Source: Nitrospirota bacterium (GTDB lineage Bacteria > Nitrospirota > Nitrospiria > 2-01-FULL-66-17). Taken from it: 36,380 nt of DNA. The notes beneath the pieces were generated by a model. That model made no database searches, was not told the origin of the DNA, and was given only the letters and a program-made list of their open reading frames with translations. This document shows, piece after piece, positions 1 to 36,380 of this stretch (position 1 is its first letter; each line of letters starts with the position of its first letter). The position numbers and the translations under genes were made by a program. The DNA is taken from NCBI GenBank assembly GCA_040757335.1, contig JBFLXB010000002.1:1-36380 (forward strand). The letters are read 5' to 3'.

Positions 1-1
1 G

Positions 2-700
2 AGTGCTGGCGGGGGCGGCGGGGGAAGCGGGGGGGCGATACGGTTGATTGCCAATACCATCACCGGCAGCGGGAGCCTGTCTGCCACTGGTGGCGCGAGC
101 CAGAGCGTGCTCTACTTCACCACGGGGTGTGCCACGGGGTCATCGGGCAAAGGCGGTGACGGCCGCATCCGTATTGAGGCGGCCACGATCAGCCTGACCG
201 GCTCGGCCTCGCCTGCGATCGTGGGCTCGTTTGCTCCGGGCCAGATCAGCGTGCCTGGGTTGCCAACCTTGGCCATCACCTCTGTCGGCGGGGTCGCGGC
301 GCCGGCTGTGCCGACCGGCAGCGCGGATGTCACGCTTCCCTTCAACATCAGCAATCCCGTGGACGTTGTGCTCTCCGCATCCGGCATTCCGGTGGGGACG
401 GTCATCAAGGTCACGGTGACACCGTCCGCCGGCGCGGTGACGAGCGTGAACAGCTCGCCGCTCGCGGGCACGACCTCGTCGTCTTCAGCCACCGCGCCGG
501 TCACCATCGTTGGCGGGCACAGCGTGATCGCGGCCGCGGCCACGTTCACCGTGAGTCAAGCCTCGGCCATGGGCATTCAGGCGCCGGAGTATTACGCCGG
601 CGAGCCGGTCGAGTTCGTACGGCTGGCCGCGACGTATGGGGGTAGGGCGACGTGGAGCTACGTGACTCGGAGCGGGAAAGAGGTCGCCGTCGTGCGGTAG
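2..700 (+). CDS. Gly-rich surface/secreted protein, C-terminal part (5' truncated)
   Basis: The reading frame is open from base 2 to the TAG at 698-700, so only the C-terminal ~232 residues are present and the true start lies outside the window. The first residues are a glycine run (GGGGGGSGG) leading into an AIRLIANTITGSGSL-like segment. Such Gly-rich blades with alternating small and hydrophobic residues are typical of long beta-helical surface or autotransporter-like proteins. The middle is rich in Ser, Thr, Val and Ala, as in bacterial Ig-like or beta-sandwich extracellular domains. The tail ends in a short charged segment (TRSGKEVAVVR). No sortase motif, anchor or enzymatic motif is visible. 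The extracellular location is inferred from composition; the specific function is not recognised. Confidence 0.6.
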   Translation, partial: SAGGGGGGSGGAIRLIANTITGSGSLSATGGASQSVLYFTTGCATGSSGKGGDGRIRIEAATISLTGSASPAIVGSFAPGQISVPGLPTLAITSVGGVAAPAVPTGSADVTLPFNISNPVDVVLSASGIPVGTVIKVTVTPSAGAVTSVNSSPLAGTTSSSSATAPVTIVGGHSVIAAAATFTVSQASAMGIQAPEYYAGEPVEFVRLAATYGGRATWSYVTRSGKEVAVVR

Positions 701-793
701 AGTGGGGCCGCTCCTCAGGCCCGACGGCTGACGTGGTGTTCGATGCCTTGCGCCGCGGATTCGCTCAAGCTGCTGCGCATGGCCAGGCCGACA

Positions 794-823
794 TTGACTC
801 TGGATCCAGTTTTCCAGTATTCT
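794..823 (+). promoter_or_regulatory. Sigma-70 type promoter with palindromic operator for the toxin-antitoxin pair
   Basis: TTGACT (794-799) and TATTCT (818-823) are separated by 18 bp and lie 45 bp upstream of the AbrB-type antitoxin gene. The perfect 10-bp palindrome CTGGATCCAG (800-809) starts right after the -35 box. A palindrome between the promoter boxes is where an autorepressing antitoxin would bind; that role is inferred. Confidence 0.45.
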
Positions 824-867
824 AACTTCCAGAAAATCCACCTTTCAAATCAAAGTCGAGATGATCG

Positions 868-1158
868 ATGGCTGGTAGACGAACAATCAAGACTCGCTTA
901 ATCAAGCCGTTGGCCAAGGGCCAGATCACGCTGCCCGTGGCGGTTCGACGGCAGCTGGGCATCAACGAGGAGACGCTCCTCCGAGTCAGCGTCAAGGCCG
1001 GAAAGATCGAGATTGTCCCAGTGCGTCCGGTGGAGGGCGTCGCGGAGATGCGAGATTACACCAAGGCACAGATCGCCCGGTTCCTGGCCGAGGATCGCAT
1101 CGATTCGAGGACGGCAGCCCGGGTTCGCCGCCTGCTTGGTAAACGATCTGCGGCGTGA
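868..1158 (+). CDS. vapB: AbrB/SpoVT-family antitoxin (VapB-like)
   Basis: A 96-residue protein. Residues ~8-55 match the swapped-hairpin AbrB/MazE/SpoVT DNA-binding fold: a basic N-terminus, then the signature LAKGQITLPVAVRRQLGI followed by short beta-strands (LLRVSVKAGKIEIVPV). The C-terminal ~40 residues are helical and charged, the usual toxin-binding tail. It would neutralise the PIN ribonuclease encoded next and repress the shared promoter. Its TGA overlaps the GTG start of the toxin gene by four bases (GTGA), which implies translational coupling. The ATG at 868 has only a weak purine-rich ribosome site. Confidence 0.85.
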   Translation: MAGRRTIKTRLIKPLAKGQITLPVAVRRQLGINEETLLRVSVKAGKIEIVPVRPVEGVAEMRDYTKAQIARFLAEDRIDSRTAARVRRLLGKRSAA

Positions 1159-1598
1159 CCGCTGTCACGCGGGTATTCCTCGACGCATGCGTTTTCGTGG
1201 CGGCTGCGGGCTCGCGGACCGGCGGCTCCGCACTGGTCCTTGAGCTCTCCCAACGCCGACTGGTCCGCACCCTGGCCACCCAGCGCATCTTGCTCGAAGC
1301 CGAACGAAATATTCGCGGCAAGATGGGTGTGGAGGCTCTAGGGCAGTTTTATCACGACATCGGCAACGCTCACCTCCGAGTAGTGAGTCCACCTAGCCAG
1401 GCAGCGCTCCAGTCCGTCGAAGGGCTCATCGACCCGAAAGATGCCCACGTGCTGGCTTCCGCCATTGCGAGCCGTGTGACCATCCTGCTGACCCTGGACC
1501 GAAAGCACTTCATGACACCAGCCCTTCGGAATGCGGATTTGGGGTTCTCGATTCAGACGCCGGGAGACTTCTTGCGGGCGTGGTCGGCAGGGGAGTGA
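1155..1598 (+). CDS. vapC: PIN-domain ribonuclease toxin (VapC-like)
   Basis: A 147-residue single PIN domain. The acidic metal-binding residues expected of the fold are present: D10 in VFLDACVF, a Glu in LLEAERN (E48 or E50), D96 in DPKDAHVLASA and D115 in LLTLDRKHF. Proteins of this family cleave RNA, often tRNA or rRNA, in a Mg-dependent way and are held inactive by the adjacent antitoxin. The gene starts with GTG at 1155, overlapping the antitoxin stop. The order antitoxin-toxin, the 4-base overlap and the size support a type II VapBC-like module. Its specific RNA target cannot be read from the sequence. Confidence 0.82.
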   Translation: MTAVTRVFLDACVFVAAAGSRTGGSALVLELSQRRLVRTLATQRILLEAERNIRGKMGVEALGQFYHDIGNAHLRVVSPPSQAALQSVEGLIDPKDAHVLASAIASRVTILLTLDRKHFMTPALRNADLGFSIQTPGDFLRAWSAGE

Positions 1599-1766
1599 AG
1601 GGGCGATACACTGCCCGCGACCCGCCGTCACCCTCCCTGACCCCTCCCCGATGCCGGGGCGCGACCTCAACAAACGAATGCGCGGCCTCCCATTTCTTTT
1701 CTTGGTCCCCTTCAAGAAACGTCCCCGCGTCTGCCGGCATACTCCCGGTGGGCGAATCTCCTCCCC
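1599..1766. other. Spacer with a 7-bp inverted repeat; no gene seen
   Basis: About 170 bp between the toxin gene and the next coding region. It holds TTTCTTG (1698-1704) and its complement CAAGAAA (1713-1719) around an 8-base loop, and a short CCCCG/CGGGG stem near 1647-1660. Neither has a following T-run, so neither is a convincing terminator. No clear promoter was found. Confidence 0.3.
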
Positions 1767-2657
1767 GTGCTGGTGGGGATCGCCTTCGCCGGGGTTCTCG
1801 TCGTCCCGAGCTCTGGGGCGCGGCCCGCTGAGCGGGAAGACGGTCGCCTGCAGGAGCTGATCGGCGCCCGGATTCAGGCGCTCGGACGCTACGACGTCCA
1901 GCGGCAGACGGTCCTGCTTCAACGCGGGAGCGACATCATCCGGACCGCGAGCCTGTTCGATGCCGGCCGCGACGCGCGCCTGCAGGAGACGCTGGGCCAA
2001 TCGATCGCCGGATCCGCTCGTTCACTCTTCGTCGAGCGCGCGGCGCTCGATGCCGCCCTCGCCGACGCCCGCGACACGGAGCGCCGTCTGCGGAGCGGCG
2101 GGTGGTTTCAGGAGCACCTGGGGAGTCTGATCGTCCAGACCGCCGCGTCGGTCCCGCCAGACCATCCGCGCTTCTTGGAGCGGCTTGAGTCCCGGATCAA
2201 GGTGCTGGCTGCGATCGAGCACCGTGTGGCGCGGGACACCGACGCGCGCGTGGCCGTACTCAGCGCCCGCCAGGCGCAATATCCCCGCGATAAGCTCGCA
2301 CGCCTGGCCGCGGCCGTCGAAGACGGCCATCGCGCGGCGCGCATGTTCGACGCGTCGCACGACGCGTGGGCCGAGCGCCGCATGGGCGAGATTCAGGAAG
2401 GGCTGGCCTTCTGGCGCGCGGGCGAGGACTACCAGCGCCTCGTCGAGGCCGTCAAATCCACCCTCCGTCCCTATGCCTACGAATGGGGTGCGGGCGGCTT
2501 CTGGGAATACGGCGCCGCGTCGTTGATCGGAATCCTCATCGCAATGGCGTGGGTCGGCGCGACCACGCCGGCGGAACTTCGGCGGCGCGCAGACGTGCGG
2601 ACCTTGGGAGGTATCTCCAGAGCGCCGTTGTCACGGCACTGGAAAGGAGAGGGCGCC
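1767..2657 (+). CDS. Membrane-anchored helical protein of unknown function, open in frame into the downstream dehydrogenase
   Basis: From the GTG at 1767 this frame encodes 297 residues with no stop before the ATG of the alcohol dehydrogenase homologue at 2658; the same frame continues to 3872 as a 701-residue protein. The N-terminus is a short hydrophobic stretch (VGIAFAGVLVV). Residues ~25-240 are strongly helical and rich in Arg, Ala, Glu and Gln, with coiled-coil-like spacing. A membrane segment follows (ASLIGILIAMAWVGATTP, about residues 250-267), then a ~25-residue basic linker. If fused, the topology would put a helical domain outside the membrane and the dehydrogenase homologue in the cytoplasm. 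Alternatively the upstream gene has lost its stop codon and the downstream gene is still translated from its own ribosome site. I do not recognise the helical domain. Confidence 0.45.
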
Positions 2658-3872
2658 ATGGCGCAGGTCACCACGTTGTTCAGTTGGCCTCGTGAAGTGA
2701 TGTTCGGCAGCCACTGCGCGCGGGACGTTGGCCGGTACGCGGCCCGCGACCACGTCAAACAGGCGATGATCGTGACCGATCCGGGCGTGGTCCAGAAGGG
2801 CCTTGTGGACCCGGTCAAGGCGTCGCTCATCGATGCCGGTGTCGCGTGCGAGGTCATCGACGACATCTCGCCCGAAGTTCCCCATACCGCGGTCGTACAT
2901 ATCGCGGGCCGCTGCAAACAAGCCGGGGCCGAGTTGCTGGTCGCGGTCGGCGGCGGGAGCGTGATCGATACCGCGAAAGCGGTGGGCATCCTCCTCAGCA
3001 ATGCCGGGTCGATCCAGGACTACGAGGGTGTCGACCGCGTGGGCCGCGCGATCACGACGCTGTACGTTGTCCCGACCACGGCGGGGTGCGGCAGCGAAAC
3101 GAGCCAGTTCTGTATCGTGCTGGACGTGAAACGGAAAAAGAAGTTCGAGATCTTCAGCCGGAAACTGATTCCCGAGCGTATCTTCATCGATCCCATGATG
3201 ACCCGCTCCATGCCCCCGGATCTGACGGCGAGCAGCGGGATGGAGGCACTGGCCAACGCGGTCGAGGCGTACTGCTCCACGTGGGCAAGCCCGCTGACCG
3301 ATACGCTCGCGCTGAACGCGGTGCGCCTGATCTCGGAGAACCTGCGCGCGGCCGTCGCCAACGGGCAAGATGTGCAGGCGCGCCAGTACATGTCGCTCGC
3401 GGCGTTCGAGGCCGGGCTGGCGTTCACCAATGCGCAAAGCGGCGCGGTACACGCGCTCGGGCATTCGTTGTCCGGGATGTTCGATATCCCGCAACGCATC
3501 GGCGATGCGATTTTGCTCCCGCACGTGATGAAGGCCAATATGAACGCTAACATGTGGCGCATGGCCAACGTGGCCGAGGCGCTGGGCGAGCCGGTTGCGG
3601 GCCCGAGTCCACGCGCGGCGGCGCAACGCGCCATCGAGGCGGTCAAACTGCTCCTGGTCGACGTGGGCCTCCCCACGAATCTGGCGGAGGCGGGCGTCGA
3701 CAAGAACGCGCTCTCGTCCTTGAGCGAACGGGCGCTGGAGGACACTTTCCTGCGCACCAACCCGCGGGCGCTCAACCTCGAAGACATCGAGGCGATCTAC
3801 GAGGATGCGTTCGTGGAATACGCCGGAGAGGAAGCCGCTCCCGGCCGCAGGACGCGCGCCCCAGTTCACTAG
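2658..3872 (+). CDS. Iron-containing alcohol dehydrogenase family protein with altered metal site
   Basis: 404 residues from the ATG at 2658, which has a good ribosome site (AAAGGAGAG, 2643-2651). The group III Fe-ADH fold is clear: the nucleotide-binding GGGSVIDTAKAVG (98-110), PTTAGCGSE (139-147), and the helical C-terminal domain with HALGH (265-269) and ILLPHVM. Aligned by eye to FucO-type enzymes, the metal ligands Asp, His, His, His correspond here to E196, N200, H265 and Q279, so only one canonical ligand survives. Active family members reduce aldehydes or oxidise alcohols with NAD(P)H. This homologue probably has changed metal dependence or has lost dehydrogenase activity. It is in frame with the upstream membrane/helical segment (1767-2657) and converges on the Ehr operon, ending 7 bp from its last gene. 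Confidence 0.75.
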   Translation: MAQVTTLFSWPREVMFGSHCARDVGRYAARDHVKQAMIVTDPGVVQKGLVDPVKASLIDAGVACEVIDDISPEVPHTAVVHIAGRCKQAGAELLVAVGGGSVIDTAKAVGILLSNAGSIQDYEGVDRVGRAITTLYVVPTTAGCGSETSQFCIVLDVKRKKKFEIFSRKLIPERIFIDPMMTRSMPPDLTASSGMEALANAVEAYCSTWASPLTDTLALNAVRLISENLRAAVANGQDVQARQYMSLAAFEAGLAFTNAQSGAVHALGHSLSGMFDIPQRIGDAILLPHVMKANMNANMWRMANVAEALGEPVAGPSPRAAAQRAIEAVKLLLVDVGLPTNLAEAGVDKNALSSLSERALEDTFLRTNPRALNLEDIEAIYEDAFVEYAGEEAAPGRRTRAPVH

Positions 3873-3879
3873 ACTTAGA

Positions 3880-4389
3880 TCAGCGCCGTGTCGCCATCAA
3901 CGCCTGGAGCGCGGCCAAAATCTCCGATGGCCGCGGGGGGCAACCGGGGATCTTCACGTCCACTGGGACGTGCCGGTCGACCGGTCCGGTGACCGCGTAG
4001 CTGCCTTTGAACGCGCCGCAGTCGATCGCGCAGTCGCCCAGCGCGATGACGATCTTGGGATCGGGCGTGGACTTGTACGCGTCCTTCAGGGCGCGCTCCA
4101 TGTTGCACGTGACCGGGCCAGTCACCACCAATGCATCCGCGTGGCGGGGCGAGGCCGCGATGTGAACGCCGAACCGCTCGATGTCGTAGATCGGATTGGC
4201 GAGCGCGTTCATTTCCATTTCGCACGCGTTGCACGACCCGGTATCGACCTCGCGGATCGTGAGCGAGCGCCGGAACAACGCCGCCTTCTCCGCGGTCTCG
4301 GGAGTCACCTGAGGCGTCGGAGCCGCCGAATCAGGATAGTGTCCCGTGACCACGCCGGTCTTGAGGCTCTTTCTGATGATTCGAAACAT
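3880..4389 (-). CDS. hyfI: Ehr/hydrogenase-4-like small subunit (HyfI/NuoB-like, [4Fe-4S])
   Basis: 169 residues starting at the ATG at 4389, preceded by AAGGAG at the right distance; a longer frame from 4425 lacks such a site. The protein is homologous to NuoB/HycG/HyfI, the subunit carrying the iron-sulfur cluster next to the quinone or NiFe site. Visible signatures are GSCNACEME (C53, C56), GPVTC (C95), GDCAIDC (C120, C124) and PGCPPRP (C150). Enough cysteines are kept to hold a cubane cluster. It is the last gene of the seven-gene operon, after a 173-bp spacer with a GC-rich palindromic repeat. It would pass electrons between an external donor such as ferredoxin and the cysteine-less large subunit. 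Confidence 0.85.
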   Translation of the reverse strand: MFRIIRKSLKTGVVTGHYPDSAAPTPQVTPETAEKAALFRRSLTIREVDTGSCNACEMEMNALANPIYDIERFGVHIAASPRHADALVVTGPVTCNMERALKDAYKSTPDPKIVIALGDCAIDCGAFKGSYAVTGPVDRHVPVDVKIPGCPPRPSEILAALQALMATRR

Positions 4390-4426
4390 GGGTTCTCCTT
4401 GTAGGGTGTTCGGGAACCACCCCATG

Positions 4427-4520
4427 AATCCCTCCCCCCTTGCGGGGGAGGGCAGGGTGGGGGGGCGCCCTGCGCACCGACGCCCCCCATCCCATCCTTC
4501 CCCCGCAAGGGGGGAAGGGG
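4427..4520. repeat. GC-rich palindromic intergenic repeat
   Basis: Two C/G-rich hairpins (CCCTCCCC...GGGGGAGGG near 4430-4452 and CCTTCCCCCGCAAGG...GAAGG near 4495-4518) are themselves inverted copies of each other around GGGGCGCCCTGCGC. The unit sits between the large- and small-subunit genes of the Ehr operon. It resembles the REP-like palindromes scattered between genes in many GC-rich bacteria. It may stabilise or process the upstream mRNA; that is inferred. Confidence 0.65.
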
Positions 4521-4562
4521 AGTGCTGAGCACCGTCACACGTCGAATGTTTTTTTCATTCCT

Positions 4563-6155
4563 TCACAGATCCGTCCCCGCGTACGACAAGTTAAAGCTCT
4601 TGTTGATCAGCGGGAAGTCCGGGATGATGTTGCCGAGCACTGCGAATTGGATCGCGGGCCAGTTCACGAACGAGGGGTCGCGGACCTTGCAGCGGTGGAT
4701 GGTCCCGCCTTTGCCGGCCATCAGGTAGTACAGGATTTCCCCCCGCCAGCCTTCCACAGCGCCGAGCGCCCAGAGGCCAGCTTCGGGTGCGCTCAAGGCT
4801 GGAACCCGAACGGCCCCGTCCGGAATGCGCTCACGGACCTGCCGGATGAGGCTGATCGACTCCTTGACCTCTTCGATCCGTATGCGCACCCGCGCTCGCA
4901 CGTCGCCGTAGTTGAAGACCGGCACCCGCAAAGCCAGATCAGCATACGCGGCGAACGGGTGATCGCGTCGTACGTCGCGGTCGATGTTGGACGCACGGCC
5001 CACCACACCCATGACCCCGTGGTCCCAGGCAGTCCGCTCGGATAGTACCCCGGTGCTCTCGAGCCGGTCGGTCAGTGAGGCGTTGTCGAATATGATCGAC
5101 GCCAAATCTCCAAAATCCCGACCGATCGAGTCCACTTCACGGGCGGTCTCGTCCATCTGCGTCCGGCTGACGTCGATCGCGGTGCCGCCCACCACGTTGA
5201 CGCCGCGCAGGAACCGGCTGCCGGTCAGCCGGTCTGCGAGCTGCATGATCCGCTCCTTCATCCGACTCGCGTGCGCCAACGCCAACGCGTAGGCCGCGTC
5301 GTTGCAGATCGCGCCCACGTCCCCGATGTGGTTATGCATCCGTTCCAACTCCAGAAACAGCGTGCGCAGATACCGCGCACGAGGCGGGACCGTGATTCCC
5401 ATCAGGCGCTCCGCGGCCTCGCAGTATGCCAGACTGTGGCCGAACGACGTGTCCCCCGAGACCTTTTCCGCGAGCGAGACGCCGTCCACCAGCGGCCGGT
5501 TCTCGAAGAGTTTCTCCACGCCCCGGTGTTTCCAGAAATGGCGCAGCTCGAGTTGCATCACGGGTTCGCCCGCGACCGAGAATCGGAAATGTCCGGGTTC
5601 GATGATGCCGGCGTGGATAGGGCCCACCGGGACCTCGAATACGCCCTCGCCTTCGATGTGCCGGAAACGGTATTCGCCCTGCTGCCGTCCCATGACGTGA
5701 TCCCAAGCGAAGTCCTTTTTGAGCGGGTGGGTGCCCTTGGGCCAGTGCTCGTGGCGGACCAGCCGACGCAGGTCGGGATGGCCCTCCGGAATCAACCCGA
5801 ACAGGTCGCGAATTTCCCGCTCGTACCATTTGGCCGCGTGAATGCGTGGGGTGATCGATGGGTAGACGCGGTCGCTGTCGGGAAGGTCGATCGCGACGAT
5901 CAACCAGGCGCCCCGCCCGGGAAGCGAAAACAAATAGTAGATCCGAAAGCAAGGCTCCATCGGTCGGAGGTCCACGGCCCACTGCAACGAAAGGGTGCCG
6001 CTCAGGCCGGTCGCGCTGTGGACATAGAGCGCGATGGCCACAAGGTCAGCTTTGGCCACGCTGACCACGGGAATGTCGAGAACCCGGCTTAGGCCCGCGA
6101 TCTTGTGTTGAAAAACATCGACGAGTTTTTCCACCGCCGCGTCCGCGTCAGTCAC
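4563..6155 (-). CDS. hyfG: Ehr large subunit: NuoC-NuoD/HycE fusion lacking all NiFe ligands
   Basis: 530 residues. Residues 1-165 are a NuoC/30-kDa-type domain (WYEREIRDLFGLIPEGHPDL at ~110-129, then HPLKKDF). Residues ~175-530 are the NuoD/hydrogenase large-subunit domain (VGPIHAGIIEPGHFRF, WKHRGVEKLFE). In HycE the first NiFe motif is RVCGICGFAHS; here the equivalent is KVSGDTSFGHS (231-241), without cysteine. The second CxxC motif at the C-terminus is replaced by INKSFNLSYAGTDL, also without cysteine. The protein therefore cannot bind a NiFe centre and belongs to the energy-converting hydrogenase-related (Ehr) group, in which the site probably handles quinone or another electron partner. 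The start is GTG at 6155, three bases after the preceding stop, with a GAGG/GAAGG ribosome site. Confidence 0.88.
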   Translation of the reverse strand: MTDADAAVEKLVDVFQHKIAGLSRVLDIPVVSVAKADLVAIALYVHSATGLSGTLSLQWAVDLRPMEPCFRIYYLFSLPGRGAWLIVAIDLPDSDRVYPSITPRIHAAKWYEREIRDLFGLIPEGHPDLRRLVRHEHWPKGTHPLKKDFAWDHVMGRQQGEYRFRHIEGEGVFEVPVGPIHAGIIEPGHFRFSVAGEPVMQLELRHFWKHRGVEKLFENRPLVDGVSLAEKVSGDTSFGHSLAYCEAAERLMGITVPPRARYLRTLFLELERMHNHIGDVGAICNDAAYALALAHASRMKERIMQLADRLTGSRFLRGVNVVGGTAIDVSRTQMDETAREVDSIGRDFGDLASIIFDNASLTDRLESTGVLSERTAWDHGVMGVVGRASNIDRDVRRDHPFAAYADLALRVPVFNYGDVRARVRIRIEEVKESISLIRQVRERIPDGAVRVPALSAPEAGLWALGAVEGWRGEILYYLMAGKGGTIHRCKVRDPSFVNWPAIQFAVLGNIIPDFPLINKSFNLSYAGTDL

Positions 6156-6158
6156 CCT

Positions 6159-7688
6159 TCACCTCACCGTGATGATGTCGACTGCCATTCCCATCAAGTC
6201 CCTCAGAGGCCGGGGAATCGCCACACCCAACACCATGAGGGCGCCGATGCCGAGCCCTAAGGGAATGTGGCTCACCCCGAGTTTCTCGCCTCGTGAGACG
6301 CCTTCGGGGGGATCCCCCCAGACCATCCCCGCCACCCGGTAGAACAATCCTCCGAACACCACGACGGCAATCACCGTGAACGCGAAGACGAGTACGAGGT
6401 TGCGGGCTTCATCGGCGATCATGATGGTCAGAAAACGACCGAGATGGATCGTGTCAGCGGCATACCCGCGCGTCGCGAGAGCCGCCAGGATCGAGAATTC
6501 GCTGACGAACATGGACAGCGGCGGCATCCCGACCAGCGCGAGGGCGGCGACCAAGAGAGCGGTCGCGGTCCAGGGCTGAGCCTTGAGCAGCCCGCGGACT
6601 CCGTCGATATCCCGCGTCCCGAATCGCATGTGGATATTCCCTGCGGCAAAGAATGCGAGGGACTTGGAAAAGGCGTGGTTGATGAGATGGAACAGGGCCC
6701 CGAACGTCCCCACTCCGCTGGCTCCGAACCCGATCGCCGCGATACCCATGTGCTCGATGCTGGAATACGCGAACAAGCGTTTATAGTCGCGCTGCACCAA
6801 GATAAACAGCGCGGACACCACGAAGGAGAGGAGACCGAAGGTGATCAGGAGATTGCCCGCGTATTCCGGGGAGACGACGGCATCGACCACGACCTTGCTC
6901 CTGAGGACGGCGTAAAACGCGACGGTCTCCAGAACGCCGGCCAACATCGCTGTGACCGGCGCTGGCGCCTCTCCGTAGGCTTCGGGAACCCAGGTGTGCA
7001 TGGGAACCAGGCCGATCTTGGTTCCGTAGCCGACCAGGATGAACACGAACGCCAACTTGACGACGTATGGATCGAGTCGGCCGGCGACCGCCAACAATTC
7101 GGTGATGTTGAGCGCCGCGCTGACGTCTCCCAAAGCCCGGACCGAGGACGAGTACATCAAGACGGTTCCGAACAAGGCCAGGGCGATCCCCACCGAGCAG
7201 AGGATCAGGTACTTCCATCCGGCTTCGAGCGAGGCCTTGCGTCCGAAAAAGTTGATCAGAAACGTGGTCGCCAGGGTGGTGGCCTCGATCGCCACCCAGA
7301 GAATGCCGAGGCTGTTGGCCAGGGTGGCCAAGATCATGGCAAACATAAAGAGATGAAAGAGCGAGAAATACCGCCTCATCAGGTGAGGGGTAATGGTTCC
7401 CTCAGCCAGGTGATGATCGAAGTACCTCCAGGCGTAGAGCGAGGAGGTGAATCCGATCGTGGTAATGACGAGGAGCACGATGCTGGCCAGCGCGTCCACG
7501 TGCACCAGGTCATCGTAGGCGAGGAAGGATCCCACGCGCAGAACGCGCGACATCAACAGGGCTTGAGCGCCTCCCAGGAACGTCATCGCGGCAAAATTGA
7601 TCGTGTACAACGATTTCGGGGTTCGAAGTCCCAGGCTGAGGAGACTCGCTCCGAGGGGGATGGTCAGGAGCAGTGTCACGGCGATCAT
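6159..7688 (-). CDS. hyfF: Ehr antiporter-like membrane subunit (second HyfF-like copy)
   Basis: 509 residues, almost entirely transmembrane. It belongs to the NuoL/M/N-Mrp antiporter superfamily that forms the ion channels of complex I and group 4 hydrogenases. Family signatures include YGTKIGLVPMHTWVPEAYGEAPAPVTAMLAG, of which the AMLAG end is clear, then LFAYSSIEHMGIAAIGFG and HLINHAFSKSLAFFAAG. It is paralogous to the preceding gene, and the two are linked by an ATGA overlap (7685-7688). One of the pair may fill the place of HyfD in hydrogenase-4. It would translocate protons or Na+ across the cytoplasmic membrane. Confidence 0.85.
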   Translation of the reverse strand: MIAVTLLLTIPLGASLLSLGLRTPKSLYTINFAAMTFLGGAQALLMSRVLRVGSFLAYDDLVHVDALASIVLLVITTIGFTSSLYAWRYFDHHLAEGTITPHLMRRYFSLFHLFMFAMILATLANSLGILWVAIEATTLATTFLINFFGRKASLEAGWKYLILCSVGIALALFGTVLMYSSSVRALGDVSAALNITELLAVAGRLDPYVVKLAFVFILVGYGTKIGLVPMHTWVPEAYGEAPAPVTAMLAGVLETVAFYAVLRSKVVVDAVVSPEYAGNLLITFGLLSFVVSALFILVQRDYKRLFAYSSIEHMGIAAIGFGASGVGTFGALFHLINHAFSKSLAFFAAGNIHMRFGTRDIDGVRGLLKAQPWTATALLVAALALVGMPPLSMFVSEFSILAALATRGYAADTIHLGRFLTIMIADEARNLVLVFAFTVIAVVVFGGLFYRVAGMVWGDPPEGVSRGEKLGVSHIPLGLGIGALMVLGVAIPRPLRDLMGMAVDIITVR

Positions 7689-9181
7689 GGGATCTCCACC
7701 GCGACGTCTGCGCCAAACAACGCGATCATGGGAATGAACAGTTCGCGCAGAAAATCGGGCATGGAAAACCCGAGTGAGCCGAGCGCTATGATGTTGACGA
7801 TCAAGGCCGAGGTGGTGAAACGCCGAGTCGGAACGCTCACGCGTTGGCCGTCGTCGTGCGGCTCCCCCAGGATCATGGGCAATACCTGGGCCAGCAGCGT
7901 GGCGAAGGCCAGCGCGAGGAGTCCTAAGAGAACGGCTGCGAGCCAGGGACGCTGTTGATACGCGGCGGTCACGATCAACACCTCACTGATGAACAGGCCG
8001 AACGGCGGCATGCCGGCGAGGGCGATGGTGGCCACCAGCATACCACCCCCGGTGGCCGGCTCATGTCTGAGGAGGCCAGTAACTCGTTCTGTCACCTTGT
8101 GTCCGTGCCGCAGCAAGACCAAGCCCGCGGCGTAAAACGCGGTGGACTTCGCGAGAGCGTGGTTGAGCATGTGGAAGAAGCCGCCGAACACGCCGGCCGG
8201 TCCCCCGACGCCGAATCCGACCAGGGCGATTCCCACGTGTTCGATGCTCGAGTACGCGAAGAGCCGCTTGTAATCGCGCTGGATCAGCATGAAGACCGCG
8301 GAGACGGCGATCGATAAAAGGCCGAGCCCGATGACGATTGGCGCTGTGAAGTCCGCGCCGGCTGCCTGATCCACGATGTTCTTCAGCCGCAGCACCGCAT
8401 ACAGGGCGATGTTCAACATGAGGCCGGATAGCATGGCGCTCATTGGCGTGGGCGCTTCGGCGTGCGCATCAGGCAGCCAGGTGTGCATGGGCGCCACACC
8501 GGCTTTGGTCCCGTACCCGATCAACACAAAGACGAAAGCCAGCTTGAGGGTGGTCGGATCCAATGCAGGCGCGACCAAGCGGAGCGCACTCCAGCTCAAG
8601 GCTTCCATGCTTACGCCCAATACGCGTTCCGACGCATAGTACACCAGCACTGTGCCGAACAATGCGAGTGCGATGCCAATGAAGCTCAAAATGATGTATT
8701 TCCATCCCGCCTCCAAGGCGGCTTTGGTTCGCTCAAAGCCCACGAGGAGCGCCGCGGCAAGCGTGGAGCCCTCGACCGCGATCCACATGAGAGCGATGTT
8801 GTCGAGGGTAGTGGCCAACAACATCGCACCGAGGTACAGGTTCAATAAGAAAAAGAAGAACCGGTACCGAGTCTGCTCCAGGTGGCCGCGCGCGAGTTCC
8901 TCACCCATGTACCCCAGGGCATAGATCAGCCCGGTCCCGCCCACGGTCGCCAGCATGAGGATCATGAAGGCAGCGAGCGCATCGGCACGCAGGAGGTGTC
9001 CAACCACGGCGTCGTCCCCGGAAGCGACATGCCCGACGATGAGCCCCATCGCGACCAGGAGAACGACCACGAGCGCGCCTTGAAGCCATTCCATCGCTCG
9101 TTTGGTGCGGGTGGTGAGGCTCAACAGGCCTGCAAAGAGCGGAGCCAGCGTGAGAACAGCCAGGGAGGCGCCCGGACTCAT
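7685..9181 (-). CDS. hyfF: Ehr antiporter-like membrane subunit (first HyfF-like copy)
   Basis: 498 residues, polytopic, of the same NuoL/M/N-type proton-translocating family. Motifs include YGTKAGVAPMHTWLPDAHAE, LFAYSSIEHVGIALVGFG and FHMLNHALAKSTAFYAAG. A nearly identical arrangement occurs in the next gene, so the two probably arose by tandem duplication. It starts with ATG at 9181, overlapping the stop of the HyfE-like gene by four bases. With HyfB it gives this complex three antiporter-like subunits, implying up to three ion paths. Confidence 0.87.
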   Translation of the reverse strand: MSPGASLAVLTLAPLFAGLLSLTTRTKRAMEWLQGALVVVLLVAMGLIVGHVASGDDAVVGHLLRADALAAFMILMLATVGGTGLIYALGYMGEELARGHLEQTRYRFFFFLLNLYLGAMLLATTLDNIALMWIAVEGSTLAAALLVGFERTKAALEAGWKYIILSFIGIALALFGTVLVYYASERVLGVSMEALSWSALRLVAPALDPTTLKLAFVFVLIGYGTKAGVAPMHTWLPDAHAEAPTPMSAMLSGLMLNIALYAVLRLKNIVDQAAGADFTAPIVIGLGLLSIAVSAVFMLIQRDYKRLFAYSSIEHVGIALVGFGVGGPAGVFGGFFHMLNHALAKSTAFYAAGLVLLRHGHKVTERVTGLLRHEPATGGGMLVATIALAGMPPFGLFISEVLIVTAAYQQRPWLAAVLLGLLALAFATLLAQVLPMILGEPHDDGQRVSVPTRRFTTSALIVNIIALGSLGFSMPDFLRELFIPMIALFGADVAVEIP

Positions 9182-9861
9182 TCCTTCAACCCGGTGAGCT
9201 TGCTCACATCCACGCTGTCAAAGGCGTCTTGGAGCCGATGGGTGTAGATGCCGATGATGAGGCCGGCCACCAGCACGTCGAAGAACACGCCGAGCTCCAC
9301 GATCAACGGCATCCCGTACGCGGCCGCGGCTGCTCCCAGGAACAGACCGTTCTCGACCATCAAGAACCCCACGACCTGCGTGACGGCTTTTTTCCGCGCG
9401 ATCATGGTGAAGAACCCGATCAGCACGATTGCAAGCGCAATGGCCAAGGAATCTTTGGTGAGAAGAAATCCGATGCTGGCCACGGGTTCGGTGACCGAAA
9501 AGGCCAGGATGACCAGGGCGCCGCAAATCAGGAGAGAGGGAGGAATATTGATCACAAAGGCTACTTCCCGCTGGACGTTCAGTCGCTCAATGACCCGCTT
9601 CAAGATCAAGGGGATGATCACGGCTTTGATCAGAATCGTGAGCCCTGCGGCGACGTAGATGTGATGGATGCCGGTTAAGAACGCCACGAGAGCCGCCGTC
9701 ACCGCCAGAAAGACGGACTGGACCGCGAAGAGATCCACGCACGCGGAGAGCCGACGTTGCGCCACGATGGCGAACGAGGTGACCAACAACATCATGGAGC
9801 ACAGGTTCACCAACTGGGAACCCAGGTCCGCGGGCACCATCGCCGGGGTGATCCCGGTCAT
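9178..9861 (-). CDS. hyfE: Ehr HyfE-like membrane subunit (NuoK-related)
   Basis: 227 residues from the ATG at 9861, which overlaps the stop of the HyfC-like gene by four bases. A longer frame upstream is out of keeping with the family and lies inside the HyfC gene. The protein has about seven hydrophobic helices. The C-terminal half (FLMVENGLFLGAAAAAYG, ELGVFFDVLVAGLIIG) is the HyfE/NuoK-like part that helps transmit conformational energy in complex I-type machines. The tight overlaps on both sides place it firmly in the operon. Confidence 0.85.
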   Translation of the reverse strand: MTGITPAMVPADLGSQLVNLCSMMLLVTSFAIVAQRRLSACVDLFAVQSVFLAVTAALVAFLTGIHHIYVAAGLTILIKAVIIPLILKRVIERLNVQREVAFVINIPPSLLICGALVILAFSVTEPVASIGFLLTKDSLAIALAIVLIGFFTMIARKKAVTQVVGFLMVENGLFLGAAAAAYGMPLIVELGVFFDVLVAGLIIGIYTHRLQDAFDSVDVSKLTGLKE

Positions 9862-10835
9862 GGTGTCCCCCGCAGGATGTAGAAGAACACCAGAGCTAGC
9901 AGTGACAGGATGAACGCGACCCCCAGCAGGTCCGTCACGCGAAACAGCCTGAGCTTGGCGAACATAGACTCGATCACGCCCACGAGGACGGCGAGCCCTG
10001 AAATCTTGATCAACCACACGCCCAGCCCGACGGCCAGAGCGGCTGGGTGCGCCGCGATAGCGATCCCCCACGGGGCGAAGATGTTGCTCAAGAGAGTCAG
10101 TATCAGGAGCAGCTTCATGGCGGAGGCCCACTCGACCAGGGCCAGGTATCGCCCCGAATATTCCAGCACCATGGCCTCGTGGATCATAGTGAGCTCCAGG
10201 TGCGTGGCGGGGTTGTCCACGGGCACGCGGCCGGTCTCAGCCAAGGCCACGATGAACAGGGCCGCCAAGGCCATGAGATGGGGCGGGGGATCGGTGACGA
10301 TGCCCTGGAGCAAAGCCGTGTTGTGCACGATCGTGCTCATGTTGGTGGAGCCCGCGGTGAGGCCCACCGCAAAAATGGAGAGCATCATGGCGGGTTCGGT
10401 CAACGAGAACACGATGGCCTCGCGGCTGCTTCCCATGCCGCCGAAGGCCGAGCCCGCGTCCAGCCCCGCGAGCATGAGAAAAAACGTGCCCACGGTCAGC
10501 AACGAGACGATGGTGATGACATCGCCCGCAAAACTCAGCGGGACGCGCGAGAGGAAAATGGGCACCAAGACACTGGCCGCAAGCGTGGAGGCAAACAGGA
10601 CATACGGCGTTGCCGTGAAGATCCATGACGTCGTGGTCGAGACCACTACGCCCCTCTTGAACAGCTTGGCCAGATCCGAGTACGGCTGCAACAGGTTCGC
10701 CCCGCGCCGGCACTGCAGCCGCGCCTTGACCTTGCGGATCAGCCCGACGACGAATGGCGAGACGCCAAGAATGATAGCGGTCTGAAGGAGGGCGATGCCC
10801 GCTGATTGGAGCATCGTCATTAGGAGCCTGTCCAT
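9858..10835 (-). CDS. hyfC: Ehr HyfC/NuoH-like membrane anchor subunit
   Basis: 325 residues. Homologous to NuoH/HycD/HyfC, the helical subunit that joins the peripheral arm to the membrane arm. Features are a first helix followed by the cytoplasmic loop RKVKARLQCRRGANLLQPYSD (start of that loop at ~35) with KLFKRG, and later ETGRVPVDNPATHLELTMIHE, whose acidic residues line the quinone/ion channel. The start is uncertain. The ATG at 10835 lies inside the terminal arm of a hairpin repeat and has no clear ribosome site; ATGs at 10820 and 10814 are alternatives. Confidence 0.86.
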   Translation of the reverse strand: MDRLLMTMLQSAGIALLQTAIILGVSPFVVGLIRKVKARLQCRRGANLLQPYSDLAKLFKRGVVVSTTTSWIFTATPYVLFASTLAASVLVPIFLSRVPLSFAGDVITIVSLLTVGTFFLMLAGLDAGSAFGGMGSSREAIVFSLTEPAMMLSIFAVGLTAGSTNMSTIVHNTALLQGIVTDPPPHLMALAALFIVALAETGRVPVDNPATHLELTMIHEAMVLEYSGRYLALVEWASAMKLLLILTLLSNIFAPWGIAIAAHPAALAVGLGVWLIKISGLAVLVGVIESMFAKLRLFRVTDLLGVAFILSLLALVFFYILRGTP

Positions 10836-10949
10836 GAAGGGCCATCTGCGGCGTTGCCGCTTGCGCTCCGGTCCTCACGTACGCACCCAGTACGCTGCGG
10901 TCCGGTGCTCAGCGGCGCCTTGCATCTGGCCCGTTCCTGAACAGGCTCC
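10823..10949. repeat. Long hairpin repeat, copy 1
   Basis: A 127-nt element bounded by perfect 9-bp inverted ends (GGAGCCTGT at 10823-10831, ACAGGCTCC at 10941-10949). The internal sequence can fold back on itself almost throughout, with a GTACGCACCCAGTAC tip. The core (10840-10930) is about 87/91 identical to copy 2 at 17426-17545. It fills the gap between the HyfB-like and HyfC-like genes and includes the first codons of the annotated HyfC start. Confidence 0.9.
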
Positions 10950-10968
10950 GCTTTCGCAGTGAGAACCC

Positions 10969-13017
10969 TTACCCGACCCATAGCAGCAACGCCAGCAACG
11001 TCAGAAAAATGTACGCAAGATACAAATGCAGACTTCCCGCCTGCACCACGCGGAGCCGGTTGGCCACCATGTTGAACACCCACACCACGGGGTCGTAGAG
11101 ATATCGTTGAAACGTCGGCTCGATGTGCACCTCGAACCGCATCCGTCTGGCGAAATACCTGGATTCCTCCAGCATGTCTTTCTCGATCTTCACAGTTGGG
11201 CGGTAGATCGTGCTGAAGACCTGACGAATCGGCTGCGCGAAGCCGGTGGCCGTGTATTCCATGCTCGGCTTGAGATTGATGCCGCATCCCCACGTCTTAT
11301 AAAAGCGTCGTTTCAGTTTTCCCGCGAAGAGGAACACCCCTAGGAGCGTTGCGGGGATGATCACCGCGAGCAGGATTGTCAGCACCGGGGTGGAAATGCT
11401 GGCGAACCCGACCCCCATGGGCATGAGCGCCCACCCCCCTTCCGTGACCACGCTCTGCGCGAGCTGGGCGCCGGTGAATGGCGCGATTACGCGATCGAGG
11501 ACCGGCACCACCAGCATGGGTGCCAGTCCGAGCGCCACGCATACAGTGGCGAGCGTGCCCATCCCGACGAGCATGGGTAGGGGCGCCTCCTTGGCGTTTT
11601 TGGCGTGGTGGCTGCGCGGCATGGCCAAGAACGCGACCCCGAATGCCTTGGCAAAACAGGCCACCGCCAAGGCCCCGGTCAGCGCCAGCATGGCCGCGCC
11701 GATCGGAATCAAGATCTTCATCAAGAGGTCGGGGAGCATGAAGCTGAGAAAGAGACTCTGGAAGGTCAGCCATTCGCTGACAAAACCGTTGGTGGGGGGG
11801 AGCGCCGAGATCGAGATCGACCCCACCAGAAAGAAGAATGCGGTCCACGGCATGGCGCGGATCAGTCCGCCGTATTCCTCCATGTTTCTGGTGTGGGTCG
11901 CGTAGAGCAACGACCCGGCTCCCATGAACAGGAGTCCCTTGAACATGGCGTGGTTCATGGTGTGGTATAGCCCGGCGAGCAGGCCGAGCGCGGCGAGATG
12001 CGACAGGCCGTACGATTGAAAGATCATGCCCGCGCCGATCCCCAGCAGAATGATGCCGATATTCTCCACGCTGTGATAGGCGAGCAGGCTCTTGAGGTCG
12101 TGTTCCATCAACGCGTACATGACTCCCAATAGTGCGGACACGGCTCCGATGGCCAACACGGCAAAGCCCCACCACCAGGGGAACGCGCCGCCGAGAAAGT
12201 CGAAATACACCCTGATCAGACCGTAGATCGCCGTCTTGATCATGACGCCGGACATCAGGGCCGAAATGTGCGATGGGGCTGCGGGGTGAGCGTAGGGCAA
12301 CCACACGTGCAAGGGAACGATGCCGGCTTTGGCGCCGAACCCGATGAACGCCGCCACGAAGGCGATGGTTCGGAAGCCTTCGGGGAGGGCGTGGCCCGAC
12401 TGGCGAAATGTGTCAAACGTGAAACTGCCGGTCTGTTGATAGAAGACCAGATAGGCGATGAGGATGAATGCGGTGCCCACATGGGTCATCACCAGATAAA
12501 AGAAACCCGCGTACCTGGTTTCCGCCTTCTCGTGTTCGGTGACCACCAGCAAGTACGAGACGAGGGACATGACTTCCCACACGATGAGGAAGAAGAAGGC
12601 GTCGTCCGCAGTCACCACCAGGATCATCGAGAGCAGAAAGCCGTGGTACAGGGCGCCCAAGGCGCCGATCGAGTGGCGTTCGTAGAACTCGCGGACGTAC
12701 CCCAGCGCGTAGATCGATGCCGCGACACCCGAGAGAGAGATGACGAACACGAAGAAGGCGGACAGGGGGTCCAGACGGAGCTGGATGGTGAGCAGCGGAA
12801 TGGTCGATGGAAGCGAGAAGACGAGGGGTTCGGGAGCCAGTAAGCCGCCGATCCCGACGAGCACGCCCGCCGCGCACGCCACGATCGCGGAGCCGTGGGC
12901 CAGCCGGTTCTTGGCCTCGTCCCTCCAGGGCGCGATGAGGGGGACCAGCGCGCCGGCGACATGCGCGGTCATGAGGCTGAACAGGGCTGGAGGAACGATT
13001 ACCGCCGGATCAAACAC
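10969..13017 (-). CDS. hyfB: Ehr HyfB/NuoL-like proton-translocating subunit
   Basis: 682 residues and the first gene of the operon. A polytopic NuoL-type antiporter subunit: IGFGAKAGIVPLHVWLPYAH, LLAYHSVENIGIILLGIG and HTMNHAMFKGLLFMGAGS are all present. The C-terminal ~110 residues form the cytoplasmic extension typical of HyfB/HycC (FYKTWGCG, then a final membrane helix LYLAYIFLTLLALLLWVG). The start is GTG at 13017 with a weak GGAA ribosome site. It would carry ions as the distal pump module. It is separated from the HyfC gene by 133 bp filled by a hairpin repeat. Confidence 0.88.
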   Translation of the reverse strand: MFDPAVIVPPALFSLMTAHVAGALVPLIAPWRDEAKNRLAHGSAIVACAAGVLVGIGGLLAPEPLVFSLPSTIPLLTIQLRLDPLSAFFVFVISLSGVAASIYALGYVREFYERHSIGALGALYHGFLLSMILVVTADDAFFFLIVWEVMSLVSYLLVVTEHEKAETRYAGFFYLVMTHVGTAFILIAYLVFYQQTGSFTFDTFRQSGHALPEGFRTIAFVAAFIGFGAKAGIVPLHVWLPYAHPAAPSHISALMSGVMIKTAIYGLIRVYFDFLGGAFPWWWGFAVLAIGAVSALLGVMYALMEHDLKSLLAYHSVENIGIILLGIGAGMIFQSYGLSHLAALGLLAGLYHTMNHAMFKGLLFMGAGSLLYATHTRNMEEYGGLIRAMPWTAFFFLVGSISISALPPTNGFVSEWLTFQSLFLSFMLPDLLMKILIPIGAAMLALTGALAVACFAKAFGVAFLAMPRSHHAKNAKEAPLPMLVGMGTLATVCVALGLAPMLVVPVLDRVIAPFTGAQLAQSVVTEGGWALMPMGVGFASISTPVLTILLAVIIPATLLGVFLFAGKLKRRFYKTWGCGINLKPSMEYTATGFAQPIRQVFSTIYRPTVKIEKDMLEESRYFARRMRFEVHIEPTFQRYLYDPVVWVFNMVANRLRVVQAGSLHLYLAYIFLTLLALLLWVG

Positions 13018-13057
13018 GCGGATTCCACGCGGTGCGGCTCACTGTCTCGAATCCTCG

Positions 13058-13131
13058 ATGATGCGATGACGTTGCCCGGGCGAGTTCGCGACGCGAGTCG
13101 CATCATAGGCCAAAGCTCGGTGCGAATACAA
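13058..13131 (-). promoter_or_regulatory. Possible promoter and inverted repeat upstream of the Ehr operon
   Basis: On the minus strand TATGAT (13102-13107) lies 18 bp from a poor -35 match TTGTAT (13126-13131). A 9-bp inverted repeat, ATGATGCGA (13058-13066) with TCGCATCAT (13098-13106), overlaps the -10 element. It could be an operator or an mRNA stem. The gap to the upstream oxidoreductase operon is only 147 bp, so read-through from that operon is also possible. Confidence 0.25.
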
Positions 13132-13164
13132 TGGCCGGCAATTAGGGGCGTCGTAAGAGGGGGA

Positions 13165-13791
13165 TCAGGATCGTGAACCCGGTTGAGACTTCGATCGTTT
13201 TGTAGGCGAGACCTTGAGCCGCTTGACGGTGTCGGCCAATTGCCGGATCGTCGAGGCGGTGAGGTCGCGGATGGTCAGATTGGCCTCTTCATCGCCGTGG
13301 AACGTGCAGAGCGCAATGGTGTAACAATTGGTTCCACCCCGGATGATCTTCAGCGCGATGTTGGCTTGGTGGCAGTGCACCCCGACGAACACACAGACGT
13401 CAATGCGGTTGTACCAGATCGTCAAATTCGGATGGTTCGGGTTGATCTCTCGGTCCGGATGAATTTTGGGGTATTTAGGTCGGTAGTCGGCCATGGGAAT
13501 CACGTGTGCGGGGATGGCTTCGGCGAGCTCCTTCACGGCCGTCGCTTCTTCCGCCGCCCGGTCGCACCACCGCCAGAGCACCAGGGGACCCGGAAAGATC
13601 GTGGGATTTTTGGCCTCCAGCAGTCGGCGGGCCGCAATCTCCATCCCTTCGGCGACCGGAACGGGTCGTCCTTCAACGAGGACCTCTCCCTCGTCGGGCG
13701 TCATGACGCCCAGCATCGCAGCCGCCGGGGGAAGGAATGCTTCGGGGCCGGGAAGGACGCGGTACGTGGGCATTCTTCGGGCGTCTTGCAT
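13165..13791 (-). CDS. OFOR accessory subunit, CO-dehydrogenase-beta/CdhB-like (short paralogue)
   Basis: 208 residues from the ATG at 13791, chosen because GGAGGA lies just upstream; a TTG seven codons earlier is less likely. The protein contains NPTIFPGPLVLWRW, ADYRPKYPKIHPD, NHPNLTIWYNRIDVCVF, a VHCH motif and KIIRGGTNCYTIALC. It is clearly paralogous to the product of 16659-17405. The FPGPLxLW segment recalls the CO dehydrogenase beta/acetyl-CoA synthase epsilon family (PF02552-like), a nucleotide-binding fold without its own CxxC clusters. From memory, five-subunit 2-oxoacid:ferredoxin oxidoreductases of Hydrogenobacter and Nitrospira carry two such extra subunits. The assignment is by context and motif, not by a search. 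Confidence 0.65.
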   Translation of the reverse strand: MQDARRMPTYRVLPGPEAFLPPAAAMLGVMTPDEGEVLVEGRPVPVAEGMEIAARRLLEAKNPTIFPGPLVLWRWCDRAAEEATAVKELAEAIPAHVIPMADYRPKYPKIHPDREINPNHPNLTIWYNRIDVCVFVGVHCHQANIALKIIRGGTNCYTIALCTFHGDEEANLTIRDLTASTIRQLADTVKRLKVSPTKRSKSQPGSRS

Positions 13792-13808
13792 ATCGGTTTC
13801 CTCCTTGT

Positions 13809-14624
13809 TCAACGCCAGACAATCTGATGTTTATCCAAGATGCCTTCGATGATAGATTCGTGCTCCCACCGCTGACGTCGCGGGTTGCTCGCTCCGGTGA
13901 GGTCGTCCGGCGGCCGCTCCGTTTCGTACAGCACGCCCACGGGCATTGCGTTGGGAGTGAAGGCGGTCCCGATCGCGGCGATCAATCCGCCATCGGATTC
14001 CGCCGGCGCTTCACTCACCGCGGCGCCCTGGTCCACCCGATGAAACGTCGGACACGGCGACAGAATGTTCACGACTGAAAAACCACGGTGCCGGAGCGCA
14101 CGGCCGATGAGGACACTCGTTCTCTCGATCTCCCACGCTACGGACTGGGCCACGAAGGTGCCGCCCGCCGCGAGTACCAAGGAGAGCACATTCAACGGGT
14201 GTCGGCCGTTCTGGTTACTCGTCGCCGAAGGCTGGCCACCCGTCATGCCGTACGACAGGTTGTCGAGAATCAGATAGGTCAGATCATAGTTTCTTCGGGC
14301 CGCGTGGAGCAGGTGCGTGAGGCCGATTGATCCCGTGTCGCCGTCTCCGGCCACGACAATGACGGAAAGCCGTGGATTAGCGGCTTTGACTCCGATCGCC
14401 AGGGGAAGCACCCGTCCGTGCACGCCGTGAAGACCGTAAGCGTTGAGGTGAAAGCTGACCAGGCTTGCGCATCCCATGCCGGTCACCACGACCGTGTCGG
14501 ACGGCGCGACTCCCTCGCGTTGGAGCGCGCTGACCAGTGCGTCGAACGCCTGGCGGTGGCCGCAGCCCGGGCACCAGGTGAGGCCGCTTGGGGCGGCGGG
14601 CGACGTCGCAGCGACCGGAGTCAC
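13809..14624 (-). CDS. korB: 2-oxoacid:ferredoxin oxidoreductase, beta subunit
   Basis: 271 residues from the GTG at 14624, which overlaps the alpha-subunit stop (GTGA) and follows an AGAGGA ribosome site; an upstream GTG at 14657 is possible but less well placed. The beta subunit binds thiamine diphosphate and a [4Fe-4S] cluster. TWCPGCGHRQ provides cluster cysteines, GDGDTGSIG to LDNLSYGMTGGQPS is the ThDP/Mg motif, and C in LSPCPTFH is the expected distal ligand. With the fused gamma-alpha subunit it would interconvert a 2-oxoacid plus CoA and an acyl-CoA plus CO2, using ferredoxin. Whether the substrate is pyruvate or 2-oxoglutarate cannot be decided from this sequence alone. Confidence 0.9.
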   Translation of the reverse strand: MTPVAATSPAAPSGLTWCPGCGHRQAFDALVSALQREGVAPSDTVVVTGMGCASLVSFHLNAYGLHGVHGRVLPLAIGVKAANPRLSVIVVAGDGDTGSIGLTHLLHAARRNYDLTYLILDNLSYGMTGGQPSATSNQNGRHPLNVLSLVLAAGGTFVAQSVAWEIERTSVLIGRALRHRGFSVVNILSPCPTFHRVDQGAAVSEAPAESDGGLIAAIGTAFTPNAMPVGVLYETERPPDDLTGASNPRRQRWEHESIIEGILDKHQIVWR

Positions 14625-16387
14625 CGGGTCAAATCCTCTTTGCCGAAAATGTCCCACACCGAGATGGGCTCGCCGCGAGTGAGCGTGAGACGTTTCGGAC
14701 GGATAGGGGTGGTGGCGCCGATCAAGTGAGCCAGATGGCCTTGGTGGTTCGCTTCGACCACTACGATCTGTTCGACGGATTCGGCGAACCGCGAAAGGGC
14801 ATTGACGGGCGGCGGCCAGAGCATCTTCGGATACAGGGCCGCGATCGGCATTCCCAAACGCTCGAAACGCGCAACCGCCTCGCGCACAGCGCCTTGCGTG
14901 ATGCCCCAGCTCACGAGCCCAACAGGCGTCGATTCCGGCCCTTCGCGCTCGACCATCTCGAATTCGGCTCCGCGCAGCTTGGCGAAGCGTCGGGCCATCA
15001 TGACCTTATGAACGTCGCCGGCGTCCGTTGGCCGGCCCGTGTCGTCGTGCTCCAACCCGGTCGCCACGTATGCTCCACCCTCGGACCCCGGAAGGGCCAT
15101 GGGCGCGATGCCATCGTCGGTCGCCGCATACCGGTGGTACGGAGCGTCGGCGGTGTGAGCCGCATCGCGTTCGATCAGCGGGATCGACGTGAGATCGGGT
15201 CGAGGGATGGTCTGCATGCGCCTGGCCAGCGACGCGTCGGTGAGCAGGAGCACCGGGGTCTGGTAGCGCTCGGCGAGATTGAACGCCTCCACGGTGAGGG
15301 AGAAACAATCGCGGACATCAGCGGCGGCGAGCACGATCTTGGGCACGTCGCCGTGGCTGCCGAAGACCGCCGACAGAAGGTCGGCCTGCTCGTGCTTGGT
15401 GGGCAGGCCGGCGCTCGGCCCGCCGCGCTGCACCACCGCCACCACCACCGGAACTTCGGCCATCGCCGAAAACCCGATCATCTCCTGCATCAGGTCGAGT
15501 CCCGGACCTGACGTGCCGGTCATGGCCTTGGTCCCGGCAAACGAAGCGCCGATCGCGACGCCCAGGGAGGCGATGGGGTCCTCGGCTTCGTGAACCCGTC
15601 CGCCGACCAGCGGCAAGTGTCTGGCGAGCCAGGTGCCGAGCGACGTCGCAGGCGTAATCGGATAGGACGAATAAAGGCGACATCCCGCGGCGAGCGCGCC
15701 CAACCCGATGGCGTCGTTGCCGGTCAACAGCAGCGTCTGGTCCCGTGAGGCGCCGACCGGAGCCAACACGGGGTCGCGTTTGATCAGGTGTTGTTCTGCG
15801 TACGAGAGGCCTGCTTCGAGCGCCCGCAGGTTGACAGCGATCGTGTCGGGGCCTTTCGAGGCGAAGTGCTCGCACACCGCGCCCTCCAAGTTCGATCGCG
15901 AGAGGCCAATGAGTTCGATCAAGGCGGCAAGGGCCACGAGGTTTCGGGTCACCGCCTGTCCGCTGTGTTGAGCGATCTCCGCCATGGGGACGGGATAGGA
16001 AATGATGCGATTGCTGTGAGTCACCACGTCACTCAGGGCGTCGTAAATGTCGTAAATAAGGATGCCGTCGTCACGTATGACGTCCCGGTGGGCGAGGTAG
16101 GCGTCGGCATTGAACGCGACAAGGACATCGACTCCGTCTCCCTCGGTGCACAGCGGATGCGGGGCCATTCGGACCTGGGAGGCGACTAGGCCGCCGCGGA
16201 TCTCGCTCGGGAACGTGGTGTCGGAGAGCACTTCTAGGCCGCTGAGCGCAGCGGTGCGCGCAAGGAGCGCGCCGGCCGTGACAATCCCGTCCCCGCCGGC
16301 GCCGACGACGCGAATCGCGAGGCTTTCGTCCCGATACCGTCGGTTCAGGGGTGCGGCCAAGTCGAGCGGACTCGTTGTGGTCTCCAT
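14621..16387 (-). CDS. korA: 2-oxoacid:ferredoxin oxidoreductase, fused gamma-alpha subunit
   Basis: 588 residues in one chain. Residues ~24-195 are the gamma domain (VVGAGGDGIVTAGALLAR, FPSEIRGGLVASQVR). Residues ~215-588 are the alpha domain (YSSYPITPATSLGTWLA, EDPIASLGVAIGASFAG, MTGTSGPGLDLMQEMIGF, QRGGPSAGLPTKHEQADLL). The fused order gamma-alpha is that of KorA-type enzymes, whereas the Hydrogenobacter five-subunit enzymes keep gamma separate as far as I recall. The alpha domain binds CoA and the 2-oxoacid. The ATG at 16387 abuts the stop of the small TPR gene, suggesting coupling. It is the core of the 13165-17405 operon. Confidence 0.92.
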   Translation of the reverse strand: METTTSPLDLAAPLNRRYRDESLAIRVVGAGGDGIVTAGALLARTAALSGLEVLSDTTFPSEIRGGLVASQVRMAPHPLCTEGDGVDVLVAFNADAYLAHRDVIRDDGILIYDIYDALSDVVTHSNRIISYPVPMAEIAQHSGQAVTRNLVALAALIELIGLSRSNLEGAVCEHFASKGPDTIAVNLRALEAGLSYAEQHLIKRDPVLAPVGASRDQTLLLTGNDAIGLGALAAGCRLYSSYPITPATSLGTWLARHLPLVGGRVHEAEDPIASLGVAIGASFAGTKAMTGTSGPGLDLMQEMIGFSAMAEVPVVVAVVQRGGPSAGLPTKHEQADLLSAVFGSHGDVPKIVLAAADVRDCFSLTVEAFNLAERYQTPVLLLTDASLARRMQTIPRPDLTSIPLIERDAAHTADAPYHRYAATDDGIAPMALPGSEGGAYVATGLEHDDTGRPTDAGDVHKVMMARRFAKLRGAEFEMVEREGPESTPVGLVSWGITQGAVREAVARFERLGMPIAALYPKMLWPPPVNALSRFAESVEQIVVVEANHQGHLAHLIGATTPIRPKRLTLTRGEPISVWDIFGKEDLTR

Positions 16388-16645
16388 CTAGGAACGGGGA
16401 TGTTGTGCCTCGGCTTGGGCGAGCGCCTCTCGCGCACGAAGGTGGTTGGGCTGAAGGCGGAGCACCTCTCGTAACTCGGCAAGTGCATCCGCAGTCCGCC
16501 CGATTTCGAGGAGAAAGAGGCCGAATTTCAGGCGAAGATCCACATCAAGGGGATTCGCCGCCAAGTGACGCCGAAAGTAGTTGATGAGCCACTCGGCCTG
16601 TTCACGCTCGCTCGCGAGGTCGCGTCGACGGTGACGATGGTCCAC
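16388..16645 (-). CDS. Small TPR-type protein inside the OFOR operon
   Basis: 85 residues if started at the GTG at 16645, 13 bp after the preceding stop with GGGA upstream; a TTG at 16690 would add 15 residues that overlap the previous gene. The segment NPLDVDLRLKFGLFLLEIGRTADAL, of which GLFLLEIGRTADALAELR is the clearest part, followed by LRLQPNHLRAREALAQAE, has the spacing of one and a half to two tetratricopeptide repeats. The protein is soluble, without a signal peptide or cofactor motif. It lies between an accessory-subunit gene and the catalytic alpha gene, with a stop-start junction on the alpha side. It may therefore act in assembly or as a small structural subunit. Function is inferred only. 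Confidence 0.6.
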   Translation of the reverse strand: MDHRHRRRDLASEREQAEWLINYFRRHLAANPLDVDLRLKFGLFLLEIGRTADALAELREVLRLQPNHLRAREALAQAEAQHPRS

Positions 16646-16658
16646 CAGAGATCCCGCG

Positions 16659-17405
16659 CTACTCGGCGTGCTCGTCGAGACCAACTTCAAGTTCGTGCCC
16701 GAGTTCCTTCATGTAAGCCATCATCTGCTTTCTCGCCTCCACCTTGTGCCGCTTGCGCGCTGCGAGTTCGGCTTTTCCGGCCTCGGTCAGCGCCCAGGGG
16801 ACGATCTTTCCACCGGTACGCAACGCGACGATCGCGTCGCGGAGCTTCGCGAGTTTCTTCAGATCAACCCATCCCAAGCTGGCGATGGCGTCTTCGTGGG
16901 TATCGTTGGCGCAGATCGCGATCGTGTAGCAGTTGGTTCCCCCTCGGATAATCTTCATCATGACATTGACGAAGTGACAGTGAGCGTCCATGAACAGGCC
17001 TACTTCGATCTTGTTGTGCCAGATCGTCAGGTTGGGGTGACAGGGATTGATCACGGCCTCGGGATCAATCTTGGGATAAATCGGGCGATAGTCGGGCATG
17101 GGGATAATATTGATTCCGGGGATGTGCCCGACCAACTCGAGCGCGGCGGCCGCACGTACCCGCGTCGCTTCGTTCCATCCCCACAACAACAGGGGCCCGG
17201 GGAAGAACGTGGGATTACGTCCCGTGAGCAATTTTTCCGCGATACGCGGAATCAGCTCCTCCTCCGGCACGACGTTGCCTTCCAGCCACCCTTCGCCCGG
17301 GATTGGGAATCGCGTCGCCAAAGAAGCCGCGGCCGGTGGAAGCAGCTCACCTGGTCCGGGTTGAATTGGGCCTCTGCGTTTTTGGGGGGCACGCTGAGTG
17401 GACAT
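16659..17405 (-). CDS. OFOR accessory subunit, CO-dehydrogenase-beta/CdhB-like (long paralogue)
   Basis: 248 residues from the ATG at 17405, with AAGGAG 8 bp upstream. First gene of the OFOR operon. It shares NPTFFPGPLLLWGW, MPDYRPIYPKIDPE, HPNLTIWHNKIEVGLF, AHCH and KIIRGGTNCYTIAIC with the 208-residue protein at the other end of the operon. It adds a ~50-residue basic helical tail (KAELAARKRHKVEARKQM and on). The pair probably forms a pseudo-symmetric delta/epsilon module on the oxidoreductase. No CxxC pairs occur, so a classical 2x[4Fe-4S] delta subunit is absent from this operon. The annotation rests on motif similarity to the CdhB-type family and on context. Confidence 0.68.
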   Translation of the reverse strand: MSTQRAPQKRRGPIQPGPGELLPPAAASLATRFPIPGEGWLEGNVVPEEELIPRIAEKLLTGRNPTFFPGPLLLWGWNEATRVRAAAALELVGHIPGINIIPMPDYRPIYPKIDPEAVINPCHPNLTIWHNKIEVGLFMDAHCHFVNVMMKIIRGGTNCYTIAICANDTHEDAIASLGWVDLKKLAKLRDAIVALRTGGKIVPWALTEAGKAELAARKRHKVEARKQMMAYMKELGHELEVGLDEHAE

Positions 17406-17425
17406 CTATGTCTCCTTCGCTATGA

Positions 17426-17545
17426 GCCTGTCCAGGGAAGGCCATCTGCGGCGTTGCCGCTTGCGCTCCGGTGCTCACGTACGCACCCAGTACGCTCCGC
17501 TCCAGTGCTCAGCGGCGCCTTGCATCTGGCCTTCCCTGAACAGGC
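17426..17545. repeat. Long hairpin repeat, copy 2
   Basis: A 120-nt element with inverted ends GCCTG (17426-17430) and CAGGC (17541-17545) and a perfect 12-bp stem CAGGGAAGGCCA (17433-17444) with TGGCCTTCCCTG (17527-17538). The core is nearly identical to copy 1. It lies in the expected 5' untranslated leader of the OFOR operon, ending 21 bp before the first ATG. Confidence 0.9.
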
Positions 17546-17630
17546 GCCGCTTTCGCGGTTAGTCGAACAAACTGCTCATCCAGACGTGGCGAGCAACGAC
17601 CCGTGTTCCCACGGTCGAAAGATGTCGGCG

Positions 17631-17647
17631 TTGCACCGAGCATGCCA
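17631..17647 (-). promoter_or_regulatory. Sigma-54 (RpoN) promoter for the OFOR operon
   Basis: The minus strand reads TGGCATGCTCGGTGCAA. This matches the -24/-12 consensus TGGCAYR-N4-TTGCW at every position but one (GTGCA for TTGCW), with the invariant GG and GC at the correct spacing. Transcription would start near 17620 and give a ~215-nt leader containing hairpin repeat copy 2. The divergent gene pair encodes an NtrC-type sigma-54 activator and its kinase, which makes this the natural target. Confidence 0.7.
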
Positions 17648-17736
17648 AGGACGGCGCTGTGGCGGAACAGCAGGAACTGCGAGTAATCCTGATGAACGGG
17701 AGCAAACTTTGCGGCCTCGGGAAAAACTTGCACCCG

Positions 17737-17745
17737 TGTTATAAT
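17737..17745 (+). promoter_or_regulatory. Extended -10 promoter for the two-component operon
   Basis: TGT-TATAAT: a perfect TATAAT (17740-17745) preceded by TG one base upstream. No good -35 box is present at 17-18 bp, as is common for extended -10 promoters. The start site would fall near 17752, which places the ATG at 17744 upstream of the transcript and favours the ATG at 17768 as the kinase start. Confidence 0.6.
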
Positions 17746-17767
17746 GCGCCACCGCTATGTCGGTGTG

Positions 17768-19138
17768 ATGTTTCGCCCCAGTCCTCAACAGCCCATACTC
17801 GGGTATTTCCCGCTCAGGGTCATCGTCCCGGTGCTCGTTATCGTCGCCGCGGTTGTCGCCATCGTGGCCTTTCTCGGACTGGAACACGAGCGGCGGATCC
17901 TCGAACAGGTCACCAACCAAGGGGCGCCTGTCGAGTCGGCCCGCGCCCGCCTCATCCAAACGACCGCCCTCCTCTTCCTCTTTGCGGGCCTCTGTATCTC
18001 AGCGCTTCTGACGTACCAGAGCTATCAATCGACCAAACGAACGCTGGAGCGGGTCAAAGGACTTGCTCGGAATATCCTTCACAGCATTCCCAGCGGGGTG
18101 TTGACGGTGGATCAGGCGGGCCGCGTGACGGCCATCAATCCGATGGCTGAGCGAATCTTGGGTGTCACGGCTGAATCGACATTGGGTCGGGGGCTTGACC
18201 GACGGTTCGGCGTCGACGATCCGATTTTCCGATGCATGCGTGCGGCCTTGGATCATGCCGAGTTCGTTCGGAATCTCGATATTCGATATCCGTTGCAGGA
18301 AGCCCGCTGGATTCGGCTCACGACGTCATCGCTCGCCGATCACGACCACGGGAGAGACGGCGTGGTGATCCTGCTCCAGGATGTCACTGACCTCCTGGTG
18401 TTGGAAGAACAGCTCCGGCGGAGCGAGAAACTTTCGGCGCTCCATACGCTCTCGGCCGGTGTGGCTCACGAGATCCGCAACCCCTTGAGCGCGATCGACC
18501 TCAATCTGCATCTCTTGCAGGAAGAGATCGGCGTCGAGGCCATGGATCCGGAGGCGGTCCAGCGTTACTCGGACATCGTGAACGCGGAGGTCCGACGAAT
18601 CAGGGGCATCGTGGATAACTTTCTCCGCTTTGCGAGGCCGACGTCACTCGTCTTGGGCGAGGTCAAACTCGATGGCATCGCTCGACATATCGGAGAGCTC
18701 GTCCGGTACGAGGCCGAGGAGCGCGGAGTCGAGATCCGAATCGATTTCCCCGAGAATCTTCCCGCAGTTCCAGGCGACGAGACTCAATTGGGGCAGGTTT
18801 TTCTCAATCTCATGATCAATGCCGTCCAAGCCATGCCGCAAGGAGGGATCCTGCGGGTATTCGGCGAAGAGCGGGTCGCCGACGCAGGGCCGCTCGTCGA
18901 GGTTTCGGTCAGCGACACGGGGCTTGGCATCAACAAAGCCGACCTCGCGAAGGTCTTCGAGCCGTTCTTCAGCACCAAGCCGGACGGCCACGGCCTCGGG
19001 CTCGCGATCGCCTACCGCATCATTGAAGACCACCGGGGGACCATTCGGGTGACGAGTGAGGCGGGGGCTGGAACCACGTTTGTCCTATCATTCCCAGCCG
19101 CTCGCGTTCCCGACGAGCAGCCGGTCCAGCAGATATGA
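17768..19138 (+). CDS. Membrane sensor histidine kinase (NtrB/AtoS-like, PAS domain)
   Basis: 456 residues from the ATG at 17768. Domains in order: two membrane helices (VIVPVLVIVAAVVAIVAFLG at ~18-37 and ALLFLFAGLCISALLTY at ~67-83) with only ~30 residues between them, so the periplasmic part is very small. A PAS domain follows (~102-215; HSIPSGVLTVDQAGRVTAIN). The HisKA domain has phospho-acceptor H234 in GVAHEIRNPLSAI. The ATPase has the N box LMINAVQAMP, G1 DTGLGI, F box FEPFFST and G2 DGHGLGLAI. With almost no sensory loop, the signal is probably membrane-borne or read by the cytoplasmic PAS. Its stop overlaps the regulator start (ATGA). Confidence 0.9.
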   Translation: MFRPSPQQPILGYFPLRVIVPVLVIVAAVVAIVAFLGLEHERRILEQVTNQGAPVESARARLIQTTALLFLFAGLCISALLTYQSYQSTKRTLERVKGLARNILHSIPSGVLTVDQAGRVTAINPMAERILGVTAESTLGRGLDRRFGVDDPIFRCMRAALDHAEFVRNLDIRYPLQEARWIRLTTSSLADHDHGRDGVVILLQDVTDLLVLEEQLRRSEKLSALHTLSAGVAHEIRNPLSAIDLNLHLLQEEIGVEAMDPEAVQRYSDIVNAEVRRIRGIVDNFLRFARPTSLVLGEVKLDGIARHIGELVRYEAEERGVEIRIDFPENLPAVPGDETQLGQVFLNLMINAVQAMPQGGILRVFGEERVADAGPLVEVSVSDTGLGINKADLAKVFEPFFSTKPDGHGLGLAIAYRIIEDHRGTIRVTSEAGAGTTFVLSFPAARVPDEQPVQQI

Positions 19139-20493
19139 ACGCGAAACCGAGAATTCTCGTCGTAGACGACGAGCCCAACATCCGCAGCGCGATCGCCACT
19201 ATTCTCGACCGCTCGGGATACGCGGTCGAGAGCGCGGCCGACCCCGGCGAGGCTGACCGTCTGCTGGGTCATTCCGACTGCCACGTCATCCTGTTGGATC
19301 TACGCATGCCCGGGGCGAATGGCCTGGAGTGTCTGCATCGGTGGAAATCCGAGCGTCCGGACACCGAGATCATTGTCGTGACGGCGTTCGGTTCTGTTGC
19401 GACCGCGGTCGAGGCGATGCGGTTGGGCGCCTACGATTACCTCCAGAAACCGATCGACCGAGAGCGGCTCCCCATTGTGGTGAAAAAGGCGGTCGAACGT
19501 CATCTGTTGAGTGCCGAGAACAAAGCGCTCAAGGAACGACTGGCACGCCGGAATGGATGCGGTTCCCTGATCGGCCACAGTCCCGCGATGCTCCGGGTGT
19601 ACGAGCTGATCGACCTGGTGGCAGGGAGCGACGCCACCGTGTTGATCGCGGGGGAAAGCGGGGTCGGGAAGGAACGGGTCGCGCGCGCCATCTACGAACG
19701 GGGGCCGCGCGCCAATGGGCCGTTCATCGCGGTCAACTGCGGGGCGCTCCCGGAGGCGCTTCAGGAAAGCGAGCTGTTCGGGTACGAACGGGGCGCCTTT
19801 ACCGGTGCGACGACCACCAAACCGGGCCGCTTTGAGCTCGCGCACGAAGGCGTCCTCTTCCTGGACGAAGTCGGTGAAATGAGCGCGAAGACCCAGGTCG
19901 ATTTCCTCCGGGTGCTCGAATCCAGGGAGTTCCGTCGCGTCGGCGGGACCCGTCTCGTCAAGGTGGATGTCCGTATCGTGGCGGCCACCAATCGCGACCT
20001 CAAGAAAGCCGTTGAAGAGGGACGGTTTCGAGAAGACCTCTATTACCGGTTAAACGTGGTGCCGATTCGCGTCCCTTCGCTGCGTGAACGCGCAGACGAT
20101 CTGCCGCTGTTGATCGAGGCGTTCCTGGACGAATTCGCCACGACGTACCAGCGCGAACGTCAGGTCCTCGCGCCGGAAACGCTCGAGCGGTTTACGGACT
20201 ATCCGTGGCCGGGCAACGTTCGGGAACTCCGCAACCTCCTCGAACGTCTGGTCATCACCAGTCGGGAATCGGTGATCGGCCCGGTGCATCTCCCGGCGGA
20301 GATGCTGAACGAGGTTCCCGTGAGAATGGACGGAAATCGGCTGGCGGGGAAAAGTCTCCGAGACATCGAAAAGCACGCGATCATCGAGACGCTCCGCAAC
20401 GTGACCTCGCACCGCGAAAAGGCGGCCAAAATCCTCGGCATCAGTCCGCGCGCACTTCAGTACAAGATCAAAGAGTACGGGATCGACGCGTAA
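19135..20493 (+). CDS. NtrC-family sigma-54-dependent response regulator
   Basis: 452 residues. Receiver domain 1-125 with acidic pocket D11/D12, phospho-acceptor D55 in ILLDLRMPG, the TAFGS switch region and K in LQKPIDRE. AAA+ domain ~150-385 with Walker A GESGVGK (173-179), sigma-54 contact loop GAFTGA (220-225) and Walker B VLFLDEVGEM. The C-terminal Fis-type helix-turn-helix is KAAKILGISPRALQYKIKEY. All residues needed for ATP-driven opening of sigma-54 promoters are present. It is co-transcribed with the kinase. The sigma-54 promoter at 17631-17647, facing away from this operon, is the most obvious target. Confidence 0.94.
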   Translation: MNAKPRILVVDDEPNIRSAIATILDRSGYAVESAADPGEADRLLGHSDCHVILLDLRMPGANGLECLHRWKSERPDTEIIVVTAFGSVATAVEAMRLGAYDYLQKPIDRERLPIVVKKAVERHLLSAENKALKERLARRNGCGSLIGHSPAMLRVYELIDLVAGSDATVLIAGESGVGKERVARAIYERGPRANGPFIAVNCGALPEALQESELFGYERGAFTGATTTKPGRFELAHEGVLFLDEVGEMSAKTQVDFLRVLESREFRRVGGTRLVKVDVRIVAATNRDLKKAVEEGRFREDLYYRLNVVPIRVPSLRERADDLPLLIEAFLDEFATTYQRERQVLAPETLERFTDYPWPGNVRELRNLLERLVITSRESVIGPVHLPAEMLNEVPVRMDGNRLAGKSLRDIEKHAIIETLRNVTSHREKAAKILGISPRALQYKIKEYGIDA

Positions 20494-20561
20494 CGCAGCA
20501 GCGCAGGCATGGTTCCTGAAATCGATTGGATGGCGGGCCTGTCCTACGGGCCAGGCAAAAC

Positions 20562-21545
20562 TCAGGAAGGCTCGGAACGCGGCGCGTGAGCGCCGGCCGG
20601 GTGCGGCGCTTTGAGGTCGCAGTAGAGCGGCTTGGGCTCCGCCACGGTCTCGTATTCCAACGTGGCGTGGCCGATGCCGAACCGTTCGCGCAGCTCGTGG
20701 CGCAGCGAGCGGGTGAGCTGTTCGGTCTGGCTGATCGGCATGTCGTTGACCACCACGCGGCAGCTCAGCGCGCTCAAGCCCGACCCCAAGGCCCAGATGT
20801 GGAGATCATTGATGTCCTGCACGCCCGGCGCGGCGCGAAGTCTTTCCGCCACGGCGTCGGTGTCGATATCGTGCGGCACGCCTTCGAGCAGGATCGTGAC
20901 CGATTCGCGAAGGATCTTCCATGCTTCGCTCGCAATGACGAGCGCAATGACGGTGCCGATCGCGGGATCCAGGGCGGTCCACCCGGTCAACCCGATCATG
21001 ACGCCCGACACGATCACTCCCAACGAGACCAGCGCGTCGGCCACCATGTGGATGAACGCGCTCTTGACGTTCAAGTTGCCGGCGGCCGGGCGGCGGAGCA
21101 GGAGGGCGGTCCACAGGTTGGCGCCGAACGCGACCGCGGCGATGGCCGCCACGACGGGACCGTCGACCGGGGTCGGGTTGAGCACGCGCTGGAACGATTC
21201 CGCGATGATCCAGCCCGTCGTCGCAAGGAACAAGGCCGCGTTGAACAGCGCGGTCAGGATCTCGGCGCGATGGTATCCAAAGGTCCGGCGGCCGTGCGAC
21301 GGACGTGCGGCCTGGTGAAAGGCCCACCAGGACACCACGAGGACCGCAACGTCGGTGGCGTTGTGCGCGGCGTCGCTGAGCAGGCCCACGCTGTTGGCGA
21401 GCCAGCCGCCGATGAGCTCGACGGCGATGATGGCCACGTTGAGGACGATCGAGAACAGGAGTTTCCGGCCGATGACCGCGTCGGAAAACGCGGCGGCGCT
21501 GGACAAAGGCTCTTGGGGGGATGGTGACCCGTTGGAGGAACGCAT
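20562..21545 (-). CDS. Cation diffusion facilitator (CDF) metal exporter
   Basis: 327 residues from the ATG at 21545, which has GGAG just upstream; a longer frame to 21644 lacks one. Six membrane helices and a cytoplasmic C-terminal domain. The two metal-site pairs of CDF transporters are present: D58, H61 and D65 in SDAAHNATD, and H166 and D170 in HMVADALVSLG. The family exports Zn2+, Co2+, Cd2+ or Fe2+ in exchange for H+; the HD-HD arrangement fits the Zn/CzcD branch. The C-terminal domain includes DIHDLHIW-like sequence (DINDLHIWALGSG). It converges with the response regulator gene, with 68 bp between them. A TATAAT at 21565-21570 on the minus strand could be its -10 element. Confidence 0.9.
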   Translation of the reverse strand: MRSSNGSPSPQEPLSSAAAFSDAVIGRKLLFSIVLNVAIIAVELIGGWLANSVGLLSDAAHNATDVAVLVVSWWAFHQAARPSHGRRTFGYHRAEILTALFNAALFLATTGWIIAESFQRVLNPTPVDGPVVAAIAAVAFGANLWTALLLRRPAAGNLNVKSAFIHMVADALVSLGVIVSGVMIGLTGWTALDPAIGTVIALVIASEAWKILRESVTILLEGVPHDIDTDAVAERLRAAPGVQDINDLHIWALGSGLSALSCRVVVNDMPISQTEQLTRSLRHELRERFGIGHATLEYETVAEPKPLYCDLKAPHPAGAHAPRSEPS

Positions 21546-21629
21546 CGTGTCTCCGAACGTCTTCATTATATGCGAGACCGCGGTCCGGCGCGAAGGGGAA
21601 CTCGGGGTTACACCGGGGACTCGGAGGCC

Positions 21630-21659
21630 TTGACACCCGCGCAATCAAGTCAGTAGCAT
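21630..21659 (+). promoter_or_regulatory. Sigma-70 type promoter for the metallophosphoesterase operon
   Basis: A perfect -35 TTGACA (21630-21635) is followed after 18 bp by TAGCAT (21654-21659). This gives a leader of about 95 nt to the ATG at 21762. Confidence 0.5.
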
Positions 21660-21761
21660 TTTGTTGTCCCGCCCGATCCCCCCTCTCGTAAGGAACCGGA
21701 GATCGTTCACCACGCAGGCGCCGCCAAACAGTCCTCGGTAGGCACCAGGGAGGATTCGGCT

Positions 21762-22844
21762 ATGACACCACGAAACGAAGATGAAGTCACCCCGGAGGTG
21801 GTCCCAAGTCCGTCTGCCGGCGTCACCCGCGACGGACTCATCTACGACGCCGACCACGCCGTTCTGTCAAAGGGATTGACCCGGCGAGGGTTTTTGAAGG
21901 TCTCGGCTTTGACCGGTGCGACGTTGGTCGTTGCGCCGACCTTGGGGGGGCTGGTACGCCCCACGGCCTCGCTCGCTGCGGCGTCGGACTTCACGTTCGC
22001 GATCATCGCGGACAGCCACACCATGGGATCCAAGAACCCGCGGATGAAAACGCGGCTCGTGGCCGCGATCAAAGAGATCAACGCGCTGAGCCCGACGCCG
22101 GACTTCGTCATGTACATGGGTGACGCGGTCCACGATGGGTCGGCGGAGCAGTTCAAGTACTTTGAGGAGATCATGGCGGCGCTCAAGCCCAAGGCGTATT
22201 ACATCCCGGGCGAGCATGACTGGTACTTGGACATGGGTGACTACTATCAGAAGAACCTGATTAAAGGACAGGTTCCCTATTCGTTCGACCACAAGGGCGT
22301 GCACGTCGTGGGGCTCAACGGGATCAACTTCAATGATTTCTGGAGCGCCCGCAAGCTGACTCCGGAGGAGCGGATGGACGTGGCGGGAACGCTCAATCAT
22401 CCCATGCCGGGACCGTTTCTGCTCGGAAAGGCGCAGTTGGATTGGCTCCAGAAGGATCTGGCCAACGTGCCCAAGAACGCGCCGGTCCTGGTGTTCACCC
22501 ACCCGCCGCTGTACCACTACTACCGACCCTGGAATTTCTGGACCGAGGACGCGGCCGACGCGCACGCCATCCTCAAGCCCTTCCAGAACGTCCAGGTGTT
22601 CCACGGCCACGTCCATCAGATCGTTCAGCACCAGATGGCGAACATGAAATTCCTGAGCACGGTGTCCACGTCGTGGCCCCATCCTTACCCCGAGACCTAT
22701 AAAAAATTGGGGTTGAAGGGTCAGATGCCTCGCTCGAATCCCGCCCTGCCGTTCGACGGTCTGGGGTGGTCGAACAACAAGGTGGCGGGCGGGGTGGTCA
22801 GCCACGAGGACGTGTTATGGACCCTCAAACCGCCGAAGGTGTGA
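21762..22844 (+). CDS. Tat-exported metallophosphoesterase
   Basis: 360 residues; ATG at 21762 with GGAGG upstream. A Tat signal lies after a ~38-residue lead-in: TRRGFLKVSALTGATLVVAP (RR at 41-42), so the enzyme is folded before export. The calcineurin-like metallophosphoesterase motifs are in order: D84-x-H86 in IIADSHTMG, YMGDAVHDG, PGEHDWY in place of the usual GNHD, VFTHPPLYH, and HGHVHQI (GHxH). The metal ligands therefore look intact, apart from Glu for Asn in the GNHD box. The substrate is unknown. It is followed after 37 bp by a monoheme cytochrome gene, so a redox-related role is possible but unproven. Confidence 0.88.
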   Translation: MTPRNEDEVTPEVVPSPSAGVTRDGLIYDADHAVLSKGLTRRGFLKVSALTGATLVVAPTLGGLVRPTASLAAASDFTFAIIADSHTMGSKNPRMKTRLVAAIKEINALSPTPDFVMYMGDAVHDGSAEQFKYFEEIMAALKPKAYYIPGEHDWYLDMGDYYQKNLIKGQVPYSFDHKGVHVVGLNGINFNDFWSARKLTPEERMDVAGTLNHPMPGPFLLGKAQLDWLQKDLANVPKNAPVLVFTHPPLYHYYRPWNFWTEDAADAHAILKPFQNVQVFHGHVHQIVQHQMANMKFLSTVSTSWPHPYPETYKKLGLKGQMPRSNPALPFDGLGWSNNKVAGGVVSHEDVLWTLKPPKV

Positions 22845-22881
22845 CGCTGCGTTCAGGCGCGTGACGAGCAGAGGAGACGCG

Positions 22882-23337
22882 ATGACCACGTCAAGGACAT
22901 GGGCGAAGTGGGCGCTGCCGGTGGTGGCGGTGTTGTTCGCTGGCGTGTCGGCCGCCCAAGGCGCAGACGTTGTGCAACGGAAGACCCTTCAGAGTCCGCA
23001 GTTGTCCCCGGAGTTGGTCAAGAAGTCCGAGGAGGAAATGGCCAAGGCGATCAAGCGGGGCGACGAACTGTGGCACGATCGCAACCTCGGCACCAACGGC
23101 ATGGCGTGCAACATGTGTCACCCCGACGCCGCGGTGACCCACCCTGAGACGTATCCGAAGTACAAGCAGCAGTTCGGGAGGGTGGTGTCGGTGCAGCAGT
23201 TTATCAACTGGTGCATTCAAGTCCCGCTCCAGGGCAAACTCAGAGAGCTCGGCAGCGATGAGTTGGTGGCGCTGGAGGCGTATATGAATGATCAGAATCG
23301 GGGGCAGGTGATGGATGTGGGGCTCCCCGCTCCGTAG
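22882..23337 (+). CDS. Periplasmic monoheme c-type cytochrome
   Basis: 151 residues from the ATG at 22882, with GAGGAG at the right spacing; a GTG at 22861 is a less likely start. An N-terminal Sec signal peptide (WALPVVAVLFAGVSAAQGA) precedes a soluble domain with one heme motif, CNMCH (76-80), in NGMACNMCHPDAAVTHPET. A later lone Cys in INWCIQVPLQ is conserved-looking. Distal Met candidates lie in the C-terminal half. The pattern resembles SoxX/TsdA-type cytochrome domains, but the match is too short to name it. It is encoded with the metallophosphoesterase. Confidence 0.85.
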   Translation: MTTSRTWAKWALPVVAVLFAGVSAAQGADVVQRKTLQSPQLSPELVKKSEEEMAKAIKRGDELWHDRNLGTNGMACNMCHPDAAVTHPETYPKYKQQFGRVVSVQQFINWCIQVPLQGKLRELGSDELVALEAYMNDQNRGQVMDVGLPAP

Positions 23338-23350
23338 ATCGGGGGAGCCC
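23320..23350 (+). terminator. Strong hairpin at the end of the cytochrome gene
   Basis: GGGCTCCCC (23320-23328) pairs with GGGGAGCCC (23342-23350) around the stop codon, and the second arm leads directly into hairpin repeat copy 3. No T-run follows, so it may protect or process RNA rather than terminate transcription. Confidence 0.35.
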
Positions 23351-23466
23351 GACGATCAACGGCCGTCTGCGGCGTTGTCGCTGCGCTTCCGGTCCTCACG
23401 TACGACCCAGTACGCTGCGGTCCGGTTCTCGCTCCGCCTTGCATCCGGCGCGTTGCTCGTCGGGCT
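23346..23466. repeat. Long hairpin repeat, copy 3 (diverged)
   Basis: A 121-nt element. The core is related to copies 1 and 2 (CTCACGTACG, CCCAGTACGCTGCGGTCCGG, GCCTTGCAT). The terminal arms are different but complementary: AGCCCGACGATCAAC (23346-23360) with GTTGCTCGTCGGGCT (23452-23466), one mismatch in 15. It lies between the cytochrome gene and the next gene. Confidence 0.85.
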
Positions 23467-23491
23467 CGGCTCCCGCCGAGTGGGGAAAATA

Positions 23492-24091
23492 ATGTGGACG
23501 GTGTGGACAATTGGCGTGGCCGGTTTGCTGAGCGTGGTGGCGCAGCAGGTCGGGGCGTTTCCGGGGGAGACGGCGGAGGAACTGATACGGGACCTCGGGC
23601 CGTCGGCGAATGGGTATGTGTCGCCGCCGGTGCCGGCGATCGAGGCGGTGCGGGCGGGCAGCGCGCAGCTTAGTCGCATTTACTGGCCCCAGGTCACGTA
23701 TGATCCGCTGCGCTCGGGCGCCGTGATGAAGGGGATCGTGGTGGCGACGTTTGACTATCAGGGAGCGGGGCTGGTCGAGCGGGTGCAGAAGGATCCGCCC
23801 GACATCGGCTGGAAGGATTTGGTTAGCCGGAGCGAAGTGTTCCTCTCGTTTCTTCCGCGGCAAGCATTTCAGCAACTTTTGTCCGGTATCGAGGCCACAT
23901 GGAACGTGACGGCCCGGACCCACCACGGCACCGGGGCCGGCTACGACCTCTATTCGCTGAGTTCAAAGGACGGGCGCTTGGTGGGCGAGATGTCGTTCAC
24001 CGACAAGGGCGAAGTGCCTCCACCGCCGGACGCCGGCGGGCAACAACCCCCGACCCTCAATTTCTGGACCCGAATCTCCGCGGTTCGCTGA
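23492..24091 (+). CDS. Secreted protein of unknown function
   Basis: 199 residues from the ATG at 23492, preceded by GGGGAAA; the frame is open further upstream, but that part is hairpin repeat copy 3. An N-terminal signal peptide or membrane helix (WTIGVAGLLSVVAQQVGAF) is followed by a soluble domain of mixed helix and strand. No cysteine pairs, heme motif or catalytic signature are visible. A Pro-rich stretch (VPPPPDAGGQQPP) precedes the C-terminal strand LNFWTRISAV. I do not recognise a family. Its location behind the metallophosphoesterase and cytochrome suggests a shared periplasmic context. Confidence 0.65.
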   Translation: MWTVWTIGVAGLLSVVAQQVGAFPGETAEELIRDLGPSANGYVSPPVPAIEAVRAGSAQLSRIYWPQVTYDPLRSGAVMKGIVVATFDYQGAGLVERVQKDPPDIGWKDLVSRSEVFLSFLPRQAFQQLLSGIEATWNVTARTHHGTGAGYDLYSLSSKDGRLVGEMSFTDKGEVPPPPDAGGQQPPTLNFWTRISAVR

Positions 24092-24133
24092 CGGACGCGC
24101 ACGGTCGTCGGTCTGACCGGTCCGCGGGGCGAG

Positions 24134-24157
24134 TGGCGCCATGAAGAAGTGGCGCCA
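24134..24157. terminator. Bidirectional hairpin between convergent genes
   Basis: TGGCGCCA (24134-24141) is repeated at 24150-24157. The unit is self-complementary, so the two copies form an 8-bp stem with an 8-base loop between the plus-strand gene ending at 24091 and msrQ ending at 24236. There is no T-run, so terminator function is tentative. Confidence 0.35.
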
Positions 24158-24235
24158 AGCTACGAGCGCCGCCGAGACGGTGAGGCGGCCGGGCTCCCGA
24201 AACCTTCGCAGCGGTTGGACGTTCTGAGCAACCTG

Positions 24236-24901
24236 TTAGGCTGCGCGGCGTGTCTCCAAGAGATCGCCGGACTCGGAGGGCCGGGCCTTGCCAGCCACGG
24301 GCTTTCGCAACCGCACGGCCAACAGAACGATCAGGACCGACGCAAACAGGAACGGACGGGCGATATCCGCTTTTACCAGCCACAAGAAATGCAGGACGCC
24401 TCCCGCTGCCGCGACATACGCCAGGCGATGCAGCTTGCGCCACCGCGCGCCACCCAAGCGGCGAATCATCCGGTCGGTCGACGTGACGGCCAGCGGAAGC
24501 AGCAACAGGAAGGTGGTGAACCCCACCGTGATGTACGGGCGTTTTGCCACGTCCTTCACGATGTCCTTCAACGCGAAAAACTGGTCGAGGCCCGCGTAAG
24601 CGGACAGGTGGAGGCAAGCCCAAAAAAACGCGAACAGCCCCAGCATGCGCCGAAGGCGCGTGATCGTGGTCCAACCGGTGAGGAGTCGGATCGGCGTCAC
24701 GGCCAGGGTCACCATCAACAGGGTGAGCGTCCACCAGCCGGTGAACCGCTCGACCGTTTCGATGGGATTGGCGCCAAGATCGTCGGTGAATGCGCGCCAG
24801 GTCAAGACGGCCAGGGGCGCCAGGCCGAGCGCACCCAACGCCACTCGCGCCAGCCCGATCCGGTTGTCCGTCCGTGTCGTCTGATGCCGTTGAGTGTCCA
24901 T
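24236..24901 (-). CDS. msrQ: MsrQ: heme-binding membrane subunit of periplasmic methionine sulfoxide reductase
   Basis: 221 residues with about six membrane helices of the ferric reductase-like domain. Motifs typical of MsrQ/YedZ are TGWWTLTLLMVTLAVTPIR, RRMLGLFAFFWACLHLSAY with a heme-ligand His, and WRKLHRLAYVAAAGGVLHFLW with further ligand His residues. It passes electrons from the quinone pool to MsrP. It follows msrP with a 10-bp gap in the usual order. Confidence 0.92.
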   Translation of the reverse strand: MDTQRHQTTRTDNRIGLARVALGALGLAPLAVLTWRAFTDDLGANPIETVERFTGWWTLTLLMVTLAVTPIRLLTGWTTITRLRRMLGLFAFFWACLHLSAYAGLDQFFALKDIVKDVAKRPYITVGFTTFLLLLPLAVTSTDRMIRRLGGARWRKLHRLAYVAAAGGVLHFLWLVKADIARPFLFASVLIVLLAVRLRKPVAGKARPSESGDLLETRRAA

Positions 24902-24911
24902 GCCGAGCCGC

Positions 24912-25883
24912 TCAATAGTGTGTGCGAAGGTCCATGCCGGAATACAGGGACGCCACCTGGTCCGCGTAGCCGTTGAACGGCAGCGTATCCCGCTTGAAAA
25001 ACTCGCCGATCCGCCGCTCGCGAGCCTGGCTCCAGCGGGGATGATCGACCGTTGGATTCACATTGGCGTAGAACCCGTACTCTCTGGGGCCGTACGACGA
25101 CCAGGTGGTGGCGGGCTGGTTCTCCACGAAGCGAATTTTGGTAATGGCCTTGATGCTCTTGAACCCGTATTTCCACGGCACGACCAGCCGAATCGGCGCT
25201 CCGTTCTGGTTGGGCAGCACCTGACCGTACAGGCCCACCGCCAGGATGGTGAGAGGGTGCATCGCTTCGTCCAGACGCAGCCCCTCGCGATAGGGCCATT
25301 CGAGGCCCATGGTGAGGCTCCGTTGCCCTGGCATACGTTTGGGGTCGTAGAGACCGACGAATTCCACAAACCTGGCCTTGCCGGTGGGCCGCGCCCGTTT
25401 GATGAGGTCCGCTAAAGGAAACCCGATCCAGGGTACGACCATGGACCAGGCCTCCACGCAGCGCAGCCGGTACACGCGCTCTTCGAGGGTGTAGGGTTTG
25501 ATCAACTCGTCGACGTCGTAGACCCCGGGCTTGGCGACTTCGCCTTCGATCGCCACGGTCCACGGCCGCGGTTGGAAGTCCTTGGCCAATGTGGCGGGGA
25601 GGTCCTTTTCGGAGGAGAACTCGAAGTAGTTGTTGTAAGTCGTCACGTTGCGCAGCGACGTCTGCGGCTCGTCGGTGCTCAGGTTGCTCCGGCGAACGCC
25701 CTTGAAGCTGGGCGCGGCCCAGGCCGAGGGCAAGGCTGCCGGGTCTACGATCCCGCGGACCGACAAGGCGGCACCAACGCCTACCACCGTCTTCAGGAAC
25801 CGCCGTCGATCCATGAATGCTCGGAAGATACGCTCAGGAGTGATCTCCGAAGACGGGATCTGATGGGGCCGTCCGATCAACAT
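24912..25883 (-). CDS. msrP: MsrP: periplasmic methionine sulfoxide reductase, molybdopterin subunit
   Basis: 323 residues from the ATG at 25883; the N-terminus then reads [17 protein letters not shown], as in the family, and a frame starting at 25949 would add unrelated residues. The Tat signal is [18 protein letters not shown]. The molybdenum-binding Cys lies in [15 protein letters not shown], and the sulfite oxidase-type fold continues with [46 protein letters not shown] and [10 protein letters not shown]. The enzyme repairs oxidised methionines in exported proteins, here probably including the cytochromes encoded nearby. The promoter region contains TTGACG (25938-25943) and an inverted repeat over the -10 area. 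Confidence 0.94.
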
Positions 25884-25914
25884 GTCACTGTGCTGCCTCT
25901 CCGTGCGATCATCT

Positions 25915-25943
25915 ATTTCACGGTGAAAAGGATAATTCGTCAA
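25915..25943 (-). promoter_or_regulatory. msrP promoter with palindromic operator
   Basis: On the minus strand TTGACG (25938-25943) and TGAAAT (25915-25920) are 17 bp apart. The 13-bp palindrome TTTCACGGTGAAA (25916-25928) covers the -10 and the adjacent spacer, a usual place for a repressor. A second inverted repeat GTGACG/CGTCAC (25956-25961, 25966-25971) followed by GTTTTT lies just upstream in the divergent spacer. Confidence 0.45.
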
Positions 25944-26023
25944 GATCACGGGGATGTGACGGAGGCGTCACGTTTTTGTGGCGTCGTCCCGGCGATCTGC
26001 GATCCAGGACGGCTTGACCCATC

Positions 26024-28234
26024 GTGGGAAATGTGAGGGAATACCGGCCGGTGGATCCCCGGCTGAACACAGTGCGCACCCTGACGGCGACCGTTGGTCC
26101 GGTCTGGCTGTGGCTCATGCTGTGCCCAGGGCCGGCGGCAGGCGAGCCGGTTCACCACGAGCTGACGGTGGTGCTGAATCCCGGCGAGGGGGCGCTGTCG
26201 GTTGAGGACACGATCAGGCTCCCCAAGGAGTTCCCGTCCCGCGGCGGGGCGTATCACTTTTCGCTTCGCCGCGGCTGGAAGCCGACTACTTCGGATCCCC
26301 AGGTGGTCCTGAAGGCAGCGTCCGAGGGGGAGTCGCACGCGCTGGTGCTCCCCCGTGGTCAGCGGACCGTTCGGATCAGCTACACGGGTCGGCTCAACGG
26401 GCCCGACAACGCGGCCGGCGATGATGACCACGGGGACGCGCTGTCCGCGGACGCTGCGGTGTTGAGTCACGAGAGTCGCTGGTACCCCGCGTTTGGTGAG
26501 GAGTTGGTCACGTTCGCGCTCTCGGTCCGCGCGCCGGCGGGGTGGGACATCATCAGCCAGGGGACGCGCACCATCCATCGGCGCGAAGGGGACTACGTGG
26601 AGGTCCGCTGGGAGTCGCCGGAGCCCCAGGACGACATCTACTTGGTCGGCGGCCCGCTGACCGAGTATACGTGCGAGGCCGGCGGGATCGCGACCATGGC
26701 GTTTCTGCGAACGCCCGATCCTGACTTGGCCGACCAGTACCTTGAGGCCACGGCCCGGTACCTGGCCATGTACGCGGAATTGCTGGGGCCGTATCCCTAC
26801 TCGAAGTTCGCGTTGGTCGAGAACGCGTGGGAGACCGGATTCGGCATGCCGTCGTTCACGCTCCTCGGGTCAACGGTCATTCGTTTGCCGTTCATCCTCC
26901 ACTCGTCCTACCCGCACGAGATTCTTCACAACTGGTGGGGCAACGGCGTCTACGTCGACGCGAGTCGCGGGAACTGGTCGGAGGGCCTCACCGCGTACTT
27001 GGCCGACCATCTGATTGCGGAGCAGCGCGGCACCGGAGCAGAATACCGGCGGGCCGCGCTCCAGAAGTACGCGGACTACGTGACTCACGACCGCGATTTT
27101 CCGCTGACCGATTTTCGCGCCCGCCACAGCCCCGCAACCGAAGCCGTGGGGTACGGCAAGGCCCTCATGGTGTTCCACATGATGCGCCGCGACCTGGGAG
27201 ACGACGTGTTTCTGAGCGCCCTCCGCGGATTTTTCGAGCGATTTCGGTTTCGGCGCGCCACGTTCAAGGATCTGGACCGCGCCTTCGCCCGCGCAATGGG
27301 TCGAAGGAAAGGGCCCCTGGCGCAGTGGGTGGAGCGAGCCGGTGCGCCGGCTTTGAGAGTCAGCAATGCCGAAGCGTCTCGAATGGGCGACCGATATCTC
27401 CTCACCGCGCTCGTGCAGCAGACCCAGTCCGGTGCGGCTTACCGATTGCAAGTTCCGATCGCGGTCACGCTCGAAGGGCGCGAGCAAGCGTATCAGACGA
27501 CGTTCGAACTCACCACTAAACACCGAGGCCTGGAGCTGTTCGTTCCCGGACGCCCGTTGCGGGTCGACTTTGATCCTGAATTCGATCTCTTCCGCCGGCT
27601 CGACCGGACGGAGCTCCCGCCGGCCCTCTCCCAACTGTTCGGGGCGAGCCGATTGATGGTCGTCCTGCCCGCTGCTGCGTCGCCGGAGCTGCAGGATGCG
27701 TATCGCGGGTTGGCCGAATCACTGGGGCGGTCCACTGGGTCGTACGAGGTGGTCTTCGACGCGAACTTGGGCGCGCTGCCGCTGGATCGCGCCGTCTGGG
27801 TCCTGGGTTGGGACAACCGTTTTCGGCGCGCGATCACCGAGGCCCTGGCGGGGCTGCCGGTTACCATCGATGATCAGACCGTCCGTATCAACGGCACCGA
27901 GCTGACGCGCCAGAGCCAGGCCGTGGTGATCGCGGGCCGCCGACCTGACGCCCCGGACCTTGGTGTGGGGTGGGCGGCTGCTGAGCAGCTCGAGGCGCTG
28001 CCCGGGCTTGCGCGGAAGTTACCCCACTACGGGAAATACGGGTACCTGGGGTTCGAAGGCCGCGAACCGACCAACGTGACCAAAGGCGAGTGGCCCGTCA
28101 TCCGATCCCCATTGTCATCCCCGGTCAAACAGTCGGACGGCGGGTTCGTGGAGGTACCGCGGGCGAATCTGATCGATCGTCGGGCGCTGATCCAGCCTAA
28201 GCACGGCCTGAACCCCGACAAAACAGGGAGATAG
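26024..28234 (+). CDS. Exported M1-family metallopeptidase
   Basis: 736 residues if started at the GTG at 26024; other GTGs at 26033, 26051 and 26072 are possible and no ribosome site is decisive. A hydrophobic signal segment (VGPVWLWLMLCPGPAAG) is followed by an M1-type N-terminal beta domain. The zinc motif is HEILHNWWGN (H298, E299, H302) with the third ligand E320 in NWSEGLTAYLADH, 17 residues after H302 instead of the textbook 18. In place of GAMEN there is TGFGMPSFTLLG, seen in distant bacterial M1 proteins. The C-terminal third (~500-736) is an unfamiliar domain. It is probably a periplasmic or outer-surface protease; substrate and aminopeptidase activity are uncertain. Confidence 0.85.
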   Translation: MGNVREYRPVDPRLNTVRTLTATVGPVWLWLMLCPGPAAGEPVHHELTVVLNPGEGALSVEDTIRLPKEFPSRGGAYHFSLRRGWKPTTSDPQVVLKAASEGESHALVLPRGQRTVRISYTGRLNGPDNAAGDDDHGDALSADAAVLSHESRWYPAFGEELVTFALSVRAPAGWDIISQGTRTIHRREGDYVEVRWESPEPQDDIYLVGGPLTEYTCEAGGIATMAFLRTPDPDLADQYLEATARYLAMYAELLGPYPYSKFALVENAWETGFGMPSFTLLGSTVIRLPFILHSSYPHEILHNWWGNGVYVDASRGNWSEGLTAYLADHLIAEQRGTGAEYRRAALQKYADYVTHDRDFPLTDFRARHSPATEAVGYGKALMVFHMMRRDLGDDVFLSALRGFFERFRFRRATFKDLDRAFARAMGRRKGPLAQWVERAGAPALRVSNAEASRMGDRYLLTALVQQTQSGAAYRLQVPIAVTLEGREQAYQTTFELTTKHRGLELFVPGRPLRVDFDPEFDLFRRLDRTELPPALSQLFGASRLMVVLPAAASPELQDAYRGLAESLGRSTGSYEVVFDANLGALPLDRAVWVLGWDNRFRRAITEALAGLPVTIDDQTVRINGTELTRQSQAVVIAGRRPDAPDLGVGWAAAEQLEALPGLARKLPHYGKYGYLGFEGREPTNVTKGEWPVIRSPLSSPVKQSDGGFVEVPRANLIDRRALIQPKHGLNPDKTGR

Positions 28235-28530
28235 AGACGAGCTCGAAAGAGATCGTAGGTTTTTGCGAGCGCCGGAAGAAATCTCTTGACTCGACGTTTT
28301 TGGCTGTGCTAAGAGGTTAGTCTAACCGCAGATACGGGACCATACGGATGGCCTCCCTCCGGTCTGAGCACGTCACTGCCGTTCCGACCCTGGCCATCTC
28401 CCGTAAGGCGTGACGTGCGTGCGTTCTTTTAATATCGACCTAATTATGAGGCGGGGTTCGGTTTCCGCAATCGAACCCAGAGGCTTAGGGTGAGCGTTCG
28501 GTCGGTCCATCCCCAACCCAGAGGGCGACA
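28235..28530. other. Structured leader and promoter region before the heme/TIG gene
   Basis: 296 bp without a gene. TTGACT (28286-28291) and TAAGAG (28310-28315), 18 bp apart with TGC before the -10, form a plausible promoter. GGTTAG-T-CTAACC (28315-28327) is a perfect palindrome at the start site. Two further stems follow: GCACGTCAC/GTGACGTGC (28368-28376, 28410-28418), then TTCTTTT, and GGGTTCG/CGAACCC (28454-28460, 28472-28478). The leader would be about 210 nt. No known riboswitch consensus was recognised. Confidence 0.5.
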
Positions 28531-31500
28531 ATGAAGGCACAGTGGAGCTGGCGCGTATTGGCGATGTTTCTAGGGGTGTTCCTAGCGGCAGCGGCCGGCT
28601 GGATGGTGGTACCGTCCGTGGCCGACGCCGCGTCGTGCGAAGGGGCTCCAGCACCCTGTGCGGAGGACACCGCGCTCGACAACTGCACGCAGTGTCACAG
28701 CATGGGGATTACCGGGGGGAACCGCAACGGCACGGACCGCATGATCACGGTCAGCTCCGCCTCCAACCGCCATATCCTGGGGCCGCCGATGGCGAGCTGG
28801 CTGTCCACGGTGCAAGGCATGATCGCCAAGGGCGGTGGCGGCGTTGCAGCCACCATTGCCGCGTATCTGGACACCAATTACTGTCCCACCTGCACCGGGC
28901 CCATCATGTCCAGCGCCACGATTTCCGACGTGGCCAGCGATCAATTCACCGTGAGCTGGACGACCTCGGGGAACGCGTTCGGAGATCTGGCGGCGACGAG
29001 TTGTGTGATCTACGGCACCTCGCTCGCCGAGATGACCGGGGATACGTGCAATCCATCCGACCCTTCCTATGATCCCAACGGCAGCAGCTTCGTGACCAAC
29101 CACTCGGTCAGGGTCACCGGGCTCTCGCCTCTGACCCAGTATTTCGTGGTTCATCGCTCGACGGCCGGTGCAAACACCGCGACCTATGCCGGGGCAGCGA
29201 CTGTGACGACGTTTCCGGGTGGCGGTGGCGGCGGTGGCGGCGCCCTGGGAATCATCGCCTCGGTAACGGTCGGGAACTATAACGCCGACACCCACCTCGA
29301 TATCGGGGTGGGTGTGAGTACCAAGAGCCACGTGCTCACGTTCTTGGGCACCGGAGGCCCGGGAAGCGGCGCATTTACGGCGGGTCCGACATTGACCAAC
29401 GTGGGAACTACGCCCAGCGCCATCACGTCAGGCGGCGTGGAGGCTGACTTCGACGAAGACGGCTTCGATGATCTCGCGGTGGCCAACTTTGGAGAGGCGT
29501 CACAGAACGTGGCGATCTTTCTGGGAACTTCTCCATCTGGGTTCGAGACCACGCCAGTGGCCCAGATCGCGCTCGCCGATCCCCCAACCGGTGTGGCGAC
29601 GGGGGATTTCAACGAAGACGGAAACTTGGATCTGGCCGTGGCGACCGTCCAATTGGATGGTCTGATGGGGCATCTGTTGATCTTCATGGGCGCCGGCACC
29701 GGGCAGTTCCCCGGTGCTCCGGCCTACACGTATAACATCGAGGTTGCGGTCGCCCAGGGTCCGCAGGTCACCGACATCGTGCCCAATACGGTGGATTGCA
29801 CGGGGCTGCCGACGAACATCACGATCATGGGCTCGTTGTTGCTCAGCAGCGCAACCGTCACCCTGGACGGCGTGCTACCGTTGCCGGTCGTTTCAGGTTC
29901 TCCCGACAACACCAGCCTGGTGGTGAGCGTGCCTAACACCGCCACTGCGGGAACCCACTCGGTGGTCGTGTCGCTCGGCCCATCGTCGGGCTCCGGCACG
30001 TTGGTGATCAATCCTCGCAACGTGACCGTTTCTTCGGTCTCGCCGGCATCGAAGGTGTACGGCGTCGACCCTGCCGGTCAGGTCACGATCATAGGGACCA
30101 ACTTCACGTTGGGAGCGGAAGTCACGATCGGCTCGCTCAACGGAGTTACGGTCGCGGGAACGTTCGCGTCCGCGACAACGCCCTTCGTCTTCGTGAACAG
30201 TGCCGCCATCCGGGTATGGGTCGGCAGCACGGATCTGCCAGCCGGCACATACGACGTGACCGTCGAGAACGTCGATGCGTGCGGGGGCTCAGCGACGCTC
30301 TCAAACGGTTTCACGATGGTTGCACCGCAACCCAACGTCGCATCGGTCTCGCCGTCCAGCGTGAATTACGCCATCACGTCGAGCACGTCGGTCTCGATCA
30401 GCGGCGCGAACTTCTTGGCGGGTGCCGTGGTCACGGTCGGGGACTTGACGGGGACCACCGTGCCAGGGACCACGGCGACTTCAACCAATCCATTCGTCTT
30501 CGTCAACAGCGGCCTCCTCAGGTTCTACTGGCCCAACACGTCGCTTCCACCGGGACAGTATACCGTCCAGGTGACGAATCCTGTTGCGGCCGGTGGTGCT
30601 ACGGGGACGCTCACGAACGGCTTCACGGTCAATGCTCCCCAGCCGAACGTGGTATCGGTGTCGCCGAACACTGCGATCTACGGCGTGACGCCGAGCACCG
30701 CCCTCAGTATATCGGGGACCAATTTCGTCCTGGGAGCCACGATCACGATCGGCAGCGTCTCGGGAACCACGGTGCAGGGGACGACAGCGACTGCGTCCAA
30801 TCCGTTCGTGTGGGTCAATACCACGACACTCAGGTTCTACTGGTCGAACACCTCGCAGCCGTCGGGGTCGTATTCGGTCACGGTCCAGAATCCAACGGCT
30901 GCGGGAGGCCAATCGGGTACACTGGCGAACGGCTTCGTGATCAGCGACGCCACGGCGACGATCACCTCGGTGAGTCCGGCGACGGTCACGTATGCGATCT
31001 CCCCCAGCCAGTCGGTGAGCATCATCGGGTCGAACTTCGTGCTCGGGGCAGGGATCGCGATTCAGGGCGCTGGCGGAACGTGGTATCTGGCTGGCGGGAC
31101 CGTGCAAGGCAGCACCGCCTCGGCGAGTACGCCGTTCGTCTACGTGAACAGCGGGCTGTTGAGGTTCTGGTGGCCCAACACCTCGCTGCCGGCCGGCACG
31201 TATGACGTCCTGGTGTCGAACCCGGCTGCCGCGGGTGGACAAATCTCGACCCTGACAGGCGGGTTCCAGGTGTTGGCTCCGACGCCAGCCCCCGTCGCCA
31301 CGTCCCCGAGTTTGGTCACGTATGGGGTCTCCGCCAGCCAACAGGTGAGCATTACCGGGTCGAACTTCGTGCTTGGGGCGGGGATTGCAGTTGGAAATAA
31401 CGGGGGAACGTGGTATCTGAATGGCGGGACCGTGCAAGGCAGCAATGCCTCGGTGAGTACGCCGTTCGTCTTCGTGAACAGCGGGCTGTTGCGGTTCTGG

Positions 31501-32268
31501 TGGCCCAACAACTCGTTGCCGCCCGGCACGTATGACATCCTGGTATATAACCCAGCGGCCGCGGGGGGACAAAGCACCCTCCTGCCCAACGCGTTCCAGG
31601 TGTCGGCGCCGACGCCGGTGATCACCGCGGCGAGTCCGGCGACCGTCACGTACGCGGTCTCCTCCAGCCAGCAGGTGAGCATCACCGGGTCGAACTTCGT
31701 GCTCGGGGCGGGGATTGCGATTGGAACGGACGGGGGAACGTGGTATCTGAATGGCGGGACCGTGCAAGGCAGCAATGCCTCGGCGAGTACGCCGTTCGTC
31801 TTCGTGAACAGCGGGCTGTTGAAGTTCTGGTGGCCCAACACGTCGTTGCCGGCCGGCACCTACGACATCCTGGTGTATAACCCGGTTCACGCAGGTGCAC
31901 AAAGCACCATCCTGCACAACGCGTTCCAGGTGTCGGCGCCGACGCCGGTGATCACCGCGGCGACTCCGGCGACGGTCACCTATAATTCGACGAGCCAACA
32001 GATCACAGTGACCGGGTCGAACTTCGTGCTTGGGGCGGGGATTGCAGTTGGAAATAACGGGGGAACGTGGTATCTGAATGGCGGGACCGTGCAAGGCAGC
32101 AATGCCTCGGCGAGTACGCCGTTCGTCTTTGTGAACAGCGGGCAGTTGAAGTTCTGGTGGCCCAGCACCTCGTTGCCGCCCGGCACGTACGATATCCTGG
32201 TGTACAATACGGTTCCTGCGGGCGGACAGAGCGCGATCAAGACAGGTGGGTTCACCGTGTCGCCGTAG
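28531..32268 (+). CDS. Secreted heme protein with FG-GAP/VCBS and eight IPT/TIG repeats
   Basis: 1245 residues; ATG at 28531 with AGAGGG upstream. In order: signal peptide (VLAMFLGVFLAAAAGWMVV, ends about residue 33), a cytochrome c motif CTQCH (52-56) in a small heme domain, and a fibronectin-like/phosphatase-N-type beta domain (~125-230). A glycine hinge (GGGGGGGG) is followed by two FG-GAP/VCBS calcium-loop repeats (DFDEDGFDDLAVANF and DFNEDGNLDLAVATV) and about eight IPT/TIG Ig-like domains to the end. Each later TIG unit carries SNFVLGAGIA and TYDILVYNP. The last four units are near-identical at DNA level with a 330-bp period. The architecture suggests a long extracellular stalk with a heme-bearing N-terminal head. 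A beta-propeller heme protein follows 22 bp downstream. Confidence 0.85.
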   Translation: MKAQWSWRVLAMFLGVFLAAAAGWMVVPSVADAASCEGAPAPCAEDTALDNCTQCHSMGITGGNRNGTDRMITVSSASNRHILGPPMASWLSTVQGMIAKGGGGVAATIAAYLDTNYCPTCTGPIMSSATISDVASDQFTVSWTTSGNAFGDLAATSCVIYGTSLAEMTGDTCNPSDPSYDPNGSSFVTNHSVRVTGLSPLTQYFVVHRSTAGANTATYAGAATVTTFPGGGGGGGGALGIIASVTVGNYNADTHLDIGVGVSTKSHVLTFLGTGGPGSGAFTAGPTLTNVGTTPSAITSGGVEADFDEDGFDDLAVANFGEASQNVAIFLGTSPSGFETTPVAQIALADPPTGVATGDFNEDGNLDLAVATVQLDGLMGHLLIFMGAGTGQFPGAPAYTYNIEVAVAQGPQVTDIVPNTVDCTGLPTNITIMGSLLLSSATVTLDGVLPLPVVSGSPDNTSLVVSVPNTATAGTHSVVVSLGPSSGSGTLVINPRNVTVSSVSPASKVYGVDPAGQVTIIGTNFTLGAEVTIGSLNGVTVAGTFASATTPFVFVNSAAIRVWVGSTDLPAGTYDVTVENVDACGGSATLSNGFTMVAPQPNVASVSPSSVNYAITSSTSVSISGANFLAGAVVTVGDLTGTTVPGTTATSTNPFVFVNSGLLRFYWPNTSLPPGQYTVQVTNPVAAGGATGTLTNGFTVNAPQPNVVSVSPNTAIYGVTPSTALSISGTNFVLGATITIGSVSGTTVQGTTATASNPFVWVNTTTLRFYWSNTSQPSGSYSVTVQNPTAAGGQSGTLANGFVISDATATITSVSPATVTYAISPSQSVSIIGSNFVLGAGIAIQGAGGTWYLAGGTVQGSTASASTPFVYVNSGLLRFWWPNTSLPAGTYDVLVSNPAAAGGQISTLTGGFQVLAPTPAPVATSPSLVTYGVSASQQVSITGSNFVLGAGIAVGNNGGTWYLNGGTVQGSNASVSTPFVFVNSGLLRFWWPNNSLPPGTYDILVYNPAAAGGQSTLLPNAFQVSAPTPVITAASPATVTYAVSSSQQVSITGSNFVLGAGIAIGTDGGTWYLNGGTVQGSNASASTPFVFVNSGLLKFWWPNTSLPAGTYDILVYNPVHAGAQSTILHNAFQVSAPTPVITAATPATVTYNSTSQQITVTGSNFVLGAGIAVGNNGGTWYLNGGTVQGSNASASTPFVFVNSGQLKFWWPSTSLPPGTYDILVYNTVPAGGQSAIKTGGFTVSP
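30951..32265 (+). repeat. Four tandem 330-bp in-gene repeats (TIG units)
   Basis: The landmark CGAACTTCGT recurs at 31031, 31361, 31691 and 32018, giving spacings of 330, 330 and 327 bp. Long stretches such as GGGACCGTGCAAGGCAGCAA are conserved to the base. The three TIG units upstream (30011-30950) have a period near 310 bp and are more diverged. This indicates recent unit duplication or gene conversion in the C-terminal stalk. Confidence 0.9.
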
Positions 32269-32290
32269 GCCACTGTCGGAAGACTCCAGC

Positions 32291-33670
32291 ATGCGCCGGC
32301 TGGTGGTGATTGCCGCAGCGTGCGGGGTGATGATTCAGGCAGCCCCTTCCCGCGCCGACCAGGCGGGGAAGGGGCTGTTCGTTACCCAGGTCGCGCTGCA
32401 TCCCGACAAACCCGAGCGGGTGTTCGCGTTGACCACCTATTCGATCGGGCTCCTCAGGAGTGCGAATCGCGGCGAAACCTGGTCGCTCGCCAACAGCGGC
32501 ATCCGCAGTTTCTCGCTGTACCGCCTCATCATCGATCCGTCCGATCCGGAGTCGGTGTACGTGGGCGCGGGCGGCGGCGGCCTGTACGTGAGCCGGGACG
32601 GCGGCAACACGTTTGAGGAGCGAAACGACGGCCTGGGAAACACCGATATCGGGTTCCTGACGCTCCATCCCACCCGGCCCCAAGAGGTCTACGTCGTCAC
32701 CTCGACCGGCGTGTACCGCAGCCTCGACCAAGGGATGACCTGGTCGGCCTGGAACCAAGGCGATCGCTTCACCGAGAGCCAGCAGTTTCAAGATCTGCTC
32801 ATCGATACCACCACCAACCCCGAAACGGTCTTGCTGGCCTCCAAACGGGGTCTGTTCATGCGTCGGGAAGGCGATGCCGCGTGGCGGAGCGCATCACCGG
32901 ACCTGGAGGGCCGCAAGATCAGTGCATTGTCCGTGCATCCCAAGGGCGGTCGCATCCTTGCGGCGGTGCTGCGGGACAGCACAACATTGGCGGGCGGAGG
33001 GTTGTACGAGAGCCAGGACGCCGGCGCTACTTGGAAACGGTTCGGAGCAGGGCTCGATGCGGATTGGGTGCGGGTCATCCGGTTCGAGCCGAGCCGGCAT
33101 CAGATCATGTACGTGGCCACCTCGACGCGGGGCGTGCTCAAGAGTTCGGACGGGGGCCGCACGTGGTCGCCGAGCAATGCGGGCCTGGGTGGAACGGACG
33201 TGCGCGCGCTCATCGTGGACCCCACCAACCCGAACCGGTTGTACGCCGGCACCCACGGGGCCGGGGTCTACACCTCTTCCGACGGCGGCGGCCATTGGAG
33301 GGCGCTCGACCGCGTCCCGCGAACCTCGGCCGACGACATCATCGCCGCGCTGAAACGTCCCGATCCCTCGCGACGGGTTCCAGATATCGAGCCGCCGGCG
33401 GCGTTCGAGAAGTGCAATCGCTGCCACGGGTGGACGGACCCGGCCCTGAATCAAACCGCCCACAGCCTGTGGCTGATGCCCGCCAACCGTCGCGATTGGA
33501 CCACGACTGTCCGCAGAATGAGCAAACCCGCCGGGCTCAATGAGGATGAAGTGCGGTCGGTGGCAGAGTTCCTGACCCGGTATTCGACCGCGCTGCACAA
33601 CCTCGCGCCTGGGGCGGTCCCAGGGCAATCCCGAGGCGATCCCAATGACTCCACTGGCTCCACGCCTTGA
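32291..33670 (+). CDS. Secreted beta-propeller (BNR/Ycf48-like) protein with C-terminal heme c
   Basis: 459 residues from the ATG at 32291 (GGAAG upstream), 22 bp after the TIG-repeat gene. Signal peptide LVVIAAACGVMIQAAPSRA. Six or seven propeller blades carry the sialidase/sortilin Asp-box signature, for example SANRGETWS, SRDGGNTFE, SLDQGMTWS, SQDAGATWK and SSDGGRTWS. After residue ~360 there is a cytochrome c domain with CNRCH (375-379), WLMPANRRDWTTTVRRMSKP and a helical tail VRSVAEFLTRY. A propeller joined to a heme domain suggests a surface redox protein or an enzyme with a heme exit. The partner is probably the upstream heme/TIG protein. Confidence 0.85.
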   Translation: MRRLVVIAAACGVMIQAAPSRADQAGKGLFVTQVALHPDKPERVFALTTYSIGLLRSANRGETWSLANSGIRSFSLYRLIIDPSDPESVYVGAGGGGLYVSRDGGNTFEERNDGLGNTDIGFLTLHPTRPQEVYVVTSTGVYRSLDQGMTWSAWNQGDRFTESQQFQDLLIDTTTNPETVLLASKRGLFMRREGDAAWRSASPDLEGRKISALSVHPKGGRILAAVLRDSTTLAGGGLYESQDAGATWKRFGAGLDADWVRVIRFEPSRHQIMYVATSTRGVLKSSDGGRTWSPSNAGLGGTDVRALIVDPTNPNRLYAGTHGAGVYTSSDGGGHWRALDRVPRTSADDIIAALKRPDPSRRVPDIEPPAAFEKCNRCHGWTDPALNQTAHSLWLMPANRRDWTTTVRRMSKPAGLNEDEVRSVAEFLTRYSTALHNLAPGAVPGQSRGDPNDSTGSTP

Positions 33671-33695
33671 CTTCCGTCCGGCGCTCTCCTAAGAT
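33667..33695 (+). promoter_or_regulatory. Promoter for tRNA-Gly and downstream genes
   Basis: TTGACT (33667-33672) and TAAGAT (33690-33695) are spaced 17 bp apart. The -35 box overlaps the stop codon of the propeller gene. The start site would be about seven bases before the tRNA. Confidence 0.6.
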
Positions 33696-33708
33696 GCACT
33701 GCGTTTTC

Positions 33709-33781
33709 GCGGGCGTAGCTCAGCTGGTAGAGTCCCAGCTTCCCAAGCTGGTTGTCGCGGGTTCAAATCCCGTCGCCCGCT
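33709..33781 (+). tRNA. tRNA-Gly (anticodon CCC)
   Basis: A 73-nt cloverleaf. The acceptor GCGGGCG (33709-33715) pairs with CGCCCGC (33774-33780), and the discriminator is T at 33781. The anticodon stem is CCAGC/GCTGG with loop TTCCCAA, so the anticodon is CCC (Gly). The T arm has GGTTCAAATCC. The 3' CCA is not encoded and must be added after transcription. The histidine phosphatase gene follows after 32 bp and probably shares the transcript. Confidence 0.96.
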
Positions 33782-33813
33782 CTTTGTTTGGCCACCGGTA
33801 AGGTCTCGACACG

Positions 33814-34464
33814 TTGGATCCGGCTCCTCAGCCCCTGACCGCCCGTTTCACCACCCTGCCTACCCGCCTGTACCTGATTCGGCACGGGGAGGTGGTGAGG
33901 GACAAACCCAATACGTACAACGGTCACCGGGACGTTGAACTGACTCCCAACGGGATCGACCAATTGGAGCGGGTGGCGGACCGCCTTGCGTCGACGCGGA
34001 TCCGAGCCGTGTACTCGAGCACGCTGCGGCGCAGCCGCCAAGGCGCCGAGCAGATCGCCAAACGCCACGGGTTGCCGGTGGTCTCGTACCCGGAGCTTCG
34101 CGAAAAACACTTCGGGGACTGGGAAGGACTGACCTACGCGGAGGTCGCGGAACGCTTTCCGGAGGCGTGGGCGAATTGGTTGATCGATCCGCCCAGCGTG
34201 AGACCCAGAGGCGGGGAGACGTACGCGGAAATGCGGGATCGGGTGCTGAAGTCGCTGGCGGGGATTCTCGCCAACCATCCCGAAGAGGCATTGGCATTGG
34301 TCGCCCACGGGGGCGTCAATCGTGCCATTCTGTGCCACGCCTTGGGGCTCGATCTCAAGTACGTGTTCCGGATCGAACAGGGCTACGGCGCATTGAACAT
34401 CATCGACTTTTATCCCGACGGGATGGCCGTGGTGAAGGTGATGAATGCCGAGCCGGAACCCTGA
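33814..34464 (+). CDS. Histidine phosphatase family protein (phosphoglycerate mutase-like)
   Basis: 216 residues, starting with TTG at 33814 with AAGG upstream. The catalytic phospho-His is in LIRHGEVV (R23, H24, G25). Also present are YSSTLRRSRQGAEQIA, the acidic GDWEGLTYAEV and the second His in VAHGGVNRAI. This is the branch-1 superfamily that includes cobalamin-pathway CobC and cofactor-dependent phosphoglycerate mutases. The RHGE box and the FGDWEG motif resemble CobC or broad-specificity phosphatases more than glycolytic mutases. It is followed 23 bp later by fructose-bisphosphatase, so a role in sugar phosphate metabolism is possible. Confidence 0.85.
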   Translation: MDPAPQPLTARFTTLPTRLYLIRHGEVVRDKPNTYNGHRDVELTPNGIDQLERVADRLASTRIRAVYSSTLRRSRQGAEQIAKRHGLPVVSYPELREKHFGDWEGLTYAEVAERFPEAWANWLIDPPSVRPRGGETYAEMRDRVLKSLAGILANHPEEALALVAHGGVNRAILCHALGLDLKYVFRIEQGYGALNIIDFYPDGMAVVKVMNAEPEP

Positions 34465-34487
34465 GCGGCCCGCCCCGTGGAGCGACG

Positions 34488-35498
34488 ATGCGACTGACCA
34501 CCATTGAGCAGCACATCTTGGCCCAGCAGAGGCAGTTCCCCGGGGTGTCCGGTGAATTCTCCGGCCTGCTGTATGACGTGGCGCTGGCGGCCAAGCTGGT
34601 GTCGAAAGAGGTCAATCGCGCGGGGCTGGGCGATCTGCTCGGCTCGCTGGGGGAGGTGAATATCCAGGGCGAAATCGTACAGCGGATGGACAAGTTCGCC
34701 AACGAGTTGTTCATCCGCATCTTGAGCAGCGGGGGCAAGGTGTGCGCGATCGCCACCGAGGAAAACGAGCAGATCGTGGAGATCCGCGACGGAGGATTCG
34801 GAGGCAAATACGCCATCAACATGGATCCGCTCGACGGGTCGTCCAACATCGACGTCAACGTGAGCGTGGGAACGATTTTTTCGTTGCACCGCAAGCGCAG
34901 CGCCGGGCGCCGTGGGGCGGAGGAAGATTGCCTGCAGCCGGGGGCTCGACAGGTGGGCGCGGGCTACGTGATTTACGGATCGTCCACCATGTTGGTGTAT
35001 ACCACGGGGCTCGGCGTCCACGGGTTCACCCTGGACCCGACCGTGGGCGAATTCATCCTGTCGCATCCCGATATCAAAATGCCCTCGCGGTGCACGATCT
35101 ACAGCGTCAACGAGGGCAACGCGGCCTACTGGGACGCGGGAACCCGCGCGTACGTCGAGTCGATCAAGGCCGTGGATCGCGCCACGGGCCGTCCCTACAG
35201 CCTGCGCTACATCGGGTCGCTGGTGTCCGATTTCCACCGCAACCTGCTCAAGGGGGGCATCTTCCTGTACCCGGCGGATCACAGAGACCCCAAGAGACCC
35301 AGCGGGAAACTACGCCTGCTGTTTGAAGCCGCGCCCATGGCCTTCATCGCGGAGCAGGCCGGAGGGGCGGCCACGACCGGGACGGAGCGAATCATGGACA
35401 TCGAGCCGACCCACCTGCACCAGCGCGTTCCGCTGATCGTCGGCCCGAAAGAGGAAGTGGCCCGGTACGAAGAGATGGTGAAACAAGCGAACCGGTGA
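34488..35498 (+). CDS. fbp: Fructose-1,6-bisphosphatase, class I
   Basis: 336 residues from the ATG at 34488, with GGAG 7 bp upstream; the frame is open further upstream, but that part overlaps the phosphatase gene. Class I signatures are clear: VCAIATEENE, the metal/phosphate loop NMDPLDGSSNIDVNVSVG, YGSSTMLVYTTG, YSVNEGN, RYIGSLVSDFHRNLLKGGIF and KLRLLFEAAPMAFIAEQAGG. It hydrolyses fructose-1,6-bisphosphate to fructose-6-phosphate in gluconeogenesis. Together with a 2-oxoacid:ferredoxin oxidoreductase in the same window it fits an autotroph building sugars from acetyl-CoA or pyruvate, though fbp alone is not diagnostic of autotrophy. Confidence 0.95.
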   Translation: MRLTTIEQHILAQQRQFPGVSGEFSGLLYDVALAAKLVSKEVNRAGLGDLLGSLGEVNIQGEIVQRMDKFANELFIRILSSGGKVCAIATEENEQIVEIRDGGFGGKYAINMDPLDGSSNIDVNVSVGTIFSLHRKRSAGRRGAEEDCLQPGARQVGAGYVIYGSSTMLVYTTGLGVHGFTLDPTVGEFILSHPDIKMPSRCTIYSVNEGNAAYWDAGTRAYVESIKAVDRATGRPYSLRYIGSLVSDFHRNLLKGGIFLYPADHRDPKRPSGKLRLLFEAAPMAFIAEQAGGAATTGTERIMDIEPTHLHQRVPLIVGPKEEVARYEEMVKQANR

Positions 35499-35501
35499 GG
35501 G

Positions 35502-36380
35502 GTGAGTCTTTTGCCCTCTCGCCCCCTCGCCCCCTCGCCCGCTCTCCCCGTCGCTCTATACATGCTCCTCCTCGTTGCCTGCACGCACCAAGGGGGCGCT
35601 CCGTTTTCTTCACGGTCCTCGCCGACCGACGTGGTGCTGAAGGACGCGGGCGAGTCGGTGTTCCGATACGAAACCTTCGGGAACGAGCGGTTCTTTTCCG
35701 ACATCCTGGGTCTGGACGAGGGGTTTGCGCGTCGGGGCATCACGCCCAATGACCTGCTGGCGGCCGGCGTGCAGTTGGACGCGGACAAACTACCGTCCGA
35801 GTTCCTCCTGGTGGACGTGGGCAGCGGCGTCTACGGGAACGCCGCGGCAACCATGCGGTTGATCGGGGCCAACGCGGTCATCGGGCTCGTGGCGCGAAAC
35901 GGGCGCGTCGGGGTCACCTGCGCGTGGTGCCATTCCCGCAGCGATGGGCGGATTGCCCCCGGGGTGGGCCGTCGCACCGACGGCGTGCCGAACGCCCGGC
36001 TCGCCTCCGGCGAGGTGCTCGCCTGGGGAGAACGCTCGCGCGCGTATTTGCCGTTCGTCAACGTGTCGCGGACCGGAAGCGGAGTGGCCGTTGATCTCGG
36101 TGCGGTGGACGACGCCGAGGTATTTGAAGGCGCGGCGGACGCGGCCCTCCGGTCTTGGCCGCGGGGTCAGGCCGATATCCTTCCGGACGGCGTGGGCAAT
36201 CCGACGGACATCCCGTCACTGTTCCTGGTGGGCCCCCACGGTCCGTACTTGTGGGACGGGTCGTTCTCCGGGGCGGAAGACGCGAATCAGTATTTTGCCA
36301 CCGTGGTGCTGGATCCCACGGTGCTGGCGACTCCTCCCGGGAAAGCCTTCCTGGCCGACGGCCCGTTCTGGCCCGTCGGC
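35502..36380 (+). CDS. Heme c-containing lipoprotein, 3' truncated by the window end
   Basis: The frame is open from the GTG at 35502, just after the fbp stop, to the last base. Starting there gives a lipoprotein signal with a basic residue (SLLPSRPLAP) and lipobox LLLVAC; the internal ATG at 35562 would leave only six residues before the lipobox Cys and is less likely. The visible 293 residues contain one heme motif CAWCH (140-144) in VTCAWCHSRSDGRIAPGVG. Later segments PTDIPSLFLVGPHGPYLWDG and FATVVLDPTVL resemble di-heme cytochrome c peroxidase/MauG-type or large cytochrome c proteins in which a second heme follows. Because the gene is cut, the class and number of hemes remain open. Confidence 0.72.
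   Translation, partial: MSLLPSRPLAPSPALPVALYMLLLVACTHQGGAPFSSRSSPTDVVLKDAGESVFRYETFGNERFFSDILGLDEGFARRGITPNDLLAAGVQLDADKLPSEFLLVDVGSGVYGNAAATMRLIGANAVIGLVARNGRVGVTCAWCHSRSDGRIAPGVGRRTDGVPNARLASGEVLAWGERSRAYLPFVNVSRTGSGVAVDLGAVDDAEVFEGAADAALRSWPRGQADILPDGVGNPTDIPSLFLVGPHGPYLWDGSFSGAEDANQYFATVVLDPTVLATPPGKAFLADGPFWPVG

What the first reader, a model, noticed from the sequence alone, without database searches (positions are those of the whole stretch)
3880..17405. A contiguous OFOR plus cysteine-less Ehr module: a candidate ferredoxin-linked ion pump for CO2 fixation or 2-oxoacid oxidation
Twelve co-directional genes encode a full 2-oxoacid:ferredoxin oxidoreductase and, 147 bp downstream, a seven-subunit hydrogenase-4/complex I-like machine. 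The machine's large subunit has no NiFe cysteines. There is no hydrogenase maturation gene, formate dehydrogenase or NADH-binding module in the cluster. Ferredoxin is the obvious shared carrier. The pair could oxidise 2-oxoacids to pump ions, or use the ion gradient to push electrons to ferredoxin for reductive carboxylation. Individual families are known; their tight pairing as one unit is the point of interest.
Basis: partly seen in the sequence, partly recalled or inferred. Interest (0 to 1): 0.8.

Follow-up and report, generated by a model that had tools for sequence, protein, structure and literature searches.

The report
Ehr proton-pump-like complex paired with OFOR
In an uncultured relative of Nitrospira, the genes for a proton-pump-like complex of unknown function (Ehr) sit directly behind those for a CO2-handling 2-oxoacid:ferredoxin oxidoreductase, and comparison of related genomes suggests the two are functional partners, which would give the widespread 'mystery' Ehr complex a testable role in carbon fixation.

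Summary
In detail: twelve minus-strand genes (3880-17405) encode an intact KorAB-type 2-oxoacid:acceptor oxidoreductase and, 147 bp downstream, a seven-subunit Ehr complex without NiFe cysteines. The host is an uncultured class Nitrospiria bacterium with ATP-citrate-lyase-like genes and a separate five-subunit OGOR.

Beyond the finding: (1) the OFOR carries two delta subunits (CODH/ACS-epsilon fold) of the POR and OGOR types of rTCA five-subunit OFORs. (2) The pairing is real but narrow. This KorA type occurs in 4 of 270 Nitrospiria genomes, always beside Ehr. A sister lineage in another class has KorAB beside Ehr in divergent orientation (3 genomes). (3) Most Ehr loci (40 of 55 examined) have no delta subunit upstream. 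Nine others keep the deltas plus a KorA relative that has lost its thiamine-diphosphate domain. (4) The ferredoxin claim is not supported by anatomy: the HyfH/NuoI-type 2[4Fe-4S] domain found in Ehr of many other phyla is deleted here, leaving only its N-terminal helix on HyfI, and the complex I quinone tyrosine is absent.

Best reading: an OFOR-delta module is the redox partner of a PMF-coupled Ehr, perhaps by direct docking; direction unproven. Ehr in Nitrospira was known, function unknown; I found no description of the OFOR link.

The parts
16659..17405 (-). delta1: OGOR-delta-type subunit (CODH/ACS-epsilon-like, PF02552)
   Evidence: sits in the tree with OGOR delta subunits
16388..16690 (-). 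small TPR protein; start uncertain; homologue at the same place in G001 (54%)
14621..16387 (-). KorA: fused gamma-alpha subunit of 2-oxoacid:acceptor oxidoreductase, active-site motifs intact
13809..14657 (-). KorB: beta subunit, thiamine diphosphate motif GDGD and four [4Fe-4S] cysteines; start uncertain
13165..13788 (-). delta2: POR-delta-type subunit (CODH/ACS-epsilon-like), member of an Ehr-linked clade
10969..13017 (-). HyfB-like antiporter subunit (NF005086, 767 bits)
9858..10835 (-). HyfC / NuoH-like membrane subunit
9178..9861 (-). HyfE-like membrane subunit (start at ATG 9861)
7685..9181 (-). HyfF-like antiporter subunit, first copy
6159..7688 (-). HyfF-like antiporter subunit, second copy
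4563..6155 (-). HyfG/EhrL: NuoC-NuoD fusion, both NiFe CxxC motifs absent
3880..4389 (-). HyfI/EhrS: NuoB-like one-cluster subunit with a HyfH-derived N-terminal helix; ferredoxin domain deleted
17632..17647 (-). possible sigma-54 promoter element upstream of delta1 (9 of 11 consensus bases)
   Evidence: weak on its own
17744..19138 (+). divergent PAS histidine kinase, homologues beside Ehr in many Nitrospiria
19135..20493 (+). NtrC-type (sigma-54) response regulator, partner of the kinase

Best explanation
The locus is a two-part redox module. The OFOR part (KorA-KorB plus POR-delta- and OGOR-delta-type subunits) interconverts a 2-oxoacid and its acyl-CoA with CO2. The Ehr part is a complex I/hydrogenase-4-like membrane machine that moves ions when electrons pass. 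The OFOR module is the redox partner of this Ehr. Electrons run between the KorB [4Fe-4S] cluster and the single cluster of HyfI, either by docking through the delta subunits or through a small carrier encoded elsewhere. In this rTCA-type host I think PMF-driven supply of low-potential electrons for reductive carboxylation is likelier than 2-oxoacid oxidation. Shown: gene content, intact motifs, recurrent linkage, loss of the ferredoxin domain. Inferred: physical or electronic contact, docking through delta, ion pumping, direction.
For: Adjacency recurs: all 4 of 270 Nitrospiria genomes with this KorA type have it beside Ehr, in two families. Three genomes of another class have the sister KorAB 0.4-0.5 kb from hyfB in divergent orientation. 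15 of 19 genomes with the clade have Ehr. The Ehr-linked delta2 proteins form one clade (18 of 19 rows, support 100/99) distinct from POR delta. KorA and KorB motifs are intact. All three antiporter-like subunits keep the GxGxK lysine and a C-terminal-half SE motif. HyfI lost the HyfH ferredoxin domain, so another redox partner is needed. Delta has the fold of archaeal CODH epsilon; in a published CODH structure an added reductase sits where the alpha and epsilon subunits meet (PMC11493965). Host has ATP-citrate-lyase-like genes and a five-subunit OGOR.
Against: Of 55 Ehr loci with at least 3 kb upstream, 40 have no delta subunit upstream, so Ehr does not need the linkage. Nine have a KorA relative without the thiamine domain and no KorB, so 2-oxoacid catalysis is not the conserved part. 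Loss of the HyfH domain also occurs in Ehr clades without any OFOR nearby. In family f23 (8 genomes) KorAB and Ehr are both present but no linkage was seen in the loci read. A 147-bp gap allows a separate Ehr promoter. A complex I-like cluster with four antiporter subunits, the type proposed in the literature for ferredoxin reduction, is also in the genome. No expression or biochemical data.
Confidence: 0.45

Rival explanations
1. Neighbours in one regulon only: OFOR and Ehr are both under the adjacent kinase/NtrC regulator but exchange no electrons; OFOR uses soluble ferredoxin and Ehr serves something else.
For: Kinase/regulator pair found in 27 of 55 Ehr loci with enough sequence; best sigma-54-like sites lie before delta1; 147-bp gap before HyfB; unlinked KorAB and Ehr in family f23.
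Against: Adjacency in two orientations and two classes; a dedicated Ehr-linked delta2 clade.
Confidence: 0.25
2. The delta pair, not OFOR catalysis, is the real Ehr partner: KorA (and its thiamine-less relatives) is a scaffold or docking subunit, and the active KorAB here is an ancestral or lineage-specific state.
For: Nine Ehr loci keep delta1-KorA relative-delta2 with the thiamine domain and KorB lost; family f5 loci have delta with only a KorA remnant or none.
Against: KorA and KorB motifs are intact in all four module genomes apart from a changed PSAGLPTK stretch in family f6.
Confidence: 0.2
3. Oxidative direction: 2-oxoacids are oxidised, electrons pass through Ehr to an unknown acceptor and ions are exported, as in ferredoxin-oxidising Mbh or Fpo-like systems.
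For: Two-subunit KorAB enzymes can run either way (general knowledge); three antiporter-like subunits.
Against: Host carries ATP-citrate-lyase-like genes and a five-subunit OGOR; delta subunits otherwise occur in the anabolic five-subunit OFORs (PMC10052474).
Confidence: 0.1

Closest known systems
Ehr (Ech hydrogenase-related) complex of Nitrospira, e.g. N. moscoviensis (L137)
   Same: Same subunits, mostly 52-77% identity, no NiFe cysteines, kinase/regulator pair nearby; about half of Nitrospirales genomes have Ehr, function unknown (PMC12342949)
   Different: N. moscoviensis has no OFOR or delta gene beside it and one HyfF instead of two
Two-subunit KorAB OGOR (Magnetococcus OGOR, PDB 6n2n)
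   Same: Domain order, thiamine motif, four KorB cysteines; 493 and 155 bits
   Different: Flanked by two delta-type subunits and followed by Ehr
Five-subunit POR/OGOR of Aquificaceae and Nitrospira
   Same: Delta subunits resembling CODH/ACS epsilon (PMC10052474)
   Different: Core is the fused KorAB type; no separate gamma and no ferredoxin-like epsilon subunit
2M complex I, proposed ferredoxin reducer in Nitrospira (PMC8407350, PMC6606698)
   Same: Complex I-like, extra antiporter-type subunit, proposed reverse electron flow
   Different: Has a NuoG-type soluble arm; Ehr here has only HyfG and HyfI
Proposed FDH-Ehr complex (PMC6349859)
   Same: Ehr with a proposed cytoplasmic oxidoreductase partner
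   Different: Partner there is formate dehydrogenase; here an OFOR

Membership tests
Ehr complex | Group-4-hydrogenase/complex I-like large subunit lacking the NiFe CxxC ligands | tested here: met
   HyfG has no CxxC
Ehr complex | HyfB/C/E/F membrane arm with HyfG and HyfI | tested here: met
[NiFe] hydrogenase group 4 | Two CxxC motifs ligating NiFe | tested here: not met
Ferredoxin-dependent Ech/Mbh/Fpo-type complexes | NuoI/HyfH-like 2[4Fe-4S] ferredoxin port | tested here: not met
   No C..C..C...C motif in any frame of the window; HyfI keeps only the N-terminal helix
Quinone-reducing complex I | Conserved quinone-site tyrosine of NuoD | tested here: not met
   LDYV in both NuoD of this genome, VSGD in HyfG
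Two-subunit KorAB 2-oxoacid:acceptor oxidoreductase | Fused gamma-alpha KorA with POR, POR_N and PFOR_II domains | tested here: met
Two-subunit KorAB 2-oxoacid:acceptor oxidoreductase | KorB thiamine motif and [4Fe-4S] cysteines | tested here: met
Two-subunit KorAB 2-oxoacid:acceptor oxidoreductase | Substrate and electron acceptor | not testable with these tools
   needs enzyme assay
Five-subunit rTCA OFOR | CODH/ACS-epsilon-like delta subunit | tested here: met
   PF02552, tree and fold
Five-subunit rTCA OFOR | Separate gamma and ferredoxin-like epsilon subunits | tested here: not met
   gamma fused to KorA; no ferredoxin gene

The most novel reading that the evidence does not exclude
A directly wired OFOR-Ehr supercomplex: an OFOR passes electrons straight into (or out of) a complex I-like ion pump whose ferredoxin port has been lost, with OFOR delta subunits as the docking parts, making CO2 fixation or 2-oxoacid oxidation directly PMF-coupled; the thiamine-less versions in Nitrospira are its derived, catalytically silent form.
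Probability: 0.2. Interest if true: 0.88.

Novelty: new variant of a known kind. Interest (0 to 1): 0.62.

Why it matters
Two questions are open in the literature: what Ehr does in Nitrospira and relatives (PMC12342949 says unknown), and how these aerobic rTCA autotrophs reduce the low-potential carrier their OFORs need (PMC8407350 says unknown; 2M complex I is the candidate named). A conserved link between Ehr and OFOR/delta proteins gives a concrete candidate partner for this Ehr and a second candidate for energising reductive carboxylation, both open to direct tests.

Tried and rejected
Hydrogenase or formate hydrogenlyase: rejected, no CxxC in HyfG and no Mo-enzyme or maturation gene beside it. 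NADH-linked complex I: rejected, no NuoEFG. CODH/ACS: the PF02552 hits could suggest it, but the delta subunits group with POR/OGOR delta and no CODH catalytic subunit is in the cluster. Sequence search of the delta profile against PDB found nothing; only the fold search did. Sigma-54 sites: whole-window scan gives no excess; sites before delta1 are good in some relatives, not in others, so left as suggestive. OFOR/delta next to Ehr of other phyla: searched in about 70 Ehr loci outside Nitrospiria, none found. A rough co-occurrence test of delta2 clade against Ehr in 98 genomes gave p = 3e-4 but ignores relatedness, so I do not lean on it.

Full report
Where it is. The window is the first 36 kb of contig C2 of a 3.56-Mb, 99% complete assembly. 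Its class contains a genome whose contig length and Ehr position equal those of Nitrospira moscoviensis NZ_CP011801 (G139/L266 against L137) and several 'Nitrospirae bacterium' MAGs, so the host is an uncultured member of class Nitrospiria outside the family of Nitrospira.

Observation. The twelve minus-strand genes are real and correctly placed. The first five are delta1, a TPR protein, KorA, KorB and delta2; then a 147-bp gap; then HyfB, HyfC, HyfE, two HyfF, HyfG and HyfI. KorA (POR, POR_N, PFOR_II) and KorB (thiamine domain, four cluster cysteines) match the Magnetococcus OGOR 6n2n best. HyfG has no CxxC.

Delta1 and delta2 belong to PF02552 (CODH/ACS epsilon). The same proteins occur in the five-gene POR and OGOR clusters of other Nitrospiria. 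In the literature these are the delta subunits of five-subunit OFORs, known to resemble CODH/ACS epsilon (PMC10052474). A model of delta2 (mean pLDDT 81) matches archaeal CODH epsilon best in PDB. In a tree of 46 such proteins, 18 of the 19 Ehr-linked delta2 rows form one clade (100/99) next to POR delta; delta1 rows fall with OGOR delta, in two places. So the locus has one delta of each type around a KorAB core, a mixture I did not find described.

How conserved is the pairing. This KorA type (over 1000 bits) is in 4 of 270 Nitrospiria genomes: window, G001 (same family), G022 and G025 (family f6). In all four KorAB and delta lie directly upstream of Ehr. In 396 genomes of the phylum, a sister KorA clade (577-772 bits, against at most 432 for ordinary KorA) appears in families f16, f21 and f23 outside the class. 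In f21 (three genomes of one genus) it is 0.4-0.5 kb from hyfB, transcribed the other way (in G284 a contig ends inside hyfB). In f23 (8 genomes) Ehr is present in each genome but was not found beside KorAB in the loci read; in f16 (4 genomes) Ehr is absent. The tree needs two changes of the label 'Ehr-linked', so two gains, or one gain and losses. About 70 Ehr loci outside Nitrospiria show no KorA, KorB or delta nearby.

The wider Nitrospiria pattern. Ehr is in 110 of 270 genomes. In 55 loci with at least 3 kb upstream of hyfB, 15 have delta genes within 9 kb, 4 full KorAB, 9 a KorA relative without the thiamine domain, and 27 the kinase/NtrC pair. That KorA relative keeps the gamma and PFOR_II parts and lacks the POR_N match and the motifs of the thiamine domain; its nearest relatives are the module KorAs (82-148 bits for the full-length copies) and not ordinary KorA (at most 43 bits). 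So the conserved unit is delta1 - KorA-derived protein - delta2 - Ehr, and catalysis is kept only in some lineages. N. moscoviensis has Ehr with the kinase pair and no OFOR part.

Ferredoxin. In Ehr of Acidobacteriota, Verrucomicrobiota, Firmicutes and others, HyfI is fused to, or follows, a HyfH-like 2[4Fe-4S] domain that begins like MF.ILRKS.KTG.VT; in some of these the cluster motifs are already degenerate. In Nitrospiria and some other clades the ferredoxin domain is gone and that N-terminal helix is joined straight to HyfI (window: MFRIIRKSLKTGVVTGHYPD). No C..C..C...C motif occurs in any frame of the window. The complex I quinone tyrosine (LDYV in both NuoD of this genome) reads VSGD in HyfG. 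The complex therefore has one recognisable cluster, no known ferredoxin port and no known quinone ligand; what it accepts or donates is open. Since the domain is also lost where no OFOR is near, the loss alone does not point to OFOR.

Metabolic setting. The genome has ATP-citrate-lyase-like genes with a POR delta and a flavoprotein of the SDH/FRD family on C5, a five-subunit-type OGOR on C30, a complex I-like cluster with four antiporter subunits on C3 and a true NiFe hydrogenase large subunit on C1. Only three PF00384 proteins exist, two of them in NUO clusters and one of 728 aa, so a Nitrospira-type NXR is not evident.

Mechanism. I commit to a partnership in which the OFOR module exchanges electrons with Ehr. 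Steps shown: gene content, motifs, recurrent and rearranged linkage, co-occurrence. Steps inferred: electron contact, docking through delta, ion movement, and reductive direction in an rTCA-type host. A published precedent for an epsilon-type subunit accommodating an added redox partner is the CODH of Ca. Ethanoperedens, where the zeta subunit sits at the meeting of alpha and epsilon (PMC11493965).

Known or new. Ehr in Nitrospira and its unknown function are published (PMC12342949, PMC10284858). Ferredoxin reduction in Nitrospira is described as unknown with 2M complex I as candidate (PMC8407350, PMC6606698). Nine searches of the held open-access library found no report of an OFOR-Ehr link; subscription papers and preprints are not held, so this is not proof of absence.

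Noticed in passing
L067:5279-6781, L045:3796-5247, L119:7803-9236 and relatives: KorA-derived protein of about 480-500 aa that has lost the thiamine-binding domain, kept between delta1 and delta2 in nine Nitrospira Ehr loci; some copies have a new CxCxxxC motif at the domain junction.
   Followed up: partly
window 3880-4389; L140, L152, L162, L170: HyfI has a deletion of a fused HyfH ferredoxin domain with its N-terminal helix retained; other phyla show the intact fusion and intermediate forms.
   Followed up: partly
window 6159-9181: Two HyfF copies side by side, as in families f5-f7 and some Nitrospira; most Nitrospira Ehr loci have one, a parallel to the NuoM duplication of 2M complex I.
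   Followed up: no
L067:7375-8346, L054:16657-17562: Exported-looking carboxypeptidase-regulatory-like protein of about 300-320 aa beside Ehr in 18 of 55 loci; absent from the window.
   Followed up: no
G000 C1 about 84-97 kb (L236): True NiFe hydrogenase large subunit (DPCISCATH) followed by ORFs that look like HypF and HypD, so the genome can probably use H2.
   Followed up: no
G000 C3 90000-109500 (L233): Complex I-like cluster with four antiporter-type subunits, probable 2M complex I.
   Followed up: partly
window 1767-3872 (+): Iron-containing alcohol dehydrogenase converging on HyfI; only its C-terminal part matches the family, so the first 300 aa of the ORF may not be coding as drawn. 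No homologue found near Ehr in 13 related loci.
   Followed up: partly
window 22861-25949: SoxA/TsdA-type cytochrome c (plus strand) and a molybdopterin oxidoreductase of the Oxidored_molyb family (minus strand) close together, possibly a sulfur-oxidation pair.
   Followed up: no
L149, L151, L159, L169, L176: Ehr clusters in small-genome candidate phyla (Magasanikbacteria, Daviesbacteria, Levybacteria, Staskawiczbacteria, Moraniibacteriota), with HyfI first in the operon.
   Followed up: no

Follow-up and report, generated by a model that had tools for sequence, protein, structure and literature searches.

The window, meaning the whole stretch of 36,380 nucleotides analysed here (contig JBFLXB010000002.1 of a Nitrospirota bacterium, assembly GCA_040757335.1), carries two divergent gene groups that are separated by a 362-bp spacer (17406-17767). 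One of them, a tight array of genes on the minus strand, spans 17405 to 3880, from a CODH/ACS epsilon-like protein to a NuoB-like subunit. On the plus strand, a membrane sensor histidine kinase and an NtrC-type response regulator are encoded. The spacer contains a sigma-54-type promoter element that faces the array.

The gene array and its membrane complex

The array begins with a CODH/ACS epsilon-like protein (PF02552; 16659-17405) and a small TPR protein (16388-16690), followed by the subunits of a 2-oxoacid:acceptor oxidoreductase (OFOR). The latter are an alpha-gamma fusion (14621-16387), in which the gamma and TPP-binding alpha domains are recognized by TIGR03710 above its cut-off and for which the best solved relative is 6n2n chain A, and a TPP-binding beta subunit (PF02775; 13809-14657). 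A second CODH/ACS epsilon-like protein (PF02552; 13165-13812) closes this part of the array. A paralogue of the first such protein opens the other OFOR cluster of the genome; since that cluster also starts with one, this type of protein is an OFOR companion in this organism.

The first-pass annotation of this DNA did not mention that the OFOR side continues through a complete hydrogenase-4-like membrane complex to position 3880. The membrane arm consists of a HyfB-like antiporter-type subunit (10969-13017), which matches hydrogenase 4 subunit B above the cut-off, a NuoH/HyfC-like subunit (9858-10835), a small subunit (9178-9861) that is named by its HyfE position and has no Pfam match, and two further antiporter-type subunits, one NuoN/HyfD-F-like (7685-9181) and one NuoN/HyfF-like (6159-7688). 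These are followed by a fused 30+49-kDa large subunit (HyfG-like; 4563-6155) and a NuoB/HyfI-like small subunit (3880-4425), all on the minus strand. Among solved chains, 7z0s chain E (formate hydrogenlyase subunit 5) comes nearest to the large subunit, and the composition, a HyfB-type membrane arm with a HycE-like large subunit, is that of the group 4 Hyf type. Identity as a group 4 [NiFe] hydrogenase was rejected on the ligand test, as both nickel-iron CxxC motifs are missing from the large subunit, and neither motif was seen in any of 91 orthologue calls (drawn from two overlapping locus sets, with some genomes counted twice). By that test the complex is not a hydrogenase, in agreement with the loss of these motifs already published for the Nitrospira complex in the available parts of PMC7305129 and PMC12542776.

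Two side observations can be added. In another locus (L101:4796-6247), an OFOR-derived protein with gamma and core-II domains and without the TPP-binding domain lies beside a hydrogenase-4-like complex. In the window itself, a metallophosphoesterase gene with a Tat-type signal is followed by a SoxA/TsdA-type cytochrome c gene (21762-23337).

The kinase (17768-19138, plus strand) contains PAS, HisKA and HATPase_c domains, and its ATG at 17768 is preferred over that at 17744. The 452-residue regulator (19135-20493, plus strand), which is the proposed activator, combines a receiver, a sigma-54 interaction domain with the GAFTGA motif and a Fis-type HTH, and has orthologues in related genomes. The divergent membrane kinase and GAFTGA activator that had been proposed from the sequence are thus borne out by domain matches, and together they form a two-component pair of the NtrC type. 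The HTH segment of the orthologues, HREKAAK-LGIS-RALQYKIKEYGI, is present in the window regulator with small changes, and this conservation is consistent with recognition of the same site. Exact GAFTGA is missing in 5 of 37 regulators, four of which have GAFSGA and one GAFTSA; GAFSGA replaces it in the regulators of L162, L168, L175 and L188, where divergent joint sites (dyad plus promoter element, see below) are strongly conserved. The best NCBIfam matches of kinase and regulator are to the AtoS-AtoC and ZraS-ZraR pairs, which likewise involve sigma-54 activators. The window pair differs from these in its neighbours and in scoring under the curated AtoS and AtoC cut-offs (316.3 of 646 bits and 469.5 of 714), so that AtoS/AtoC identity was rejected.

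The spacer and its elements

The best sigma-54-type site of the window, TGGCATG-CTCG-GTGCAA (TGGCATGCTCGGTGCAA), occupies 17631-17647 on the minus strand, with a predicted start near 17620. It has the GG-N10-GC core in a TGGCAYG/TGC context at -24/-12, and scored 16.1 in a matrix scan (second best site, 13.4). The position and strand of this near-perfect promoter facing the OFOR operon are as first described. Of 2000 shuffled spacers, 1 had so high a score on the minus strand; for the whole window, shuffling gave a site this good in 23 of 300 cases, and the bare consensus has 7 exact matches in the 3.56-Mb, 61-contig genome versus 10 for the reversed pattern. Since the score is significant for the spacer and not for the window, and the consensus is no commoner than its reversal, the element is by itself weak evidence that would not settle the sigma-54 reading; consensus counting alone was dropped as evidence. 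The genome has one rpoN match (PF04552, E 5.1e-58).

Upstream of the element lie two imperfect copies of an inverted repeat, TGCAA-N3-TTGCA, each with two mismatches. The first (17701-17713), a candidate activator-binding dyad, is centred 59 nt, and the second (17720-17732) 78 nt, upstream of the -24 element. Of 20000 shuffled versions of the region, 3 gave a pair with a spacing of 16-22 nt as here. The palindrome reported earlier, GCAAACTTTGC (17702-17712), holds in both position and distance, its centre preceding the expected start by about 87 nt, and is in fact a two-mismatch copy of the class-wide dyad. A search of the window's own genome for further regulon members with the dyad at up to one mismatch gave no enrichment (38 sites versus 73 for the reversed-pattern control).

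On the plus strand, an extended -10 sequence (TGTTATAAT, 17737-17745) is likely a housekeeping promoter of the kinase and activator genes, and its block GTGTTATAATG is kept upstream of the kinase gene in the nearest relative, G001. Between the sigma-54 element and the first array gene lies a MITE-like dispersed element (17424-17546) with terminal inverted arms of 24 nt each (17426-17449 and 17522-17545). This 120-bp repeat has 41 genomic matches, the leader copy included, and a second copy (10821-10963) fills the junction of the HyfB-like and NuoH-like genes. The leader RNA is predicted to fold much more stably than shuffled sequences do (z -8.0), which is expected for such an inverted repeat.

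In G001 (locus L134), the gene order matches that of the window from the regulator through the array, up to the end of the contig, and the repeat is absent from its shorter spacer. That spacer carries TGGCATGTGAGGTGCAA (TGGCATG-N4-GTGCAA; L069:10452-10468), which faces the same operon and differs from the window element at three of the four middle positions only; when the spacers are compared, the elements are out of register with each other. Dyad-like pairs 18-19 nt apart are found in both spacers, and shuffling produced such a pair in 3 (window) and 4 (G001) of 20000 cases. Protein identity to the window is 75-88%, except for the OFOR and TPR proteins (50-59%). More closely, most other array genes are 78-88% identical, the kinase 75%, the TPR protein 55% and the OFOR proteins (13809-16387) 50-59%, which suggests rapid divergence or replacement of the latter. 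An OFOR protein used as query for related loci returned no relative.

Conservation across the class and rival readings

The comparison was extended to 80 loci found by HyfB alignment, with genes in relatives called by a crude ORF chooser and not by a gene finder. The window organism belongs to the class of Nitrospira; its named relatives are Nitrospira and other class members, including Nitrospira defluvii and N. moscoviensis, and 31 named loci hold an orthologous regulator (tblastn >400 bits). In five or more families of the class, activator orthologues are linked to operons of this type, and 30 of the 45 bacterial loci with 5 kb or more of sequence upstream of HyfB contain the regulator. Just two of these 45 have a complete OFOR, with both the TPP domain and the beta subunit, on the upstream side of HyfB: L134, which has the regulator, and L136, which does not. 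With so few, and one of them having no activator nearby, the earlier description of sigma-54 control as dedicated to the OFOR is too narrow: the OFOR genes do face the promoter, and the constant partner and predicted target of the regulator is the hydrogenase-4-like membrane complex, not the OFOR. Which genes come first past the promoter element varies among loci: HyfB, genes for TPR-like proteins, a gene for a protein of about 310 residues that looks secreted, or the kinase gene.

In 26 loci the regulator is co-oriented upstream of HyfB, and within the 900 nt past its stop codon NGGCAY...TGCA is the best plus-strand site in 24; 22 of these elements lie 201-286 nt past the stop. In the other two (L141 and L146), the best sites of the 900-nt scan are not of the recurrent form, and joint sites were found farther on, facing structural genes. 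The dyad with up to one mismatch occurs in 24 of the 26 (0.375 expected from shuffles) and is perfect in 16 of those 24 (0.015 expected), usually with its centre 110-114 nt upstream of the -24 element; the dyads of the window are closer to the element than this spacing of about 113 nt. Taken jointly, a dyad about 80-135 nt upstream of a -24/-12 element is found in 30 of the 31 loci with the regulator and in 0 of 13 without it (at least 9 kb of upstream DNA each), in counts that are not independent, as the loci and genomes are related by descent. The single miss is L134, where the dyads have two mismatches. At this joint threshold, which is lenient, weaker matches also appear in two of five archaeal loci. 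As a separate observation, Methanoperedens-type archaeal loci (L205-L213) carry HyfB homologues that are 52-55% identical, some loci having two in tandem.

On the scale of whole genomes, a strict joint pattern (dyad-element gap 87-115) occurs in 70 of 266 Nitrospiria genomes versus 6 of 266 when one base is added to the spacing. The regulator is carried by 56 of these 70 genomes and by 17 of the 196 others (Fisher p about 6e-29, uncorrected for kinship; G432 left out of the count). The window genome and G001, from both of which the strict pattern is absent, are among these 17. In other families, G006 has elements ahead of its CODH-epsilon-like gene and also of HyfB, the latter with a perfect dyad some 116 nt in front, and in G004 an element precedes HyfB and has dyads on its upstream side. 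What is observed directly is the set of sequence elements, the linkage of the genes and the conservation of the elements together with the regulator. Conservation of GG-N10-GC among relatives, on which the original reading had been staked, was looked for and is present in the nearest relative and in those 30 activator loci; this comparison, unlike the single sequence, supports the sigma-54 promoter reading.

One rival reading is that the -24/-12 match arose by chance and that a sigma-70-type promoter, perhaps inside the leader or the repeat, drives the operon. The genome-wide consensus count favours it, as do the absence of the strict joint pattern from the window genome and the non-homologous spacer position of the element in the nearest relative. 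This reading is nonetheless highly improbable, given a near-identical element in that same relative, a dyad pair in both spacers and a joint architecture that follows the regulator across the class; moreover, a simple -35/-10 scan of 17300-17800 found no sigma-70-type site. An even smaller chance is given to a sigma-54 promoter served by another activator, for instance a formate-responsive one of the FhlA/HyfR type, with the neighbouring pair regulating something else. The available part of PMC5596200 lists an fhlA gene for genomes of Nitrospira, and activator-like candidates are many in Nitrospiria genomes (11-174 first-look candidates per listed genome). Against this reading stand the dyad-plus-promoter arrangement, seen in 30 of 31 hydrogenase-4-like loci with the regulator and in none of the 13 without it, and the genome-wide co-occurrence of the two.

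The third possibility, that the regulator acts mainly on the kinase-regulator gene pair itself or on some other operon nearby, with the structural array close by accident, is very unlikely too, if the least so of the three. It draws on several genomes with extra joint sites upstream of the kinase gene or of the membrane protein gene that precedes it. In NPIRA-type loci the strong site points toward the kinase, and L162, L168, L175 and L188 have another, divergent joint site that faces HyfB. Against it, many loci have sites directly before HyfB or the TPR and secreted-protein genes preceding it, and the sole strong element of the window faces the structural array. In N. defluvii-like loci (L236, L238-L240), a dyad-plus-promoter site lies before a membrane protein gene upstream of the kinase, and this gene is a probable second target.

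Proposed mechanism and relation to known systems

The reading preferred here, to which we assign a probability of roughly 0.87, is that the spacer is a sigma-54 control region in which the kinase-regulator pair drives the promoter at 17631-17647 through paired dyads. In the sequence of events that we infer, from the signal and phosphorylation through dyad binding, transcription and continuity of the operon to the enzyme reaction, a signal would be sensed by the PAS-containing membrane kinase, leading to phosphorylation of the NtrC-type regulator. The regulator would then bind the paired dyads, here in their imperfect copies, and promote open-complex formation by sigma-54 polymerase. The transcript would pass the leader with its hairpin-forming repeat and enter the array, the products of which would be the two CODH-epsilon-like proteins, the OFOR and the hydrogenase-4-like complex without a nickel-iron site, which is probably ion-pumping. 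The kinase and regulator genes would use their own extended -10 promoter, and feedback is plausible because that promoter adjoins the dyads. As for the reaction, the redox chemistry of a 2-oxoacid or of ferredoxin would most likely be coupled to the quinone pool and to proton motive force. The original interpretation thus appears right in its core, in the form of a class-wide two-component sigma-54 switch for the hydrogenase-4-like complex, with the OFOR also carried in the window's family.

The E. coli hyc and hyf systems are similar in that a hydrogenase-3/4-type membrane complex is under sigma-54 control. FhlA is a one-component sensor-type activator, whereas the window activator is an NtrC-type response regulator with a partner kinase; the window system differs further in a large subunit without nickel-iron motifs, in OFOR genes within the array and in the TGCAA-N3-TTGCA dyad. 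The hycA and hyfA promoters are listed as sigma-54-dependent in PMC3118216, and the FhlA/HyfR class is described in PMC3162934, both available in part. By composition and named genomes, the complex is the same as the hyf-like 'group 4 hydrogenase' of Nitrospira (PMC5596200, PMC7305129 and PMC12542776, in their available parts), to which the window array adds the OFOR. The 2M complex I of Nitrospira (PMC6606698 and PMC10579370, available in part) is similar as an antiporter-rich relative of complex I with a proposed low-potential ferredoxin link. From its description there, it is a different cluster, with no nuoH and an enlarged nuoG, whereas the window complex is hydrogenase-4-like, with a fused NuoCD and a NuoH-like subunit. 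The accessible literature covers the hyf-like complex and the ligands it has lost, annotations of FhlA and HyfR and, in Nitrospira, sigma-54 regulators of nxr; no description of the promoter, the dyad or the kinase-regulator pairing was found in the texts searched, a set that most subscription papers lie outside.

In the available parts of PMC7305129 and PMC12542776, the hydrogenase-4-like complex of Nitrospira is an orphan of unknown function. The class-wide combination of regulator, dyad and promoter offers a direct handle on it, in that identification of the signal would make the purpose of the complex testable, and the OFOR within the array is a concrete clue to its chemistry. A further, speculative idea, which is rather unlikely to hold in full, is that all these parts form one membrane machine. 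In such a machine, the OFOR, tethered by the two CODH-epsilon-like proteins, would dock on the hydrogenase-4-like ion pump in place of hydrogenase chemistry and link the quinone pool and proton motive force to redox reactions of 2-oxoacids or ferredoxin, with the conserved kinase-regulator pair switching it on according to redox or oxygen state. The source of reduced ferredoxin in Nitrospira nitrifiers is described as unresolved in the available text of PMC6606698, the 2M complex I proposal aside. If the idea is true, Nitrospira carbon fixation would have in this membrane machine a candidate for its missing point of low-potential electron entry or exit.
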